From NCBI RefSeq assembly GCF_019704555.1, contig NZ_AP024745.1, forward strand, positions 8,564,501 through 8,628,500: a DNA stretch of 64,000 nucleotides. Reading direction: 5' to 3'. Shown here piece by piece: positions 1-64,000 of the stretch. The position numbers were made by a program, and so were the translations under genes. The stretch's first letter is position 1. Every line of letters starts with the position of its first letter. The notes beneath the pieces were generated by a model. That model was not told where the DNA came from. It made no database searches and was given only the letters and a program-made list of their open reading frames with translations. Origin of the DNA: Actinoplanes sp. L3-i22 (GTDB lineage: Bacteria; Actinomycetota; Actinomycetes; Mycobacteriales; Micromonosporaceae).

Positions 1-590
1 AACTGCGCCTCGACCTTGTCCCCCTCGGTCACCGCCACGTCCCGCATGTTGTCGCCGAACCGGGCCAGCTTCAGGTTCCGCATCGCGGAGTACCCGCGGG
101 CGGCCCGCACCCAGGTCGCGATCCGGGCGACCACGGCCGGGTTGCTGACGTGCCCGGCCACGGTCTTGCGCGGCACCCCGAGCCGGGTCTCGATGAACCC
201 GAACTCCCGGTCGCCGTGCGCGGCCTGGTTCAGGTTCATGAAGTCCATGTCGATCTCGGACCAGGGCAGCGCCACGTTGTGCTGCGTGTGCAGGTGCAGC
301 AGCGGGGCGCGCAGCGCGTCCAGGCCGGCGATCCACATCTTGGCCGGCGAGAACGTGTGCATCCAGGTGATCACGCCGAGCACGCCCGGCGTGGACGAGG
401 CCCGGCGGCACACGTCCAGGATCTGCTCCGGGCTGGTCAGCACCGGCTGCCAGACCACGTCCGCGTCGAGCTGGTCGTTCAGCAGCGCGGCGATCTCCCG
501 GGACTGCGAGGCGACCTGGTCCAGCGTCTCCGGGCCGTACAGCCCCTGGCTGCCGGTCAGGAACCAGATTTCCCCGTTGCTGTCGCTCAT
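1..590 (-). CDS. araA: L-arabinose isomerase, N-terminal part (runs off the window)
   Basis: Converts L-arabinose to L-ribulose in the cytoplasm, the first step of arabinose catabolism. The visible 196 residues begin [19 protein letters not shown], the typical AraA N-terminus, and contain the family segments [20 protein letters not shown] and [20 protein letters not shown]. The C-terminal half with most metal ligands lies outside the window. The start ATG (588-590) overlaps the TGA of the upstream permease (587-589) as ATGA, so translation is probably coupled to the transporter genes. That linkage is the best evidence that the transporter carries L-arabinose. Identification is firm; the gene is partial only because the window ends. 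Confidence 0.95.
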
Positions 591-1603
591 CTCGTCCTCC
601 GTGTGACCAGTCGCTGCAGAACAATGAAGCCGAACAGCAGGACGCCGACGACGATCCGGGTCCATGCCGAGTTCAGGTCACCCTGGAAGTTGATGATCGT
701 GCCGATCATGCCGTAGACCAGCACGCCGAGCAGGCTGCCGACGACGTACCCGGCGCCGCCGGTGAGCAGCACGCCACCGATGACGCAGGAGGCGATCGCG
801 TCCAGCTCGGTGCCGGTGCCCTGCAGCGCGTGTCCCGAGGTGGAGTTGATCGTGAAGAGCACCCCGCCGAGCGCGGCGCAGAACCCGCTGACGGTGTAGA
901 CGGCGATCCGGGTCCGGGCCACCGGCAGACCCATCAGCAGCGCGGAGTCGGCGCTGCCGCCGATCGCGTAGACGTTGCGCCCGAACCGGGTCCAGGCCAG
1001 CACCGCGGCCGCGATCAGCACGACGGTCAGCGCCGTGATCGCGGTCGGGGTGGTCCTGGTGTGCTCGCCGAGCGGGATGCGCATGTCGGAGAGCGTGGTC
1101 CAGATCTTGTCCCGGATCGGGATCGACTCCTGGTTGATGAACAGCGCCAGACCCCGGGCCAGGAACAGCCCGGCCAGGGTGGCGATGAACGGCTCCACCT
1201 TGAAGTAGTGGATCACCGCGCCCATGCCGGCGCCGAGCAGCGCGCCGATCAGCAGCACCAGTGGCAGGACCAGCAACGGCGGCCACCCGCCCTGGAGCAG
1301 GGTCGCGGTCAGCGTGGTGGTCAGCGAGATGACCGCGCCGACCGACAGGTCGATGCCGCCCGTGATGATCACGAAGGTCATGCCGACCGCGACCACCAGC
1401 AGCACCGCGTTGTCCCGGAACAGGTTGACCACGACGCTGGGCTGGTCGAAGTTCCGGTAGTTGCCGACGCCGCCGAGGTACATGGCGACCAGCAGCGCCA
1501 GGGTGGCGAGAATCGGGATGTACTTGCTGTTCGGCCGGTAGACGCGGCGACGCGGGTTGATCGCCGGGTGCTTGGTGACCGGCTCGGGGCTCATGACGGT
1601 CAT
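587..1603 (-). CDS. Sugar ABC transporter permease (YjfF/AraZ type)
   Basis: Inner-membrane subunit of a CUT2-family sugar importer, 338 residues with about eight to ten hydrophobic segments. It carries the RbsC/YjfF signature [17 protein letters not shown] near residues 84-100 and the later [16 protein letters not shown] segment. The start at 1603 (MTVMSPEP) is chosen because its ATG overlaps the TGA of the preceding permease as ATGA; a second in-frame ATG nine bases on is possible. It closes the four-gene transporter and is followed by araA with another ATGA overlap. The closest characterised relatives I can name are E. coli YjfF and the Shewanella L-arabinose permease AraZ; the substrate is inferred from araA. 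Confidence 0.9.
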
Positions 1604-2615
1604 GCCGGGACCTCCGTCCGGGCCGAGGCACGGACCTTGAAGCGACCGAAGACCTTCTCCCGGAAGGTCGCGGACTGGGACAGGCAGAGCACGACGACCA
1701 CGACCGCCTTGAAGAGCAGGGTGGCCTTGGACGGCACGCCGATGCTGACCACGGTGACCTGCAGGGTCTGGATCAGGATCGCGCCGAGCACGGTGCCGAG
1801 GATCGAGAACCGGCCGCCGATCAGCGCGGTGCCGCCGATCACCACGGCCAGGATCGCGTCCAGCTCGATCAGGTTGCCGGCGTAGATGCTGTCCGCGCTC
1901 TTGATGTTGGCGCTGTAGATCAGGCCGGCGAGCCCGGCGAAGGCGCCGCAGACGACGTACACCATGACGGTGATCCGCTTGGCCCGGATCCCGGCCAGCC
2001 GGCTGGCGCTCGGGCTGCCGCCGACCGATTCGAGGAGCAGCCCGAGAGCGGTCCGCCGGGTCAGCACGGTGATCAGGGCGACCGCGGCCATGGCGATCAG
2101 GAACGCGACCGGCAGGGTCAGGAAGAAGCCGGTGGCGATGGTCGCGTACGGACCGGACTGCACGTTGATGATCTGTCCGTCGGTGACCAGCTGGGCCAGA
2201 CCGCGCCCGGCCACCATCAGGATCAGGGTCGCGATGATCGGCTGCACGCCGACGATCGCCACCAGCGCGCCGTTCCACAGTCCGAGCACGGCCGAGACCG
2301 CGATCGCGATCGCCATGATCAGCAGCACCGAGCCGACCGCGTTCTGGTTGCCCAGATCCTTGATCAGCAGGCAGGCCACGGCGCCGGAGATCGCCATCAC
2401 CGAGCCGACCGACAGGTCGATGCCACCGGTCGAGATGACCAGGGTCATGCCGAGCGCGACCAGGATCAGCGGCGCGCTGCCCCGGAGGATGTCGATCAGC
2501 GTCCCGAACAGGTGCCCGTCCTGCAGGGTGATGAACTGGTTGGACGTGAACACGTTGACGATCAGCAGCGCCAACAGGATGGCGGCCGGCCAGAACAGCC
2601 GGTTCTTGAGGATGG

Positions 2616-2619
<4 letters not shown>
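1600..2619 (-). CDS. Sugar ABC transporter permease (YtfT/AraW type)
   Basis: First of two paralogous CUT2 permeases, 339 residues. The family signature [20 protein letters not shown] lies near residues 57-76 and LIELDAILAVVIGGTALIGG near 236-255. The N-terminus is a single hydrophobic helix (FWPAAILLALLIVNVF). The start ATG overlaps the ATPase stop (2616-2619, ATGA) and the stop overlaps the next permease start, so all three membrane-complex genes look translationally coupled. Together with its neighbour it should form a heterodimeric channel for a pentose. Paired, non-identical permeases are the rule for the YtfRT-YjfF / AraVWZ subgroup, whereas RbsC-type systems use one. Confidence 0.9.
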
Positions 2620-4166
<1,547 letters not shown>

Positions 4167-4185
4167 GAACTCCGTTCCGCGCGGA

Positions 4186-4217
4186 GCGGACCACCCCGGG
4201 CTGCCGGGGTGGTCCGC
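4186..4217 (-). terminator. Intercistronic 14-bp perfect stem-loop
   Basis: GCGGACCACCCCGG (4186-4199) and its exact reverse complement (4204-4217) flank a 4-nt loop. It sits between the binding-protein stop (4229) and the ATPase start (4166) and has no T-run. Because downstream genes must still be read, partial termination or 3'-end protection of the binding-protein mRNA is more likely than full termination. That role is an inference. Confidence 0.7.
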
Positions 4218-4228
4218 ACCTGCTCAAC

Positions 4229-5215
4229 TCAGTACTTGCGGTCCGGCAGGGCGGCCTTGGCCTGCTCCTGGGTGAACGTCGTCTCCTCGGTGAGGATCCG
4301 CGGCTCGACGGTCTCGCCGGCCTTGACCTTCTTGGCGAGATCCATCAGCTGCGGGCCGAGGAGCGGGCTGCACTCCACGATGTAGTTGATCTTGCCTTCG
4401 GACAGCGCGGTCATGCCGTCCTTGACCGCGTCGACCGTGATGATCTTGATGTCGGTGCCGGGCTTCTTGCCGGCCGCCTCGATCGCCTCGATGGCGCCCA
4501 GACCCATGTCGTCGTTGTGCGCGTAGAGCACGTCGATCTTCGGGGTGGACTGGAGGATGCCCTCCATCACCGTCTTGCCCTCGGCCCGGGTGAAGTTGCC
4601 GGACTGCGACTTGACGACCTTGATGTTCGGGTTGGCCGTGATGGCCTCGTCGAAGCCCTTCTTGCGGTCGATCGCGGGCGCGGCGCCGACGGTGCCCTCC
4701 AGCTCGACGACGTTGACCGGGTCGGTCTTGCCCTCGTACTGCTTGACCAGCCAGTCGCCGGCTTCCTTGCCCTCCTTGACGAAGTCCGAGCCGAGGAAGG
4801 TCTTGTAGAGCGACTTGTCCTGCGAGTCCACCGCGCGGTCGGTCAGGATCACCGGGATGTCGGCGTCCTTGGCCTCCTTGAGCACCGCGTCCCAGCCGGA
4901 CGTGACCACCGGCGAGAACGCGATGACGTCGACCTTCTGGGTGATGAAGCTGCGGATCGCCTCGATCTGCTTCTCCTGCTTGCCCTGGGCGTCGGAGAAC
5001 TTCAACTCGTATCCGGCGGCCGCGGCCGCTTCCTGGATCGACTTGGTGTTGGCAGTACGCCAACCGCTCTCCGCACCGACCTGGGAGAAGCCCAGGACGA
5101 GCTTGCCGTCACCCGAGCTGCCCGAGGAGGTGTCATCACTGCCGCCACAACCGGCGAGTGCCGACACGGCCAGCAGGCCCGTCAGCGCTGCCGCCATCAT
5201 CTTCACGCGCACCAT
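4229..5215 (-). CDS. Periplasmic-type sugar-binding lipoprotein (YtfQ/AraU type)
   Basis: Extracellular ligand-binding subunit of the importer, 328 residues. A short n-region, a hydrophobic stretch and the lipobox LAGC near residue 22 predict a lipid-anchored protein. The mature part is a type-I periplasmic binding fold: VLGFSQVGAESGWRTANTKS at the start, QKQIEAIRSFITQKVDVIAF, YAHNDDMGLGAIEAIEAAGK and ITVDAVKDGMTAL all match the YtfQ group. GGAGG is only two bases before the first ATG, so a GTG a few codons in may be the true start. The upstream region carries a perfect 16-bp palindrome that is the likely LacI-family operator. Substrate L-arabinose is inferred from araA in the operon. Confidence 0.93.
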   Translation of the reverse strand: MVRVKMMAAALTGLLAVSALAGCGGSDDTSSGSSGDGKLVLGFSQVGAESGWRTANTKSIQEAAAAAGYELKFSDAQGKQEKQIEAIRSFITQKVDVIAFSPVVTSGWDAVLKEAKDADIPVILTDRAVDSQDKSLYKTFLGSDFVKEGKEAGDWLVKQYEGKTDPVNVVELEGTVGAAPAIDRKKGFDEAITANPNIKVVKSQSGNFTRAEGKTVMEGILQSTPKIDVLYAHNDDMGLGAIEAIEAAGKKPGTDIKIITVDAVKDGMTALSEGKINYIVECSPLLGPQLMDLAKKVKAGETVEPRILTEETTFTQEQAKAALPDRKY

Positions 5216-5230
5216 AACCTCCAGATAAAC

Positions 5231-5246
5231 TTGTTACCGTTAACAA
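5231..5246. promoter_or_regulatory. LacI-family operator upstream of the sugar operon
   Basis: TTGTTA-CCGT-TAACAA is a 16-bp palindrome 16 bp before the binding-protein start. Its core TGTTACCGTTAACA recurs imperfectly before the regulator gene and before araD. A LacI-type repressor is encoded next door. Binding by that repressor is an inference. Confidence 0.75.
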
Positions 5247-5331
5247 ACTGGCCAGCACCCACCACGCACGGGCAGGCACGGGGGAGATCTTCAAACCACT
5301 GCGACCGGCGTCACAGGTTGCGTTTCGTGAG

Positions 5332-5345
5332 TGTTACCGTTCTCA
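5332..5345. promoter_or_regulatory. Second operator-like half-conserved site before the LacI gene
   Basis: TGTTACCGTTCTCA matches 12 of 14 positions of the operator core at 5232-5245. It lies about 100 bp before the regulator's chosen start and could give autoregulation or DNA looping with the first site. The match is seen; the role is inferred. Confidence 0.5.
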
Positions 5346-5444
5346 TCGTGCTCGTCAAGAGATCACGATCGTTGTTTCAGGCAGATTGCAAAGACGGCGA
5401 TGTCACGCATGGCCATCACGCGGTCACCTGGTAGACATCGTCCA

Positions 5445-6536
5445 ATGCCGACCTCAGACCCGGCGCCGGACATCGAACCGGCTGCCCAGATGCCCTTGAC
5501 CGCCCCTCGGCCGCGATCCGGCAAGGTGCGGGGCAGCGTCATGCGCGACGTCGCGAAGCTGGCCGGCGTGTCCCACCAAACCGTCTCGCGGGTGATCAAC
5601 GATCATCCCAACGTTCGGGCCGAGACCCGGGAACGCGTCCTCGCCGCGATGCGCTCGCTCAACTACCGGCGCAACCTCGCCGCCCGCACGCTGGCCACCC
5701 GGGAATCCCGCACCCTCGGCATCATCGGTTTCGAGACCACGCTCTTCGGACCGGAATCCATGTTGTACGGCATCGAGAGTGCCGCCCGTGCCGCCGGCTA
5801 CCTGGTCAGCGTCGCGACCGTGCGCGAGCTCGCGCACCGGCCCGTCCTCGAGGCCGTCGACCGGCTCGCCCAGCACGACGTGGACGGCATCATCGCGATC
5901 GCGCCGAAACCCGCGGTCACCACCGCGCTGACGCACGCCCCGGCCGGCCTGGCGTGCGTCGCGGTGGGTGGCGCCGGTTCCGGCTCAGATCCATTTCCGA
6001 CGGTACGGGTGGACAACGCGGCCGGCGCACGACTCGCCACCCAGCATCTCCTGGACCTCGGGCACGCCACCGTGCACCACGCGGCCGGCCCACCCGACTG
6101 GCCGGAAGCCCAGGCCCGGGTCGACGGATGGCGCGAGACGCTGTACGCGGCGGGCGCGGTCGTCCCCGCCATCTCGCCCGGGTGGTGGGACGCGGCCGCC
6201 GGCTACGAACAGGGCCGCCGGCTCGCCGCGGACCCGGCCGTCACCGCGATCTTCTGCGCCAACGACCGGATCGCGCTCGGCGTGCTGCGGGCCCTGCACG
6301 AGGCCGGCCGCAAGGTTCCGGACGACGTGAGCGTGGTCGGCTTCGACGACATGCCGGACTCGGGATACTTCCTGCCCCCGCTGACCACCATGCACCAGGA
6401 CTTCGGGGAGCTCGGGCGGCGGGCGCTGTCGCTGCTGCTGAATCACATGGCCCGGGACGACGGGGCCGCACCGCCGGCCAACGTCCTGGTCGTGCCGGAG
6501 CTGGTGCTGCGGACCAGCACGGCGAGGGTGACCTGA
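5445..6536 (+). CDS. LacI-family transcriptional regulator of the arabinose locus
   Basis: DNA-binding repressor with an effector-binding domain, about 363 residues from this start. The helix-turn-helix MRDVAKLAGVSHQTVSRVIN is followed by the hinge-proximal RRNLAARTLATRESRTLGII. The C-terminal part shows the sugar-sensing fold (IFCANDRIALGVLRALHEAG, DVSVVGFDDMPDSGYFLPPL). The start is uncertain: ATGs at 5400, 5445 and 5490 are all in frame without a clear ribosome site; the family's usual short N-terminus argues for 5445 or later. It is divergent from the transporter-araA operon, with two operator-like sites between them, so L-arabinose-responsive repression is the natural inference. Confidence 0.9.
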   Translation: MPTSDPAPDIEPAAQMPLTAPRPRSGKVRGSVMRDVAKLAGVSHQTVSRVINDHPNVRAETRERVLAAMRSLNYRRNLAARTLATRESRTLGIIGFETTLFGPESMLYGIESAARAAGYLVSVATVRELAHRPVLEAVDRLAQHDVDGIIAIAPKPAVTTALTHAPAGLACVAVGGAGSGSDPFPTVRVDNAAGARLATQHLLDLGHATVHHAAGPPDWPEAQARVDGWRETLYAAGAVVPAISPGWWDAAAGYEQGRRLAADPAVTAIFCANDRIALGVLRALHEAGRKVPDDVSVVGFDDMPDSGYFLPPLTTMHQDFGELGRRALSLLLNHMARDDGAAPPANVLVVPELVLRTSTARVT

Positions 6537-6554
6537 TCCGATACATTGCCGCTC

Positions 6555-7085
6555 ATGACCGACGATGGAATTCCGGTGTTCGCGCTGCTGGTGTCGGCGC
6601 TGGTGGTGCTGATCCCGGCGATCGTCGGCCTCCTCATGATCGCCGCCGGGCTCCGGCGCTGGAGCCGGGCCCGCCGCCTGACCGCCGACGGCGAACGGGC
6701 GCTGGCGACAGTGGTCGACAACCAGGTCGAGTCGCGGCGGAACGGGGCGGTGGCCTTCCTGCCGGTCGTCGCGTTCACCACGCGGGACGGGCGTGCGGTA
6801 CGCACCGTGCTCGACCTGCAGGCCAGTAACCGATCGCATCTGAGCGGGTCCCAGCAGACGGTGATCTTCGACCCGGCGAAGCCGGAGCGGGCGATGGCGC
6901 TCGACGGGCAGCACGCCGGGATGGCGGCGGCGCTGGTCATCGGGTCGGTGTTCCTGCTCTTCGCCGGGGTGGCGTTGTTCCTGGTCAGCATGATCTTCCT
7001 GGCGCCGGACGGGCCGTTCTCGACGGACCCGTTCTTCGGCGGCGACAACTCCTTCGGCGGCAACCCGTTCGGCGACACGCCTTGA
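6555..7085 (+). CDS. DUF3592-type membrane protein
   Basis: A 176-residue protein with an N-terminal membrane helix (about residues 7-33), an exposed middle part and a second helix near 118-142. The middle (RALATVVDNQVESRRNG, FTTRDGRAVRTV, VIFDPAKPERAM) has the layout of DUF3592, a fold seen in many actinobacterial membrane proteins of unknown role. The C-terminus is a flexible tail with repeated F-F/S-G-G motifs (DPFFGGDNSFGGNPFGDTP). ATG 6555 is preferred to an upstream TTG. It follows the regulator gene by 18 bp on the same strand, but a functional link to arabinose is not evident. Confidence 0.75.
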   Translation: MTDDGIPVFALLVSALVVLIPAIVGLLMIAAGLRRWSRARRLTADGERALATVVDNQVESRRNGAVAFLPVVAFTTRDGRAVRTVLDLQASNRSHLSGSQQTVIFDPAKPERAMALDGQHAGMAAALVIGSVFLLFAGVALFLVSMIFLAPDGPFSTDPFFGGDNSFGGNPFGDTP

Positions 7086-7526
7086 GGTTCGCTCACCCGC
7101 AGCGGTGAATGAACCCGCTCCTCAGCCTTCACGCCCGTTACAGTCCGAGAGGTGTTCGACGGCGACACACGGTCAACTTCCGCCGGAGTCCCCTCCGGCG
7201 GGCCGACCCTGCGCGTCGCCCACCCCTCCCCCGGCCCGGCATCCCCACCAGCCGGCCGCCCCGGTTCGCCGCCCACGCCCGGCCGGACCCGCCGGGCCCG
7301 CCGCACCCGACGCCGCCCCGATTCGCTCACCACGCCAGGCCTGGCCGGGCCGGGCCGGGCCGGGCCTGGGCAGAGCGGTCGCCGCGCTTCGGTCCGGGTG
7401 GCTCCCCGCTTCCTCGCCTCCCTTGCGTTCCTCGCTTCCCCCGCCTTCCGATTTGTCCGGAAATTTAGTGATGTTTGGCCCAAGCGCATGGCGGACCTCG
7501 CCCTCCCTTGAGCGACGAAAGGACAG
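7086..7526. other. Gene-free GC-rich low-complexity stretch
   Basis: About 440 bp with no convincing gene. Several frames are open but would encode only Pro/Arg/Ala-rich strings. A run of five GGGCC-type units lies near 7340-7370. The last 60 bp are less GC-rich and include AAAGGA just before the next gene. Confidence 0.6.
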
Positions 7527-8108
7527 GTGACCAGAGTGGGCCCGGAATTCGGCCTCTTCAGAGGCCTCCCCGACCGGCTGCGCGGCCGGAACCCCCGGCT
7601 CTCCGGCACGCTGCGGATCCGCGACGCCCTCGGCCACGACGTCACGATCCCGTTGCGTGGCCGCGCCGCGGTGCTCACCACCGGCGGCACCGGGCTGGCC
7701 GGGCACGGCGAGGTCTGGGCGGTACACACCGACCCGGACGCCACGGTCATCAGCCTGATGATCAGTTACGGTCGCACCCCGTCGCCGGCCGACCGCAAAT
7801 CCGGCCTCTGCCCACCCGGCGCCACGATCACCCTGGCCGGCGCCATCTTCACCTGGCACTGCCCCGCCGTCACGCCCCGAGCCACTCCGGCCACGGTCGA
7901 GGTCCCGCGCCCGCGGGCCGGCGAGAGCACGGCCGACCAGTCCCGGGCGCCCGGCAACACGGCCCCGTCCGCGAGCCGCGACACCGGGCCGATCCGCAAC
8001 TCGCGGGCCCCGCTCCCCCGCTCCGCCAACGCCCGCCCGACCGCCTCCGGCCTGCGCCAACGGGTCCAGGCCATCGTCCGCGACCTGACCCATCCGCCAC
8101 GCCCCTGA
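7527..8108 (+). CDS. Hypothetical protein
   Basis: Possible 193-residue protein starting GTG with AAAGGA six bases upstream. The first ~115 residues look globular (GTLRIRDALGHDVTIPLRGR, GHGEVWAVHTDPDATVISLM, PPGATITLAGAIFTWHCPAV) with alternating beta-like stretches. The remainder is Pro/Ala/Arg-rich and ends in LRQRVQAIVRDLTHPP. I do not recognise the family. Codon third positions are GC-rich across the whole frame, which supports coding, but a shorter protein is possible. It converges with the downstream hydrolase gene across a long inverted repeat. Confidence 0.5.
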   Translation: MTRVGPEFGLFRGLPDRLRGRNPRLSGTLRIRDALGHDVTIPLRGRAAVLTTGGTGLAGHGEVWAVHTDPDATVISLMISYGRTPSPADRKSGLCPPGATITLAGAIFTWHCPAVTPRATPATVEVPRPRAGESTADQSRAPGNTAPSASRDTGPIRNSRAPLPRSANARPTASGLRQRVQAIVRDLTHPPRP

Positions 8109-8121
8109 CCGCGGCGCCCAC

Positions 8122-8199
8122 GGCCTGTCCTGTCGATCACGCAGGTGCCAGCCGCCGCCGGGACCTCGCCGCAGCTCTTCGTGATCGGCAGGACAGGCC
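8122..8199. terminator. Long inverted repeat between convergent genes
   Basis: GGCCTGTCCTGTCGATCAC (8122-8140) pairs with GTGATCGGCAGGACAGGCC (8181-8199) at 18 of 19 positions. The 40-nt loop holds a smaller AGGTGCC/GGGACCT pairing. It spans exactly the gap between two gene 3' ends, so a bidirectional terminator is likely, though the loop is long for one. Confidence 0.6.
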
Positions 8200-9150
8200 C
8201 TAGCCCAGGGCCGCGATCAGCCGACGGTACGTCTCGAAGGCGGGCTTCGGCGTGTAGTCCGACCGCAACAGTCCCAGCTGGAAGACGGGGTCCGGATTGT
8301 CGGAGTCCGCGTCACGCAGGGCGAAATGCTCGTACGTATCAATGTTGAGGGTTTTGGCATTTTCCGCGACGATGCCGATGACCAGCTCGAGCACCTCGGC
8401 CTGTCGTGGGTAGGACCGATCCGGGCCGGTCCCCCACCCGTGCTCGGTGACGTGGATCGGCACCGATTCCGGGATTCCGGCCGCCGCGAGGCTCTGTTCG
8501 CGGAAACCGCGCAGCGCGCCGGCCACGATCGCGGGCAATCGGTCCGCCGGCAGCGGCCGGAACACGTCCGGGAAGAAGTCCAGCCCGGCGTAGTCGAGCG
8601 CCGCCCGGAACTCGTCGCCGCCCCGCTTGCCGAGATCGGTCCAGAACTCCTGGTCCGGGCTGAAGTCCAGCGTGGAGTTGCAGCCGATCCGCACGTCCAG
8701 GGCCAGCCGCCGGGCCTCCCGCTTGGCCTCGATCACGCCGGCGACCAGGGCGTCCCGCACCGCCGGGGAGCGCCCGTCCCCGCCCGGCCCGGCATGGTTC
8801 GCCTCCTCGGTGACCTGCAGCGACGCCAGCCGTGGGCCGTGCAGCCGCAGTTGCTCGCGCAGGAACTCCAGCCAGCCGGTGAGGTCGGTGCCCGGTTCGC
8901 GGAAACAGGCGACCAGGTCCAGCCGCCGGCCGTCGGTCGCGTACCGCACCGGCTCCGGGGGCGCTTCCACGAACGGGGAGCCCGCACGGTAGGTGGCGTC
9001 GTCGTAGTGCACATAACCCCGTACCAGCAAGGGTTTGAGCGTGCCCAGAGCGGCCGTGATCTTGCCGGGGTCTTCCGGCGGGCCGTGGGTGACGGTGTCG
9101 TCGTCGGTGACCCCGAGGCCACCCGGGTAGATGCCGAAGGTGAGCGTCAT
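8200..9150 (-). CDS. Glycoside hydrolase-like TIM-barrel protein (clan GH-A type)
   Basis: A 316-residue protein without a signal peptide. Two acidic positions are placed as in clan GH-A enzymes: Glu115/116 in LQVTEEANHA (acid/base position at a strand end) and Glu236 in PIHVTEHGWG (nucleophile position; TExGW is common). FREPGTDLTGWLEFLREQL and LDYAGLDFFPDVFRPL fit barrel helices and strands. I cannot name the family or substrate. The start is supported by TATGCT six bases before ATG, a leaderless-type promoter. It is divergent from a TetR gene with a shared palindrome, so it is probably controlled by that regulator. Confidence 0.65.
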   Translation of the reverse strand: MTLTFGIYPGGLGVTDDDTVTHGPPEDPGKITAALGTLKPLLVRGYVHYDDATYRAGSPFVEAPPEPVRYATDGRRLDLVACFREPGTDLTGWLEFLREQLRLHGPRLASLQVTEEANHAGPGGDGRSPAVRDALVAGVIEAKREARRLALDVRIGCNSTLDFSPDQEFWTDLGKRGGDEFRAALDYAGLDFFPDVFRPLPADRLPAIVAGALRGFREQSLAAAGIPESVPIHVTEHGWGTGPDRSYPRQAEVLELVIGIVAENAKTLNIDTYEHFALRDADSDNPDPVFQLGLLRSDYTPKPAFETYRRLIAALG

Positions 9151-9172
9151 GCCGCGAGCATAGGCATATTTT

Positions 9173-9185
9173 TGGTGTCACACCA
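9173..9185. promoter_or_regulatory. Palindromic operator in a divergent promoter region
   Basis: TGGTGT-C-ACACCA is a perfect 6-1-6 palindrome midway between the hydrolase and TetR starts. The -10 boxes are AGCATA read in reverse (9157-9162) and TATGAT (9201-9206), each six bases before its start codon. It would let one TetR dimer control both genes. Confidence 0.65.
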
Positions 9186-9212
9186 GGTTTTGAGTGACGC
9201 TATGATTCGGCG

Positions 9213-9875
9213 GTGGGGTTGCGCGAGGAGAAGAAGCAGGCCACCCGGGCGGCGATCGCGGACGCGGCGCTCGGGCTGTTCCTGGAGCGCGGGTTCGACC
9301 GGGTGACGGTCGCCGACGTCGCGCGGCTGGTGCGGGTGTCGGTGAACACGGTTTTCAACTACTTCCCGACGAAGGAGGATCTTTTCTTCGATCGGCAGGA
9401 CGAGGTGGCGCGGCGGCTGCCGGCGGCGATCCGGGCGCGGGCCGACGGCGAGTCGGCGGTGGAGGCGGCCCGGCGCGCGTTCCTGGCCGAGCTCGACCGG
9501 GACGAGGCGACGCTCGGCCTGCACCCGGGGATCGCGCCGTTCTGGCGGGTGGTCGAGGAGAGCGCGGCGTTGCAGGCGCGACTGCGTCAGATGCGGGACC
9601 GGTCGGAGGAGATGCTCGCCGAGACGCTACGAGCCGAAACCGACGCGAACCCGGACGATCCGCTGCCGACCATCGCCGCGGCCATGCTGACGGCCGCCGA
9701 TTCCACCCTGCACACCGCCATCCGGCAAAAAATCCTCAACGGCAAAAACCCCGATTTGGTACGGACGGAAGTCCGCGCCCTGGCCGAATCCACCTTCGAC
9801 GCGTTGGCGGGCGGCTTGACGTCCTACGCCCGGAAGAACGCCACCAAAACGCCCGCCGCGGCCAACCCGACCTGA
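9213..9875 (+). CDS. TetR-family transcriptional regulator
   Basis: A 220-residue dimeric repressor. The N-terminal DNA-binding domain is clear: KKQATRAAIADAALGLFLER, then VTVADVARLVRVSVNTVFNY with YFPTKEDLFFDR closing the helix-turn-helix. The ligand domain is helical and unassigned. The GTG start is leaderless-like (TATGAT plus 6 nt). It is divergent from the glycoside hydrolase-like gene and the palindrome between them is its probable operator. The C-terminal end (NPDLVRTEVRALAE) has a degraded copy elsewhere in the window near 56.0 kb. Confidence 0.92.
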   Translation: MGLREEKKQATRAAIADAALGLFLERGFDRVTVADVARLVRVSVNTVFNYFPTKEDLFFDRQDEVARRLPAAIRARADGESAVEAARRAFLAELDRDEATLGLHPGIAPFWRVVEESAALQARLRQMRDRSEEMLAETLRAETDANPDDPLPTIAAAMLTAADSTLHTAIRQKILNGKNPDLVRTEVRALAESTFDALAGGLTSYARKNATKTPAAANPT

Positions 9876-10337
9876 CCCATCCGCCACCCCGGATCCGGTC
9901 CGGCTCCACTCGACGAACCGGAACCGCCGCAGCCGAACGACGCAGTCAGAGCCCACCGCCCACGCCGCGACTCAACCCCTCCGACGCGACAGCCGGCAGG
10001 GAAAGTCTGCCGGCCCGGGCGATGCTCCCAGCCACGCCCGGGCCGGCGGGCCGCGGTCACTCCGGCGAACTCAGCGAAAGCCGGAGGCACAGCGGCCCGG
10101 GGAGGACCCACCCGCGGGCGCATCACGTTCTGTTCGGCGCCGGCCGTTCGCTGCCGCGACGGCCGACTACGGATGCGCCTCTGGGTGGATCGAAAGCTTC
10201 ATGGCGCCGGGCGGACCCGGGCCGCGTTCAGGGGCGAGACTCATCGGCGCCGAGCCCCGCCATTGTTTCCGTTGCTGATGTCCCGACGCCCGAGTGCCGC
10301 TCAGAACTCCACGACTCCCGTTCGCGCCGGAGTCCGT
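9876..10337. other. Gene-free interval with a hairpin near 9992-10014
   Basis: No supported gene in about 460 bp between convergent tetR and araD. GCCGGCA (9992-9998) and TGCCGGC (10008-10014) can form a 7-bp stem with a 9-nt loop, a possible tetR terminator. The open frames here have Arg/Pro-rich shadow composition. Confidence 0.5.
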
Positions 10338-11069
10338 TCAGGACTTCGTGGCGCCGGGATTTCCGTAGTAGGCGCCCGGGCCGTGTTTCCGCTTGAAGTG
10401 ACGCTCCTGCAGGTGCTGCGGGGTGAACGCGTCCGGGTTGAGCGCCAGCGTCTTGAGCGCCATCTCGGCGACCGCCTCGACGATGATCGCGTGCTCGACC
10501 GACTTCTTCGGACTGACACCCCAGGTGAACGGGCCATGATTGGCGACCAGCGCCCCCGGCATCCCGGCCGCGGCCTCGTCGTCCCCGATCAGCTCGATGA
10601 TCACCTGACCGGTGTTGAACTCGTAGTCGTTCGCGCACTCCTCGGGGGTGAGCCCGCGGGTCACCGGCACCGGGCCGTTGAACGTGTCCGCGTGCGTCGT
10701 GCCGAGCACCGGAATGTCCCGATTGGCCTGCGCGAACGCGACCGCGTTGGTGGAGTGCGTGTGCGTGATGCCACCGATCGACGGCCAGGCCAGGTAGAAC
10801 GCCCGGTGCGACTCGGTGTCCACGGAGGGACGCAGCTCGCCGCCGAGCACCTTGCCGGTCTCCAGGTCGACCGGGACCAGCATGTCGGGCGAAAGATCGT
10901 CATAGGAGACGCCGGACGGCTTGATCAGGAAGTAGCCACCGTCACGGTCCACACCGCTCACGTTGCCCCAGGTGAGCTGCGCGAGCCCGGCCTTCGGGAT
11001 CACCTGGTTGGCCAGCCAGACGTCCTGGCGCAGCGCCTCCGAGCCGATCGTCACTTCGCCATCCTTCAC
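10338..11069 (-). CDS. araD: L-ribulose-5-phosphate 4-epimerase
   Basis: Converts L-ribulose 5-phosphate to D-xylulose 5-phosphate, the last dedicated step of L-arabinose catabolism. The 243-residue length fits. Family landmarks: LTWGNVSGVDRDGGYFLIKP (substrate loop), GRIxxxH-type metal site as GGITHTHSTNAVAFAQ, THADTFNGPVPVTR, and ANHGPFTWG near residue 175. The start is GTG (11067-11069) with TAACAT five bases upstream and no ribosome site, so it may be leaderless. An operator-like TGTTAACG sequence overlaps that promoter, matching the sites near the transporter, so it should belong to the same regulon. No araB is in the window. Confidence 0.93.
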   Translation of the reverse strand: MKDGEVTIGSEALRQDVWLANQVIPKAGLAQLTWGNVSGVDRDGGYFLIKPSGVSYDDLSPDMLVPVDLETGKVLGGELRPSVDTESHRAFYLAWPSIGGITHTHSTNAVAFAQANRDIPVLGTTHADTFNGPVPVTRGLTPEECANDYEFNTGQVIIELIGDDEAAAGMPGALVANHGPFTWGVSPKKSVEHAIIVEAVAEMALKTLALNPDAFTPQHLQERHFKRKHGPGAYYGNPGATKS

Positions 11070-11075
11070 TCGAAA

Positions 11076-11089
11076 TGTTAACGCTCACC
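11076..11089. promoter_or_regulatory. Operator-like site overlapping the araD promoter
   Basis: On the minus strand GGTGAGCGTTAACA matches about 10 of 14 positions of the TGTTACCGTTAACA element found before the sugar transporter, with the right half CGTTAACA intact. It overlaps the probable -10 (TAACAT). Regulation by the same LacI protein is inferred. Confidence 0.55.
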
Positions 11090-11099
11090 ATACTTGATC

Positions 11100-11619
11100 C
11101 GTAGGCCCAACGTAATGCCGGACTCGCCTACTTGTGAGCGCAAACACCATCACCCACCTGCGCAAACAGTCACGCACCGCCACCCACCCACCACCGAACC
11201 GCACAACCCGACACCCCGCACCGCCGCCCCAGCCCACACCACCGGCCCAGCCCGGACCGCCGGCCCAGTCCGGACCGCCGCACCGCCGCCCGCCCGACCA
11301 GCCCGCACCGCCGCACCGCCGCCCCGGCCAGCCCGCACCGCCGCACCCCCGGCCGCCCGGCCCGGCCAGCCCGCACCGCCGCACCCCCGGCCGCCCGGCC
11401 CGGCCAGCCCGCACCGCCGCACCGCCGGCCCGGCCAGCCCGCACCGCCGCACCGCCGGCCGCCCGGCCAGCACAGCCCGCCGCGCCGCCCGGACCGCCGC
11501 CCGCTCGCCCCGCACCGCCCGCCGCGCCCGGACCGCCACGCTGCCGCGCCCTGCACCCCGGCCACCGAGCCGCCCGCGCCTCGCCACGCGCACCGGCGCG
11601 GCGCGGCGCGGCGCGAGGA
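11100..11619. repeat. Low-complexity GC repeat block between araD and the PstS-like gene
   Basis: The 20-mer CCAGCCCGCACCGCCGCACC occurs five times, starting at 11298, 11328, 11366, 11404 and 11434, giving a mixed 30/38-bp tandem array. Flanking sequence is similar but more degenerate. Frames through it encode only Pro/Ala/Arg or Gly/Trp/Arg strings, so I see no gene. Confidence 0.8.
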
Positions 11620-12669
11620 TCAGCGCAACCCGGCGACTGCCGCGTAGACCTGCTCGCGCAGCGCGTCCGGCAGCGGCGCATACCCCGCCGCTCCGGCAGC
11701 CGCCTGACCCGCGGGACTTGCCGCATAGGCCAGGAAACCGCGCGCCACCGCAGACGCCCCCGACCCACAGACCACCTCATAGGTGACCTGCACCAGCGGG
11801 TACGCACCACCGTACAAGTCGTCGTAATTCAGGTCGAGCCGCAGGTCGCCGCCGCCCGCCGGTTTCGCCGCGGCCACCGCATCGGCCGCCGCCGCGTCGG
11901 TCGGCGCCACGAAGTCGCCGCGCGAGTCCCCGACCAGCGCCGTGGCCAGCTCGTTGACCCGGGCATAGGACGCCTCGACATAGCCGATCGCCCCGTCCGC
12001 CCGGGCGATCGCCGAGGCCAGCCGGTCGCTGCCCTTCACCGCGACGCCGCCCTTGGCCGGCCACGCGCTGGCCGGCTCGTAGGGCCAGTCCGCCTTCGCC
12101 GTCCCGGCCAGGAACCGGGTGAAGTTCGACGTGGTGCCCGAACTGTCCTCCCGGTGGACGGCCTGGATCGGGGTGGCCGGCAGCACAACGTTCGGGTTGT
12201 CGGCGGCGATCGCCTTGTCGTTCCAGACGGTGATCCTGCCGTTGAAGATCTTCGCGATGGTGGCCGGCGCGAGCCGCAGCTCGCCGACGCCGGCCACGTT
12301 GTAGGCCAGCGCGATCGGCCCGATCACCAGCGGCAGGTGGACGGCCGGCTGACCGCCGCAGCGCGTAGCGGCGGCGGACTGATCGGCGTCGCTGAGCGCG
12401 GCGTCGGTGCCGGCGAAGTCGCCCGTGCCGGCCAGGAACGTGCGCACCCCCGTACCGGAACCGACGCTCGAATACGCCACGGCCGCCTGCGCGCAGGCGA
12501 TCTGATACTGCTTGATCCACTCGTTGACCGCGTTGGCCTGCGCGGAAGAACCCTGCCCCGCCGCCGACCCGGAGGCGCACGCGACCGGCTCGGCCTTCTT
12601 CTCCGGTTCGTCGCAGGCGGTGAGGACCAGGAGCGCGGCGATGGCGACGGCCGCTGTGAGCTTCTTCAT
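11620..12669 (-). CDS. PstS-like phosphate-binding lipoprotein
   Basis: A 349-residue extracellular binding protein. MKKLTAAVAIAALLVLTAC gives a lipobox (LTAC, Cys19). The mature part has the PBP-like II fold of PstS: YSSVGSGTGVRTFLAGTGDF near the N-terminus (the phosphate-loop region), FNGRITVWNDKAIAADNP, and AVHREDSSGTTSNFTRFL, a hallmark of the family. No PstC, PstA or PstB genes are adjacent. Instead it lies 10 bp after a GlnX-like membrane protein gene on the same strand, so a sensing role rather than transport is plausible. Phosphate as ligand is by family resemblance only. Confidence 0.85.
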   Translation of the reverse strand: MKKLTAAVAIAALLVLTACDEPEKKAEPVACASGSAAGQGSSAQANAVNEWIKQYQIACAQAAVAYSSVGSGTGVRTFLAGTGDFAGTDAALSDADQSAAATRCGGQPAVHLPLVIGPIALAYNVAGVGELRLAPATIAKIFNGRITVWNDKAIAADNPNVVLPATPIQAVHREDSSGTTSNFTRFLAGTAKADWPYEPASAWPAKGGVAVKGSDRLASAIARADGAIGYVEASYARVNELATALVGDSRGDFVAPTDAAAADAVAAAKPAGGGDLRLDLNYDDLYGGAYPLVQVTYEVVCGSGASAVARGFLAYAASPAGQAAAGAAGYAPLPDALREQVYAAVAGLR

Positions 12670-12679
12670 CTCAACCCTC

Positions 12680-14185
12680 TCAGCGGTACTCGGCCAGGCG
12701 GCGGCGCACGCCGAGCGGAATCAGCAGGATGACCAGGCCGAGGGCCACGATCGGGATGATCACCCAGCCGCGCAGCGTGCGTTCCGCGCCGCTCAGGGCA
12801 CGATCAAAACCCTGCTTCCGTACGTCGGTGACCGAGCCGACCGCCGCGTCGAAGTAGGCGAAGTCGAACGCGGCGTCGCCACGCCGGATGCCGGTCAGGG
12901 CCTCGACCGCACCCTCGGAGCGCCCGGTGTCGGCGAGCGACACCACCTTCTCGTGGTCCCGCTGGTAGGCCTGCCACCGCTGAAGTGCCTCGGTCCCGGC
13001 CAGTTCCTCGATGCCCGGGCCGCAGTTGCCCTTGGCGACCGGGTTGGCCGAGGTCAGGCAGTCCGACTTGGCGGTGAAGTCGTCCTTGTAGAACGTCAGG
13101 TTCGCACTCACCAGGTACCGGCTGGTGTCGGCGGCGGCGTCGTATCCCACGGCGCGCAGCCGGGACAGCGCGAGGTAGGGGGTCAGGTCCTCATCGCGGG
13201 CGCCGGACATCCGCCCGGCCTGGCTGCTCAGCACGATCATCGCGGCGAAGACCACCACCAGGCTGAGCGCGGTGGCGGCGAGCAGCGCCGGATTCCACGA
13301 TCGGCGGAACCGGCGGGCCATCCAGACCTGCAGGACCACCAGCAGCACCAGGAGGGCGCCGCCGAACAGGATCGCCAGGGTGTAGCCGGTGGCCTCGCTG
13401 GCGCGCTTGTCCGCGTAGGCCTGGTCGAGGCGGCTGGTGGCGGCGTCGCGAAGCTGCTGGGCGGCCGGGAGCAGGCGCAGATGCAGGATGTTCGTCGCCT
13501 GTGTGTAGTAGCCGAGCGCGTCCGGCGGCAGCTTCCCCGCCTGATCGGCGGCCGCCGCCTCCTGACCCGCGGCCGCCGTGCCCTGACCCGCTGCCACCGC
13601 GCCCTGACCCGCGGCCGCGGCGGCCTGACCCGCTGCCGCGCCCTGGCCCGCGGCGGGCGCGGGTCGACCGGTGGCGCTCTGTCCGGCGACTGCCGCCGCC
13701 GTGATCGTCTGACCGACCCGCTGGTGGTAGACGGCCAGGCCGTCCAGCAGGTCGAGCGCGACCGCCCGCTCCGCGTCGCCGGCCGCCGTCGTCAGCGAAC
13801 GCTGCAGGTCAGCGTCGACCTGACGGGACCGCTCCTGATACGACCCCTGGGCGTCGACCCGGGTGCCGGCCAGCGCGTCCGAGTCGCCGGTCAACAGCAG
13901 ACGGGTGATCTGCGCGTCCATGTCGCTGAGCGCGAAGTAGAGATCGGCCGCGGTGGCCGCCTGCGGAGCCGCCTCCCGGCCGATGATCCGGACCTGGTCC
14001 TGCACCCGGGCCATCACCAGGCTGGTGGCGAGGAGCAGGGCGGTGGCCGCGAGGACCACCAGCGCCGACCACAGGCGAAGGCGGGCCGGTGTCTCGTTCC
14101 GGACCAGGTTACGGGCGGTGTTTCTGGTCGTTTCCATGACCGCTGGCACGTCGCCACGGTAATCCATTACCGCAATTGGACTCAT
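12680..14185 (-). CDS. GlnX-like membrane sensor protein
   Basis: A 501-residue protein with four membrane helices at about 41-59, 268-289, 300-320 and 475-495, so two large extracellular segments. The first (60-265) is helical and contains an insertion of AGQG-type repeats at about 177-215. The second (321-470) includes a Cys pair region (DCLTSANPVAKGNCGPGIEE). Layout and the N-terminal SYQERSRQVDADLQ region resemble GlnX, the mycobacterial membrane partner of GlnH in the PknG operon; that resemblance is from memory of the architecture. Start 14185 is supported by AAAGGAG, 10 bases upstream. The paired gene is a PstS-like lipoprotein 10 bp downstream; no kinase gene is nearby. Confidence 0.7.
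   Translation of the reverse strand: MSPIAVMDYRGDVPAVMETTRNTARNLVRNETPARLRLWSALVVLAATALLLATSLVMARVQDQVRIIGREAAPQAATAADLYFALSDMDAQITRLLLTGDSDALAGTRVDAQGSYQERSRQVDADLQRSLTTAAGDAERAVALDLLDGLAVYHQRVGQTITAAAVAGQSATGRPAPAAGQGAAAGQAAAAAGQGAVAAGQGTAAAGQEAAAADQAGKLPPDALGYYTQATNILHLRLLPAAQQLRDAATSRLDQAYADKRASEATGYTLAILFGGALLVLLVVLQVWMARRFRRSWNPALLAATALSLVVVFAAMIVLSSQAGRMSGARDEDLTPYLALSRLRAVGYDAAADTSRYLVSANLTFYKDDFTAKSDCLTSANPVAKGNCGPGIEELAGTEALQRWQAYQRDHEKVVSLADTGRSEGAVEALTGIRRGDAAFDFAYFDAAVGSVTDVRKQGFDRALSGAERTLRGWVIIPIVALGLVILLIPLGVRRRLAEYR
13540..13657 (-). repeat. In-frame AGQG repeat in the GlnX-like gene
   Basis: Residues about 177-215 consist of six units built on A-A-G-Q-G/A/E separated by short Ala runs, from 21-24-bp DNA units with CCCTGACCCGC cores. 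It is predicted to lie in the first extracellular segment. Confidence 0.75.
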
Positions 14186-14304
14186 CGCGCGGGAGCTCCT
14201 TTTACTCCGTTAACCCAGCGTTTCCCTGACGGCCATTTCCGCAGGTAGATCCACGGGCAGACGAAATGGACGAATCATTCCCCCACGACCGCGGAATTGA
14301 TTTT

Positions 14305-15087
14305 TCAGCCTGGATTGCTCAACGCCGCGAAGATGACCGGATCATGAGCGGAGAGCAGCGTGAGATCGGGATCGGCGCGCTGGTGCAGGGCCGCGAGTCG
14401 GACGTGATTTGCCCGGACCAGGGCGCGGTCGTACGCCACACCGGACTCGGCGAGCCGGAGGCCGAGTGGCACCCGGTCACCGGTCAGCGTGCCCCGGTGA
14501 TAGAACGCGTCACCACAGTGCAGCAGCCAGCGTGACCCGGTGTCGACCGCCACACAGGCGTGGCCGCGGGTGTGCCCCGGGAGCGGGACCAGGACGATGC
14601 CCGGGCCGATCTCGGTGAGCTCCCTCGCGGCGGCGAAACCTCGCCAGCTCTCCCCGCCCGGGCCGTGCTCGACCAGGTCCGGCCCGTGGGACCACTGCAC
14701 ACTGCGGAACCGGCGGCGCTCCCGGCCGGTCGGCGCGCGCAGGGCACCGTCGGCCTCGGCGGCGGTGACGTGGACCCGGGCCTGCGGGAAGTCGGCCAGG
14801 CCGCCGATGTGGTCGAGGTCGAAATGGGTCACGACGATATGTCGTACGTCGGAAGGTTTGAAACCCAGACGCTGGACCTGGACCACCGCGGTCTCCTCCC
14901 GCTCCAGCGCGGGACGCAGCAGGTGGCGGGGTGGGCCGAGCCTGGTCCTCGGGTCGGCGATGTCGGCCAGGCCGAAGCCCGTGTCGATGAGCACGAGGCC
15001 GGCGTCGCTCTCGGCCAGCAGCACGTGACAGACCAGGTCACCGCCCGGCGCTCGCATCGTTCCGCAGTTGAGGTGATGGACCCGCAT
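14305..15087 (-). CDS. MBL-fold metallo-hydrolase
   Basis: A 260-residue metallo-beta-lactamase-fold hydrolase, probably cytoplasmic. The metal motif is [10 protein letters not shown] (HxDxDH variant of HxHxDH), with later ligands in [11 protein letters not shown] and [13 protein letters not shown]. The N-terminal half ([20 protein letters not shown]) fits the fold's first strands. The HFDxDH motif is typical of the group related to quorum-quenching lactonases and glyoxalase II-like enzymes; the substrate is unknown. The start MRVHHLNCG at 15087 is chosen because GGGGAGGG lies five to six bases upstream; the frame is open further but without such a site. It stands alone between two larger transcription units. 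Confidence 0.85.
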
Positions 15088-15204
15088 CTTGCCCTCCCCG
15101 TTCGTCGGTGCCAGCGAACCTACGCCGCCGCGACGCCGAAAACACCCTTCCAAAGAAGGGTTGTCGGGGCCCTGCCGGAGGGTTCAACGTGGACGGGCGA
15201 CAAG

Positions 15205-15235
15205 CCGGCCGCCCCGCGCAGAGCGAGGCGGCCGG
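15205..15235 (-). terminator. Possible terminator of the helicase-nuclease gene
   Basis: CCGGCCGCC (15205-15213) and GGCGGCCGG (15227-15235) form a 9-bp stem with a 13-nt loop just past the stop at 15250. There is no T-run, so this is tentative. Confidence 0.4.
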
Positions 15236-15249
15236 GCCGGAACGGAAGG

Positions 15250-18200
15250 TCAGTGGCGGGAGGTGTGACGGGCGTGGCGATGGGTGGACTCATGGCGCGG
15301 GAGCTGGATGGCCTCCGGCAGCCCGTGCGCGGCGGAAAGCCCGTTGGGCTGCTGCAACAGGTGCCCCCCGGCGACCAGATCGGCCAGCAGGCCGGTCAGG
15401 CGGGCGTCGAAATCGGCGGAACGGCGCGCCGACCAGCCGTAAAGGCGGGCCACCGCGGCGAGCAGCTCGTCGACCGACAGGACGCCGCCGTCGACCACCA
15501 GGTTCTCCACGGCGATCGCCAGCTCCGCGTCGGAGACCTGGTCGGCCTTGCGGGCCACGCCGTCGGTGCGGTGCCGCACCCGGGGGATCTCCTGGTCCGG
15601 GTCGCCGAGGAAGGCGCCGTCCCAGGCCACGCCGGCCTCCTCGATGGCCGCCTCGATCGCGGCGCGGGCCGGGCGGGTGATCCGGGCCAGGCCCCACTCC
15701 TCACGCATCCGCTGCAGAGCGACGCTGATGTGCACCGGGCCCTCGATCTCGGCCAGGCGCCGCACCGCGGCGATCAGTTCGGGGCGCAGCGCCGGGTCGG
15801 TGAGAGAGGCGCCCGGCACGAGCGGGTCAAGATCCGCTTTTTGGTACGGGTGAGCCCACTCGTCCGTGTGCGCGACCATCTCGGCCGTCGTCTCCGTCGC
15901 AGGCGCCACCAGGTCCCGCTCGACGTCCAGGACCGCCTCGTGATGGGTCCAGCCGGGCGGGGCGGCCATCGTCTCCTCGAACTCGCCGACCGCCACGGCG
16001 CGGTCCGGCTGCCCCTCCATCTCGTCGTACCAGGCGTGCCGGCCGACCCGCTCGGAGCGAACGGACCGCTCGGCCACGGCCGCCGCGGCGTCGGCGAGCT
16101 CGGGGTCGAGGTTGACCGAGCCGGTCAGTTCCGCGCGGATCTGCGAGATGGCCCCGAGCCGGTCGGCGGGCTCCGCCGTCTCGTCCAGCCCGGCCAGGAA
16201 CTGCGCGGCGGCCGCGGCCAACTCCTCGGTGCCGACGCCGAAACGGGCGGCGACCTCGGCCAGGTCCTCCGGGCTCGCGACGGCCTCGTCGTCCCGGGCC
16301 GCGACCGGCCAGGCGACCTCGGAGACCGCGCGCTCGGGCGCCCACCGGGCGGGTTCCGCGAAGGCGTCGGACGGCCACTCGGCCGGTTCCTCCAACGTCG
16401 CGGCGGGCCACTCGCTCGGCTGCTCAGCCGTTGCCGCCGGCCACTCGTCCGGTTGCTCCACAGCGGCGGACGACCATTCGACCGGCTGCTCCACAGCGGC
16501 GGACGGCTGCTCCGCAGTTGCCGACGGCCACTCGATCGGCTGCTCCATGGTTGCCGACGGCCACTCCACCGGCTGCTCCGCGGTTGCGGACGGCCATTCG
16601 ATCGACGAGACGCGGCGTTCGGTGGGCTCGGCCGGGGGCGTCGCGGTCGACCGCTCGGCTGGGGTGGCCAGGCGTTTGGCGAGCTCAGTCTGGTCCTCGC
16701 GGCCGGCCGACGGCCACTTCACCGCGGATACCTGCCGCTCACCGGGCTCGGCGGCGACGACCGGCTCGGCGAGCGTCTCGCGGGCGGCCGACGGCCACTT
16801 CACCGCGGACACTTGCCGTTCGCCGGGCTCCTCCGCGATGACCGGCTCGGCAGGCTGCTCGCGGGCCGCCGACGGCCACTGGACTGTGGTGACCGTCTTC
16901 TGGGAGGCGGCGGCCGGCCGGTCGGTGAGGTCCTCCGCCTCGTCCCACTCGCCGGTCTCGTCGCGGACTGCGGTGGGCCACGTGACGGGCGCGACCCGGG
17001 ATCCCTCGGCGACCGGCCAGTCGACGCGCTCGGGCGCCTCCGCGCGACTGGCGAACGGCCAGTCGGCGCGGGCGGAGCTGTCGGTGGACAGAGCGGACGA
17101 GGCGGGCGCGGCAGACGGGACCGGGTAATCGGCGGACGGGGTGGCCCAGGTGGCCGACTCGGCGTGGGCGGAGTGCGCCGCGGTCATCGCGGGCTCGGCG
17201 ACTGCCTCGGCCGGCCAGTCGGCAGGCTCGTGCTGGTCGACGTTGAGCTGGGCGATCGCGGTGTCGAGGGTCGCGCCGAGGTAGGCCTCGGCCGCGGCGA
17301 GTTCCTCGGCGCCGGCCTGGGCGAAGGCGAACTGGGCGGCGATACCGGCCAGCGTGCCGTGCCCGGCCTGCTGCTCGGCGGTCGAATGTTCGGCTACGAC
17401 GCGCTCGGTCACCACGACATGTTCGGTGAACGGGTGCTCGGTGACGACGACACGCTCGGTGAGCAAGTGCTCCGTGACGACGACCTGTTCGGTGAGCGAG
17501 TGCTCGGCGACCAGGACGGCGTCCTCGATGATCTCGGCGACGAGCGGCTCCACGTCGGCCTGATCAGAATCGGCCAGCGCCGAGTTGAGGTGGCGGAGGT
17601 CGTCGGTCTCGTGGGCGGCGGCCAGGTCGGCCTCGGCGGCGGCTTCCGCCTCGGCGAGCCCGGCGTCGTCGGCGTCCGTCCAGGCGAACAGGTGGTCCGG
17701 CTCGATGACGTCCGGGTCCACGAAGGTCGCCGGCACGTCGCCGGCGGCGAAGTCCTCGGCGGCGGGCTGCTCCGGGCCGACGGCGGCGACGTCCTCGGCG
17801 GCGGATTCTGCCTGGGTGAACGCGGACACCGGACCATCGGCGGCGCGGGCCGGGGCAGCGGGTTCCGCCGGCGTGAACGCCGAAGCCAGGCGGCCCGTGG
17901 CGCGGGCCTCGGCGGCGGGCTGCGCGTGGGCGAATGCGGCGGCCGGGGCGGCGGCTACCGCGGCGGCCAGCTCGTCGACGGACAGCGGCTCCCGCTCGAT
18001 CCGGTCGTCGGCGGAGGACGACGCCTGGGCGGCGTGTGGTGCGGTCGGGGCGGTGCTCGTGCCGTACGCCGAAGTGGTTTTGACCTCGCCGTAGCCTGCC
18101 GCATAGCCCTCGGCGGCGTCGGCGATCGGCTGGTCGGTGATGCCGGCCTCGGCCGGCGACATCTGGGCGACCGCGAGCTCCGGCGCCTCCTCGTCGGGAA

Positions 18201-21200
18201 GCTCCGCGAACGCGTCCTCGATCGCGGCGCGCAGGCGGGTCTCCTCGCGCTCCCGGTCCAGGTACCAGGCGGTGCCCCAGACCCGGTGCAGCCTCCAGCC
18301 GAGCGCGTCGAGTACCTGGTCACGCAACCGGTCGCGGTCCCGGGCGGTGGGTGCGGAGTCGTAACTGGTGCCGTCGCACTCGATGCCGAGGGCGAACGGG
18401 GCGTTCCGGCGGGCCGAGCGGCGCACCGCGAGGTCGATCCGGAAGGCGCCGGCGCCGACCCGGCTCTGCACCCGGTAGCCCCAGCCGCGGACGACGTCGC
18501 GCACCGAGTCCTCGAACGGGGTCTGCGACTCGTCGCCGTCCGGCTCTTCCAGCCCGAGCGCGGGGATCCCGCGGGCCGCGTAGTCCAGGAAGGTGGCCAG
18601 GTGCCGCAGGCTCTCGTCGGTCTCGGACAGCTCGCGGGCGCGGACCGCGGAGACCACCTCGAGGCGGCGCCGGGCGCGCGTGGTCGCCACGTTGAGCCGG
18701 CGCCAGCCGTCGCGGCCCTCGAGTCCGCCCAGCTCACTGCCGATCGCGAAGATCACCACGTCGCGTTCGTCGCCCTGCACGGCGTCCAGGTCCTTGACGA
18801 AGAAGCCGCGCAGCCGGTCGTCCTCGAGCGGGACGACCATGTCCGCGACCGCCGCTTCGACGTGGGCGGCGTCCTCGGCGGTGCAGACCACCACGCCGAG
18901 GCTGCGGTCCGGCCGGGTGACGAGGTGGTGGGCGACCCGGGTGGCGACCAGCTCGGCCATCGACATCTCGCCGGTCGCGGGGTAGAGCTGCACGCCGCTG
19001 TCCGGGCCGGCCGCGGCGAACGCCGGGAAGGTGTTGAGCCGGCCCTGGTAGAAGGCGTGGTTGGCGAAGGCGATCAGCGACTCGTCCCGGCTGCGATAGT
19101 GGGTGCCCAGGTCGAGGACCCGGAACGCCCCGCAGGCCAGGGCCACGTCGAGGATCGAGCGCGGGTCGCCGCCGGGGATCGGGGCGGCCGGCAGCTGCCG
19201 GTCGTCGCCGCAGATCACCAGGGCGTTGCCGCGGTAGGCGCAGGTCAGCGCGTCCGGCACCGGCACCCGGGAGGCCTCGTCGATGATCACCACGTCGAAG
19301 TGCAGGTCGGCCGGGAGCAGGCGGCTCACGTCGGCCGGCGACATCACCAGGCACGGCTTGACCGCCATCGCCGCGTGCGCGGTGCGGGCGAACAGCTCCC
19401 GGACCGGTGGCCGGCGGCCCTGGTAGGCGGCGGACGCGCGGAGCAGGGCGGCCTCGCCGGCCGCGGCCTCGGCCGGCTGGAGCGCGTCGACCGCGTTCAT
19501 CACCTCGCCGGCGGCGGCGCGCTGCAACTGGGCGTCCCAGATCCGGAACTCGCCGACCAGCCGATCCCGGGCGACCGCGTCGAGCGGCGCGAGCCGATCG
19601 TCCTCCCGGATGATCGCGTCGGCCCAGGACTGGAAGAGCGCGCGGCCGAGCACTGGCAGGATCTGCTCGACCGGCAGGTCCTCACGGGTGCAGAAGTCGA
19701 CGACGGCGTCGAGTCCGTGCTCGGCCAGCACCGTGCGGGCGGCCTGGTAGTCGAACCACTCCTGCTGGCCCCGGTTGTCCTCGAGGAGCTCGCGGAGCAG
19801 CACCCGGGCGGTTTCCCGCTCGTCCAGGGCGACACTGAGCGCGGGGTGCCGGCTGGGCGCGAAGGCCCGCAGGATCCAGTCCCGGGCGGACTGCCACTCG
19901 GCGACCCGGGCCGGCAGGGTGTCGCTGGGGCGGGTCCGGCCGAGCACGTCGGCCTGCTCGGTGGTGAACGCGATGTCGCCGCCGTTGCGGATCCGCCGGG
20001 CCTCGGAGGTCCAGGCCATCGCGGCGGCCAGCGCCTCCACGTCGGTCTGGGTGCCGCGGTAGGCGTTGCCCAGGACCTTGGCGTAGTCCTTGGCGTTGGA
20101 CGACAGCGCCGCGGCGGCCTCGGACGCGCTCTCCCGGAGCAGGCCGATCGCGGCCGCCTCGGCCAGCGTGAAGTCCCGGGTGGCGGCCACGCTGTAGGCC
20201 TGCACCAACTCGGCGACGGCGGTGAACGGCTCGACGTGGGCCCGCAGCCAGGTGACCGCGTCGTGGATCGGGCCGGTGGCGAGCGCCGGCCGGGGCGCGG
20301 GCTCGGGCGGCGGGCGCAGCGCGGCGGTCCAGCGTTCGAACTCCTTGCCGGCCTCGCCGACGATCCGGATGATCGCGCTGTTCGGGGTGGGTGCGCAGAT
20401 CCGCTCGATCAGGGTGGGCAGCGCCTCGGGCGGCGTGACCCGGAGGGTCTCCTCGGCGGTGGCCAGCGCGCGCTCGATCGCGTCGAAGTCGGTGTCCAGC
20501 CGCTGCCAGTGCTTGCCGAGGATGCCGGCCTGCTCCCGCTCGGCCTGGTCCAGCTCCTCCAGGGCGCGTTTCCAGGCGGCGGCCGCGTCCAGGTTGGCGA
20601 CCGCCTGGGAGCGCTTGACGTCCGGCCGGGCGATGTCCGCCGCGGCCTTCTTGTCCCGGCGGTACGGCGCCCGCAGCTTCCCGATGCCCTTGTGCTGGTG
20701 GGCGAACCGCTCGACGAGCTCGTCCACCGGCTCGGCGAGCGCGTTCTCGCTGAAGTGCTCGCGGGCCCGGGCCTCGGCGGCCTTGACCACGTTCACGACG
20801 CGCCGCAGGTTCCGCATCGACGCGTGCGCCGCCTGCGTGCCCATGGCGTCGAACCAGGCCGGCTCCGGCTTGTCCGGGCGGGACAGCAGGTCGACGATGG
20901 CGGACAGCCGGGGCAGGTCGGTGAACGCGACCACGTTCGGCAGGCCGAGCCGGGCGGTGACCCGGTCCAGGCTGTGCTGGTGCTGTTCGAGCCGGTCCGA
21001 CTCGTCGGCGAAGCGGCGGGCCAGTCCGCGGGCCTTCGCGGCGGTGAGCGGCAGCAGCTCGACCGCGGGCGGCTTCAGGTGGGCCAGGCTCGGGATGAGC
21101 GGCAGCTTGCCCGGGGCGGGCAGTGCGCTCCAGGTGACCCCGGCCCGGGCCCGGACCGCGTCCTCCGCCTGGTGCAACGCCTTCAGGTGCCGCAGCAGAC

Positions 21201-22863
21201 CCTCCGCGGCCCGGGCCACCGGCTCCAGGCTGGTCATGGTGAGCCACTCGTCGGCGGCCTCGGCCGGGCGCCGGATGGCGTGCCCGACCAGGGTGGTCAG
21301 GGTGATCGCCTCGGCGATCGAGCCGACCTGGAAGGCCTCGGCGAGCGGATCCCGTTCGATCGCCTCGGCCAGGTGGTCCAGCGCGGTCTGCGCCTGGTGC
21401 AGCCGGGCGTCCAGGCGGTTCCGGTCGATCACGTCACGCCAGAGGAAGTCGCCGCCCTCCCGCGCCGGGCGCCAGGCGCGGCCCAGCCGCTCGGCGGCGT
21501 CCCGGACCCGCTGCAGCGACTGGGTGGTGAGCGGGATCGGCAGCTCGGCCGGGGCCGGCGCCTGTGCCACGTCGGTCATCTGCGCGCACATGCCGAGCAC
21601 GTCGTGCAGGCGGTGGCCGAGCGGCTCACGCACCTCGTTCATCGCCTCGGCGTAGGCGTTCAGCCGTCCGCGGTGCTCCCGCAACGCCTCGCGCTCGTCG
21701 GTGGACAGGTCCGGCGGCGGCAGCGGGATGAAGTCCAGGGCGGCGGCCAGGGTGGCCGCCACCTGGTCCCGGCCGGTCCGGCCGCTGTGCAGTTCGAGCA
21801 GGTAGTCGTGCAGGCCGGTGGGCTCGAGCCGGTCGAGGACGGTGTCCAGGGCGGCGGCCTTCTCGGCGACCAGCAGCACCCGGCGGCCGGCGTGCAGCAG
21901 ACCGCCGATCATGTTGGCGATGGTCTGCGACTTACCGGTGCCGGGCGCGCCACGCATTACGAAGGAGCGCCCGTGCAGGGCGGCGGCGACACAGGCCCGC
22001 TGCGCGGCGTCGGCGTCCAGCACCAGCGGCACGTCGTCCGGGGTGGCAACCTCGTCGATCCGCCGGCCGGTGATCACCTCGAACTTGAACGCGTCGGGCT
22101 GCGCCTCGGGGTGGGTGGCCAGCGCGCGGATCACCGGGTGCTCGAGGACCCGGCGCTCGTGGTCGAGCAGGTCGGTGTACATCACCTCGCGGTGCACGGC
22201 GAACCGGGTGAGCAGCACCGCCTCGTCGGAGTGCCAGTCCGGGTGGTCGCCGAGCGCGGCGTCCAGCCGGGCCCAGAAGACCGTGACGTCCAGACCGGCC
22301 AGGCTGTCCACGGCGGGCAGCTCGATGTTGTGCCGGCGCAGGCAGATGTCCAGGGCCGGGTTGACGATCGGGTCCTCGGCGCGGGCCCGCAGCCGCGGGT
22401 AGTCCTGCGGATCCGGGGTGACCAGGTCGACCGGGAGCAGCAGGATCGGGCTGACGTGCTCGTTCCCCCCGTCCCGCCAGCGGACCGTGCCGAGCCCGAG
22501 GTAGAGCGTGGAGACGCCCTGTTCGAGCAGGTCACGGCGCGCGGTCCGGCGCAGCGCCCGCAGCGTGGCATCCATCTCCGCGTCGGCCAGCGCGGTCTGG
22601 AACACGTGCGAGGCGCGTGGTCGTGGACCTTCCGCCTGTTCCTCGATGCCAAGGAAGCCGCACTCGCGCCCCTGTTGGAGCGCCTCGACGATACTGCGCG
22701 GCGAGGGGCTGACGATCTCGACCACCCCAGGCGCCGTGGTCCGCACGTCGATCAGCGGATTGGCGCCTGTGAGGTCGAGCAGCCCGTCCCGCCACTCGTC
22801 CAGTGTTGCCCGCACTCGGGCATCAGGCCGCCCGGTCAACCCGTCCGATTGATCCCACCGCAT
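15250..22863 (-). CDS. Giant DUF4011 / SF1 helicase / Vsr-like nuclease protein
   Basis: A 2537-residue protein. Order of parts: N-terminal DUF4011-like region (about 1-280); helicase domain 1A with Walker A GAPGTGKSQT at 305-314; a long helical insertion; Walker B IIDEASRVPVPDALT near 1195; GDDRQLPA near 1221; helicase motifs VQGDERDVVIFAIG near 1365 and NVATTRARRRLEVVSA near 1395; a Vsr/MutH-type nuclease (REase_MTES_1575 group) at about 1445-1545 with GYRVQSRVGAGAFRIDLAV, LGIECDGTSYDS and RLHRVWGTAWYLDR, whose Asp, Glu-Cys-Asp and Arg positions look intact. Then comes a ~750-residue acidic Ala/Glu/Pro linker with WPSA repeats, and a folded C-terminus (about 2345-2520) resembling DUF3320. 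Such helicase-nuclease fusions include proteins reported as antiphage (Hhe), so DNA defence or repair is the inferred role. It is co-directional with and 302 bp after a HIRAN-domain gene. Confidence 0.88.
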   Translation of the reverse strand: MRWDQSDGLTGRPDARVRATLDEWRDGLLDLTGANPLIDVRTTAPGVVEIVSPSPRSIVEALQQGRECGFLGIEEQAEGPRPRASHVFQTALADAEMDATLRALRRTARRDLLEQGVSTLYLGLGTVRWRDGGNEHVSPILLLPVDLVTPDPQDYPRLRARAEDPIVNPALDICLRRHNIELPAVDSLAGLDVTVFWARLDAALGDHPDWHSDEAVLLTRFAVHREVMYTDLLDHERRVLEHPVIRALATHPEAQPDAFKFEVITGRRIDEVATPDDVPLVLDADAAQRACVAAALHGRSFVMRGAPGTGKSQTIANMIGGLLHAGRRVLLVAEKAAALDTVLDRLEPTGLHDYLLELHSGRTGRDQVAATLAAALDFIPLPPPDLSTDEREALREHRGRLNAYAEAMNEVREPLGHRLHDVLGMCAQMTDVAQAPAPAELPIPLTTQSLQRVRDAAERLGRAWRPAREGGDFLWRDVIDRNRLDARLHQAQTALDHLAEAIERDPLAEAFQVGSIAEAITLTTLVGHAIRRPAEAADEWLTMTSLEPVARAAEGLLRHLKALHQAEDAVRARAGVTWSALPAPGKLPLIPSLAHLKPPAVELLPLTAAKARGLARRFADESDRLEQHQHSLDRVTARLGLPNVVAFTDLPRLSAIVDLLSRPDKPEPAWFDAMGTQAAHASMRNLRRVVNVVKAAEARAREHFSENALAEPVDELVERFAHQHKGIGKLRAPYRRDKKAAADIARPDVKRSQAVANLDAAAAWKRALEELDQAEREQAGILGKHWQRLDTDFDAIERALATAEETLRVTPPEALPTLIERICAPTPNSAIIRIVGEAGKEFERWTAALRPPPEPAPRPALATGPIHDAVTWLRAHVEPFTAVAELVQAYSVAATRDFTLAEAAAIGLLRESASEAAAALSSNAKDYAKVLGNAYRGTQTDVEALAAAMAWTSEARRIRNGGDIAFTTEQADVLGRTRPSDTLPARVAEWQSARDWILRAFAPSRHPALSVALDERETARVLLRELLEDNRGQQEWFDYQAARTVLAEHGLDAVVDFCTREDLPVEQILPVLGRALFQSWADAIIREDDRLAPLDAVARDRLVGEFRIWDAQLQRAAAGEVMNAVDALQPAEAAAGEAALLRASAAYQGRRPPVRELFARTAHAAMAVKPCLVMSPADVSRLLPADLHFDVVIIDEASRVPVPDALTCAYRGNALVICGDDRQLPAAPIPGGDPRSILDVALACGAFRVLDLGTHYRSRDESLIAFANHAFYQGRLNTFPAFAAAGPDSGVQLYPATGEMSMAELVATRVAHHLVTRPDRSLGVVVCTAEDAAHVEAAVADMVVPLEDDRLRGFFVKDLDAVQGDERDVVIFAIGSELGGLEGRDGWRRLNVATTRARRRLEVVSAVRARELSETDESLRHLATFLDYAARGIPALGLEEPDGDESQTPFEDSVRDVVRGWGYRVQSRVGAGAFRIDLAVRRSARRNAPFALGIECDGTSYDSAPTARDRDRLRDQVLDALGWRLHRVWGTAWYLDREREETRLRAAIEDAFAELPDEEAPELAVAQMSPAEAGITDQPIADAAEGYAAGYGEVKTTSAYGTSTAPTAPHAAQASSSADDRIEREPLSVDELAAAVAAAPAAAFAHAQPAAEARATGRLASAFTPAEPAAPARAADGPVSAFTQAESAAEDVAAVGPEQPAAEDFAAGDVPATFVDPDVIEPDHLFAWTDADDAGLAEAEAAAEADLAAAHETDDLRHLNSALADSDQADVEPLVAEIIEDAVLVAEHSLTEQVVVTEHLLTERVVVTEHPFTEHVVVTERVVAEHSTAEQQAGHGTLAGIAAQFAFAQAGAEELAAAEAYLGATLDTAIAQLNVDQHEPADWPAEAVAEPAMTAAHSAHAESATWATPSADYPVPSAAPASSALSTDSSARADWPFASRAEAPERVDWPVAEGSRVAPVTWPTAVRDETGEWDEAEDLTDRPAAASQKTVTTVQWPSAAREQPAEPVIAEEPGERQVSAVKWPSAARETLAEPVVAAEPGERQVSAVKWPSAGREDQTELAKRLATPAERSTATPPAEPTERRVSSIEWPSATAEQPVEWPSATMEQPIEWPSATAEQPSAAVEQPVEWSSAAVEQPDEWPAATAEQPSEWPAATLEEPAEWPSDAFAEPARWAPERAVSEVAWPVAARDDEAVASPEDLAEVAARFGVGTEELAAAAAQFLAGLDETAEPADRLGAISQIRAELTGSVNLDPELADAAAAVAERSVRSERVGRHAWYDEMEGQPDRAVAVGEFEETMAAPPGWTHHEAVLDVERDLVAPATETTAEMVAHTDEWAHPYQKADLDPLVPGASLTDPALRPELIAAVRRLAEIEGPVHISVALQRMREEWGLARITRPARAAIEAAIEEAGVAWDGAFLGDPDQEIPRVRHRTDGVARKADQVSDAELAIAVENLVVDGGVLSVDELLAAVARLYGWSARRSADFDARLTGLLADLVAGGHLLQQPNGLSAAHGLPEAIQLPRHESTHRHARHTSRH
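16340..16900 (-). repeat. WPSA coding repeats in the helicase-nuclease linker
   Basis: The linker region around residues 1985-2175 repeats an 11-residue unit of the form EWPSATAEQPV about ten times, with variants VKWPSAAREQ and VQWPSAAREQ. DNA units are about 33 bp. Trp-Pro spacing suggests short linear binding motifs or a bristle-like spacer; function unknown. Confidence 0.8.
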
Positions 22864-23165
22864 TTTTCCATTGCAGCAAGGCGACGGGCCGCATGGTGGC
22901 GTTTTTTCGGGTTAATCCGACGTTCTGCACGGATCGGACCACTTCGGGATCCCACCAGCAACAGCAGCCCCAGGAGAACCACCGACCGGCCGCCGACGGA
23001 GACCGCGGGCCGCCGAGGCCGGGAAACGAAGCGACCATCGGACGAGACCGCGGGCCACCTGAGCCGGGAACCGAAGCGGCCACCGAACGAGCCGGCGGGC
23101 CACCCGAGCCGGGAAACGAAGCGGCCGCCCCGGGACGGAGCGGCCACTGGTCGAGGTACGAGGGA
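22864..23165. repeat. Intergenic region with a 45-bp triple tandem repeat
   Basis: Three imperfect copies of a 45-bp unit start at 22999, 23044 and 23089 (cores GCGGGCCACC, GAGCCGGGAAACGAAGCG). The period is a multiple of three, so minus-strand frames give a repeated 15-residue string, but there is no ribosome site or plausible protein. Promoter elements for the helicase gene should be in the right-hand 130 bp (22864-22998), which is less GC-rich. Confidence 0.7.
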
Positions 23166-25286
23166 TCAGTCCCAGGTCGGGACCCACCACTGCCAGCCGA
23201 TCGGGGCGAGCGGCCAGCTGACGTCCGGCTGCCAGCCCTCCGGCGGGTACCAGCCGTCCGGCGGGGTGGGCCAGCCCGGCGGGACGACGAACTTGATGCC
23301 GGTCGGGGCGGACGGGATCGCCGGGTGCCGGTTCGCCTCGGGGGCGGGTGACACCGGGGCGCTGCCGGAGGCGGTGGCGGCGTGCTTGTTCATCACGACG
23401 GCGGAGAGCGCCGGGATGACGGTGGTCTCGGCGATCTCGCCCGAACCCCCGAACAGGCCGACCGGCGACCCGGCGCCATTGAACGAGCCGGCGGGCGAGC
23501 CGACGCTGCTGAACGAACCGGTCGACGACCCCGCGCCGAACGAAGCGCTCGACGAATCAGCGCCGAACGAGCCGCTCGACGAATCGGCGCCCGCCGGCGA
23601 GCCCGTGCTGCTGAACGAGCCGGTCGACGATCCCGCCCGGCCGAAGGAGCCGCTCGCCGGATCGGCGCCGAACGACCCGGTCGACCCGGTTGACCGCCCG
23701 TCGGCGCCGAACGACCCGGTCGACCCGGTTGACCGCCCGTCGACGCTGAACGAGCCGGTGGACTGCCCGTCGACACCGAACGAGCCGGTCGACCCGTTGC
23801 CGCCGAAGAGCCCGGCCGAAGCCGAGCCGGCGATCGGGGCCGCGGGACTGACCGGAATCCCGCTGATGCTTCCGGGCAGCGGAGCGGTCGGCACGCCCGG
23901 AATCGGATGGGCCGCCACCCCGGGAACAAAACCAGACGAACCCCCCGAAACAGGCCCCGTCGACATGCCCGGGATCGGGCCGGTCGACAAACCGGGGTTC
24001 GAGCCGGTCGACATCCCGTGGCTCGATCCGGACGACACACCGGAAATCGGGCCGGTCGTCATCCCGGGGTTCGAGCCGGACGACATGCCGGGGATCGGGC
24101 CGGTCGACAGGCCGGGCCCCGACGGGCCGGAGACGGAGCTGGTCGGGACCCCGGAGGTCGGAGTGCCCGGGTCGTCCGCCTGGGGCCGGCCGGCGATCGT
24201 CGGGACCGGGCCGCTGACCGACGCCGCCCAGCTCGGGACGGGGCCGCTCGGCTGCACCCAGGTCGGGACCAGTTCGCTGCGGTCCATCCAGGTGGGCTGC
24301 GCGTCGCTGGGCGTGGAGGCCCACGACGGCACGGCGTCGCTGGCGCTCATCCAGCTCGGCACCGCGGAGGTGCCGGCGGCCGGCAGCTCCGGCCCGGCGG
24401 CGGCGGGCATCATCGGGCTGGTCGCCGCGGGCGTTACCGGGGTGGTCGCGGCGGACGTCACCGGCGCGGTCGCGGCGGACGGCGAGACGGGCGCGACCCG
24501 GCCACTGGCGGCGGCGCTGCGAGCGGCCGGACCGGTCCAGCTCTCCGGCAGATCCTGGACCCGGGCGACGTACAGCAGAACTTCGGTCTTGTTGGCATTG
24601 CTCTTGACCACCGCACGGGCGGCCACGACGAGTCCGCGCTCGGCCTGGTACCGCAGGATCGGGGTGAGCTCGAAGCTCATCTTCGGGCTCAGGTCACCCA
24701 CCCGGCCGTCGCCGAGCCGGACCTCGACCAGGTGATCGGCCATCTCGTGCAGCGTCACGTAGGCCCAGCACTCGCCCTCCGGCCGCTGGTAGGGCGCCAG
24801 CGCGTCGGGGTGCTGCTCCTGCCCGTTGACCTGCAGCGCCGACCCGGTCGGCAGGAGCCGGTGCTCGTGCGCGGGCGGGTTGTTGGCCGGCATGATCATG
24901 TGCGGTTCGGCGAGGTCGAGGCGGATCGTGCCGACGAAGGCGGGCGGGCGACCGTCGTACTCTCCCCATTCCCGGCCGTGGATCTGCGCGTTGACCTCGG
25001 GGATCAGGTTGCGCTTGGCGAGCGTGGTGAGCACCCCGATGTACCGGGCGGCCTCGGGCCGTGGCAGGTGCCCGAGCAGCGCGGTGTCGGCCCAGACCCC
25101 GACGGCGTTGCGATCGTGGCGATTGCTGCGGTCGGGCATCAGCTGGACCGGGATGGTTATGTCGGTGCCCTGGGGGTTGAAGTCGTTTCCGAACAGCGCA
25201 CGTATCGACTTGGCGTAGTGCGTCTCGCCGACGACCTCGGCGCTAGCCCAGCCCGCTTGTCCCCAGAGTTGGAACCGATTTGCCAC
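23166..25286 (-). CDS. HIRAN-domain protein with Gly/Ser repeat linker and aromatic tail
   Basis: A 706-residue protein. Residues about 15-110 fit a HIRAN domain: VVGETHYAKSIRALFG, then LMPDRSNRHDRNAVGVW (xNxxDxNAVxV signature) and ALLGHLPRPEAARYIGVL. HIRAN domains bind DNA ends or damaged DNA in HLTF and in bacterial nuclease/helicase contexts. A second folded region continues to about 285. Residues about 290-655 are Gly/Ser/Pro/Thr repeats (GPIPGMSSGSNPGM type, then STGSFGADGR type). The last 45 residues form a Trp-rich tail (PPGWPTPPDGWYPPEGWQPD) common at the ends of actinobacterial proteins. The GTG start has TAACGT six bases upstream, a leaderless promoter. It precedes the helicase-nuclease gene on the same strand. 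Confidence 0.85.
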   Translation of the reverse strand: MANRFQLWGQAGWASAEVVGETHYAKSIRALFGNDFNPQGTDITIPVQLMPDRSNRHDRNAVGVWADTALLGHLPRPEAARYIGVLTTLAKRNLIPEVNAQIHGREWGEYDGRPPAFVGTIRLDLAEPHMIMPANNPPAHEHRLLPTGSALQVNGQEQHPDALAPYQRPEGECWAYVTLHEMADHLVEVRLGDGRVGDLSPKMSFELTPILRYQAERGLVVAARAVVKSNANKTEVLLYVARVQDLPESWTGPAARSAAASGRVAPVSPSAATAPVTSAATTPVTPAATSPMMPAAAGPELPAAGTSAVPSWMSASDAVPSWASTPSDAQPTWMDRSELVPTWVQPSGPVPSWAASVSGPVPTIAGRPQADDPGTPTSGVPTSSVSGPSGPGLSTGPIPGMSSGSNPGMTTGPISGVSSGSSHGMSTGSNPGLSTGPIPGMSTGPVSGGSSGFVPGVAAHPIPGVPTAPLPGSISGIPVSPAAPIAGSASAGLFGGNGSTGSFGVDGQSTGSFSVDGRSTGSTGSFGADGRSTGSTGSFGADPASGSFGRAGSSTGSFSSTGSPAGADSSSGSFGADSSSASFGAGSSTGSFSSVGSPAGSFNGAGSPVGLFGGSGEIAETTVIPALSAVVMNKHAATASGSAPVSPAPEANRHPAIPSAPTGIKFVVPPGWPTPPDGWYPPEGWQPDVSWPLAPIGWQWWVPTWD
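23662..23739 (-). repeat. Perfect 39-bp tandem duplication in the HIRAN gene
   Basis: Two identical 39-bp copies (23662-23700, 23701-23739) encode 13 residues each of the TGSTGSFGADGRS type. Further degenerate copies flank them. Perfect identity implies recent slippage. Confidence 0.8.
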
Positions 25287-25392
25287 ACGCGAACGTTAGT
25301 GTCTGCTTTCCGTCAGTCACGTCGTCCGTACGGATGACGACCGCTGGCCGGACGGTCCGTATCTGAATGATCAACTCTAAGCAGCGTTCAGG

Positions 25393-25421
25393 AAAAGCCC
25401 CGGCGACCTTCCGGGGCTTTT
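25393..25421 (-). terminator. Rho-independent terminator of the oxidoreductase gene
   Basis: AAAAGCCCCGG (25393-25403) and CCGGGGCTTTT (25411-25421) form a perfect 11-bp stem with a 7-nt loop and T-runs in both directions, 17 bp past the stop at 25438. Confidence 0.88.
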
Positions 25422-25437
25422 GCCCTCCGAACTCCCG

Positions 25438-26436
25438 TTAGCCGAGCTTGATGACCATCTTGCCGGTGTTCTCGCCGCGCATCAGACCGAGGAATGCCTC
25501 CGGCGCGCCGGCGAGACCGTCGACGACCGTCTCCTGGGCCGAGATCCTGCCCGCGCGCAGCCACCCGCCGACCTCGGTGACGAAGTCCGCCATCCGGTTC
25601 CGGTGGTTGCTGACGATGAACCCGCGCAGGTTCAGCTCCTTGCCGATGGCCAGCGCCAGGTTCCGCGGCCCGGTCGGCGCGGACGTCTCGTTGTACTGCG
25701 AGATCGCCCCGCAGAGCGCGATCCGGCCGTACTTGTTCAGCGACTTGATCGCCGCTTCCAGGTGGTCCCCGCCGACGTTGTCAAAGTACACGTCGATGCC
25801 GTCCGGCGCGGCGGCGCGCAGCTGACTCCGTACCGAAGCGTCTTTGTAGTTGAATGCCGCGTCGAAGCCCAGGTCATCGACCAGGTGCTTGACCTTCTCG
25901 GCCGAGCCGGCGCTGCCGATCACGCGCTTGGCGCCGCGCAGCTTGGCGATCTGCCCGACGACGCTGCCCACCGCGCCGGCCGCGCCGGAGACGAAGACCA
26001 CGTCGCCCTCGCGGAACTGCGCGATGTCCAGCAACCCGACGTACGCGGTCAGCCCGGTCATGCCGAGCAGCCCGAGATACGCCGACGGGGTGGGCGCCGC
26101 GGCCGGGTCGACGACCCGCGCGTGCCCGGCGTCGAGGACCGCGAAGTCCCGCCAGCCCAGCCCGTGCAGCACGGTCGCGCCGACCGGCACCTCCGGCGCG
26201 TTCGACGCCACGACCTCGCCGATCGCCGCCCCGTCGAGCGCCTTGCCGAGCTCGAACGGCGCCACGTACGACTCGACGTCGTTCATCCGCCCCCGCATGT
26301 ACGGATCCACCGACATGAACTGGTTGCGGACCAGCACCTGCCCCGGCCCAGGCTCGGGCGTGGGCAGCTCGACGAGCGCGAAGTTGTCGGCGGTCGGCCA
26401 CCCGCTGGGCCGGCTGGCGAGACGGATCTCCTGCAT
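25438..26436 (-). CDS. NADP-dependent medium-chain oxidoreductase (LTB4DH/CurA type)
   Basis: A 332-residue NADPH-dependent enzyme that reduces alkenal or enone double bonds, by family. Signature pieces: RNQFMSVDPYMRGRMND near the N-terminus, GLTAYVGLLDIAQFREGD, the Rossmann motif VSGAAGAVGSVVGQIAKLRG, YFDNVGGDHLEAAI and GRIALCGAISQYN. No structural zinc Cys cluster is seen, as expected for this subgroup. Start MQEIRLASRP at 26436 is chosen over a longer open frame because AGGAG lies eight bases upstream and the family starts here. It is divergent from a TetR gene with two operators between them, so induction by a reactive carbonyl or similar ligand is plausible. Confidence 0.9.
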   Translation of the reverse strand: MQEIRLASRPSGWPTADNFALVELPTPEPGPGQVLVRNQFMSVDPYMRGRMNDVESYVAPFELGKALDGAAIGEVVASNAPEVPVGATVLHGLGWRDFAVLDAGHARVVDPAAAPTPSAYLGLLGMTGLTAYVGLLDIAQFREGDVVFVSGAAGAVGSVVGQIAKLRGAKRVIGSAGSAEKVKHLVDDLGFDAAFNYKDASVRSQLRAAAPDGIDVYFDNVGGDHLEAAIKSLNKYGRIALCGAISQYNETSAPTGPRNLALAIGKELNLRGFIVSNHRNRMADFVTEVGGWLRAGRISAQETVVDGLAGAPEAFLGLMRGENTGKMVIKLG

Positions 26437-26468
26437 GGGGACGCTCCTGACGTGAGGGGGACAGTTAC

Positions 26469-26503
26469 TCGACAGTATGTCGAAAAACTCGACGTTGTGT
26501 CGA
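26469..26503. promoter_or_regulatory. Tandem TetR operators, TCGAC-N5-GTCGA twice
   Basis: TCGACAGTATGTCGA (26469-26483) and TCGACGTTGTGTCGA (26489-26503) are equal-length palindromes whose centres are 20 bp apart, on similar helix faces. They lie between the divergent oxidoreductase and TetR starts; TACTGT, a possible -10 for the oxidoreductase, is inside the first. Confidence 0.8.
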
Positions 26504-26536
26504 CTCCGCACTGTCAGCCGCGTTACCGTCATGGTC

Positions 26537-27145
26537 ATGAGTCAACGCCGCCGCGGCCCGAGCAAGGGTGACCTGCGCGAACGCGCGATCCTGGACACCG
26601 CGCGGGACCTGCTCGCCCGCAAACCGCTCGCCGAGATCACCATCGACGAGCTGGCCGCCGGCGCGGAGATCTCCCGGAGCAGCTTCTACTTCTACTTCGA
26701 CTCGAAGCTCGCGGTCGTGGTGGCGCTGCTGCACGGGCTCGCCGGCGAGCTCGGCCGCGACTCCGGCCCGTGGCTGGACGGCACCGGCCCGGACCAGGAC
26801 GCCCTGCGCGCGTCCCTCACCGCACTCGCCGTACTCTGGCGTGACCAGGGAAGACTGCTGGCCGGAGCGCTCGCCGCCGCACCCGGCTGCCCGCCGATCG
26901 CCCGCTGGCGGGCCGGGCTGCGCGAGGCCCACGTCGAGCGGCTCGCCGCCCGGATCGGCCGGGACCGGGCCGCCGGCCACGCCCCGGACGGCCCCGCGCC
27001 GCACGTGCTCGCCGCGATGATCGACGACCTGCGCACCGCCGCGTTCACCTCCGCCGCCGACCCGGAAGCCCTGGTCGACGACCTGGTCGTGGTCGAGCTG
27101 CGGATGCTCTACGGCGATTTCCCGGTTCCTCCGTCGAACGGGTGA
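26537..27145 (+). CDS. TetR-family transcriptional regulator
   Basis: About 202 residues. The N-terminal domain is typical: KGDLRERAILDTARDLLARK, then ITIDELAAGAEISRSSFYFY and YFDSKLAVVVALLHG. The C-terminal domain has the all-helical pattern of the EthR-like group (ALRASLTALAVLWRDQGRLL). Starts at 26531 (MVMSQ) and 26537 (MSQ) are both possible; 26537 fits the family N-terminus. The twin palindromes just upstream are its likely targets and would control both this gene and the divergent oxidoreductase. A reductase gene follows 21 bp downstream and may be co-transcribed. Confidence 0.92.
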   Translation: MSQRRRGPSKGDLRERAILDTARDLLARKPLAEITIDELAAGAEISRSSFYFYFDSKLAVVVALLHGLAGELGRDSGPWLDGTGPDQDALRASLTALAVLWRDQGRLLAGALAAAPGCPPIARWRAGLREAHVERLAARIGRDRAAGHAPDGPAPHVLAAMIDDLRTAAFTSAADPEALVDDLVVVELRMLYGDFPVPPSNG

Positions 27146-27166
27146 CCGGCCAGGCAATCTGAGGTC

Positions 27167-27907
27167 ATGCGGATCGGTGTCATTGGCGCAGGGCAGCTCG
27201 GCGGCACTCTGGCGACCTGGTGTGCCGAAAGTGGACACGAGGTGGCGGTCACGTCGCGGCATCCGGACCGGCTGACCGACCTGGTCGAGCTCGGCGACGG
27301 GCACATCCGGGCGCTCACCGTCCCGGAGGCGGCGGCCTTCGGCGAGGTGCTGTTCTTCGCGCCGAACTGGGAGTCCGCCAGGGAGGCGATCGACCTGGCG
27401 CACGACGCGATGGCCGGCAAGGTGGTGATCGACGCCACCAACCCCGCGCACGTCAGCGTGCCGATCGAGGGCGCACCCGGCCCGGCCGGCCTCGGCTCGT
27501 TCGCGCCGGGCTTCCCGTCGACCCTCGACATCCCGTCGTTCGTCCGCGTGCCGGTCGCGCCCGGCACGAATCGCGAGCTCGGCACGGCCCCGAAGAGCGG
27601 CTTCGAGACCCTCATCGACTGGGCCCCCGACGCACACTGGGTGAAGGCCTTCAACACCATCTCCACCGACATCCTCGACCGGCGCCGCGGCCACGATCCG
27701 CTCCTCGCCGAATACGTCTGCACCGACCAGCGCGACGCCCGCGAGGCCGCCTGCCGGATCATCCAGGAGCTGGGCTTCGCACCGTTCTTCGCCGGCGGCC
27801 CCGAGGCCGCGCGCCTCACCGAGACCGGCGGCCCGCTCCAGAAGCTCGAGGTCGACGTCCAGGACGCGAAGGATGCCCTGGCCGAGGCCCTGGCCACGAT
27901 CCACTGA
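27167..27907 (+). CDS. NADPH-dependent F420 reductase-like protein
   Basis: A 246-residue Rossmann-fold protein of the F420H2:NADP oxidoreductase / NADP-binding family. The dinucleotide motif is IGVIGAGQLGGTLATWCAES, followed by the phosphate-recognising TSRHPDRL, VVIDATNPAHV and KAFNTISTDILDRR. A GAGG site is three bases before ATG. The distance to the upstream TetR gene is 21 bp, so an operon is likely. Whether it uses F420 cannot be decided from the sequence; members of this family also act on flavins and ketones. Confidence 0.8.
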   Translation: MRIGVIGAGQLGGTLATWCAESGHEVAVTSRHPDRLTDLVELGDGHIRALTVPEAAAFGEVLFFAPNWESAREAIDLAHDAMAGKVVIDATNPAHVSVPIEGAPGPAGLGSFAPGFPSTLDIPSFVRVPVAPGTNRELGTAPKSGFETLIDWAPDAHWVKAFNTISTDILDRRRGHDPLLAEYVCTDQRDAREAACRIIQELGFAPFFAGGPEAARLTETGGPLQKLEVDVQDAKDALAEALATIH

Positions 27908-28663
27908 AACCGATTCAACGATCAAATTCTGCATTGCCCCGGTCCGCCGGGGTACAGATCGTCGCTCCCGCGGGGACCCTTCCGGGCTTCGCAAGGGCGC
28001 GGGGCGCCCAGAACGCAAAGCCCTCCAGGGCGACGTCCGAGGGTGGTTGCGGTTTACCCCAAAAACCCAATACCGGGCATGCGCTACACCACAAAGCCGG
28101 CCCGTGCCGGTTATCCACACCAAGCGGTTGTCCACAGGCCCCAAGCACGATCTTGCGAATCCGAGCCACAATTACGGCAGAGGCGGTGGCCCCCCTTTGG
28201 GCCGGGTGGGCCCTGCTCGCGTGGGCCCTGCTCGCCGCAGGGCCGGGTGGGCGCTGCTCGCCACGGCGCACGGGCCGGGTCGGCACTGCTCGCCGCGCCG
28301 CACCGCTCCGCACGCGCCGGGTCGGCTCTGCTCGCCGCACCGCTCCGCAGGCGCCGGGTCGGCACGCCGCGCCGCATTGGCCGGATCGGCGCTGCTCGCC
28401 GCACCGCCCGGACCTGGGCAGGCGCTGCTCGCCGCACGGCCGGGACGGCGCTGCTCGCCCGCGCCGCACGGGTCGGGTGGGCACTCGCTCGCCGCACCCC
28501 ACCGCACGGCCGGGCTGGGTCGGGGCCAGGCTGGCTCGGGACGGGCTCGGCCGGGGCGGGTCGTGCTGGGGCGGGTCGTGCTGGGGCGGGTCGGGCCGGG
28601 TTGGCCGGGTGGGCGGGCTTTGGGCGATGGTCGTGGTTTTCGGGGGCTTCTAGACTGCGGCTT
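27908..28663. repeat. Gene-free region with GC-rich imperfect repeats
   Basis: No supported gene in about 750 bp. From about 28200 to 28500 the core CTGCTCGCCGC recurs roughly every 25-40 bp with CGGGTCGG and GCACCGC spacers. A perfect 15-bp unit GGGTCGTGCTGGGGC is duplicated near 28557-28590. Open frames here only extend the MOSC frame backwards with Arg/Ala/Pro-rich text. Confidence 0.7.
28111..28136 (+). promoter_or_regulatory. Two perfect DnaA boxes
   Basis: TTATCCACA (28111-28119, E. coli consensus) and TTGTCCACA (28128-28136, actinobacterial consensus) lie 17 bp apart in direct orientation in a gene-free interval. No dnaA, dnaN or further boxes are visible, so this is not oriC. Titration of DnaA or DnaA-dependent control is possible. 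Confidence 0.65.
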
Positions 28664-29155
28664 GTGGAGATCGTGGAGCTGCTCGCGTCGCCGGTGCACC
28701 GGTTCGTGGGGCGGCCCGGGGACGGTCCCGGGGTGGCGCCGGAGGGTGAGATCGTTCGGGAGATCCGGGTTCGGGCGGGGCTGGGGATCGTCGGGGATCG
28801 GTACTTCAATCATGCGGCGCATCGGGACGCCTCGGTCACGGTGATCGCGCGGGAGTCCCTTCCGGACGGCGCCGGGCTGGTTCAGGCGCGGCGGAACATC
28901 CTGGTCGCGGGTCTGCGGTTCGGGGAGCGGACGCTCGATGACCTGGTCGGGTCGACGCTCGTCCTGGACTCCGGGGACGGGCCGGTGCGGCTGTCCGTGC
29001 GGCGGCGGGCCAACCCGTGCGCCTGGATGGACGTGAGCATCGGGCCCGGGGCGTGGAAGGCGCTGCGGGGCCGGGGCGGGGTCCGTTGTGTCCCCCTCGA
29101 CGACGGGATCCTGCGGGTCGGGCCGCTCACCGCGTCGGTCGAGGCCGCTTCGTAG
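28664..29155 (+). CDS. MOSC-domain protein
   Basis: A 163-residue single-domain MOSC (molybdenum cofactor sulfurase C-terminal) protein, probably binding a metal-sulfur or pterin cofactor. Conserved parts: GEIVREIRVRAGLGIVGDRY (the G-xxGD-R/H motif), VTVIARESL, ARRNILVAGL (RRNIxxxG) and ARRRANPCAWMD-like RRANPCAWMD with the family Cys. The frame is open far upstream but the GTG at 28664 is chosen: TAGACT lies seven bases before it (leaderless) and the domain begins here. No obvious partner gene is adjacent. Confidence 0.85.
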   Translation: MEIVELLASPVHRFVGRPGDGPGVAPEGEIVREIRVRAGLGIVGDRYFNHAAHRDASVTVIARESLPDGAGLVQARRNILVAGLRFGERTLDDLVGSTLVLDSGDGPVRLSVRRRANPCAWMDVSIGPGAWKALRGRGGVRCVPLDDGILRVGPLTASVEAAS

Positions 29156-29353
29156 ACCTTCGGGGCGGGACGCTTGTCGCGGCGGTGGGTGGCGGGGCTC
29201 CGGCCGTACCGTAAGCGGATTTTGATCTTGATGGGTTGCACAGCGTGGCGGGGAGCCGGGGAACGCTGGACAGTGCGAAAAATCCGGCTTTGGGCTCAGG
29301 GTGGGGGGCGACCGGCCGATGGGGGGAGGTCGAATGTCGGTCGGGAGGTGACG

Positions 29354-31366
29354 GTGACGACTGGTTACCGGCGCCCGCTGGCGCGAACCGTGGCCTTCGC
29401 CCTCCTGTACGCCGCCGCCGTCTACTCCGGGCGGCGCACCGCGATGGTCGGCGACGGGGTCAGTCTGATCTGGCCGGCCGCCGGCGTCGGGGTCGTCTGG
29501 TTCTGCGCGAATCGCACCTCCCCCACCCGCCGGCTCGACGCGGTCCTGCTGGTCCTGATCCTAGGACTGGGGAACTGGCTGACCGGCGCGCCCGCGGCCG
29601 TCAGTGTGGTCGCCGGGTTCGTCGGCCTGATCCAGGCCGGGATCTTCCTGGGTACGCTGCGCCGCTGGCGGCCGAACCTGTGGGGCGCCGGCGGCTCGGA
29701 GACGCTGCGCTCGCCGCGTGACCTCTGGGGTCTGCTCGGCGCCACGCTCGCGGCCAGTGTCGGCGCCAACCTGGTCAGTCTGCTCGGGCGGGGCCTGGTC
29801 ACCGGTTCGTTTCCGGTCGCGTTCCAGGCGATGGCGCTGGCCCGGCACACGGCGAGCATCCTGATCATCGGGGCGGCGGGGATCTATCTCGGCGCCGGGC
29901 TGCGGCGGTGGCGGGCCCGGCCACCCCTGCGGCGCGTCTCGTTCTGGCGGACCGCGGAGATCGCCGGCATCTTCACGTTCAGTGTCGGCGGGCACGTCGG
30001 CGCGTTCGCCTACGACCATCGGCTGCCGCTCTCGTTCGCGCTCCTGGGACTGACCGTCCTGGTCGGCACCCGGCTGCGCACTCCCTGGGTCCTCGTGCAC
30101 AACTCGGTGATCAGCGCGATCGCGGTACAGTACACGCTGCTCGGCAGCGGCCCGTTCGCGCAGGTCGGCGACGTCGGCCAGCGGGCCGTGATCGTGCAGC
30201 TGTTCGTCCTGCTGGTGGCCCTGGTCGGGCTGGCCCTGGCGCTCGGCCGGGACGAGCGGACCGCGCTGCTCTCCGCGCTCGCCGAGGAGAAGGCCGAGCT
30301 CGACACGCAGAAGACCCTGCTCACCGCCGTGATCGACTCGATGGCGGACGGGCTGGCGGTGATCGGCGGCGACGGGCGGGTCACCCTGCGGAACCCGGCG
30401 GTGACCGAGCTGCTCGGCCGCTGCGGCCCGGACGACCTGCTCGGCGGGCCAGGCTGGGACGGGGAGCCGGCCTATCTGCGGGCGCTCGCCGGTGAGGACG
30501 TGCGCGGGGTCGACATGCCGGTCCGCAACCCCGGGGTGCCGGAGGGGCGGGTGGTCCGGGTGACCGCGACGGTCCTGCCGCATCCGGACGGGACGCGCAG
30601 CGCGGTGGTGCTGTTCCACGACGTCACCGCGGAGCGGCGGCATCGCGACGAGCTGACCAACTTCGCCGGGGTGGTGGCGCACGACCTGCTCAACCCGCTC
30701 GCCGCCATCGAGGGCTGGACGGCTGCCACGCTGGACTCGCTCGACGGCGTACCCGACCATCCGAACCTGGACCAGGCGCACGCCGATCTCGCCCGGCTGA
30801 CCCGGGCGTCGGCGCGGATGCGCGGCCTGATCGACGGGCTGCTGGCGTACACGACGGCGCGGGAGGCGACGGTCGCCCCGGCCCCGGTCGACCTCACCGA
30901 GGTGGTCGCCGACATCGCCCAGGCCCGTGCGGACGCGGCGGTGGCGGCCGGCAGCCCCGAGCCGCGGTTCCGGATCGGCGCGCTGCCGCCGGTGCAGGCG
31001 GATCCGGTGCTGGTCCGGCAGCTGGTCGACAACCTGGTCGGGAACGCGATCAAGTACACGGCGCCCGGGGTGGTGCCGGCGCTGCACATCTCCGCCGCGT
31101 CCGCCGGGGGCATGGTGACGGTCCGCATCGTCGACAACGGGATCGGGATCCCGGCGGGCCAGCACGACGCGATCTTCGGGAACTTCCATCGGGCCCACAC
31201 CACCGGCGCCTATCTGGGCACCGGCCTCGGCCTGGCGATCTGCAAGCGCATCGTCGAGCGGCACGGCGGGGACATCGCGGCCGTCGACCATCCGGGCGGC
31301 GGCTCCTGCTTCGTCTTCTCGCTGCCGGCCGCGGTCGCCGACCATCCGTACCTGACTCCGGTCTGA
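29354..31366 (+). CDS. MASE1-type membrane sensor histidine kinase
   Basis: A ~670-residue kinase. Residues about 1-270 hold eight or so membrane helices in a MASE1-like arrangement (VSLIWPAAGVGVVWFCANR, LLVLILGLGNWLTGAPAAV). A PAS domain (VIDSMADGLAVIGGDGRV) follows, then HisKA with VVAHDLLNPLAAIEGW (phospho-acceptor His443), and an HATPase domain with N box QLVDNLVGNAIKY near 556, G1 DNGIGIP near 593 and G2 GTGLGLAICKR near 622. The start is GTG 29354 with GGAGG five bases upstream; GTG 29348 is an alternative. No response regulator gene is adjacent, so it is an orphan. Ligand unknown. Confidence 0.9.
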   Translation: MTTGYRRPLARTVAFALLYAAAVYSGRRTAMVGDGVSLIWPAAGVGVVWFCANRTSPTRRLDAVLLVLILGLGNWLTGAPAAVSVVAGFVGLIQAGIFLGTLRRWRPNLWGAGGSETLRSPRDLWGLLGATLAASVGANLVSLLGRGLVTGSFPVAFQAMALARHTASILIIGAAGIYLGAGLRRWRARPPLRRVSFWRTAEIAGIFTFSVGGHVGAFAYDHRLPLSFALLGLTVLVGTRLRTPWVLVHNSVISAIAVQYTLLGSGPFAQVGDVGQRAVIVQLFVLLVALVGLALALGRDERTALLSALAEEKAELDTQKTLLTAVIDSMADGLAVIGGDGRVTLRNPAVTELLGRCGPDDLLGGPGWDGEPAYLRALAGEDVRGVDMPVRNPGVPEGRVVRVTATVLPHPDGTRSAVVLFHDVTAERRHRDELTNFAGVVAHDLLNPLAAIEGWTAATLDSLDGVPDHPNLDQAHADLARLTRASARMRGLIDGLLAYTTAREATVAPAPVDLTEVVADIAQARADAAVAAGSPEPRFRIGALPPVQADPVLVRQLVDNLVGNAIKYTAPGVVPALHISAASAGGMVTVRIVDNGIGIPAGQHDAIFGNFHRAHTTGAYLGTGLGLAICKRIVERHGGDIAAVDHPGGGSCFVFSLPAAVADHPYLTPV

Positions 31367-31382
31367 CCCGCGCGCCCGCGCC

Positions 31383-31595
31383 TCACACCAGGGTGTTGAC
31401 GCCACTGCTCTGTTCCATCCGGGCGATCGCGTCGCGGCTGTCCAGCTCCGCGACCTGGTCGCCCGCCGGCGACCGGTGGTCCGCGCCCGCCAGCACGTGA
31501 TCGAAGAGCTGCTGGCAGTCACCGCGCAGCCGCAGCCACGCCGCGTGCGTCTCCCACGCCGAGGACGGGGTCGAGATGCCGATGCTGATGCTCAT
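31383..31595 (-). CDS. Small hypothetical protein (70 residues)
   Basis: Starts MSISIGISTPSSAWETHAAW with AAGGAG six bases upstream on the minus strand, which is strong evidence for a real gene. The body is helical and acidic (LRLRGDCQQLFDHVLAGADH, GDQVAELDSRDAIARMEQSS). No signal peptide or membrane segment. I do not recognise the family. It converges with the histidine kinase gene (16-bp gap) and is divergent from the chemoreceptor-like gene. Confidence 0.65.
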   Translation of the reverse strand: MSISIGISTPSSAWETHAAWLRLRGDCQQLFDHVLAGADHRSPAGDQVAELDSRDAIARMEQSSGVNTLV

Positions 31596-31933
31596 GTCAT
31601 CTCCTTGATCGTTTGCCAGGACCCCGACCATCGGCCGCCGTCCGCCGAGCTGAGGACTTCGCCACACCACTTTTCGCTCCGGTTCCGCAACCGACGGCCG
31701 ACGAGCCGCAACCCGGCGACGAGCCGGCGGGCGACGAGCCGCAACCCGGAGACGGGCCGGCGGGCGACGAGCCGCAACGCCGTGGCGGGCGGGCGAGCGA
31801 GCGGGCGAACTGCCTGCCTCATCCATTTTGCGGGGTAATGTCAGATCAAAGACTGGACGTGGGTGGGAGGGGCCGTGGCTGTGTCGGCGACTTCCGGGGA
31901 CGCGCCGGCCGTGTGCGGCGCTGACGTCCCGGT
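31596..31933. repeat. Gene-free stretch with 33-bp tandem repeat
   Basis: Three copies of a 33-bp unit starting CGACGAGCCGCAAC lie at 31699, 31732 and 31765. Beyond it, a less GC-rich segment (31820-31860) may hold the promoter of the chemoreceptor-like gene. No gene supported. Confidence 0.7.
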
Positions 31934-33088
31934 GTGACGCCGGTGTGGATCGCGCTGGTTCTCGTGGTGGTCCTGCTCGGCGCCGGGCTCCTGGCGTACC
32001 GGATGCGGAAGACCACCCGGGACTCCTCGGCCGGCCAAGCCGTGATCACCCAGCTCAACGAGACCCTGCGGGAGCGGGACGCCGAGCTCGAGCAGCTCCA
32101 GGCGGATCGGGCCGAGCAGCTCCAGGCGACCGCGCTGCAGCAGAAACAGCAGCAGCAGACGCTGCGGCGGCGGGCCAAGGAGGCGATCGACAGCACCGCC
32201 GCGGTGATCGGCGGGAAGCTGGAGGACGTCGTCCTCCAGGTCGGCGCGGCGCGGGACGCGGCGGCGGCGACCCACGAGCGGGTCACCCACACCAACGACG
32301 CGGCCGAGGCGCTGGTCCGCCGGGCGCACAGCGCGGACGAGGCGGCGGCCGCGCTGAACGCGAGCCTGCGGCAGGTCGCCGGGATCGCCAGCGTGATCTC
32401 CGGGATCGCCTCGCAGACCCGGCTCCTGGCGCTGAACGCGACGATCGAGGCGGTCCGGGCGGGCGCGGCCGGCAGTGGCTTCGCGGTGGTCGCGGACGAG
32501 GTGAAGAGCCTGGCCGACACGACCGCGGACTCGACCGAGCAGATCACCAGCACGATCGCCGCGCTGGAGGCGGACGTGGCGCAGATGGGCCAGACGCTCA
32601 ACGCGATCATCCACGACGTCGGTGACATCGAGGACGCGATGCGCCAGCTCGGCGGGATCGCCGATCAGCAGCAGGACATCGTGATCCGGCTGCACAGCAG
32701 TGTGGACGCGACGATGGCCCAGATCGGCGATCTGTCCGACGTGGCCGAACGCCTGGAACGCCGGCGCAGCGACCGGCTCGCCATCGAGGGCACCGTGCAG
32801 TTGCGGCTGGCGTCCCGGCCGCAGCCGATCGCCGCGCAGATGGTCGACCTCAGCTCGGACGGCATGGGCTGCACGCTGCCGGCGGACATCCCGGTCGCGG
32901 CCGGCGACATGATCCGCACCGAGTTCACCTTCGACGGGCTGAGCGGCGCCGCGGACGCCAAGGTGATGCGCCGGACCGCGCGGGACGGGCTGATCGAGAT
33001 CGGCCTGCAGTTCCAGAACCTGCCGACGGTCACCCGGAACCAGATCGACACCTACCTGACCCGGCTCGGCTCGACCGGCGGCGACTGA
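31934..33088 (+). CDS. Methyl-accepting-type signalling protein fused to a PilZ domain
   Basis: A 384-residue protein: one N-terminal membrane helix (about 4-22), a coiled coil (35-85, Gln-rich QQKQQQQTL), a short chemoreceptor signalling hairpin (about 130-250) with tip GIASQTRLLALNATIEAVRA and GSGFAVVADEVKSLA, then a C-terminal PilZ domain (about 275-375). The c-di-GMP motifs are present: RRSDR (RxxxR) and DLSSDG (DxSxxG). There is no extracellular sensor domain and the hairpin is too short for normal methylation helices. It should sit at the inner membrane face and couple c-di-GMP to a partner. No che genes are nearby. GTG start without a clear ribosome site. Confidence 0.85.
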   Translation: MTPVWIALVLVVVLLGAGLLAYRMRKTTRDSSAGQAVITQLNETLRERDAELEQLQADRAEQLQATALQQKQQQQTLRRRAKEAIDSTAAVIGGKLEDVVLQVGAARDAAAATHERVTHTNDAAEALVRRAHSADEAAAALNASLRQVAGIASVISGIASQTRLLALNATIEAVRAGAAGSGFAVVADEVKSLADTTADSTEQITSTIAALEADVAQMGQTLNAIIHDVGDIEDAMRQLGGIADQQQDIVIRLHSSVDATMAQIGDLSDVAERLERRRSDRLAIEGTVQLRLASRPQPIAAQMVDLSSDGMGCTLPADIPVAAGDMIRTEFTFDGLSGAADAKVMRRTARDGLIEIGLQFQNLPTVTRNQIDTYLTRLGSTGGD

Positions 33089-33131
33089 CCTGAACGCGAT
33101 CGGCCCGGCTCGCAATCAGCCCAAACCTCGA

Positions 33132-34079
33132 TCAGGCCGGACCACGGAAGAAGCGCTGCAGCTCCCGCGGATCGATCTCCCCGTCACGCGTCAGGATCAT
33201 GTCCAGCAGGCCGGGCGGCAGATCGTCCCGTGCCCGCGGCGGCCCGAACATCTCGTCGGCCAGCTCGTCGGTCGGGGGAACCGCCAGCGGCGGCAGCTCC
33301 GGGAGCGAGAGCCGCACCCGGATCTCCGCGAACATGTTCTGGATCTCGACCACCGCGTGCTGCGCCAGCGCGGCCCGGTCGTGCAGCGGGAACGGCCCCG
33401 AGTCGTGCAGGACGTGCAGCTGCGCCTTGACCCGGCCGGTCTTGAACGACGACTCCGGCGCCGCCGCCGAGTCCAGCACCAGCGACAGCTCGCACGCGGC
33501 CAGCCCGGACCCGGCCCACCACAGCTGCCAGGCCGGATCGGCCGCCGTGGCGGCGACCACCTCGCCGAGCAGGATCAGATAGGCATCCGGCTCACCACTG
33601 GCCTCGCCCGAGCCGGACAGCAGCGTCAGCCACGGCGGCACGTAGGAATCGTGGACCGGCGAGGCGCCCCAGGCCGCGGTGTTGCTGCCGAGCTCATAGC
33701 TGACCGGGGTCTCGTGCTCCCACAGCCGGCCGGTGGACCGCTCGAACGCCTGCGCCGCGACCCCGAGCAGCAGCTCGGCCTCCTCGTCGGCGAACTTCTC
33801 CAGGGTGGCCGGTTTGCGGAGCACCTTCTCATAGGCCTTGCGGCCGGCCGCGACGACCGCGCATCGGACATAGAGGAACCAGTCGTCACCCGCCGACGCC
33901 GAGGCCTCGTAGTGCGCGGGCGTGTCCAGGCTCCACAACGCACTCGCCAGCCGGTCGGCGAAGCCGATGATCTCCGCCTCCGGCAGGCGGGTGAGCCGGT
34001 CGGCCAGCTGGCCGAAGTCAGCGTCGTCCGGATCCCGCCCGAGCCTGCCGATCAGGCCCCAGAAGGCGTCCTCATCCAT
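33132..34079 (-). CDS. DUF4240-domain protein
   Basis: A 315-residue cytoplasmic protein. The N-terminus MDEDAFWGLIGRLGRDPDDA, followed by FADRLASALWSLDTPAHY and DDWFLYVRCAVVAAGRKAYE, matches the DUF4240 pattern found in actinobacterial proteins, sometimes near toxin or immunity genes. The C-terminal half is unassigned and ends FFRGPA. Start MDEDAF at 34079 is chosen as the domain start; an ATG 33 bases upstream is less likely. It lies 13 bp after the TetR gene on the same strand and may be the last gene of the exporter operon. Confidence 0.7.
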   Translation of the reverse strand: MDEDAFWGLIGRLGRDPDDADFGQLADRLTRLPEAEIIGFADRLASALWSLDTPAHYEASASAGDDWFLYVRCAVVAAGRKAYEKVLRKPATLEKFADEEAELLLGVAAQAFERSTGRLWEHETPVSYELGSNTAAWGASPVHDSYVPPWLTLLSGSGEASGEPDAYLILLGEVVAATAADPAWQLWWAGSGLAACELSLVLDSAAAPESSFKTGRVKAQLHVLHDSGPFPLHDRAALAQHAVVEIQNMFAEIRVRLSLPELPPLAVPPTDELADEMFGPPRARDDLPPGLLDMILTRDGEIDPRELQRFFRGPA

Positions 34080-34092
34080 CACGCCCCGGACG

Positions 34093-34773
34093 CTACGCCG
34101 GGGGTCCGACACTTTCCGGCGATTCCCCGACCGCCGGAGCGTCCGGGACCGGCGACGGGACGGCCGCGGCGAGCACCGAGCCCAGGTCGCCGGTCAGATA
34201 GCGCTGCACGGACGGGCCCACGGCCGCCACGATCACCTCGGACGGCACCGACGCGAGCGGCTCCACCTTGATCACGTACCGCGCCATCGCGATGCCGACC
34301 ATGTGGCTGGCGGCCAGCGTGACCCGCAGCGGCCCCAGCTCGTCGGTGTCGAGCCCCAGCTTCGGCACCGCCCGGCGGAGGATCTGGGTGACCACGAACT
34401 CCCGGAACAGCTTGGTCGTCCACTCGTTGCCGACGGCGGAGCGAAGCAGCGCCACCCCGGCCGCGCCGCCGGGCCCGTCCCAGATCCGCAGGAAGAGCCG
34501 GACGAAGTGGGCGCCGACCTGGTCCCGATCCCCGTCCCCGAGCGAGTCGATGATCTCGGCCGGATCCATCGGGGCCTGCATCGCGGCCAGGAACAGCTTG
34601 TCCTTGGTGCCGAAGTAGTGGTGCACCAGCGCCGGGTCGACCCCGGCGCCGGCGGCGATGGCACGGATCGAGGCCCCGTCGTACCCCTTGTCGGCGAACG
34701 CCTCGCGCGCGGCGGCGAGGATCGCCTCCCTGGTCTCCGGGTTGCCGGGCCGGCGTCCGGTCCGTCGTGCCAT
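34093..34773 (-). CDS. TetR-family regulator of the ABC exporter operon
   Basis: A 226-residue TetR protein: GNPETREAILAAAREAFADK, YDGASIRAIAAGAGVDPALV and HHYFGTKDKLFLAAMQAP form the DNA-binding domain. The C-terminal domain resembles the group with TetR_C_33/AefR-like helices (VALLRSAVGNEWTTKLF). Start at 34773 has AAGGGG six bases upstream. It is the third gene of a minus-strand unit after the ABC ATPase and permease (83-bp gap), so it probably represses its own operon through the palindrome at 36328-36343. Confidence 0.9.
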   Translation of the reverse strand: MARRTGRRPGNPETREAILAAAREAFADKGYDGASIRAIAAGAGVDPALVHHYFGTKDKLFLAAMQAPMDPAEIIDSLGDGDRDQVGAHFVRLFLRIWDGPGGAAGVALLRSAVGNEWTTKLFREFVVTQILRRAVPKLGLDTDELGPLRVTLAASHMVGIAMARYVIKVEPLASVPSEVIVAAVGPSVQRYLTGDLGSVLAAAVPSPVPDAPAVGESPESVGPPA

Positions 34774-34856
34774 CAAAAACCCCTTCCCTGGGGTACGGCC
34801 ATTGCCCCGCCCCACCCGCAAGGCGCAACGCTAGTCGCCGACGTACCCCATGGTCG

Positions 34857-35585
34857 TCATCGAGTCCGGCGGCGCAGTGTCGCGGCACCCACCGCGAGTG
34901 CGATGATCACCGCGCCCAGCACGATCCCGAGGTCACGCCACATCGTCCCGGTCGGCTCGCGGTGTGCCCCGACCTCGGTGAGCGCCTGCACCGAGTACGA
35001 CATGGGCAGCACGTCACTGATCCCCTGCAGCCATCCGACCATCCGTTCGCGGGGCACGAACAACCCGCAGAGCAGCAGTTGCGGCGCCACGACGAGCGGC
35101 ATGAACTGCACCGCCTGGAACTCCGTGACGGCGAACGCGCTGCACAGCAGCCCGAGCGCGACGCCGAGCACGGCGTTGGCCACCGCGATCAGCACGACCA
35201 GGCCGAGCCCGCCGGCGGCGGTCATGCCGAGCGCCCAGTAGGCGAATCCGGCCGCGACCGCCGCCTGCGCCGCCGCGGCGGCACCGAACGCTATCCCGTA
35301 CCCGAAAAGCAGGTCGATCTTGCCGACCGGGGTGGTGAAGAGCCGTTCCAGCGTGCCGCTGGTGCGCTCGCGGAGCATCGCGATCGAGGTGATCAGGAAC
35401 ATCACGATGAACGGGAAGATCCCGAGCATGGTCAGCGCGATGCGGTCGAAGACCCGGGGCTGGTCGTCATACATGAAGTAGATCAGCGTGATCAGCAGCG
35501 TCGGCACCACGATGATCAGCGCGATGGTCCGCGGGTCGTGCCGCAGCTGGGTGAGAATCCGCCGGATCGTGCTCAGCAGGATCAT
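34857..35585 (-). CDS. ABC-2 type exporter permease
   Basis: A 242-residue membrane protein with six helices. The N-terminal LRHDPRTIALIIVVPTLLIT and the central RERTSGTLERLFTTPVGKID are the ABC-2 landmarks of DrrB/YhhJ-type permeases; PQLLLCGLFVPRERMVGWLQ marks the last loop. Its ATG overlaps the ATPase TGA (35582-35585, ATGA), so the two subunits are translationally coupled. A role in drug or lipid export is typical of such DrrAB-like pairs with a TetR partner; the substrate cannot be deduced. Confidence 0.9.
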   Translation of the reverse strand: MILLSTIRRILTQLRHDPRTIALIIVVPTLLITLIYFMYDDQPRVFDRIALTMLGIFPFIVMFLITSIAMLRERTSGTLERLFTTPVGKIDLLFGYGIAFGAAAAAQAAVAAGFAYWALGMTAAGGLGLVVLIAVANAVLGVALGLLCSAFAVTEFQAVQFMPLVVAPQLLLCGLFVPRERMVGWLQGISDVLPMSYSVQALTEVGAHREPTGTMWRDLGIVLGAVIIALAVGAATLRRRTR

Positions 35586-36304
35586 GCCGTCACCTTCTCG
35601 TGCGCCCGGATCAAGTTGAGGAACGCCTGGTCGAGGTCGTCGGAGCCGGCCAGTTTCTTGACCGCGGCCGGGGTGTCGTCGGCGATCAGCACACCCTCGC
35701 GGATCAGCAGCAGCCGGTCGCACCGGTTCGCCTCGTCCATCACGTGGCTGGAGACGAGCACGGTCGCGCCGTCGGCGGCCATCCGGCGGAAGTGCGCCCA
35801 CAGCTCGTCGCGGAGCACCGGGTCCTGCCCGACGGTCGGCTCGTCGAGGACCAGGACCTCGGGCCGGCCGACGATCGCGCAGGCCAGTGACGCGCGGCTG
35901 CGCTGCCCGCCGGACAGGCTCGCGACCAGCTGGCCGGCCGCGCCGGTCAGGCCGACGGTCTCGATCGCCCGGTCGGCGGCGTCCCTGCCGAGGCGGTAGA
36001 GGGACGCGAAATAGCGCGCGTTCTCCCGGACGGTCAGGTCGGCGTAGATGCTGGGCGCCTGGGTCAGATAGCCGATCTTGCTGCGCAGCGCCGGGGCGCC
36101 GGCCGGGCTGCCCAGCACGGTGACCGTGCCGGACGCGACCACCTGCACGCCGACGATCGCCCGCATCAGGGTGGTCTTGCCGCTGCCGCTCGGGCCGAGC
36201 AGACCGGTGACGCTGCCGCGCGGGACCGCGCAGTCGAAGCGGTCGAGAACGGTCCTCTTCCCGCGGCGGACGACGAGGCCGGTGACCTCGATCGCGGTGT
36301 CCAT
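35582..36304 (-). CDS. ABC exporter ATP-binding protein
   Basis: A 240-residue ATPase of the DrrA-like type. Walker A GPSGSGKT at 37-44, Q-loop region IGYLTQAPSIYADLTV, signature SLSGGQRSRASLA, Walker B VLVLDEPTVGQDPVLRDELW and switch His in VSSHVMDEANRCDRLL are all intact. Start MDTAIEVTG at 36304 has GGGAGG four bases upstream. It is first in the operon ATPase-permease-TetR. A perfect palindrome lies 24 bp upstream of the start. Confidence 0.93.
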   Translation of the reverse strand: MDTAIEVTGLVVRRGKRTVLDRFDCAVPRGSVTGLLGPSGSGKTTLMRAIVGVQVVASGTVTVLGSPAGAPALRSKIGYLTQAPSIYADLTVRENARYFASLYRLGRDAADRAIETVGLTGAAGQLVASLSGGQRSRASLACAIVGRPEVLVLDEPTVGQDPVLRDELWAHFRRMAADGATVLVSSHVMDEANRCDRLLLIREGVLIADDTPAAVKKLAGSDDLDQAFLNLIRAHEKVTA

Positions 36305-36327
36305 GGTTCCTCCCCAGAACTCATCAA

Positions 36328-36343
36328 CTGTTGAACTCAACAG
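36328..36343. promoter_or_regulatory. Operator of the ABC exporter operon
   Basis: CTGTTGA-AC-TCAACAG is a perfect 16-bp palindrome 24 bp before the ATPase start. The operon encodes its own TetR protein, the probable ligand-responsive binder. Confidence 0.7.
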
Positions 36344-36372
36344 TAGGTGAATTCCGGCGAGCGGTCGAGAGA

Positions 36373-37017
36373 CTATTTCAACGCATGGTGAAATCGCTTC
36401 AGGACGAGGTCCACGTCCTCGTCGGTGAGCTGGGCGAAGTCCTGGTACCAGCGGCCCACCGCGCCGAACCCGGGCGGCGCGCTCAGACAGACCACCCCGT
36501 CGGTCTCCGGCGCGAGCCGGTCCCGGGCCTCCGGCGCGCAGACCGGGACGGCGAGCAGCACCCGGGCCGGATCGCGCCCGCGGATCCAGCGCAGCGCGGC
36601 GTGCGCGGTCACCCCGGTGGCCAGGCCGTCGTCGACCAGGACGACGGCCCGGCCGGTCACCGGCGGGGCCGGGCGGCCGCCCCGATAGCGGCGCACCCGC
36701 CGGCCGAGCTCGGCCCGCTCGGCCACCAGGGTCGCCGCCAGATCCTCCTCGGTGACCCCGGCATACCGCAGATTGCCCTGGTCGTAGACGGGCGGCCCGT
36801 CCTCCGCGATCGCGCCGACGCCGAACTCCGGGTGCGCCGGCGCGCCCAGCTTGCGGGCGACGACGATGTCCAGGCCGCCGCCGAGCCGCTCGGCGATCGG
36901 CGCCGCGACCGGGAGCCCGCCCCGGGGCAGGGCCAGCACCAGCGCGGGGCCGTCCACGGCCGCCGCGACCCGGTCGGCCAGCAGGCGGCCGGCCTCGGCG
37001 CGATCTCGGAAGATCAT
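36373..37017 (-). CDS. Phosphoribosyltransferase-like protein
   Basis: A 214-residue type-I PRTase-fold protein. MIFRDRAEAGRLLADRV, VLALPRGGLPVAAPIAERLG and VVARKLGAPAHPEFGVGA match the family often annotated as predicted phosphoribosyltransferase. The PRPP motif is VVLVDDGLATGVTA, with the expected two acidic residues. The actual substrate is unknown; relatives are frequently fused or adjacent to dienelactone-hydrolase-like proteins, as here (22 bp downstream of one). Start at 37017 is chosen from the domain boundary; the ribosome site is weak. Confidence 0.85.
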   Translation of the reverse strand: MIFRDRAEAGRLLADRVAAAVDGPALVLALPRGGLPVAAPIAERLGGGLDIVVARKLGAPAHPEFGVGAIAEDGPPVYDQGNLRYAGVTEEDLAATLVAERAELGRRVRRYRGGRPAPPVTGRAVVLVDDGLATGVTAHAALRWIRGRDPARVLLAVPVCAPEARDRLAPETDGVVCLSAPPGFGAVGRWYQDFAQLTDEDVDLVLKRFHHALK

Positions 37018-37039
37018 CCTGACCTGCCCCGGGGAGACG

Positions 37040-37735
37040 TCAGCCCCAGCGCGGGGCGCTGGCCATGTAGTCGAGGGCCGGGTGCCGCTTGTACGGCACC
37101 GGCGTGAGGAACGCCTGGAACCACTCGCCGGCTTCCTCCCCCACCGACTCGAGCGCACCCGGCTCCTCGAACAGGTGGGTCGCGGACGGGATGATCCGCA
37201 CCTCGGCGTGCACCCGCATGGTGCTGCGGGCCTCCTCGTTGAGCTCCAGCACCGCCTCGTCCCGTTCGCCGACGATCATCAGGGTCGGCACCCGGACCTC
37301 GATCAGCGCCGGCCCGGCCAGGTCGGGGCGCCCGCCGCGGGACACGATGGTCCGGACCGCGTCCGGCCGGGCCGCCGCCGCGAGCAGCGCCGCGGCCCCG
37401 CCGGTGCTGGCGCCGAAGAGCCCGAGCGGCATGTCCGCCGTCCCCGGCCGGGCCCGCAGCCAGTCGATGATGCCGACCAGCCGGTCGGCGAGCAGGCCGA
37501 TGTCGAAGCGCTGCTGGCGGGTGTCCTCCTCCGGCGTGAGCAGGTCGGCCAGCAGGGTGGCGAACCCGCGCCGGTTCAGCTCCCGGGCCACCGCCTGATT
37601 GCGGGGACTGTGCCGGGAACTGCCGCTGCCGTGGGCGAACAGGACCACGCCCGTGGCGTGTTCGGTGAGCGTGAGGTCCCCCTCCAGGCTCACCTCGCCC
37701 TGGGCGATCCGTTCCGTTGTGGTCCAGGTGGTCAC
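37040..37735 (-). CDS. Dienelactone hydrolase-family alpha/beta hydrolase
   Basis: A ~231-residue cytoplasmic hydrolase. Conserved parts: GVVLFAHGSGSSRHSPRNQA, FATLLADLLTPEED, nucleophile LGLFGASTGGAAALLAAAA (GxSxGG), acid VPTLMIVGERDEAVLELNEE, and His in PSATHLFEEPGAL. The GTG at 37735 is preferred: AAAGGGA lies five bases upstream. An ATG 24 bases earlier is in frame. It shares an operon with the phosphoribosyltransferase-like gene, a recurrent pairing in actinobacteria and proteobacteria, sometimes as one fused protein. Substrate unknown. Confidence 0.85.
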   Translation of the reverse strand: MTTWTTTERIAQGEVSLEGDLTLTEHATGVVLFAHGSGSSRHSPRNQAVARELNRRGFATLLADLLTPEEDTRQQRFDIGLLADRLVGIIDWLRARPGTADMPLGLFGASTGGAAALLAAAARPDAVRTIVSRGGRPDLAGPALIEVRVPTLMIVGERDEAVLELNEEARSTMRVHAEVRIIPSATHLFEEPGALESVGEEAGEWFQAFLTPVPYKRHPALDYMASAPRWG

Positions 37736-37863
37736 GTGTGTCCCTTTCTGCTCGGCCATGTGGAGGCGTGCGTCCGGGGAGACGGTTTCCACCGTACGCG
37801 TCCTCAGGAGCTCCGGAGGGTGGCCGATCTGGAGTAGGACGAGTGCCAGGAGGTTTACCCCCG

Positions 37864-38256
37864 ATGTCGGTTTCCCGGTTGAACCGCACCCCGTTGCCGC
37901 CCACGGTGGCACCGGTGCGGCCGTCCGCGCGGGAACGTCACCAGCACGCCCGTGACGACGCCGCCGCCCTCACCCAGCGGGACCGCCAGCTGATCTACCA
38001 GGCCACCGGCCAGCAGATCGGGGAGGGCCAGGCCGGCGCCGGCTGGATCAACTCGCTCGCGGCGGCGATCGCGGCGGACCGGACCGCGGGACGGCTCGCG
38101 CCCGGGCAGGAGGTGACCCCGGCGTACCTCAAAGATCTCTCCCGGCGATGGGACCAGGCCGCGCCGGGCCGCAACCCGGTGGCGGGATATCTCGAACCGG
38201 CCCTGCGCTACCTCTCCCAGCGCGGCGACGGGAACCGCCTCGACGTGACCGCCTAG
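37864..38256 (+). CDS. Hypothetical protein (130 residues)
   Basis: Starts MSVSRLNRTPLPPTVAPVRP, a basic flexible leader, followed by a helical part: LTQRDRQLIYQATGQQIGEG, GAGWINSLAAAIAADRTAGR, EVTPAYLKDLSRRWDQA. AGGAGG lies 10 bases upstream of ATG. Not recognised. Its TAG stop overlaps the stop of the converging GAF-ANTAR gene by four bases (CTAG). Confidence 0.6.
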   Translation: MSVSRLNRTPLPPTVAPVRPSARERHQHARDDAAALTQRDRQLIYQATGQQIGEGQAGAGWINSLAAAIAADRTAGRLAPGQEVTPAYLKDLSRRWDQAAPGRNPVAGYLEPALRYLSQRGDGNRLDVTA

Positions 38257-38957
38257 CCGCGCTGGGTCCGCTCCACCAGGGCCGCCGCGACCTCCCGCAG
38301 CTTGCGATTGGTGTCCTGGGAGACCTTGGTGAGGATCGCGAACGCCTCGTCCGCGCTGCACCGCCGCTCCCCCATGATGATCCCCTTGGCCTGCTCGATC
38401 ACCGCGCGGTTCTCCATCGCGGCCTGCATGTGCTGGGCCAGCGACGCGGTGGTGTCGTAGAGGTGCGCGTTGGCGAGCGCGACCGCGGCGTACCGGACGA
38501 ACGTCTGAGCCAGGGCGATCGCCTCCTCGTCGAAGGCGCGCGGCCCGGTGCCGTAGATGTTCAGCGCCCCGCTGACGTTCTCCACGATCGGCAACCCCAC
38601 CGAGAGGATGCTGCCGATCCCGGACGCCGCGGCGCGCGCCGGCCACCCGGACCAGCGGTCGTCGGCGGCGGTGTCCGGAACGTGGACGGTGGACTTCGCG
38701 GCGGCGGCCTCCAGGCACGGACCGCCGTCCTGTTCGTACTGCGACTCGTCGAGCCGCAGCGCGGTCCCGCCGGTGTGCGCCGGGGTGTAGGCGGCCCCGT
38801 CCCGGACCAGCGTGATGGAGACCTCCGCGGCCCCCGGCAGGATTCGCCGCGCCAGGTCGGCCACCCGGTCCAGGACACCGTTGAGATCGGTCTCGCCGAG
38901 CTTTATCCGGCCGAGCTCCGCGAAGGCCGCGGCGGAGCCGGCCGGGTCATGCGCCAT
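38253..38957 (-). CDS. GAF-ANTAR protein (paralogue A)
   Basis: A 234-residue regulator with an N-terminal GAF sensor domain (about 20-165; RIKLGETDLNGVLDRVADLA, GGPCLEAAAAKSTVHVPD, GSILSVGLPIVENVSGALNI) and a C-terminal ANTAR domain (about 175-230; MENRAVIEQAKGIIMGERRC, SADEAFAILTKVSQDTNRKL). ANTAR domains bind paired RNA hairpins and prevent transcription termination, so this is a likely RNA-level regulator answering a small ligand or stress. ATG 38957 gives the family start MAHDPAG; a longer frame exists. Its close paralogue lies 600 bp away in opposite orientation. Confidence 0.9.
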   Translation of the reverse strand: MAHDPAGSAAAFAELGRIKLGETDLNGVLDRVADLARRILPGAAEVSITLVRDGAAYTPAHTGGTALRLDESQYEQDGGPCLEAAAAKSTVHVPDTAADDRWSGWPARAAASGIGSILSVGLPIVENVSGALNIYGTGPRAFDEEAIALAQTFVRYAAVALANAHLYDTTASLAQHMQAAMENRAVIEQAKGIIMGERRCSADEAFAILTKVSQDTNRKLREVAAALVERTQRG

Positions 38958-39135
38958 CAACGTCAGTGGTTTCCCCGCAGCGGAGCGCGGGCCGCCCGAC
39001 AGGACGACTCGCACGTGGTTAGCCGGTGAAGCTGCCCGGAGAGCCCCTCGGCTCCCGGACCCGCGCCGCTGCTTGACGCTGGTTGGCCGGTGTCGGTGCC
39101 CGACATCGACCGCAGGACGCCGATAATACCGAAAC

Positions 39136-39498
39136 TCACCCGGAGATTCGCAGCATGGGCCCGAGCCCGGCGATCAGGAGCACGTCCCGGGCCGTGCCGT
39201 GCGCCCCGTCCAGCTCCAGCCGATGGCCCCGCGCCTCGCCACGCGCCCGGGCGACCGCGATCGCATTCGCGCCCGCCGCGCCGAAAAAGGTCACCCCACA
39301 AAGATCAAGGACGACGAGACGGTACGTACGGATCGCGTGCTCCAGCGCGGTGGCGAGCACGCCCGTGGTGTCCACGTCGACCTCGCCCCGCAGGTGGACG
39401 ATCGCGGAGTCGAGGCTGAGCCGGCGCACATACACGGTCAGCGGGGCGTCATCGGGCACAGTGGTGTCCCAACCGTCGGCGAACGAAGGTTCGGGCAC
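39136..39498 (-). CDS. STAS-domain anti-anti-sigma-like protein without phosphoserine motif
   Basis: A 120-residue single STAS domain. LTVYVRRLSLDSAIVHLRGE, VDVDTTGVLATALEHAIR and RLVVLDLCGVTFF follow the SpoIIAA/RsbV fold. In normal anti-anti-sigma factors the next residues are D-S-S/T-G, whose Ser is phosphorylated by the anti-sigma kinase; here they are G73-A74-A75-G76. It therefore cannot be phosphorylated at that place. Start is GTG at 39498. It lies between two GAF-ANTAR genes and 15 bp from the divergent paralogue B frame. No anti-sigma kinase is in the window. Confidence 0.85.
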   Translation of the reverse strand: MPEPSFADGWDTTVPDDAPLTVYVRRLSLDSAIVHLRGEVDVDTTGVLATALEHAIRTYRLVVLDLCGVTFFGAAGANAIAVARARGEARGHRLELDGAHGTARDVLLIAGLGPMLRISG

Positions 39499-39555
39499 GC
39501 GGCTTGACCCGGGATGACCCTAATACTTGCGGGAAATGGGGTAAGAACGGTGGGC

Positions 39556-40272
39556 ATGGCAGCCGATCCGATGGACCCCACCGCCGCCTTCCACGAGCTC
39601 GGCCGGATCAACCTCGGCGAGACCGACCTGGAAGGCGTCATGGCCACCGTGGCCGAGCTCGCGAAACGGACCGTGCCCGGCGCCTACGAGGTCTCGGTCA
39701 CGCTGATCCGCGACCGCGGCCCGCACACCGTCGCCAGCACCGGCGCGGCCGCCGACCACATCGACAAGTGGCAGTACGAACGCGGCTCCGGCCCCTGCCT
39801 GGACGCCTGCCGCGCCCGCTCGACCCTGTCCGTCGACGACGTCAGCGCGGAACGCCGCTGGCCCGGCTGGGACGAGAACGCCGGCGTCGTCGGCGTGAAC
39901 AGCGCACTCAGCGTCGGCCTGCCGATCCGCGAGCGGGTCGCCGGCGCGCTCAACATCTACGCCACGTCGCCGCGCGCGTTCGACGAGGAGGCGGTCGTGC
40001 TGGCCGAGACGTTCGCGAGCTACGCCGCGGTGGCGCTGGCGAACGCGCACCTCTACGACACGACGGTCACGCTGGCCCAGCACATGCAGACCGCGATGGA
40101 AAGCCGGGCGGTGATCGAGCAGGCCAAGGGCATCATCATGAGCCAGCGGCGGTGCTCGGCGGACGAGGCGTTCACGATCCTGTCCCGCGCGTCCCAGGAG
40201 TCCAACCGCAAACTCCGCGAGGTGGCGGCGGACCTGGTGGACCGGGCCCAGCGCGGCCCGGCCGGCGGGTAG
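39556..40272 (+). CDS. GAF-ANTAR protein (paralogue B)
   Basis: A 238-residue protein closely related to paralogue A. GAF region: RINLGETDLEGVMATVAELA, GSGPCLDACRARSTLSVDDV, NSALSVGLPIRERVAGALNI. ANTAR region: MESRAVIEQAKGIIMSQRRC, SADEAFTILSRASQESNRKL. ANTAR segments of the two proteins differ at only a few positions, so they may recognise the same RNA hairpins while their GAF domains differ more. ATG 39556 (MAADPMDP) is favoured over an upstream ATG at 39514. Transcribed away from the STAS gene. Confidence 0.9.
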   Translation: MAADPMDPTAAFHELGRINLGETDLEGVMATVAELAKRTVPGAYEVSVTLIRDRGPHTVASTGAAADHIDKWQYERGSGPCLDACRARSTLSVDDVSAERRWPGWDENAGVVGVNSALSVGLPIRERVAGALNIYATSPRAFDEEAVVLAETFASYAAVALANAHLYDTTVTLAQHMQTAMESRAVIEQAKGIIMSQRRCSADEAFTILSRASQESNRKLREVAADLVDRAQRGPAGG

Positions 40273-40327
40273 CGGCCTTGAGCGTGGGCGGGGCGCGTGA
40301 AGCGGGGCGCGGGGCGGGGGCTCTGGT

Positions 40328-41398
40328 TCAGTGGGTGCGGTCGAGCAGGTGGCGCCAGTGGCGGATCAGCGGGGCCGGGCACGAGATCTCCCGGACGCCG
40401 GCCGAGACCAGCTGGTCGTGCAGGCGGGCGCTGGGGCGCAGATCCACGGCGACCCGGCACGGGACCGACCGGGCCGCGGCCACCGTGGCCGACCACTCGA
40501 CCAGCTGCATGACCACGACCGGCAGGTGGTCCGGCGGCAGCAGCGCGTCGTTGCGGACGGTCCGGTCCCAGACCAGGATGTGCTGGGCCAGGTCGCCGGT
40601 GCTGACGTGGATCAGCTGGCAGTCCTCGGCCAGGTCGGCGACGCCCAGCGCGGCGGCCGGGGTGGCGATGTCCAGCCCGAGGCGCCAGCGGGCCTTGGTG
40701 GCGGCGGCGAACGCGGCGATCTCGGCGCGTACCGAGACCATCGGCAGGACGATCAACGGGTCGTCGTCCGGGGACTCGGCCACGATCGTACGGAAATGGT
40801 CGATCGCGTCCGGGAGCAGCACGCGGACCCCGCGCCGGCCGAAGGAGGCGGCCGGCGGCCCGCCGGCCGGTTCGTCGAAGTACCGGATGGCCGGCAGCGG
40901 CCGGCCCGATTCGGTGAAGAAGCGCCACAGGGCGGCGCGTTCGGCGGCGGGCAGGGCGCGCAGGTCCTCGGCGCGCAGCGGCGACCAGCCGTCGGCGAGG
41001 TGGCCGGCTTCGTGGGCTTCGGCCAGGTTCGAGACTTCGGCGTGCAGGCGCAGGTCGGTGGCGGCGGACGGCGGCGGCGCGGTGGTCGCGGCGTCGAAGT
41101 CGACGATCACCTCGTGGCCGAGCCAGCTGTCGTCGACGCGGACGCCGGTGAGGACCGGGACGGGCAGCGACCAGAGCGCGCGGGCCTCCGGCGCGTACGG
41201 CGTGACCGGTTCCTCGACGATCACCCCGGAGAGCCGCGGGGCCAGTCCGCGGATCAGGTCGGTGTCGGGTTTTTCCAGGTAGAGCAGGACACGGCCGTAG
41301 ACGATCTCCTCGATGCCGTTGCGGTCGACGAGGAGTCCGCGGTGCCGGCCGAAGCCGTACGCAATGCCTGATTGGTCTTTTTCGGTCCGGTCTGTCAT
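40328..41398 (-). CDS. PTS enzyme I-like protein lacking the catalytic histidine
   Basis: A 356-residue protein resembling the swivelling and C-terminal barrel parts of enzyme I / PEP-utilising enzymes. Residues 57-86 (GVIVEEPVTPYAPEARALWS, then PVPVLTGV) align with the active-site segment GxxxExGGxTSHAAIxAR, but the TSHAAI histidine is Tyr68. The barrel (about 200-350) shows FGRRGVRVLLPDAIDHF, PLIVLPMVSVRAEIAAF, LGLDIATPAAALGVADLAED, IHVSTGDLAQHILVWDR (normally GTNDLxQYxxAxDR) and GVREISCPAPLI. The N-terminal HPr-binding domain is absent. It is probably a pseudo-enzyme or a PEP-binding regulator. ATG 41398 has AGGTGG upstream. Alone on its strand; no HPr or IIB genes nearby. Confidence 0.75.
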   Translation of the reverse strand: MTDRTEKDQSGIAYGFGRHRGLLVDRNGIEEIVYGRVLLYLEKPDTDLIRGLAPRLSGVIVEEPVTPYAPEARALWSLPVPVLTGVRVDDSWLGHEVIVDFDAATTAPPPSAATDLRLHAEVSNLAEAHEAGHLADGWSPLRAEDLRALPAAERAALWRFFTESGRPLPAIRYFDEPAGGPPAASFGRRGVRVLLPDAIDHFRTIVAESPDDDPLIVLPMVSVRAEIAAFAAATKARWRLGLDIATPAAALGVADLAEDCQLIHVSTGDLAQHILVWDRTVRNDALLPPDHLPVVVMQLVEWSATVAAARSVPCRVAVDLRPSARLHDQLVSAGVREISCPAPLIRHWRHLLDRTH

Positions 41399-41503
41399 GC
41401 GCCCACCTCGCAAGTCCGCTACGGACAGTAGCCCGGCACCGCCCATCCTGCAGCCCGAAGATTTCGGGCCGGGATCGGTGGGACGGCGCCGGGCCACCGG
41501 CGG

Positions 41504-42808
41504 TCAGCGCTTGGTGTAGATGAACCCGATCTTGTCGACCTCGTCGCCGGAGCGGCCGTGGAAGCCGGCGATCTGCCAGCCGGTCGGGGCGGTCCGGGTG
41601 ACGCAGTCCGACGTGGTGGTCCCGCCGGCCAGGGTGTTGCCGAGGTTGGTGGTGAACTTGGCGTAGAAGATCCGGGTTTGCGAGTTGTAGCTTCCGCGGC
41701 ACAGATACGCGCTGGTCACGTACTCGGTGCTGCCCAGCGTCAGCGACTTGAGCGTGCCGCCGGTGCCGCCGTGGGTGCCGATCCGGTCGACCCGGCTGCC
41801 CGCCCGCAGGCTGATCGAGGCCGGGGTGGTGACCGTGTCGATGTCGTTGAAGTAGTTGCCGTGCGGCCCGCCGAACTGCTCGCTGAACTGGTACGCCGCG
41901 TTGGTCGTCCAGGAGAACCCGGCGCTGATCGGGTCGTGGTCGCTGAGCATCAGCCCGTCGCTGGTCAGGAACGACGCGTGCTCGTTGTGGTACGCGGTCG
42001 CGTTCAGCGTGATGAACTTGCTGCTGCGGTAGAGGACCTTGTCCACCACCTCGCAGGTGTCGGTGATCGCGGACTCGTCGCAGAGCAGCGCGTCGGTCCC
42101 CTTCACCGGGGGCACGCCGGCGCGCTTGAGCTTGACCCAGGTGTCGGTGAGCCCGTTGTTCGCGACGAAGTCGGCGATCGTGTCGCCGCTGCGGGTGTAG
42201 CGGGTGTTGGTGTCGCCCATCACGACGACCGCGTTGCCGTTCGAGTGGCTGCCGATGAACGTGGTCAGCTGGCTCAGGTTGTCGGCCCGGGACGCCAGGT
42301 CGCCGTCGTTGGTGCCGGCGTTGGTGTGCAGGTTGTAGAAGTCGACGTAGACGCCTTCGGCCAGCCGGACCCGCATGAACGTGAAGCCCTTGGGGGTCAG
42401 GCAGTCACCGGAGTCGAGCTGGCAGGAGTTCCAGCCGGCCCGCTCGAAGTCGTCGGTGTCGTAGGCGTACGACGAGAGCGTGTTGAGCCCGGAGCCGATG
42501 CCGGCCCCGCCGCTGGTCGCGGTGCGGTAGGCGTGCGCGTCGGCGGCGTACAGGTAGGCGTGGTAGTTGAAGTCCTCCTGCACCTGGATCACGTCGTAAC
42601 CGCTGATCCGCTGGCCGATCGCGGTGGTCGCGGTGGCCCGGTCGGTTTCGGCACTGGACAGGATGTCGGGGAGTCCGGCAACATTATAGGAAAGAACCTT
42701 GAATGTTCCGGCTGCCACGGCGGTGGCAGCGGACGCGGGGGATGTGGGGACGGCGATCAGGGCGGCGGTCAGAGCCGCGATCGCGAGGGGGATGCGTGTC
42801 GTCAACAC
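41504..42808 (-). CDS. Secreted phosphodiesterase (sphingomyelinase/EEP type) with lectin-like tail
   Basis: A 434-residue exported enzyme. Signal peptide about 1-28 (ending SPASAATA). The endonuclease/exonuclease/phosphatase fold follows: FKVLSYNVAGLP, VIQVQEDFNYHAYL (metal Glu), FYNLHTNAGTNDGDLASRAD, VVMGDTNTRYTRSGDTIADF and the catalytic LSDHDPISAGF. The length and VQEDF/NxHTNAG pattern fit bacterial sphingomyelinase C-like enzymes more than nucleases. The C-terminus (about 310-434; FGGPHGNYFNDID, SRVDRIGTHGGTGGTLKSL, FHGRSGDEVDKIGFIYT) resembles a jacalin-type lectin domain. GTG start at 42808 has TAGCGT seven bases upstream (leaderless). Divergent from the PAP2 phosphatase gene. Confidence 0.85.
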   Translation of the reverse strand: MLTTRIPLAIAALTAALIAVPTSPASAATAVAAGTFKVLSYNVAGLPDILSSAETDRATATTAIGQRISGYDVIQVQEDFNYHAYLYAADAHAYRTATSGGAGIGSGLNTLSSYAYDTDDFERAGWNSCQLDSGDCLTPKGFTFMRVRLAEGVYVDFYNLHTNAGTNDGDLASRADNLSQLTTFIGSHSNGNAVVVMGDTNTRYTRSGDTIADFVANNGLTDTWVKLKRAGVPPVKGTDALLCDESAITDTCEVVDKVLYRSSKFITLNATAYHNEHASFLTSDGLMLSDHDPISAGFSWTTNAAYQFSEQFGGPHGNYFNDIDTVTTPASISLRAGSRVDRIGTHGGTGGTLKSLTLGSTEYVTSAYLCRGSYNSQTRIFYAKFTTNLGNTLAGGTTTSDCVTRTAPTGWQIAGFHGRSGDEVDKIGFIYTKR

Positions 42809-42963
42809 GACCGGGACGCTAGGCCCAGAACCGGCCAAACGGAATGTCGGTTACTCGCAAGTAGCATAATGTTCACGCTCACATCCGCGGGTGTTGACGA
42901 AGAATTGGAAACCCGCACGAAGGCTGATCCGCGATCTTGCCCCCACTGCATCGCGGAGTCCCC

Positions 42964-44805
42964 ATGCCCCCGATCTCCCGCCGGACCGTGCTGAAGGCGT
43001 CCGCCGCCGGCCTCGTCGCCACCCAGTTCCGCGTCGCGCCGGCGTTCGCGGCCGCCACGACGACCGATTTCGTCGACGCGTACCAGACCAACGTGATCGC
43101 GAACCTGACCGCCGACACCAACGCCGCGGTCCGGATCCTCTCCGGCTTCCAGAAGGTCTGGTCCACCGGCACCGCCTGGAACACCGGCACCGTGCTCGAC
43201 CAGGCGTTCCTGCGCGCCAACATCAGGTACGCGGTGCAGGTCACCACGCACCGCACCGACGCCGAGGCGGCCAAGGCGTTCCTCGTCGACCGGCAGCACC
43301 AGAGCTACTCGGTGATCGCCGGGCTGGGCCCGCTCGCCGACCTGTACAAGGCCGGCGCGCTCGCCGTCACCAGCATCACCTCGGCGCCGGCCACCACCCC
43401 GGCCACCACGATCAGCGACAGTGTCCCGGCCGGCGCGCCGGTCGGCGCGGCGAACGGCGCCGGCTCCACCACCTCGGCGCTGGGTAAGGTCGCCACGCTG
43501 GTCAACACGCTGCGCGGCAACTACTCGTCGGGCAACCCGGCGAAGTACTCGTTCCAGTACCCGCGCCCGTGGCGGCTGACCGCCGACAGCACGGTCGTCG
43601 ACACCGGCACGCTGGACGCGTTCGGCTTCCCGGTCTACGACTCCGCGGTGGTCGTCGCCCCGGCGCTGCTGCGCCAGCGGAGCACCAGCCCGACCGACGA
43701 CGCCGGCTACGTCAGCGGCCACACGAACGCGCTGTTCCTGGCGTCGCTCGCCTACGCGTACGCGGTTCCGGAGCGCTTCCAGGAGATGATCACGACCGCC
43801 TACGACCTGGCGCACACCCGGATCGTGGCCGGCATGCACTCCCCCGCCGACGTGATCGGCGGCCGGATCCTGGCGACCGCGCTGGCCGCGGCGATCCTGC
43901 GGGACCCGGCGAACGCGACGCTCAAGGCCGAGGCACGCGCCCAGGCCCTCGCCTATTTCCAGACCCGGACCAAGACCCAGGACCTCTTCGCGTACGTCCA
44001 CAATCCCGCCGACCGCAAGGTCAACGCGACAGTCGTGCGGCACAAGCACACGTACGACCTCCCGGCGCACGGCAAGCGCGTCCCGGTGACCGTGCCGGCC
44101 GGCGCCGAGGTGCTGCTGGAGACCCGGCTGCCGTACCTGGACGCCGCGCAGCGCCGCGAGGTGCTCCGGACCACCGGGCTGACCTCGGGCCACCCGATCC
44201 TGGACGGCCCGGAGCAGTGGGGCCGGCTGAACCTGTTCGCGGCCGCGGACGGCTACGGCGCGTTCGACGAGACGGTGGCGGTCACCCTCGACGCCGCCCA
44301 GGGCGGGTTCCACGCGGCCGACGCGTGGCGCAACGACATCGACGGCCGCGGCGGCCTGGTCAAGCTCGGCACCGGCGCGCTCACGCTGGCCGGCGACAAC
44401 GACTACCGGGGCGGCACCACGCTCGCCCAGGGCACCCTGGTCGCGGAGTCCCCGACCGCGCTGGGCCACGGCGACGTGACGGTCACCGGCGGCACGCTGA
44501 GCCTGGCGGTGGACGGCGTGCGGATCCGCGGCGACTACCGGCAGAGCGCCGGTGTCCTGGCCGTCACCGTCGACCCGAAGGGCAAGACCGCCCTGACCGT
44601 CGAGGACGCCACGCTGGGCGCGAACGTGACCCTGTCGGTCACCGTCGACCCGGCCCGCAAGGGGCACTGCGACGAGCGGATCACCGTGCTCAAGGCGCAC
44701 CGCCTGCGCGGGCGGTTCGCCGCGGTGGTGGTGACCACGCCGGGTTACCGGGCCGAGCTGGTGACGTCCGGGGACACGGTCGCGATTCGCCTCCGTACCG
44801 TTTAA
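42964..44805 (+). CDS. Tat-exported PAP2-family phosphatase with autotransporter-type repeat
   Basis: A 613-residue secreted enzyme. SRRTVLKASAAGLVAT is a twin-arginine signal. The vanadium haloperoxidase/PAP2 motifs are KYSFQYPRPWR, YVSGHTNALFLASLAYAYA (Ser251-Gly-His253) and HTRIVAGMHSPADVIGGRI (His292), so acid phosphatase activity is expected. Residues about 455-520 hold a PATR-like beta-helix repeat, GGLVKLGTGALTLAGDNDY then GGTTLAQGTLVAESPTALG, common in autotransporter passengers but unusual in a monoderm; it may shape a beta-solenoid for wall binding. Start MPPISRRT at 42964 fits the signal. Next to other secreted hydrolases on both sides. Confidence 0.87.
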   Translation: MPPISRRTVLKASAAGLVATQFRVAPAFAAATTTDFVDAYQTNVIANLTADTNAAVRILSGFQKVWSTGTAWNTGTVLDQAFLRANIRYAVQVTTHRTDAEAAKAFLVDRQHQSYSVIAGLGPLADLYKAGALAVTSITSAPATTPATTISDSVPAGAPVGAANGAGSTTSALGKVATLVNTLRGNYSSGNPAKYSFQYPRPWRLTADSTVVDTGTLDAFGFPVYDSAVVVAPALLRQRSTSPTDDAGYVSGHTNALFLASLAYAYAVPERFQEMITTAYDLAHTRIVAGMHSPADVIGGRILATALAAAILRDPANATLKAEARAQALAYFQTRTKTQDLFAYVHNPADRKVNATVVRHKHTYDLPAHGKRVPVTVPAGAEVLLETRLPYLDAAQRREVLRTTGLTSGHPILDGPEQWGRLNLFAAADGYGAFDETVAVTLDAAQGGFHAADAWRNDIDGRGGLVKLGTGALTLAGDNDYRGGTTLAQGTLVAESPTALGHGDVTVTGGTLSLAVDGVRIRGDYRQSAGVLAVTVDPKGKTALTVEDATLGANVTLSVTVDPARKGHCDERITVLKAHRLRGRFAAVVVTTPGYRAELVTSGDTVAIRLRTV

Positions 44806-44832
44806 TCGTGTTTTGATCCTGGTTTGTGGGCG

Positions 44833-44851
44833 GTGCCGGCGAGCCCGGCAC
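44833..44851 (+). terminator. Weak hairpin after the PAP2 gene
   Basis: GTGCCGG (44833-44839) and CCGGCAC (44845-44851) with a 5-nt loop, 28 bp past the stop. A TTGACA hexamer at 44874-44879 follows and may be the -35 of the next gene, though no good -10 is seen at 17 bp spacing. Confidence 0.4.
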
Positions 44852-44921
44852 TGTCCATAAAGCTGAGTTGGCCTTGACAAACGTCGATACCCGGACCTTT
44901 CATGTGTCCGGGAGGTAACAC

Positions 44922-46361
44922 ATGACCATGCGCCGGAAGTGCGTCGCCGTGTTCGCCGCTGCACTCGCGATGGTCACCGCGCTGAGCGCGCCGGCCTCGG
45001 CGGCCCCGGCCGCGTGCGCCGCACCCACGCCCAGCACCACCCAGCCCGGCTACCTGGTGTTCGACCCGGCCTGTGACGTCTCCGGCGCCGCGTTCACCGC
45101 CCTCGCCGGCGCGCACGTCTACACCGGCATCCGGGACGGCGCGGCCTACCGCGTCGAGGTGCCCGGCAAATGGAACGGGAAGCTGGTCGTCTACGCGCAC
45201 GGCTACCGCGGCACCGGCAACGTGGTCTACGTCGACAATCCCGCGCTGCGCGCGCACTACATCGCGACCGGGTACGCCTGGGCCGCCTCCAGCTACGCCA
45301 CCAACGGGTACGACGTCGGCCAGGGCGTGCGCGACTCGTACGCGCTGATCGACACGTTCCGGCAGGTCACCGGCCACCGGGCGGGCTCGGTGATCATGAG
45401 TGGCGCGTCGATGGGCGGGCAGGTCACCGCCGTCGCGATCGAGCGGTTCCCGCGGGCGTTCGCCGCCGCGATGCCGTACTGCGGGGTCCTCGGCGACACC
45501 GCGCTCTACGACTACTTCCTCGACGCCAACGTGACCGCCGCCGCGCTCACCCACGTGAAGATCGACTTCCCGCTGACCCCGCCGGCCGACTACCCGGCCA
45601 CCTGGCGGGCCCAGGTCGCCCAGATCACCGCCGGGCTCGGCGTCAAGGCGGGCAGCGCCCCGGTCCTCACCCCGGCCGGCAAGACCTGGTCGGACGCGGT
45701 CGAGCGGCGCAGCGGCGGCGAGCGGCCCGGGTTCGACTCGGCGTTCGCCTACTGGAACGCGGTGCCGTCGCTGGCCCCGCTCAACGACCTGCCGTTCCTG
45801 TTCGGCCTCTACCCCGGCCTGACCGGCGGCACCGGCGGGAAGGCGCCCGGCAACGTCACCGACAACCGGTTCACCTACTACCGGCTCTCCGACTCGCCGC
45901 TGCCGACCTTCGCCGAGCTGCGGCTCAACGCCGAGGTGCTGCGCGTCAAGCACACCGCGACCGCCGACCCGGGCCTGGCCGGCATCCCGAAGGTGAACGG
46001 CACCCCGTCGATCCCGGTGCTGTCCCTGCACGACGTCGGTGACCTGTTCGTCCCGTTCTCGATGGAGCAGGAGTACGCGCAGCGCGCCGCCCGCAACGGC
46101 CGCGCCGGCCTGTTCGTCTCCCGTGCGATCCGCGGCGTCGGCCACTGCGACTTCACCGAGGCCGAGCTGACCCAGGGCTTCGACGACCTGACGACGTGGC
46201 TGCGCACCGGCCACCGCCCGGCCGGCGACGCCATCCTGGACCGCCGCACGGTCGCCGACGACTCGTTCGGATGCCGCTTCACCAACGGCGCCCACCCGAA
46301 CTACGCCGCCTCCCCGTGCCCCACCAAGACCACGACGCCCCCGCAGCCGCCCCGGATGTAA
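44922..46361 (+). CDS. Secreted alpha/beta hydrolase
   Basis: A 479-residue exported hydrolase. The signal peptide spans about 1-28 (RRKCVAVFAAALAMVTALSA, cut after ASA). WNGKLVVYAHGYRGTGNVVY is the oxyanion region, IMSGASMGGQVTAVAIERFP carries the nucleophile Ser in GxSxGG, VLSLHDVGDLFVPFSMEQEY the acid and RGVGHCDFTEAEL the catalytic His. Several Cys residues suggest disulfides. Resembles secreted esterases/amidases such as phthalyl amidase-like proteins; the substrate is open. GGGAGG six bases before ATG. Downstream and co-directional with the PAP2 gene (116-bp gap) but with its own possible promoter. Confidence 0.82.
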   Translation: MTMRRKCVAVFAAALAMVTALSAPASAAPAACAAPTPSTTQPGYLVFDPACDVSGAAFTALAGAHVYTGIRDGAAYRVEVPGKWNGKLVVYAHGYRGTGNVVYVDNPALRAHYIATGYAWAASSYATNGYDVGQGVRDSYALIDTFRQVTGHRAGSVIMSGASMGGQVTAVAIERFPRAFAAAMPYCGVLGDTALYDYFLDANVTAAALTHVKIDFPLTPPADYPATWRAQVAQITAGLGVKAGSAPVLTPAGKTWSDAVERRSGGERPGFDSAFAYWNAVPSLAPLNDLPFLFGLYPGLTGGTGGKAPGNVTDNRFTYYRLSDSPLPTFAELRLNAEVLRVKHTATADPGLAGIPKVNGTPSIPVLSLHDVGDLFVPFSMEQEYAQRAARNGRAGLFVSRAIRGVGHCDFTEAELTQGFDDLTTWLRTGHRPAGDAILDRRTVADDSFGCRFTNGAHPNYAASPCPTKTTTPPQPPRM

Positions 46362-46368
46362 TTCCGAT

Positions 46369-46405
46369 TCCGATCACTTATCGGATCAGATACCTGCATA
46401 TCTGA
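46369..46405 (+). terminator. Two small hairpins after the secreted hydrolase
   Basis: TCCGAT/ATCGGA (46369-46374, 46380-46385) and TCAGATA/TATCTGA (46386-46392, 46399-46405) follow the stop directly in an AT-richer segment. Possible terminator; no T-run. Confidence 0.4.
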
Positions 46406-46521
46406 AATAGGTCCGACTGCTACCTGGCACATTGCCATCGGGCAATTGAACAATCGAATGAATGAATTCCATTCCAACGAGCCTCGCTGGGCACAATGAC
46501 AGTCAGAGGCCGGGGGTGGAA

Positions 46522-47217
46522 ATGACTGCTGATAATTCTGCCAGACCTGACGATCGCGCCAAGGACGTCGCGCGCCGGCTGCTTCCCGCGATCGTCGCGC
46601 TCGTCTTCACGGTGACCACGATCAGCACGTTTCTCGCGCCGGTCGTGCTCGCCCGGCTCTACACCGGCAACCAGGACTGGTCCCGGGTCAGTGACATCGG
46701 GCAGGCGTACGGCGCGGCCTCGGCGGTCATCTCGACGCTGGCCCTGGGCGGGGTGCTGGTCGGTCTCGTCGTGCAGTACCGGCAGTACGCCGCCGCGCGA
46801 CTGCAGAGCCTGAAGGACAACACCAGGGACGTGGTCCGGATGGCGATGGAGGACCCGTTCCTTCAGCAGTGCTGGGGAGGCCGGATCGCGCCGCCGGGGA
46901 TGGAGGAGCGCGCTTTCTCCTACTGCAACATGGTGATGAACGCGTGGAAGGCGGCCTGGGAGCTCAACGATCTCTCGGAGGCACAGGCTCGCTCTTATCT
47001 GGCGAACTTCTTCGACAGTGAGGTGCCCCGCGAATTCTGGCGAATGCACGGCGACTGGCACCTGCGCGTCAAGCCCACCAACCGCCGCGAGCGCTTCCTG
47101 GCCATTGTCGACGAGGAGTACCTACGCTCGGTCAAAGCCGGACCGCCGTCCAGACCCTATGAGACACCGGCGGAAATCCCGCCCAACAGAAACGTCAGCC
47201 GAGTTCGTCGGACTTGA
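46522..47217 (+). CDS. DUF6082-like membrane protein
   Basis: A 231-residue protein with two membrane helices (about 18-42 and 62-86) and a cytoplasmic C-terminal domain. The pattern YGAASAVISTLALGGVLVGL then VQYRQYAAARLQSLKDNTRD, DPFLQQCWGG and FWRMHGDWHLR (W-x-x-x-R) is that of DUF6082 proteins of streptomycetes and Micromonosporaceae, whose role is unknown. GGTGGA is a few bases before ATG 46522. The 3' end overlaps the converging DUF397 gene by 23 bp. Confidence 0.75.
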   Translation: MTADNSARPDDRAKDVARRLLPAIVALVFTVTTISTFLAPVVLARLYTGNQDWSRVSDIGQAYGAASAVISTLALGGVLVGLVVQYRQYAAARLQSLKDNTRDVVRMAMEDPFLQQCWGGRIAPPGMEERAFSYCNMVMNAWKAAWELNDLSEAQARSYLANFFDSEVPREFWRMHGDWHLRVKPTNRRERFLAIVDEEYLRSVKAGPPSRPYETPAEIPPNRNVSRVRRT

Positions 47218-47371
47218 GTGCGGCGATCAGGTCTCGCCACGCGGCCTTCGGGAACGTCAGGACGGTCTCGGGTTGCTGCGAATTGCGCATCCCGACCTCG
47301 GCACCGAAGTCCGCCACCTCTACGCAGTGGTGATCACTGACGCAGGCCTTGACCCACTTTGCGTCCGACAT
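47195..47371 (-). CDS. DUF397-domain small protein
   Basis: A 58-residue protein, MSDAKWVKACVSDHHCVEVA onward, ending FPKAAWRDLIAALKSDELG. It has the DUF397 hallmarks: W-x-K/S at the start, S-x-x-x-x-C-V-E-V-A, then V-L-T-F-x-x-x-x-W-x-x-F/L. DUF397 proteins usually sit beside XRE-type regulators (BldB or WhiJ partner systems in Streptomyces); no such gene is adjacent here. The convergent overlap with the DUF6082 gene could make their mRNAs antisense to each other. Confidence 0.85.
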   Translation of the reverse strand: MSDAKWVKACVSDHHCVEVADFGAEVGMRNSQQPETVLTFPKAAWRDLIAALKSDELG

Positions 47372-47489
47372 GTCCCCTAATTCCCTGACTTAACGGGCAT
47401 CACCGGACAGTGTAGGGGCAGATCTTGTTCTCCGCTGGCCGACCCCCGAAAGACGGATGGTCACCTGCCGCGGAAGCCGGACCGGAACG

Positions 47490-48416
47490 TTACCGGAGGC
47501 CTGGCTCAGAACGCCGGTCAGGGTCGTCCACCACGGTCTGCTCCAGGATCTGGCGGAAGGCTCGCGCCACCGGGGACTCCGCGCCGGCCACGCGCTGCGC
47601 GGTGAAGATGGTCCGGCGGGGAGCATCCTCCAGCGCCAGGAGGCGGCACGACGTGGAGCGGCCCGCCCAGACCAGGTCCGGGATCAGGGCGACCGCGTTG
47701 CCGGACTCCACCAGGCGGATGTGGGCCTGCAGGTCGGCGGTCTCGTAGCGGACGTCCGGCTCGAAGCCCGCCCGCCGGCACAGCTGCTCGGCGAAGTGCC
47801 GGGAGGCCGCGCCGCGCGGTTCCATCACCCAGGGCATCTGGCGGGCCGAGTCCAGTGAGCCGACCGGGTGCAGCGACGCCTCCTCGGCCGGCAGCGCCAG
47901 CCGGATCGCGTCGGTGGTCAGATCGCGCCGGTCCAGCCCGGGGTGGTGTGGCGCGGCGTGCGCGGGGTATTGCTCTGCGATCACCATGTCGAAGTCGCGC
48001 GCCCAGGTCTCCCGCAGGGCCTCTTCCGGTTCCCGCTGGACCATCTCGACGCGTACGTCGGGAAAGCGAGCGGCCGTGAGGCGCAGCGCGGCCGGCATGA
48101 AAGCCAAGGCCGCGGATTGGAAGACCGCGACCCGGACCGTCCCGGTGACCCGGGTCGCGGCCGCCTGCAGGCGCGCCTCGGCCCGTTCCAGGGTGTCCAG
48201 GACCTCGCCGACCGAGGCGACCAGGACCTCGGCCTGCGGGGTGAGCCGGACCCGGCGGCCGGCCTTGCGCAGCAGCACCGTGCCGGTCTCCTTCTCCAGC
48301 TGGCTGAGCTGCTGGCTGACCGCGGACGGGGTGAAGTTGAGGGCCTCGGCGACGGCCGCGAGCGTGCCGCGGATGGCCAGCTCGCGGAGCAGGATCAGGC
48401 GGCGGATCTCCAGCAT
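47490..48416 (-). CDS. LysR-family regulator, probably of putA
   Basis: A 308-residue regulator. Winged-helix domain MLEIRRLILLRELAIRGTLA, EALNFTPSAVSQQLSQLEKE, LLRKAGRRVRLTPQAEVLV; C-terminal substrate-binding domain with VTGTVRVAVFQSAALAFMPA and FDMVIAEQYPAHAAPHHPGL. ATG 48416 is favoured over GTG 48422 because TAACGT stands six bases before it (leaderless). It is divergent from putA, a typical arrangement for a proline-responsive activator, but the ligand is inferred. A direct repeat GATTACCGG (48440-48448 and 48475-48483, 35 bp apart) lies in the shared promoter region. Confidence 0.9.
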   Translation of the reverse strand: MLEIRRLILLRELAIRGTLAAVAEALNFTPSAVSQQLSQLEKETGTVLLRKAGRRVRLTPQAEVLVASVGEVLDTLERAEARLQAAATRVTGTVRVAVFQSAALAFMPAALRLTAARFPDVRVEMVQREPEEALRETWARDFDMVIAEQYPAHAAPHHPGLDRRDLTTDAIRLALPAEEASLHPVGSLDSARQMPWVMEPRGAASRHFAEQLCRRAGFEPDVRYETADLQAHIRLVESGNAVALIPDLVWAGRSTSCRLLALEDAPRRTIFTAQRVAGAESPVARAFRQILEQTVVDDPDRRSEPGLR

Positions 48417-48439
48417 CCGCACACGTTAGCTGAACTGAA

Positions 48440-48483
48440 GATTACCGGTCATAAAGCATCGCTTTTCCTTACCCGATTACCGG
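48440..48483. promoter_or_regulatory. Direct repeat in the lysR-putA intergenic region
   Basis: GATTACCGG occurs at 48440-48448 and 48475-48483. Spacing of 35 bp places copies on a similar helix face, compatible with LysR-type binding. The role is inferred. Confidence 0.45.
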
Positions 48484-48519
48484 ACGCAGACTGGCGCTCA
48501 TCACGGAAGGAGCATCCCG

Positions 48520-51500
48520 ATGTCTGAGATCGCCGATGAGACGATCACCCTCGTCCGTCGCTGGCTGCACGAAGCGTCGACGGTCCCGGTCAAGGGTTCC
48601 GCCGCCCAGCTGGCCGGCCTGCTGCGCGACCCGAAGGGGCTGGCCTTCGCGGTCGGCTTCGTCGACGGCGTGGTCCGCCCCGAGGACCGCATGGTCAGCG
48701 CCCGGGCCCTGAACGCCCTGGCCGGCGACGTGCCGGGCTTCCTGCCCCTACATCTGAAGGCCGCGGTCAAGCTCGGCGGCGCGCTCGCCCCGATCATGCC
48801 CGGCGTGGTGGTCCCGGTCGCCCGGCGGGCGCTGCGGCAGATGGTCGGCCACCTGATCGTGGACGCGACCGACGCCCGTCTCGGTCGCGCCATTCGCAAA
48901 ATCAAGAAGCGCGGCGTACGCCTGAACGTCAACCTGCTCGGCGAGGCGGTCCTGGGCCGGGGCGAGGCGTCCCGGCGGCTCGGTGACACCGAGCGCCTGC
49001 TGGCCCGCGCCGACGTCGACTACGTGTCGATCAAGGTGTCGTCGACGGTCGCCCCGCACAACCCGTGGGCGTTCGACGAGGCCGTCGACGACATCACCGA
49101 GAAGCTGCTCCCCCTGTTCACGACGGCCGCGAAGACCGGCAAGTTCGTCAACCTGGACATGGAGGAGTACAAGGACCTCGACCTGACGATCGCGGTCTTC
49201 ACCCGGCTGCTGGACCGGCCCGACCTGCTCGGGCTGGAGGCCGGCATCGTGCTGCAGGCCTACCTGCCGGACGCGCTGAGCGCCATGACCCGCCTGCAGG
49301 TCTGGTCCGCGTCCCGCCGCGAGCGCGGTGGCGCCGGGATCAAGGTGCGCCTGGTCAAGGGCGCGAACCTGCCGATGGAGCGGGTCGAGTCGGCGCTGCA
49401 CGGCTGGCCGGTCGCGACCTGTGACAGCAAGCAGGCGACCGACACCAACTACAAGCGGGTGCTGGACTACGCGCTGACCCCGGACCGGATCCGCAACGTG
49501 CGGCTCGGCGTGGCCGGGCACAACCTGTTCGACGTGGCCTACGCGTGGACCCTGGCCGGGCGGCGCGGGGTCCGGGACGGCATCGAGTTCGAGATGCTGC
49601 TCGGGATGGCCGAGGGCCAGGCCGAGGCGGTCCGGCGGGAGGTCGGCGGCCTGCTGCTCTACACGCCGGTGGTGCGGCCGGAGCAGTTCGACGTGGCGAT
49701 CGCGTACCTGATCCGGCGCCTGGAGGAGGGTGCGAGCTCGGACAACTTCATGTCCGCGGTGTTCGAGCTGCACCAGAACGAGGCGCTGTTCGAGCGGGAG
49801 AAGGAGCGGTTCCTCGCGTCCTTGAACGACCTGGACGACGCGGTTCCGCAGCCGAACCGGGTTGTTGACCGATTTGCCGCAGTAAAGCAATCTGAAGTTG
49901 GACATTTCGTCAACAGTCCTGACACCGATCCGGCCGTCACCGCGAACCGGGATCGCATGCGCTCGATCCTGGCGAAGGTGCCCTCCTCGCAGCTCGGCCT
50001 GGAGCTGCGCAAGATCGAGACGCCGGCGGAACTCGACACCGCCATGGAGAAGGCCGCGGCCGCCAGCTGGGGCGGCGCGGACCGGCGTGCGGTTCTGCAC
50101 CAGATCGGCCGCGCCCTGGAGAACAACCGCGACATTCTTCTCGAAGTGATGGCCGCCGAGGCCGGCAAGACGATCGACCAGGCCGACCCCGAGGTCTCCG
50201 AGGCGATCGACTTCGCCCACTACTACGCCGAGCTCTCGGATTCGTTCGAGAAGACGGACGGCGCGACCCCGGTCCCGGCCCGGCTCACCCTGGTCACGCC
50301 GCCGTGGAACTTCCCGGTCGCGATCCCGGCCGGCTCGATGCTGGCCGCCCTGGCCGCCGGCTCGGCCGTGGTGATCAAGCCGGCCGCCCCGGCCGAGCGC
50401 TGCGGCACCGTGCTCGCCGGGATCGTCCGCGACGCCCTGGCCGCCGCCGGCGCCGACCCCGACCTGGTCACACTCCTGCAGGTGGACGAGGGCACGCTCG
50501 GCGAGAAGCTGATCGCGCACCCGCTCGTCGACCGGGTGATCCTGACCGGCGCCTACGAGACCGCCGAGCTGTTCCGGTCGTTCCGCGAGGACCTGCCGCT
50601 GCTCGCCGAGACCAGCGGCAAGAACGCGATCATCGTGACCCCGAGCGCCGACCTCGACCTGGCCGTCAAGGACGTGGTCTCCTCCGCGTTCGGCCACGCC
50701 GGGCAGAAGTGCTCGGCCGCGTCCCTGGTCGTCCTGGTCGGGTCGGTCGCGCACTCGGAGCGCTTCCGGACCCAGCTGCTCGACGCGGTGTCCTCGCTCG
50801 AGGTCGGCCCGCCGACCGAGCCGCGGACCCAGATCGGCCCGCTGGTCGAGCCGGCCGCCGGCAAGCTCCTCGAGGGCCTGACCACGCTCGGCGCCGGCGA
50901 ACGCTGGCTGCTCGAGCCGCGGAAGCTGGACGAAACCGGTCAGCTGTGGAGCCCGGGCATCCGGGACGGCGTGCGGCGCGGCTCGGCGTACCACAAGACC
51001 GAGTACTTCGGCCCGATCCTCGGGATCATGACCGCGGACACCCTGGACGCGGCGATCGACCTGGTCAACGAGGTGGACTACGGGCTCACCTCGGGCCTGC
51101 ACTCGCTCGACGCCGGCGAGGTGCGCACCTGGCTGGACCGGGTCCAGGCCGGCAACCTCTACGTCAACCGGGGCATCACCGGCGCGATCGTGCGCCGGCA
51201 GCCGTTCGGTGGCTGGAAGCGCTCCGCGGTCGGCGCCGGCACCAAGGCCGGCGGCCCGAACTACCTGGCCGGGCTGAGCGGTTGGGCGCCGGCTCCGGCG
51301 TCGGTCCAGGCCGACATCAACAACTCGGCCGTACGGTCATTGCTCACCACCGCCGCCGCCACCCTGACCGCCGAGCAGCTCGACTCGGTGACCCGCGCCG
51401 CCGGCAGCGACGCGGCCGTCTGGGCCGAGTCGTTCGGGCAGGCCGTGGACGTCTCCGCGCTCGGCGTCGAACGCAACGTGCTGCGCTACCTGCCCACCCC

Positions 51501-51876
51501 GGTGACCGTCCGGCTGTCCGCCGGCGCCCCGGTCGCCGACCTGGTCCGGGTCCTCGCGGCGGGCCGGCTCGCCGGCGCCCCGGTGCGCGTCTCGTCGGCC
51601 GCCGGACTGCCGGCCGGGCTCGCCCCGGACGCGGTCGTCGAGTCCGACGCCGAGTTCGCGGCCGGACTGGACACGGTCGGCCGGGTACGGCTGCTCGGCG
51701 GCTCGGCGGCGGCGCTGGCCACCGCCACCGGCGGGCGCCCCGACCTGGCCGTCTGGGCCGGTCCGGTGGTCGAGGCCGGGCGGATCGAGCTGCTGCCGTT
51801 CCTGCGCGAGCAGGCGGTCAGCATCACCGCCCACCGCTTCGGCAACCCGCTCCCGATGGCCGCCGAGGTCCTGTGA
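48520..51876 (+). CDS. putA: Bifunctional proline dehydrogenase / P5C dehydrogenase
   Basis: Oxidises proline to glutamate in two steps (FAD-linked PRODH, then NAD-linked P5CDH). 1118 residues. PRODH part about 120-430: VDYVSIKVSSTVAPHNPWAF, KFVNLDMEEYKDLDLTI, RLVKGANLPMERVES and RNVRLGVAGHNLFDVAYAW. ALDH part about 500-960: RLTLVTPPWNFPVAIPAGSM, LAETSGKNAIIVTPSADLDL and the catalytic Cys731 in FGHAGQKCSAASL, then YFGPILGIMTADTLDAAIDL. The last ~150 residues form an extra Ala-rich domain. No N-terminal ribbon-helix-helix is present, so it should not self-regulate; the divergent LysR gene is the likely controller. GGAAGGAG stands before ATG. Confidence 0.95.
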   Translation: MSEIADETITLVRRWLHEASTVPVKGSAAQLAGLLRDPKGLAFAVGFVDGVVRPEDRMVSARALNALAGDVPGFLPLHLKAAVKLGGALAPIMPGVVVPVARRALRQMVGHLIVDATDARLGRAIRKIKKRGVRLNVNLLGEAVLGRGEASRRLGDTERLLARADVDYVSIKVSSTVAPHNPWAFDEAVDDITEKLLPLFTTAAKTGKFVNLDMEEYKDLDLTIAVFTRLLDRPDLLGLEAGIVLQAYLPDALSAMTRLQVWSASRRERGGAGIKVRLVKGANLPMERVESALHGWPVATCDSKQATDTNYKRVLDYALTPDRIRNVRLGVAGHNLFDVAYAWTLAGRRGVRDGIEFEMLLGMAEGQAEAVRREVGGLLLYTPVVRPEQFDVAIAYLIRRLEEGASSDNFMSAVFELHQNEALFEREKERFLASLNDLDDAVPQPNRVVDRFAAVKQSEVGHFVNSPDTDPAVTANRDRMRSILAKVPSSQLGLELRKIETPAELDTAMEKAAAASWGGADRRAVLHQIGRALENNRDILLEVMAAEAGKTIDQADPEVSEAIDFAHYYAELSDSFEKTDGATPVPARLTLVTPPWNFPVAIPAGSMLAALAAGSAVVIKPAAPAERCGTVLAGIVRDALAAAGADPDLVTLLQVDEGTLGEKLIAHPLVDRVILTGAYETAELFRSFREDLPLLAETSGKNAIIVTPSADLDLAVKDVVSSAFGHAGQKCSAASLVVLVGSVAHSERFRTQLLDAVSSLEVGPPTEPRTQIGPLVEPAAGKLLEGLTTLGAGERWLLEPRKLDETGQLWSPGIRDGVRRGSAYHKTEYFGPILGIMTADTLDAAIDLVNEVDYGLTSGLHSLDAGEVRTWLDRVQAGNLYVNRGITGAIVRRQPFGGWKRSAVGAGTKAGGPNYLAGLSGWAPAPASVQADINNSAVRSLLTTAAATLTAEQLDSVTRAAGSDAAVWAESFGQAVDVSALGVERNVLRYLPTPVTVRLSAGAPVADLVRVLAAGRLAGAPVRVSSAAGLPAGLAPDAVVESDAEFAAGLDTVGRVRLLGGSAAALATATGGRPDLAVWAGPVVEAGRIELLPFLREQAVSITAHRFGNPLPMAAEVL

Positions 51877-51882
51877 CGCGAC

Positions 51883-52494
51883 TCAGATGACGGAAAAGCC
51901 GGGCGGGAGCGACTCCCGCCCGGTCAGCGCCCGCAACAGCGGGACACCCGAGCCGGTCCCGAGGGCGGTCCGGGAGGCGAGCGTGACCGCCTCGGCAACC
52001 ACCTCCACCGGCAGATCAAACGGCAGCCCGGTCGCCACCGCCGCGTCCAGACCGTGCACCACCAGCTCGAACGTCCGCGTCGGGATCCACGCCCGGACCC
52101 GCATCCCACCGGCCGGGGTCTCGATCACGTCGTCGTCGTTCACCCTCGACAGCGCCTCGGTGGCCCGGCCGATCAGGGTGCTGACGTGCCCGGCCGGGTC
52201 GTCGCCGAGCTCTTTCGCGGCCGCGCGGGCCTCGTCGGTCGAGCCGGCGTACAACTCCTCGGCGGCGGACTGGGCGTAGGCGAGATAGCCCTCCGGGGTG
52301 GAGACCTCGACCTGCGGCGCCCGGGTCGCGAGCCGCTCGGGCACCTGGCGCAGCGCCGAGGTCACCGTGTGGCCGAGCAGCTCCCGCAGGGTCCAGTCGC
52401 CGAGGGCCGGCTCGTCCAGGCGGTCCGGCGGGACGGCGGCGGCGAGACCGGCGTACGCGATCGCGGCGGATCGGAAGGTGCGACGGAAATCCAT
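51883..52494 (-). CDS. DinB/maleylpyruvate isomerase-fold protein
   Basis: A 203-residue four-helix-bundle protein of the mycothiol-dependent maleylpyruvate isomerase N-terminal group. MDFRRTFRSAAIAYAGLAAA, ALGDWTLRELLGHTVTSALR (metal-site His in LLGH) and IPTRTFELVVHGLDAAVATG (His in VHGLD) match the family. Many such proteins act in mycothiol-dependent reactions; the substrate is unknown. Start 52494 has GGTGAG directly upstream. It begins one base after the stop of the WapI-like gene, so the two are translationally linked. Convergent with putA with a 6-bp gap. Confidence 0.8.
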   Translation of the reverse strand: MDFRRTFRSAAIAYAGLAAAVPPDRLDEPALGDWTLRELLGHTVTSALRQVPERLATRAPQVEVSTPEGYLAYAQSAAEELYAGSTDEARAAAKELGDDPAGHVSTLIGRATEALSRVNDDDVIETPAGGMRVRAWIPTRTFELVVHGLDAAVATGLPFDLPVEVVAEAVTLASRTALGTGSGVPLLRALTGRESLPPGFSVI

Positions 52495-52495
52495 C

Positions 52496-52951
52496 TCACC
52501 AATTTGCCAGATCCGCCCGCGGTGGGAAGGCGGCGATCTCGGCGTCCCAGTCACCGGCGGCCCGGTTCAGCGCCGCCCCGGTGACCTCCAGCCGGATCCG
52601 GTGCACCCGGCCGAGCCCGGTCCCGGGCAGCCAGGGCGGCAGGTTCTCGTGCGAGAACGCCACTTCGAGCAGGTGCTGGCCGGGCTCCGTGGGCAGTTGC
52701 CGGAACGCCACGTTCGGCTCGATGAACTCCAGTTCGTCGGCCTCGGCGGCGCCCCGCAGCCAGTCGGCCAGCTCGATCGTCTCGGCCACGGTCAGACAGG
52801 GGCTCTCGGCCTGCCAGACCTGCCCGTGGTGGTCGGCGGCGGCGATCGACACCACCAGCCAGTCCTCGAGCGGGTCGACCGGCTCCTCGTCGAACTCGTA
52901 GCGCAACGGCCGCATCGACAGCCAGCCGCCGGTCTCCGAAGCGATCTGCAT
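52496..52951 (-). CDS. WapI-family immunity protein-like
   Basis: A 151-residue acidic protein. MQIASETGGWLSMRPLRYEF, DWLVVSIAAADHHGQVWQAE, SPCLTVAETIELADWLRGAA and ELEFIEPNVAFRQL reproduce the WapI pattern (short strand, NWL, P-C-L-T, W-L, F-I-E-P-N-L). WapI proteins neutralise WapA-type polymorphic toxins in Bacillus, and homologues occur as orphan immunity genes elsewhere. No toxin gene is visible here. It is first in a two-gene unit with the DinB-fold gene and divergent from a HAD phosphatase gene 45 bp away. Confidence 0.6.
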   Translation of the reverse strand: MQIASETGGWLSMRPLRYEFDEEPVDPLEDWLVVSIAAADHHGQVWQAESPCLTVAETIELADWLRGAAEADELEFIEPNVAFRQLPTEPGQHLLEVAFSHENLPPWLPGTGLGRVHRIRLEVTGAALNRAAGDWDAEIAAFPPRADLANW

Positions 52952-52996
52952 AACAGCATTGTCCCGGCTCAGGGGGCTGCCGGGTAACGTTCGGGC

Positions 52997-53587
52997 GTGC
53001 TTCTACCGCTTCCGCCGGGCGAGTTCCAGGCCTACCTCTTCGACTGCGACGGCACCATCACCGACTCCATGCCGGTGCACTACCGGGCCTGGCAGGAGGC
53101 GCTCGCCGAGTGGGGCGCCGACTTCCCGGAGGACCTGTTCTACGCGTGGGGCGGGCGGCCGGCGGCGGACATCATCGTCGACCTGAACGCGCGGCAGGGC
53201 CTGGCCATGCCGGTCGCGGCGGTGAACGAGCACCGCGAGTCACTGTTCCAGTCCGGGCTGGCCACGGTCCGCGGGGTGCCCGGCGTGCTGGAACACATCG
53301 AGGAGGCGTACGACCGGGTGCCCTTCGCCGTCGTCTCCGGCAGCACCCGGGACTCGGTGACCGCGTCGCTGACCGCGCTCGGCCTGCTGGACCGTTTCCC
53401 GGTCCTGGTCTGCGCCGAGGACTACACCAATCCGAAGCCGGACCCGGAGCCCTACCTGACCGCCGCCCGCCTGCTCGGCGCCGACCCGGCCCGGTGCGTG
53501 GTCTTCGAGGACACCGAGCTGGGTGTCCAGGCGGCCGAGGCGGCCGGCATGGCGTGCGTCAAGGTTCCGCCGCCCTGGGACCGTTAG
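52997..53587 (+). CDS. HAD-superfamily hydrolase (beta-phosphoglucomutase-like)
   Basis: A 196-residue HAD phosphatase. Motif I YLFDCDGTITDSMPVHYRAW (Asp16, Asp18), helical cap about 25-95, motif II FAVVSGSTRDSV, motif III Lys in YTNPKPDPEPYL and motif IV VVFEDTELGVQAAEAAG. The group includes beta-phosphoglucomutases and sugar-phosphate phosphatases (GPP/YniC-like). The GTG start is leaderless-like: TAACGT at 52985-52990, six bases upstream. An RraA-like gene follows 11 bp downstream. Confidence 0.9.
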   Translation: MLLPLPPGEFQAYLFDCDGTITDSMPVHYRAWQEALAEWGADFPEDLFYAWGGRPAADIIVDLNARQGLAMPVAAVNEHRESLFQSGLATVRGVPGVLEHIEEAYDRVPFAVVSGSTRDSVTASLTALGLLDRFPVLVCAEDYTNPKPDPEPYLTAARLLGADPARCVVFEDTELGVQAAEAAGMACVKVPPPWDR

Positions 53588-53598
53588 GATCGGCGACC

Positions 53599-54219
53599 AT
53601 GAGCGCCTTCCGGGAGATCCCGCCGACCACGCTGGCCGACGTCCTCGGCCGTGACCAGGTGATGGACATCGGGATCCGGCCGCTCTGGACCCCGGTCCCG
53701 CGGGTCGCCGGCCCGGCGTTCACGGTCCGCTGCGAGCCCGGCGACAACCTGATGCTGCACGCCGCGATCTACCGGGCCGCCCCCGGCTCGGTGATCGTCG
53801 TCGAGTCCGGCGACCTGGACTACGCGCTGGCCGGCGGCAACGTCTGCGCGGTCGCGCACCGGCGCGGCGTCGCGGCGTTCGTGCTGGACGGCCTGATCCG
53901 CGACCTGGGCGAGGTCCGCGACCTGGGCTTCCCGGTCTTCGCCCGGGGCGTCATCCCGATCCCGGGCACGAAGTCGAAGCTGGGCACGCACGGCGAGCCG
54001 GTCCGCTGCGGCGGCATCACGGTGCACCCGTCCGACGTGATCGTCGCCGACGAGGAGGGCATCGTCGTCGTCCCGGCCGGCCGGCACGACGAGGTCCTGG
54101 CGGCAGCTCAGGCGAAGCTGGCGAAGGAGGAGGCCGAGTCGCTGGACGACTGGGCGTCCGCCCACCGCGCCCGCATCGAGAAGACCCTCACCGAGCAGGG
54201 CTTCACCAGCGGTTCTTAG
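53599..54219 (+). CDS. RraA-family protein (HMG/CHA aldolase-like)
   Basis: A 206-residue protein of the RraA/4-hydroxy-4-methyl-2-oxoglutarate aldolase family. PPTTLADVLGRDQVMDIGIR, GPAFTVRCEPGDNLMLHAAI, SVIVVESGDLDYALAGGNVC (family GG loop), GVAAFVLDGLIRDLGEVRDL (the R-D-xx metal/pyruvate site) and HPSDVIVADEEGIVVVP are typical. Enzymatic members cleave oxaloacetate-like acids with a divalent metal; others bind RNase E. TAGGAT lies eight bases before ATG. The 3' end overlaps the convergent DUF2804 gene by 17 bp. Confidence 0.88.
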   Translation: MSAFREIPPTTLADVLGRDQVMDIGIRPLWTPVPRVAGPAFTVRCEPGDNLMLHAAIYRAAPGSVIVVESGDLDYALAGGNVCAVAHRRGVAAFVLDGLIRDLGEVRDLGFPVFARGVIPIPGTKSKLGTHGEPVRCGGITVHPSDVIVADEEGIVVVPAGRHDEVLAAAQAKLAKEEAESLDDWASAHRARIEKTLTEQGFTSGS

Positions 54220-55183
54220 CCTCCTCGGCCCAGCCGGTGAGGCCGTCGAGGTCGACTCGCTGGCCGTCGGCGCCGCGGGCCCAGCCGGAGAAGCGGCCGA
54301 AGCACTGGTGGGTCTCGCCGGCGACCACGCCCAGGTTGGTCTTCGAGACCCGCTCGTGGAACGGCTCGAACGTGACGTCGACGCCCTGGCCGGTGATCCG
54401 CCACGGCTTCAGCCAGTCGGTGCGGTCGTACTCCCAGCGCAGGTCGGCGCCGATCTTGTAGAGGCGGCCGTCCTCGAAGACCGCGTTCTCGGTGTTGCCG
54501 GTGCCGTCGGTCCACTTGCCGCCGAGCTGGATCGCCCGGGTGGCGTCGGCGCCGGCGGCCCAGTTCCAGGTGGACGCGTACGGCCACCGCCCGCGCCCGT
54601 GGTCCAGGGTGGCGTACGAGCCCTGGGCCGGGACGACGTGCTCGACCCCGCCGACGGTCACGGTCCCGCGGACCGGGCGGCCGACGTCCTTCACCGTGTA
54701 CTGGAACCGGGTGCGGCTCCACGCGACCACCACGCCCAGCGCGTCCCGGCCCTCGACGACCGGCACGGTCAGGTCGAGCGACACGTCACGGGACTGGGCG
54801 CGAATCGCCGTACCGTCGAATCTCTGATCGATCTCGATGGTGAGGCCGCCGCCGGAAGCCTGCACCGTGCCGGTTCCGCAGCGGTCCGGCAGGACCGTGC
54901 CGCGGGCCAGCGGGACCGTCGCGTCGACCGCGATCTCCCGGCCGCTGACCCGGTCCAGCAGGTACAGACTGTGCACGCCGGCGTAGTCCAGGCTGGACAC
55001 GACGACGCCGACGATGTGCGCCGGGGTGACCACACCCCAGTACTCCCAGCGCTTGGTGCGGCCCCATCCGCGCAGGTTGGCGCGGTGCAGCGGCTTTCGG
55101 CTCCAGCCGACCGCCGCCGGGTTCAGACGGCCGTCCGGCAGACACAGGTCGACCGGCTCGGTGATCTGGATCTCGTGGGTCAC
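54203..55183 (-). CDS. DUF2804-family protein
   Basis: A 326-residue protein of beta-rich character. EIQITEPVDLCLPDGRLNPA, GWSRKPLHRANLRGWGRTKR, RWEYWGVVTPAHIVGVVVSS and the later YATLDHGRGRWPYASTWNWA are DUF2804 hallmarks. The fold is thought to be lipocalin/AttH-like; function unknown. ATG at 55183 is followed by MTHEIQ; no strong ribosome site. It converges with the RraA gene. Confidence 0.8.
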   Translation of the reverse strand: MTHEIQITEPVDLCLPDGRLNPAAVGWSRKPLHRANLRGWGRTKRWEYWGVVTPAHIVGVVVSSLDYAGVHSLYLLDRVSGREIAVDATVPLARGTVLPDRCGTGTVQASGGGLTIEIDQRFDGTAIRAQSRDVSLDLTVPVVEGRDALGVVVAWSRTRFQYTVKDVGRPVRGTVTVGGVEHVVPAQGSYATLDHGRGRWPYASTWNWAAGADATRAIQLGGKWTDGTGNTENAVFEDGRLYKIGADLRWEYDRTDWLKPWRITGQGVDVTFEPFHERVSKTNLGVVAGETHQCFGRFSGWARGADGQRVDLDGLTGWAEEAKNRW

Positions 55184-56333
55184 GGGCGCAGGCTACCTCT
55201 GTGTGATCACCGGGGCTCGCCCAGGGATAGTCAGATATCTACCGGAACGGAGTATCGGCGCTGAGAGGGTGGTTTCGGGCTCGTTACCATCCGTTCAGAA
55301 ACCTTGCCATCCATGCACACTCATCAATAATGAGCGCCATGAGAGGAGCCGAGAGCGGCGCCCGCGCCACGGATTTCCATCCCGCGGCCCAGCCCCGCCC
55401 ACCCGACGACACCTGTCCACCGGCCCCGGCCCGGCGGGTGATGCCATGAGCCCGGTGGCCGACCCAGCAGCCAGACCAGGACCCACCCGCGACCGCCGGC
55501 GTCCCCGGACCGGCCCCCTGACCCGCAACGATCGAACCCGGCCGCCCGGCCGGAGCACCTCGCGCCGCCCCGGCATCACGCGCCCGGCCCCCCGCCCCGC
55601 GCGCGCCGAAGACCACCCGGCCCGCCCGGCGACATCCGCCCCGCCCCGGGAACACCCCCGTCCGGCCCGCGCCCGGGTGACCCCCGCTGCCGCGCCGCCC
55701 GGATCGACGAACTCCACGGACGGGCCCGGCCACGGCCGTACCGCCGAAATCGACGCATGTGCCGCAAGCGGCGGCAGCCACCGCGCCCCCCGCAACGCCC
55801 GCCGCACCGGCCGCGACCCGCATGCCGCGCCGCCTCCCGTCAGCACGGCGGACACCGCGGCCCGCCCACCACCGCGGCGCCCCGAATTCCCACGGTGAGC
55901 AGGACAGGCCCGGGTTGGCCCGGCGGCCCGCCGGCGACCGGGTAGGCGCGATCGACGCGCCGCGGAGCGCCAGCCACATCACGATTTAATTCATCAAAAC
56001 CCGCGATTTGGTACGGACGGAGCCCCGCGCCCGTGGATTCCCCGCGGCGCGGGCCCCCGCCCGGCTCACCACGGCCCCGGCCCGCGCCTGACCGGTGCGT
56101 TTCGCCACATCGCCGAGGAACGGGCGGGCCGCTGCCGATAGTGGGGGCCGGCACCGTGGCGTCCCCGCCCCGGGCCGATCAGCTCGCGGAACCCGCGCAG
56201 CGCGGTGGCCGGGCCCGCCACCGGCAGCGATTGTCCTGTCACGGACCGCAAGCCGGCTCACAGGCCGTCCTCAGCAAGCTCACAACCGGGCGCGTCACAG
56301 TAGGCACACATCCCCCGCTACCTGGAGGTAATC
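55184..56333. other. Gene-free GC-rich region with an apparent TetR remnant
   Basis: 1150 bp without a supported gene. From about 55380 to 55900 every frame is Arg/Pro/Ala-rich. A 5-bp stem CTCAT/ATGAG flanks CAATA near 55319-55333. Around 55995-56036 there is a segment similar to the 3' part of the tetR gene at 9.75 kb. The last 60 bp lead into the YggT gene with GGAGG. Confidence 0.6.
55994..56036 (+). pseudogene. Degraded fragment of a TetR-type 3' coding end
   Basis: GATTTGGTACGGACGGA (56005-56021) is identical to 9753-9769 inside the TetR gene, and flanking bases are also similar (CAAAACCCGC before, CCGCGCCC after). Translated it reads KTRDLVRTEPRARG against KNPDLVRTEVRALA. No longer homologous frame is seen. 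Confidence 0.4.
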
Positions 56334-56606
56334 ATGGGTCTTCTCGGCATCATCAGCCTGGCCCTGTTGCTCTTGCAGTTCCTGCTGATCGCCCGGGCGG
56401 TGCTGGACTGGAGCGTGGTGCTGGCCGGTCCGGCGATGCCCGGATCGTTCCGCTCGCGGGTGGCCGGCGGTGTGTTCGCGGTGACCGAGCCGATCCTGGC
56501 CCCGGTCCGGCGGCTGATCCCGCCGCTGCGTGCGGGCGGGATGTCCATCGACCTGTCGTTCATGCTGGTGTTCTTCGCGATCGTGATCCTGCGCGAGTTC
56601 ATCTGA
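56334..56606 (+). CDS. YggT-family membrane protein
   Basis: A 90-residue protein with two membrane helices (about 5-30 and 70-88). The family pattern is clear: LLLLQFLLIARAVLDWSVVL, then FAVTEPILAPVRRLIPPLRA and GGMSIDLSFMLVFFAIVILR. YggT proteins commonly neighbour sepF and divIVA in actinobacteria, but here the gene stands alone. GGAGG five bases before ATG. A strong hairpin follows. Confidence 0.92.
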   Translation: MGLLGIISLALLLLQFLLIARAVLDWSVVLAGPAMPGSFRSRVAGGVFAVTEPILAPVRRLIPPLRAGGMSIDLSFMLVFFAIVILREFI

Positions 56607-56618
56607 CCGACTCACGAC

Positions 56619-56652
56619 AACGGGCCGCGCACCCCAGGGTGCGCGGCCCGTT
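56619..56652 (+). terminator. Strong terminator hairpin after the YggT gene
   Basis: AACGGGCCGCGCACC (56619-56633) and GGTGCGCGGCCCGTT (56638-56652) form a perfect 15-bp stem with a CCAG loop, 12 bp past the stop. It ends just before the promoter of the next gene. Confidence 0.85.
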
Positions 56653-56671
56653 CGTGCATAGAGTCGAAGGT

Positions 56672-57034
56672 GTGACCGATGCGCACGCCCAGATCTTTCA
56701 GCGGTACATCTATGCCGGTGCGATCAGCCGGGACCCGGACGCGGTCGCCGAGCTGTTCACCGAGGACGGGGTCTACGAGGCGCCGCTGGCCGCCACCCGG
56801 CTGGCCGGGCGGGACGCGATCCGGGCCGGGATCGGGGCCTTCCAGCAGGACGATCCCGGCGAGACGGATCTGGCCCGCACCGGATACGTGTTGCACGAGA
56901 CCGCCGACCCGGACGTCTTCATCACCGAGATCGACTCGGTGGTCGGCGGCGAGCCGTACGCGCTGGTCCAGATCTTCCGGGTCCGCGAGGGCCGGATCGC
57001 CAGCCTGCGCGACTACTTCAGAGCAGGGACGTGA
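56672..57034 (+). CDS. SnoaL/NTF2-fold small protein
   Basis: A 120-residue single-domain protein. IFQRYIYAGAISRDPDAVAE, LFTEDGVYEAPLAATRLAGR and ALVQIFRVREGRIASLRDYF are the SnoaL-like_2 signature (W/F-x-D-D-x-V-Y, R-DY). Members include cyclases, isomerases and detoxifying proteins; the substrate is unknown. GTG start with TAGAGT seven bases upstream (leaderless). The 3' end overlaps the convergent lipoprotein gene by 17 bp. Confidence 0.85.
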   Translation: MTDAHAQIFQRYIYAGAISRDPDAVAELFTEDGVYEAPLAATRLAGRDAIRAGIGAFQQDDPGETDLARTGYVLHETADPDVFITEIDSVVGGEPYALVQIFRVREGRIASLRDYFRAGT

Positions 57035-57677
57035 CCGAGTCGGCCAGGGCGGTGTCCTGGGGCGTCGTGACCTCGCAGAGGCGCCACTTCTTGTCCGTGC
57101 CGCGGAACAGCGCGATCTGCACCGTGGTGGCCCGGAGCTCGGGCAGGTAGGAGAGGACCTGCGTGCCCTTGCCGGTGGTGCGCATGGTCAGCGCCTCGGC
57201 CGGCCGGCTCACCTGGATGGTCACCGTGGCCTGGTCGCCGAGCGCCGCCGCGGTGGTCGACGGGGCCGGGGACGGCCACCGCACGCCGGTCACCACCGGG
57301 GTGGCCGTCGTGACGTAGGCGCCCTGGTCGACCAGGGAGCGGGTCTGCCGGAGCAGGTCGTTGCTGGCCGCGCAGCCGGGTGCGGCCACGTTGCCGACCT
57401 GGTCCGGGTCCGGGTTCCCGATCAGCCACTGTCCGTACTTGATCAGTGAGGCGACCACCGTCGGCAGGTTCGCGCCGGTGTTCGACAGGCCCGGGGCGGA
57501 GGTGTTCGGCGGCGGCGCGGTCTGCACGAACGTGCTCGTCGGGCCGGGCGTGGCCGAGGTCGCGGGCGCCGGCGCGGGGCTGGTGGCCGAGCCGCCGAAC
57601 GCCGCGCACCCGGTCAGCGCGCAGGCCGAGGCGAGGACGGCGGTGAGCCGCAGGGCACGACGGGGGGTCGGCTGCAT
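57018..57677 (-). CDS. Putative lipoprotein
   Basis: A 219-residue exported protein. The signal ends in the lipobox ALTGC (Cys about 22). A Pro/Ala/Thr/Ser linker (about 30-65) precedes a folded domain: LIKYGQWLIGNPDPDQVGNV, NDLLRQTRSLVDQGAYVTT, ATVTIQVSRPAEALTMR and KKWRLCEVTTPQD. The pattern, with one Cys pair (Cys in APGCAAS and RLCEV), suggests an NTF2-like secreted domain, but I do not recognise the family. Start 57677 has GGAGG seven bases upstream. Confidence 0.75.
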   Translation of the reverse strand: MQPTPRRALRLTAVLASACALTGCAAFGGSATSPAPAPATSATPGPTSTFVQTAPPPNTSAPGLSNTGANLPTVVASLIKYGQWLIGNPDPDQVGNVAAPGCAASNDLLRQTRSLVDQGAYVTTATPVVTGVRWPSPAPSTTAAALGDQATVTIQVSRPAEALTMRTTGKGTQVLSYLPELRATTVQIALFRGTDKKWRLCEVTTPQDTALADSVTSLL

Positions 57678-57782
57678 GGGGGGTTCCTCCGGGACGGCGG
57701 TTCGCGTGGAGCACGTCGGGTTCGCGAAGAGTCCGTCGGTTCCGGAGGCCGCCGGTTGAGGAATCAACCGGCGGCGACCGGG

Positions 57783-58757
57783 TCACAGGCCGCGGGCGGC
57801 GGCGAACTCCAGGGCCTTGACGTCGAAGAACGTGCGACCGCCGTCGTGGCCGTCCCACTCGTAGACCTCGATCTCCTTCGGCCCGGTGAGCTCGTTGAAC
57901 GCGGCGAACACCCCGGACGGCGGGCAGACGTCGTCCATCAGCGCGGTGGAGAACAGGGCCGGCGCGGTGATCCGCCGGGCCAGGTGCACCACGTCGAAGT
58001 GGTCCAGCGTGGCGAAGGTCTGCGCCGCCCGCTCCGGGTTGGCCCGCAGGAACCGGACGATCTCCTGGAACGGGAAGCTGTCCGAGATGGTGACCGCGCG
58101 CCGGATGTCACAGAGGAACGGCACCCCGGCGACGACCGCGGCGACCCGGTCCGGGACCAGGCCGGCAGCCGCGATCGACAGCGCGCCACCCTGGCTCTTG
58201 CCGGTGGTGACCAGCCGGGACGCGTCGACGCCGGGCAGCTCGGCGGCGGTCTCCACGGCCCGGGCCGCGTCGGTGAACAGGCGGCGGTAGTAGTGCGTCT
58301 CCGGGGAGCGCACGCCGCGGGTCATCTGGCCCGGGGTGGACGGGCCGGCGCCGTCCACGTCCTGGTCCGGGGTGTCCCCGCCGCGCCAGCCGCCGCCCTG
58401 GCCGCGGGTGTCCATCACCAGGTGCGCGTAGCCGGCCGCGCTCCAGATCAGCCAGTCGATCGGCAGGCCGCGGCCACCGCCGTACCCGATGAACTCGACC
58501 GCGACCGGCAGCGGGCCGGAAGCGCCGGCCGGGACGTTGAGCCACGCCTTGACCGGCTGGCCGGCGAAGCCGGTGAAGGTCACGTCGTAGGTGGTGACGC
58601 CGCGCAACGGGGTGGCGACCTCGGTCAGCTCGACGGGCTTCGCGGCGGCCCGCGCCTCGTCGAGCGTGCGCGTCCAGAAGTCGCCGAAGCCGGCCGGTTC
58701 GCCGGTGGCGGATCGGTACGTGCGCAGCTCGGGGAGAGGGAGATCAAAAAGCGCCAT
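57783..58757 (-). CDS. CE7-family acetyl esterase (acetylxylan esterase / cephalosporin C deacetylase type)
   Basis: A 324-residue cytoplasmic alpha/beta hydrolase. CE7 landmarks: VTFTGFAGQPVKAWLNVPAG, VAVEFIGYGGGRGLP, HLVMDTRGQGGGW (the RGQ motif), nucleophile Ser188 in TTGKSQGGALS, acid near 275 in TALMDDVCPPSG and His near 305 in YEWDGHDGG. Such enzymes remove acetyl groups from xylo-oligosaccharides and cephalosporins inside the cell. Start 58757 is chosen because TACCGT lies seven bases upstream and MALFDLPLPEL is the family start. Divergent from recD2. Confidence 0.9.
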   Translation of the reverse strand: MALFDLPLPELRTYRSATGEPAGFGDFWTRTLDEARAAAKPVELTEVATPLRGVTTYDVTFTGFAGQPVKAWLNVPAGASGPLPVAVEFIGYGGGRGLPIDWLIWSAAGYAHLVMDTRGQGGGWRGGDTPDQDVDGAGPSTPGQMTRGVRSPETHYYRRLFTDAARAVETAAELPGVDASRLVTTGKSQGGALSIAAAGLVPDRVAAVVAGVPFLCDIRRAVTISDSFPFQEIVRFLRANPERAAQTFATLDHFDVVHLARRITAPALFSTALMDDVCPPSGVFAAFNELTGPKEIEVYEWDGHDGGRTFFDVKALEFAAARGL

Positions 58758-58807
58758 ACCCGACACGGTAGGGGCTCGTCTTTGCGGAAACCACAACGGC
58801 AGGCACG

Positions 58808-61006
58808 ATGGTCGCCATGCCCGGCGTGCCCCCGACCTCCCGCCCGGCGCCGCACGTCCTGGAAGCGGTGCTCGAGCGGCTGACCTATGTGAACGAGGAC
58901 ACCGGCTACACGGTCGCCCGGGTGGCCACCTCGCGGAGCGGCGACGACCTGCTCACCGTGGTCGGCGCGCTGCTCGGGGCGCAGCCCGGGGAGAGTCTGC
59001 GGCTGTCCGGCTGGTGGTCCTCGCATCCGCAGTACGGGCGCCAGTTCGAGGTCGTCTCGTACACCACGGTGCTGCCGGCGACCGTCCAGGGGATCCGCCG
59101 CTACCTGGGATCCGGCCTGGTCAAGGGGATCGGCCCGGTGTTCGCGGAACGGATCGTGGAGCACTTCGGGCTGGACACCCTGGAGATCATCGAGGGGTCG
59201 CCGGCCCGGCTGATCGAGGTCACCGGCCTCGGCCCGAAACGCACCGCGAAGATCACCGCGGCGTGGGCCGAGCAGAAGGCGATCAAGGAGGTGATGCTGT
59301 TCCTGCAGGGGGTCGGCGTCTCCACGTCGATCGCGGTGCGGATCTACAAGAAGTACGGGGACGCGTCCATCTCGGTGGTCAAGAACAGTCCGTACAAGCT
59401 GGCGTCAGATGTGTGGGGCATCGGGTTCAAGACCGCGGACACGATCGCGCAGGCGGTCGGGATCCCGCATGACAGTCCCGAGCGGGTGAAGGCGGGGCTG
59501 CAGTACACGCTGTCCCAGGCGACCGATAACGGTCACTGCTTCCTGCCGGTTGACGATCTCTCGGCCGAGGCCGCCAAGATCCTCGAGGTCCCCGCCGGAC
59601 TTGTCCCGACATGTCTGGCGGAGCTGGTCGAGGAGGAAGGGGTGGTCCGCGAAGGGGACCACGTCTACCTGGTGCCGTTCCACCGCGCGGAAATGTCGCT
59701 CGCCTCGACGCTTGTCAGTCTGTTGCGCGACAAGTCGGACCGGATGCCGGCCTTCCACGGCGTGGACTGGCCGAAGGCGCTCGCCTGGCTGCACCGGCGC
59801 ACCGGCTCCACCCTCGCTCCCGAGCAGGAGGCCGCGGTCAAGCTGGCCCTGACCGAGAAGGTCGCGGTGCTGACCGGCGGCCCGGGCTGCGGCAAGAGCT
59901 TCACCGTCCGCTCGATCGTCGAGCTGGCCGCGGCCAAGAAGGCCAGGATCCAGCTGGTCGCGCCCACCGGCCGCGCCGCGAAACGCCTCGCCGAGCTCAC
60001 CGGCCACCCCGCCGCCACCGTGCACCGGCTGCTCAAGCTGCAGCCCGGCGGCGACGCGACCTACGACCGGGACAACCCGCTCGACGCCGACCTGGTGGTC
60101 GTCGACGAGTCCTCGATGCTCGACCTGATCCTGGCGAACAAGCTGGTCAAGGCGATCCCGTCGGGCGCGCACCTGCTGCTGGTCGGCGACGTCGACCAGC
60201 TGCCCTCGGTCGGCGCCGGCGAGGTGCTGCGCGACCTGCTCGCCGCCGACGTCATCCCACGCGTCCGGCTCACCCAGATCTTCCGCCAGGCCGCGGAGAG
60301 CGGCGTGGTCAGCAACGCGCACCGGATCAACCAGGGCCGCCCGCCGGTGTTCGACGGGATGCGGGACTTCTTCCTGTTCCCGTGCGACGACACCGAGGCG
60401 ACCGCGGGCCTCACCGTGGACGTCGCCTGCCACCGGATCCCGCGCAAGTTCGGCCTCGACGCCCGGCGCGACATCCAGATCCTCACCCCGATGCACCGCG
60501 GCCCGGCCGGCGCCGGCGCGCTCAACACGCTGCTCCAGCAGGAGCTCACCCCCGGCCGGGAGGGGCTGCCGGAGCGCCGGGTCGGCGGGCGGGTGTTCCG
60601 GGTCGGCGACAAGGTCACCCAGATCCGCAACAACTACGACAAGGGCGCGGCCGGGGTCTTCAACGGCACGGTCGGCGTGGTCACCGCGTTGTCGCCGGAA
60701 GAGCAGAGCCTGACGGTACGGACGGACGAGGACGAGCAGATCGACTACGACTTCGACGAGCTGGACGAGCTGGCGCACGCCTACGCGATCACCATCCACC
60801 GGTCGCAGGGCTCGGAGTACCCGGCCGTGGTGATCCCGCTGACCACGAGCGCCTGGATGATGCTCCAGCGGAACCTGCTCTACACCGCGATCACCCGTGC
60901 GAAGAGGCTGGTCGTGCTGGTCGGCTCGCGCAAGGCGCTGGCCGCCGCGGTCCGCACGGTCGGGGCCGGCCGCCGGCACACCGCGCTGACCGAGCGCCTC
61001 AGCTGA
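58808..61006 (+). CDS. recD2: RecD2-type ATP-dependent DNA helicase
   Basis: A 732-residue SF1B 5'-3' helicase without RecBC, involved in repair or replication-fork processing. An N-terminal OB-like part (about 20-95) and helix-hairpin-helix repeats (about 95-200; GSGLVKGIGPVFAERIVEHF, LIEVTGLGPKRTAKI) precede the motor. Walker A LTGGPGCGKSFTVR near 357, Walker B VVVDESSMLDL, motif III LLVGDVDQLPSVGAGEVLRD, motif IV LTQIFRQA, and the C-terminal ITIHRSQGSEYPAVVIPL and YTAITRAKRLVVLVG are intact. ATG 58808 or 58817 may be the start. Overlaps the convergent membrane-protein gene by 8 bp. Confidence 0.94.
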   Translation: MVAMPGVPPTSRPAPHVLEAVLERLTYVNEDTGYTVARVATSRSGDDLLTVVGALLGAQPGESLRLSGWWSSHPQYGRQFEVVSYTTVLPATVQGIRRYLGSGLVKGIGPVFAERIVEHFGLDTLEIIEGSPARLIEVTGLGPKRTAKITAAWAEQKAIKEVMLFLQGVGVSTSIAVRIYKKYGDASISVVKNSPYKLASDVWGIGFKTADTIAQAVGIPHDSPERVKAGLQYTLSQATDNGHCFLPVDDLSAEAAKILEVPAGLVPTCLAELVEEEGVVREGDHVYLVPFHRAEMSLASTLVSLLRDKSDRMPAFHGVDWPKALAWLHRRTGSTLAPEQEAAVKLALTEKVAVLTGGPGCGKSFTVRSIVELAAAKKARIQLVAPTGRAAKRLAELTGHPAATVHRLLKLQPGGDATYDRDNPLDADLVVVDESSMLDLILANKLVKAIPSGAHLLLVGDVDQLPSVGAGEVLRDLLAADVIPRVRLTQIFRQAAESGVVSNAHRINQGRPPVFDGMRDFFLFPCDDTEATAGLTVDVACHRIPRKFGLDARRDIQILTPMHRGPAGAGALNTLLQQELTPGREGLPERRVGGRVFRVGDKVTQIRNNYDKGAAGVFNGTVGVVTALSPEEQSLTVRTDEDEQIDYDFDELDELAHAYAITIHRSQGSEYPAVVIPLTTSAWMMLQRNLLYTAITRAKRLVVLVGSRKALAAAVRTVGAGRRHTALTERLS

Positions 61007-62177
61007 CCGGGCCGGCGCGCTCCGCGACGGTTTCCGGGACCGGGGTCGCGGCCAGGGCCGAGCCGACCACGTACAGCCCGTGCAGCCGGCGCTCCAGCTC
61101 GGCCGCGTTCACCCCGGAGATCTTGGACTTCGGGTCCTCCCAGATCAGCGTGCCGCCGGCCAGGAACTCGTCCGGGTGGCTCAGGTTCACGACCGCGCTC
61201 AGGGACGGCCAGACCGCGCGCCAGCCGGGCGCCGAGCCGGCCCCGACCCGGTCGGTGATCCGGATCTCCTCGACGGCCAGCGGCGGCACCGCGCCGGGCA
61301 GCGCCATCGCCCACGCGTTGTGGCCGGCGTTCTTCCGGTCCCGATAGGAGAAGACGACGAACGGCCGGTCCTGGTACGTGCCGTACACGAGGTACTCGGC
61401 GAACGGCTTCCCGGCCGTGAGCCCCGGCAGGCCCAGCCGGGCCACCAGATCGTGGTCGAACCCGCGGTACACGAAGCCGCGCGCCCGCGCCCAGCGCCTG
61501 CGGCCGACCCGGGTCCGCCACATGTCGACCAGGCTCGCGCCGCCGCCCATCAGGAGCAGGAGCCCCACGATGCCGCCGAGCCAGGACCAGACCGACTCGT
61601 ACTCGATCACGAAGACCATCGCGACGAACGACCCCAGGGCCCCGATGATCACCCAGATGACGGTCGGCGTGACCGGTTCCCGCTTCGGCCGCTTGCCGAC
61701 CGTCTCGCCGAGCGGGGACAGCGCCGGAGCCGGTGGCGCCGGGTGCAGCGGCGGGCCCGGGCGGTACCCCGCCGCGCCCCGCTCGGCGGCGGCGTCCTGG
61801 CGGGCGGTGCGCACCGCGCTGACCGGCACCCAGACGATCAGCAGCAGGCCCAGCCCGGCCACACCCCACGAGACGGTGCGGACGAACGCGTGGTGGCTGC
61901 GGCGGCCCTCGACCGAGTACTTCGCGTCGCGCCGGCTCGCCAGCTCCTCGTACGTGGTGGTGCCGCTCTTCTCGCCGTTGACGTAGCTGACGCACTCGTC
62001 GCCGGGACCCATCTTCAGGCCGTCGCACTCGACGGGGTGCCGGTACCCCTGATCGAGCGAGTCGCGGTCGAGCTCCGCGGCGGTCAGCGTGTGCCGGTCC
62101 ACCGTCCACAGCCCGCCCGCGACGATGCCGAGCCCGATCACCAGCTGGACGATCCACCCGAAGAGTCTTCTGCGCAC
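60999..62177 (-). CDS. Four-helix membrane protein of unknown function
   Basis: A 392-residue protein with helices near 6-24 (GWIVQLVIGLGIVAGGLW), 95-115, 180-200 and 207-227. Between the first two is an extracytoplasmic segment with a Cys pair (HPVECDGLKMGPGDECVSYV) and EKSGTTTYEELASRRDAKYS, a DUF3592-like layout. The C-terminal ~165 residues are cytoplasmic and beta-rich (EYLVYGTYQDRPFVVFSYRD). The GTG at 62177 (VRRRLFGW) is chosen; a longer frame upstream lacks hydrophobic or conserved character. Not recognised beyond this. Confidence 0.7.
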   Translation of the reverse strand: MRRRLFGWIVQLVIGLGIVAGGLWTVDRHTLTAAELDRDSLDQGYRHPVECDGLKMGPGDECVSYVNGEKSGTTTYEELASRRDAKYSVEGRRSHHAFVRTVSWGVAGLGLLLIVWVPVSAVRTARQDAAAERGAAGYRPGPPLHPAPPAPALSPLGETVGKRPKREPVTPTVIWVIIGALGSFVAMVFVIEYESVWSWLGGIVGLLLLMGGGASLVDMWRTRVGRRRWARARGFVYRGFDHDLVARLGLPGLTAGKPFAEYLVYGTYQDRPFVVFSYRDRKNAGHNAWAMALPGAVPPLAVEEIRITDRVGAGSAPGWRAVWPSLSAVVNLSHPDEFLAGGTLIWEDPKSKISGVNAAELERRLHGLYVVGSALAATPVPETVAERAGPVS

Positions 62178-62359
62178 GGCGACCTGTATAGCAGCCCGTC
62201 CGGCCCGTTTTCCGCCCCGTTCCGGCGCCGGCCACCACGAAAGTGGACTAGCAGCAATTCCGGGCGGGCGTCGCGGAAATGCGCGGACACGGGCCGAACA
62301 GCCACTGCCGGAAGACACCCGGACATCCGATTACGGTAAACACGGTGAGGCGAAATCAA

Positions 62360-62387
62360 TTGCTTCGGTACGAATGCGAAATAGTCT
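62360..62387 (+). promoter_or_regulatory. Promoter of the DUF4360 gene
   Basis: TTGCTT (62360-62365), a 16-bp spacer and TAGTCT (62382-62387), about 44 bp before the ATG at 62431. The surrounding segment is less GC-rich than the genes. Confidence 0.5.
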
Positions 62388-62430
62388 TTCCCCGTCCCAG
62401 TCGATCACCGAACCAACGGGGAGTCATCTC

Positions 62431-63075
62431 ATGTTCCGTCTCCTGACCGCCGGCGCCGCCGCGCTCGCCGCCGTCGCGATCGCCGCACCTGCCCAGGCCG
62501 GCCCGCGGCCCGAACCCACGCCCGACCAGCGGATGACGATCCGGGTGGTGAACGCGAACGGCTCGGGCTGCCCGGACGGCACCACGAAGATCGCGGTCTC
62601 GCCGGACAACACCGCCTTCACGCTCACCTACTCGGATTACACCGCCCAGGTCGGCCCGAAAGCCACTCCCCTGGATTTCCGGAAGAATTGCCAGCTGGCC
62701 CTGGACGTGAAGGTGCCGACCGGATTCACGTTCGCGATCGCGAGCGCGGACTATCGCGGATATGCCAGCCTGGCGCGGGGCGCGTGGGCCCAGGAATCCG
62801 CGAACTACTATTTCCAGGGCCATTCCCGGACCACTCGTTTCGAGCACACCCTGAAGGGCCCGTTCGACGACGACTGGCAGCGCGGGGACCGGGTCGGCAT
62901 CGCGTCGCTGAGCTACCTGCCGTGCGGCGAGCGCCGATTCCTCAACATCAACACCGACCTGCGGGTGAACCGCGGCTCGTCGGACGCCCGCACCCAGACC
63001 AGCTTCATCTCGATGGACTCGACCGACGCGGCGATCAACACCGTCTACCACGTAGCCTGGCGCAAGTGCGCCTGA
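62431..63075 (+). CDS. Secreted DUF4360-family protein
   Basis: A 214-residue exported protein. Signal peptide MFRLLTAGAAALAAVAIAAP, cleaved after AQA. The mature part has NANGSGCPDGTTKIAVSPDN, FTLTYSDYTAQVG, RKNCQLALDVKVPTGFTFAI and YRGYASLARGAWAQESANYY, the DUF4360 signature; the conserved Cys residues (GSGCP, KNCQL, PCGER, RKCA) would form two disulfides. The family is common in Streptomyces and fungi and of unknown function. GGGGA is eight bases before ATG. It is flanked by a promoter and a terminator and appears monocistronic. Confidence 0.87.
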   Translation: MFRLLTAGAAALAAVAIAAPAQAGPRPEPTPDQRMTIRVVNANGSGCPDGTTKIAVSPDNTAFTLTYSDYTAQVGPKATPLDFRKNCQLALDVKVPTGFTFAIASADYRGYASLARGAWAQESANYYFQGHSRTTRFEHTLKGPFDDDWQRGDRVGIASLSYLPCGERRFLNINTDLRVNRGSSDARTQTSFISMDSTDAAINTVYHVAWRKCA

Positions 63076-63127
63076 CCTCTCGCAGTTCGAGTCAGCCCTG
63101 AGCCGGCTGTTCTAACCTGGCCCACCC

Positions 63128-63154
63128 GCATTGCGCCCGCCAAGGGCGCAATGC
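63128..63154. terminator. Bidirectional hairpin between convergent genes
   Basis: GCATTGCGCCC (63128-63138) and GGGCGCAATGC (63144-63154) form a perfect 11-bp stem with a 5-nt loop, between the DUF4360 stop (63075) and the YibE/F stop (63183). Confidence 0.75.
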
Positions 63155-63182
63155 CTGCGAGCCGGAGGCGACGCCGGATAGC

Positions 63183-64000
63183 TCAGTTATCGAAAGCCGC
63201 CCACGGGCTCTCCGCGGGCGGGCGGTGGCGGCCGGCCGTCTCCTCGACGGTCGGCTCCGCCGGCCCATCGGCGCTCGCCTGCAGCGCGCGGTGCGCGAAG
63301 ACCGAGGCCAGCGCGGTGGTGATCGGCACCGCGGTGATCAGCCCGATCGTGCCGACCGCGCTGCGGACCAGCTCCTGGGCGATCAGCTGACCGGTGAGCA
63401 GTTCGCCGACCGGAGTGCCGCCAGTCGCGAAGAGCAACATCAACGGCAGCGAGGCGCCCGCGTACGCGAGGACGATGGTGTTGATCACCGAGGCGATGTG
63501 CGCGCGGCCGATCCTGGTCGCGGCGCCGTAGAGGCGGCGGAAGCCGTACGCCGGATTCGCCAGCGCCAGCTCGGTGACCGTCGCCGACTGGGTGACCGTC
63601 ACGTCGTCGAGCACCCCGAGCGAGCCGATCACGATGCTGGCCAGCAGCAGGCCCTGCATGTTGACCGAGCCCTGGGTGATCGACAGGAAGTTCGAGGTGT
63701 CGTCGGCGACGCCGGTCAGGTGCACCGCGGCGACGCTGATCTCGGCCAGCACCGTGGTGATCACGAGGCTGGCCAGGGTGCCGGCCACCGCGATCGTGGT
63801 GGTGATGGTCAGCCCGTGGGTCAGGTACAGCACGGTCAGCATGATCGCCGCCGAGCCGACCACCGCGACCAGCATCGGGGACCGGCCGTCCAGGATCGCC
63901 GGGACGATGAAGAACAGCAGCACCCCGAAGGTGACCGCGAGCCCGGCCAGCGCGGTCAGTCCGCGCCAGCGCCCGAACGCGACCACGGCCAGGGCGAACG
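63183..64000 (-). CDS. YibE/F-family membrane protein, C-terminal part (runs off the window)
   Basis: The last ~272 residues of a multi-helix membrane protein; the start is beyond the window. VGSAAIMLTVLYLTHGLTIT, GTLASLVITTVLAEISVAAV, LLLASIVIGSLGVLDDVTVT and the family motif TELALANPAYGFRRLYGAAT followed by IGRAHIASVINTIVLAYAGA define YibE/F. The cytoplasmic C-terminus (ADGPAEPTVEETAGRHRPPA) is acidic and flexible. Proposed transporters; substrate unknown. Confidence 0.88.
   Translation of the reverse strand, partial: FALAVVAFGRWRGLTALAGLAVTFGVLLFFIVPAILDGRSPMLVAVVGSAAIMLTVLYLTHGLTITTTIAVAGTLASLVITTVLAEISVAAVHLTGVADDTSNFLSITQGSVNMQGLLLASIVIGSLGVLDDVTVTQSATVTELALANPAYGFRRLYGAATRIGRAHIASVINTIVLAYAGASLPLMLLFATGGTPVGELLTGQLIAQELVRSAVGTIGLITAVPITTALASVFAHRALQASADGPAEPTVEETAGRHRPPAESPWAAFDN

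Follow-up and report, generated by a model that had tools for sequence, protein, structure and literature searches.

A tandem-HIRAN protein linked to a giant DUF4011 helicase-nuclease in one clade of Actinoplanes

Giant helicase-nucleases of the DUF4011 type include named antiphage families, and the locus described here raises the question whether a HIRAN protein could direct such an enzyme to its target DNA; we know of no earlier separate tandem-HIRAN sensor for one. In an Actinoplanes genome, a gene for a HIRAN protein precedes one for a giant helicase-nuclease, and an initial annotation had proposed the two as a candidate module of DNA defence or repair in which HIRAN could recognise DNA ends and recruit the enzyme. 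Overall, our analysis partly supports this interpretation.

Two co-directional genes and their products

The window, that is, the whole stretch of 64,000 nucleotides that was analysed, corresponds to bases 8,564,501-8,628,500 of a 12.01-Mb single-contig genome. Open reading frames confirmed the two co-directional genes proposed by the initial annotation: the helicase gene lies downstream of the tandem-HIRAN gene, both on the minus strand, with a gap of 302 bp. Codon-position GC favours both as coding, and close orthologues are found in named Actinoplanes species; the helicase of Actinoplanes missouriensis 431, AMIS_55760, is 73% identical. The upstream gene comprises the following features.

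23166..25286, minus strand: tandem-HIRAN protein, 706 aa (open reading frame; orthologues in 27 Actinoplanes genomes)
24897..25286, minus strand: HIRAN domain 1, residues 1-130, with an N-x-x-D-x-N-A loop at residues 55-61
24564..24863, minus strand: HIRAN fold 2, residues about 142-241, without the N-x-x-D-x-N-A loop
23313..24539, minus strand: Ser/Gly/Pro/Ala-rich linker, about residues 250-658, disorder judged from composition
23169..23312, minus strand: Trp-rich C-terminal tail (GWP...GWQWWVPTWD), conserved across orthologues

Thus, the upstream product is a HIRAN protein, as had been proposed, but it carries two HIRAN folds rather than a single domain. The window protein has the HIRAN fold, while its Pfam score for HIRAN (PF08797) is 21.0 bits against a gathering score of 24.7; a second HIRAN copy of the same genome passes PF08797 with 31.1 bits, and 47 of 53 homologues carry this domain. 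Domain 1 shares both its fold and the N-x-x-D-x-N-A loop with the HIRAN domain of HLTF and with lp_0118. The loop residues are retained in domain 1 and missing from domain 2, and DNA-end binding by this HIRAN protein is a prediction. The positions that we take to correspond to R71 and Y72 of HLTF do not keep these residues and read T-H-Y in these orthologues, G173 with its assembly gaps being excluded from this comparison. In contrast to HLTF and lp_0118, the protein combines two tandem HIRAN folds on a chain separate from the helicase, followed by the linker and the Trp-rich tail.

The stretch from residue 251 to the end varies from 222 to 848 aa among the 27 orthologues. The Trp-rich tail was found in 26 of them, the exception being G173, whose gene is interrupted by assembly gaps. 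A tail of this kind also ends 46 of 53 short homologues, and thus the idea that it represents a pair-specific docking peptide is unsupported.

The downstream gene encodes a protein made up of DUF4011, a split SF1 helicase, an MTES_1575 (Vsr-type) REase, a disordered linker, and DUF3320 in this order.

15250..22863, minus strand: giant helicase-nuclease, 2537 aa (open reading frame, Pfam, PADLOC PDC-S37 at 872.8 bits, PDB relatives, purifying selection except in the linker)
22348..22782, minus strand: DUF4011, residues 28-172 (Pfam, 91.1 bits)
21928..21951, minus strand: Walker A GAPGTGKS, residues 305-312 (G305, G308, and K311 in 27/27 orthologues; residue 312 is S or T)
19270..19287, minus strand: motif II IIDEAS, residues 1193-1198 (E1196 in 27/27 and D1195 in 26/27 orthologues)
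18220..18516, minus strand: MTES_1575 (Vsr-type) REase, residues 1450-1548 (Pfam, 105.1 bits), with E1451, D1477, E1495, and D1497
15814..18057, minus strand: Ala/Glu/Pro-rich linker with Trp-rich repeats, residues 1603-2350, disorder judged from composition
15676..15804, minus strand: DUF3320 segment, residues 2354-2396 (Pfam, 27.2 bits)

The Pfam domains and conserved residues bear out the earlier description of DUF4011, an SF1 helicase, and an intact Vsr-type nuclease in one protein. The SF1 fragments are scattered across residues 285-1405, and the presence of Walker A, motif II, and the motif VI arginine is that expected of a UPF1-like SF1 helicase. Similarly, the nearest solved structures by sequence are SMUBP-2 (E 7e-8), UPF1 (E 3e-5), SEN1, and DNA2, which points to a UPF1/DNA2-like motor. 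A single D1195E is the lone exception at the ATPase residues of the paired orthologues. The MTES_1575 REase (PF18741) scored 105.1 bits, passing the curated cut-off of 38.2. Family knowledge plus conservation lead us to presume that E1451, D1477, E1495, and D1497 are catalytic; all four are kept in 27/27 paired orthologues, so that the nuclease residues are indeed the conserved ones, as the initial annotation had supposed. The same acidic residues were kept in 34/34 database proteins of ~70% identity or more (among the best 120 of 313 matches); because many of these come from the same species and overlap with the 27 genomes, they provide no independent test of conservation. The linker, measured from residue 1601 to 190 residues before the end, ranges from 196 to 840 aa in the 27 orthologues. 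Pfam detected no HEPN or transglutaminase domain in the helicase.

The top PADLOC model for the helicase was PDC-S37 (872.8 bits, E 1.5e-262), followed by Hhe. The PDC-S37 match falls into four stretches, the best covering 654-1369 of 1550 model positions, and the model comes without a curated cut-off in the output. The initial annotation had noted that fusions of this kind include Hhe, which is right in kind only: the NCBI Hhe equivalog (NF042953) reached 546.3 bits against a cut-off of 2000, and the ProA equivalog (NF058533) 816.7 bits against 1500. Because both scores lie well below their cut-offs, the helicase resembles these proteins in outline and is filed as neither. Judged from its sequence, it is a known kind of protein (PDC-S37).

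We then estimated selection in 26 genomes, using the median pN/pS of 120 out of 325 genome pairs (G173 was omitted because of its assembly gaps). In the HIRAN protein, the tail had the lowest value (0.27), followed by domain 1 (0.30) and domain 2 (0.46), while the linker reached 0.90. In the helicase, the nuclease had the lowest value (0.31), DUF4011, the helicase parts, and the insert ranged from 0.44 to 0.51, and the DUF3320 end and the linker reached 0.63 and 1.04, respectively. Thus, the folded parts of both proteins are under purifying selection while both linkers evolve near neutrally, and the lowest values show constraint to be strongest in the tail, HIRAN domain 1, and the nuclease. 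An idea of matching aromatic "stickers", namely Trp repeats in both linkers, was discarded: at least five WP repeats occur in only 10 of the 27 helicase linkers, the Trp counts of the two linkers do not vary together, and both linkers are near-neutral.

As a tentative reading, which we prefer without calling it probable, the pair may constitute a fixed, modification-independent DNA-processing device of one Actinoplanes clade, that is, an end-directed helicase-nuclease for linear foreign or broken host DNA. We infer that the first HIRAN domain would bind DNA ends or fork-like structures and that the HIRAN protein would recruit or license the giant helicase, either via direct contact or via the same DNA ends. 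The SF1 motor would translocate and unwind, the MTES_1575 nuclease would cut, and the C-terminal DUF3320 part may act as an additional DNA-binding element. The target would be either linear foreign DNA or broken host DNA.

Distribution and neighbourhood of the pair

We searched for both proteins in 67 Actinoplanes genomes. The HIRAN orthologue (71-100% identity) was found in 27 of them. These same 27, and no others, also have the helicase orthologue (72-100%), so that 40 genomes lack both and none has just one. In all 27 genomes, the genes are adjacent and co-directional with HIRAN upstream, separated by 78-1030 bp. None of the 27 gaps contains an open reading frame with gene-like codon-position GC, and in the longest frames (up to 185 codons) third-position GC does not exceed 0.79, in contrast to the genes.

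More distant relatives of each protein occur apart. Among the 40 pair-less Actinoplanes, 11 have HIRAN relatives (14 matches, identity up to 57%), and no helicase match among those listed exceeded 53% identity; at 13 of the 14 distant HIRAN loci, there was no helicase relative in a stretch of ~16 kb each. Nine of the 27 pair genomes hold an extra HIRAN copy away from any matched helicase. At the family level (150 genomes), HIRAN relatives were found outside the genus in nine genomes, and five of these loci (G012, G050, G064, G072, and G077) were examined and showed no DUF4011 helicase. In G064, a Mokosh-like helicase lies 2.8 kb from the HIRAN relative. At the class level (296 genomes), Pfam detected HIRAN in 20, DUF4011 in 50, and both in five genomes, of which only the window's own has them adjacent, while in the other four they are on different contigs. 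Thus, the expectation that the HIRAN gene is kept beside the helicase gene in relatives holds inside one clade (27/27) but fails beyond it, as no adjacent pair was found outside the clade in the genomes examined.

In a tree of the rpoB region, the 27 pair genomes fell on one side of one branch (SH-aLRT 100, quick search). This tree comprised 60 of the 67 genomes; the omitted ones, G194 (no match), G163, G190, G167, G130, G102, and G166, are all pair-less. Likewise, the 27 paired copies grouped together with a local support of 100 in a FastTree tree of 59 helicases. The pair was gained once and then inherited, with no loss seen in the sample. Because the 27 genomes form one clade, the linkage amounts to one event plus inheritance; the perfect co-occurrence speaks well for a benefit of both genes to the clade but only modestly for their working together.

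The surroundings of the pair are less constant. An oxidoreductase is the gene called directly before HIRAN in 22 of the 27 genomes and lies upstream within 4 kb in all of them; an inserted gene of one family precedes HIRAN in four genomes, and Pfam identified the one in G178 as a BTAD regulator. The gene called directly after the helicase belongs to three main families (11, 7, and 7 of 27). The sole junction of the locus that is never interrupted across the 27 genomes, down to ~72% protein identity, is that between HIRAN and helicase. We found no clean empty site: 12 pair-less genomes have an oxidoreductase orthologue of 73-77% identity and two have one of 60-63%, and the neighbourhoods differ.

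Each gene is preceded by a conserved block of its own.

22864..22929, minus strand: 66-nt conserved block with near-palindrome CGGATTAACCCG, directly upstream of the helicase gene
25287..25366, minus strand: 80-nt conserved block with palindrome TCCGTACGGA, directly upstream of the HIRAN gene

In the 27-genome alignment, mean identity per 20-nt bin reached 94% in the helicase block and 98% in the HIRAN block, the latter having a TANNNT-like hexamer shortly 5' of the GTG. The 20-base core of the helicase block recurs once elsewhere in the genome, with 3 mismatches, and that of the HIRAN block has no second match at up to 3 mismatches. Because each gene has a separate conserved block, the arrangement does not imply an operon.

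Next, we compared the divergence of the proteins by distance covariation, omitting G173 because of its assembly gaps and including two helicase paralogues, A and B, described below. The raw distance correlation was 0.86 for HIRAN and helicase, 0.86 for HIRAN and paralogue A, 0.83 for HIRAN and the oxidoreductase, and 0.49 for HIRAN and paralogue B. Given rpoB, both paralogues, and the oxidoreductase, the covariation of HIRAN and helicase was 0.21, and that of HIRAN and oxidoreductase was 0.39. In 500 label shuffles, a value of 0.21 was never reached, but such shuffles gauge the presence of any signal only. As a test of coevolution, the result is null, since covariation did not single the two proteins out; the HIRAN protein was nearer to the oxidoreductase than to the helicase, and the HIRAN-helicase complex envisaged by the initial annotation gains nothing from the test.

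The main rival of the end-directed device, and one nearly as likely, is that the two genes are side by side through descent only. The helicase-nuclease would then be self-sufficient, of the PDC-S37/Hhe/ProA kind, HIRAN would do something else, and the locus would have been fixed once in an ancestor with its order kept. The single clade and single origin agree with this, and so do the oxidoreductase that also stays upstream in 27/27 genomes, the unspecific covariation, the separate upstream blocks, the HIRAN relatives without a helicase, and ten sampled pair-less helicases with an intact nuclease and no HIRAN neighbour (see below). It accounts less readily for the HIRAN-helicase junction, which alone has stayed uninterrupted.

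We also asked what the surroundings say about defence. Of ten window genes scanned, nine neighbours between 8.2 and 31.4 kb had no PADLOC match at E 1e-5, and the tenth, a RecD2-type helicase at 58.8 kb, matched several PADLOC helicase models. Neither 72,556 plasmid records nor 50,697 phage records contained a match of the HIRAN domains at E 1e-5. Helicase relatives were found in 398 plasmid records, none with more than 80% cover and the eight best at 28-35% identity, and in one phage-labelled contig at 27% identity. The defence role proposed earlier is thus not supported by the nine neighbours or by the vertical inheritance. A mobile defence island is likewise unsupported for this copy, which is confined to one clade with no loss, lacks a HIRAN match in the plasmid and phage records, and has only distant helicase relatives there.

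A somewhat unlikely reading, which overlaps with the end-directed device and differs in its target, is genome maintenance: HIRAN would mark host DNA at stalled forks or breaks for processing by the helicase-nuclease. It would fit the retention of the pair in all 27 sampled clade genomes, the nine neighbours without a PADLOC match, and the HIRAN-free plasmid and phage records, and eukaryotic HIRAN proteins are described as working at stalled forks in the relevant passages of PMC8262856 and PMC11706625. Against it, the best models for the helicase are defence models (PDC-S37, Hhe, and ProA), and its distant relatives do occur in plasmid records.

Nuclease sites of the helicase paralogues

Each of the 27 pair genomes holds two further helicase paralogues, which share about 45-51% identity with the paired helicase. 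Those of the window's genome lie 64 and 122 kb from the paired copy and score 794 and 983 bits with PDC-S37. Five paralogue loci were examined (L062, L063, L070, L071, and L074) and showed no HIRAN neighbour. All 81 helicases retain the marked ATPase residues, except for the one D1195E; assembly gaps interrupt the copies of G173. In contrast, the glutamate of the ExD motif is present in 27/27 paired copies and in 0/54 paralogues, where its position holds Q (11), R (10), L (5), or V (1) in paralogue A and R in all 27 copies of paralogue B. Thus, among the three helicases common to all 27 genomes, only the HIRAN-linked copy has a complete nuclease site as judged by these residues, and the paralogues, to go by this one residue, would be unable to cut. 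The two HIRAN folds and this nuclease-altered paralogue set are points new beyond the initial annotation.

Intact helicases exist elsewhere. In pair-less relatives, all marked residues are intact in the ten main helicases that we sampled, none of which has a HIRAN neighbour. Two pair genomes, G143 and G140, have a fourth helicase (43-44% identity; L141 and L144) with all marked residues intact, and we therefore withdrew the claim that only the paired copy of a genome has an intact nuclease; these fourth helicases also weaken the picture of one effector. A fourth helicase of G146 is similar to those of G143 and G140 by match, and those of G158 and G161 have no detectable REase. Confinement of nuclease-site loss to the pair clade was ruled out as well: the glutamate is lost in 45/85 more distant database proteins with an REase match (among the best 120 of 313 matches), some of them named Paractinoplanes (P0156 and P0170). 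Two sampled second copies of pair-less relatives retain the glutamate, and one of the two has V in place of E1451.

It is improbable, in our estimate, that the clade has a multi-helicase immune or repair system in which a nuclease-competent helicase and a tandem-HIRAN sensor would be joined by two motor-intact pseudo-nuclease paralogues as regulators, decoys, or loading subunits. Least probable is a regulatory partner, by which HIRAN would restrain the nuclease and release it on DNA ends or damage, by analogy with the HIRAN-domain HipN proteins beside HipA-type kinases that PMC8262856, in the part concerned, lists as putative antitoxins: the separate upstream blocks would permit different expression levels, and the complete nuclease site marks only the HIRAN-linked copy among the three shared helicases, but the toxicity of the helicase is presumed, intact-site helicases exist without a HIRAN neighbour, and two of the 27 genomes even hold a fourth one.

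Standing of the end-directed device and comparison with known systems

The end-directed device is consistent with the binding of ssDNA or dsDNA ends by HIRAN domains, as summarised in the pertinent part of PMC8262856, and with the prediction on invading DNA made in that of PMC3710099. Within our data, it is supported by the occurrence of both genes in the same 27 of 67 genomes, their adjacency in each of them, the uninterrupted junction, the kept ATPase and REase residues, the HLTF-like HIRAN loop, and purifying selection. It is weakened by the restriction to one clade, the oxidoreductase that stays upstream too, the covariation of 0.21 as compared to 0.39, the separate upstream blocks, the unpaired HIRAN copies, the intact helicases without a HIRAN neighbour, and the T-H-Y residues.

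In freely licensed PubMed Central, a scope that leaves absence unproven, we found no paper joining HIRAN and DUF4011. The same collection returned no phrase match for PDC-S37, ProA, or Hhe; among the matches for HIRAN, helicase, Vsr, and defense, the CoCoNuT paper and its preprint were the only relevant titles; none of the matches listed was relevant to Actinoplanes and HIRAN, and those listed for DUF4011, helicase, and Vsr were mostly unrelated.

With its two HIRAN folds, the protein encoded next to the helicase is a concrete candidate for sensing DNA ends. Actinoplanes are soil bacteria with some genetics, and because three helicases are kept in all 27 genomes and the complete nuclease is found only in the HIRAN-linked one, a clean genetic experiment is possible with one candidate effector, two nuclease-altered paralogues, and one candidate sensor.

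The best match of the helicase, PDC-S37, is a PADLOC candidate model of a single-gene defence system; the helicase described here differs in an added linker of ~750 aa and in its linkage to a HIRAN gene. The NCBIfam antiphage equivalogs Hhe, whose NCBI name includes DUF4011, and ProA give long matches, although the helicase is far under their curated cut-offs. The HEPN survey, in its passages on the MTES_1575 group, describes an SF1 helicase, a Vsr-type REase, and DUF3320/wHTH in one giant chain with no modification genes, as is the case here, the wHTH overlapping DUF3320; it proposes modification-independent recognition of invading DNA by giant proteins that combine an SF-I helicase, a Vsr-family nuclease, and a wHTH (PMC3710099). 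In contrast to that group, the helicase has no HEPN or transglutaminase domain by Pfam.

A UPF1-like SF1 helicase is also shared with CnuH of type III-B and II/III-A CoCoNuTs. According to the sections of PMC11090510 on these types, a Vsr-like nuclease is fused to the helicase in type III-B CnuH, and the N-terminal OB folds of type II/III-A CnuH resemble prokaryotic HIRAN domains. CoCoNuTs are described there as McrBC-type systems that have coiled coils and are predicted to target RNA, whereas here HIRAN is a separate protein and DUF4011 is present. Bacterial HIRAN is coupled to a possible defence or toxin enzyme in the HIRAN-HipA (HipIN, HipL) and HIRAN-HipA-diDNase clusters as well, but there, as far as the relevant parts of PMC8262856 and PMC11706625 go, the partner is a kinase or dinuclease and not a helicase-nuclease. 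Last, a DUF4011 gene is described in PMC10250203, in its account of a Pseudomonas aeruginosa defence hotspot, as a core gene flanking it, and on that account represents a second case of a chromosomally fixed member. The pair is probably a known kind of device for DNA processing or against invaders, here with a new partner.

Sequence blocks preceding the pair genes

Comparison of the 27 genomes carrying the adjacent pair revealed that the tandem-HIRAN gene and the giant helicase-nuclease gene each have a separate block of 66 to 80 nt abutting the start codon. In the window these are:

22864-22929, block before the helicase gene
25287-25366, block before the HIRAN gene

Both blocks were conserved to about the same degree as coding sequence in the 27 genomes, with CGGATTAACCCG found in one of them and TCCGTACGGA in the other. 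It is possible that they represent the promoters and operators of the two genes.

Neighboring genes and frames

Three further features of the window were considered:

11620-14185, minus strand, PstS-type phosphate-binding protein adjoining a GlnX-family membrane signal protein
14560-24735, plus strand, 3391-codon open frame antisense to the HIRAN and helicase genes
58808-61006, plus strand, RecD2-type helicase with HHH, OB, and SH3 domains

In many of the 27 genomes, the genes called close to the helicase include members of both the PstS-type and GlnX families. Codon-position GC did not select the antisense frame as a gene; the frame probably arises from high GC. The RecD2-type helicase is an ordinary one.

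In four pair-carrying genomes (G180, G178, G177, and G169), a gene for about 630-650 amino acids, belonging to a single family, is inserted between the oxidoreductase and HIRAN genes, immediately 5' of the latter (L100, L103, L104, and L105); in G178 the inserted gene encodes a BTAD-type regulator. Among relatives lacking the pair, five of the six loci viewed have a gene for about 273 amino acids, similar in sequence between loci, after the main helicase:

L117:8169-8990
L119:2303-3121
L121:8242-9066
L123:2357-3178
L126:2518-3342

The L117 product matched a histidine-kinase-like ATPase domain with 26.6 bits, slightly below the cut-off.

Nuclease sites of the helicase relatives

Outside the window, the same genome encodes two paralogues of the helicase:

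G000:C1:8650882-8655459, paralogue L062
G000:C1:8709810-8714552, paralogue L063

We found that the glutamate of the nuclease ExD motif is replaced by Q and R in L062 and L063, while the marked ATPase residues are intact. This glutamate was missing from both paralogues in all 27 genomes.

At L141 (G143), L144 (G140), and G146:C246:71709-76508 there is a fourth family member, a more distantly related helicase; the two copies read, L141 and L144, have intact marked nuclease residues. An additional helicase relative in G158 and G161 (L195 and L215) has the ATPase motifs and no detectable MTES_1575 domain; the matched frame of the G161 copy contains a stop codon.

Other HIRAN genes

A second HIRAN protein, about 850 amino acids long (L064, G000:C1:3586023-3586760), is also encoded in the genome of the window, and no helicase relative was found around it within a 20-kb stretch. 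A second HIRAN match was present in 9 of the 27 pair-carrying genomes. At L068:9320-14939 of G064, about 2.8 kb separates a HIRAN relative from a Mokosh-like helicase, which scored 276 bits against the MkoA model, and from an MkoB-like gene, which scored 48 bits; transposase fragments lie in between. This locus may represent a further HIRAN-helicase neighborhood.
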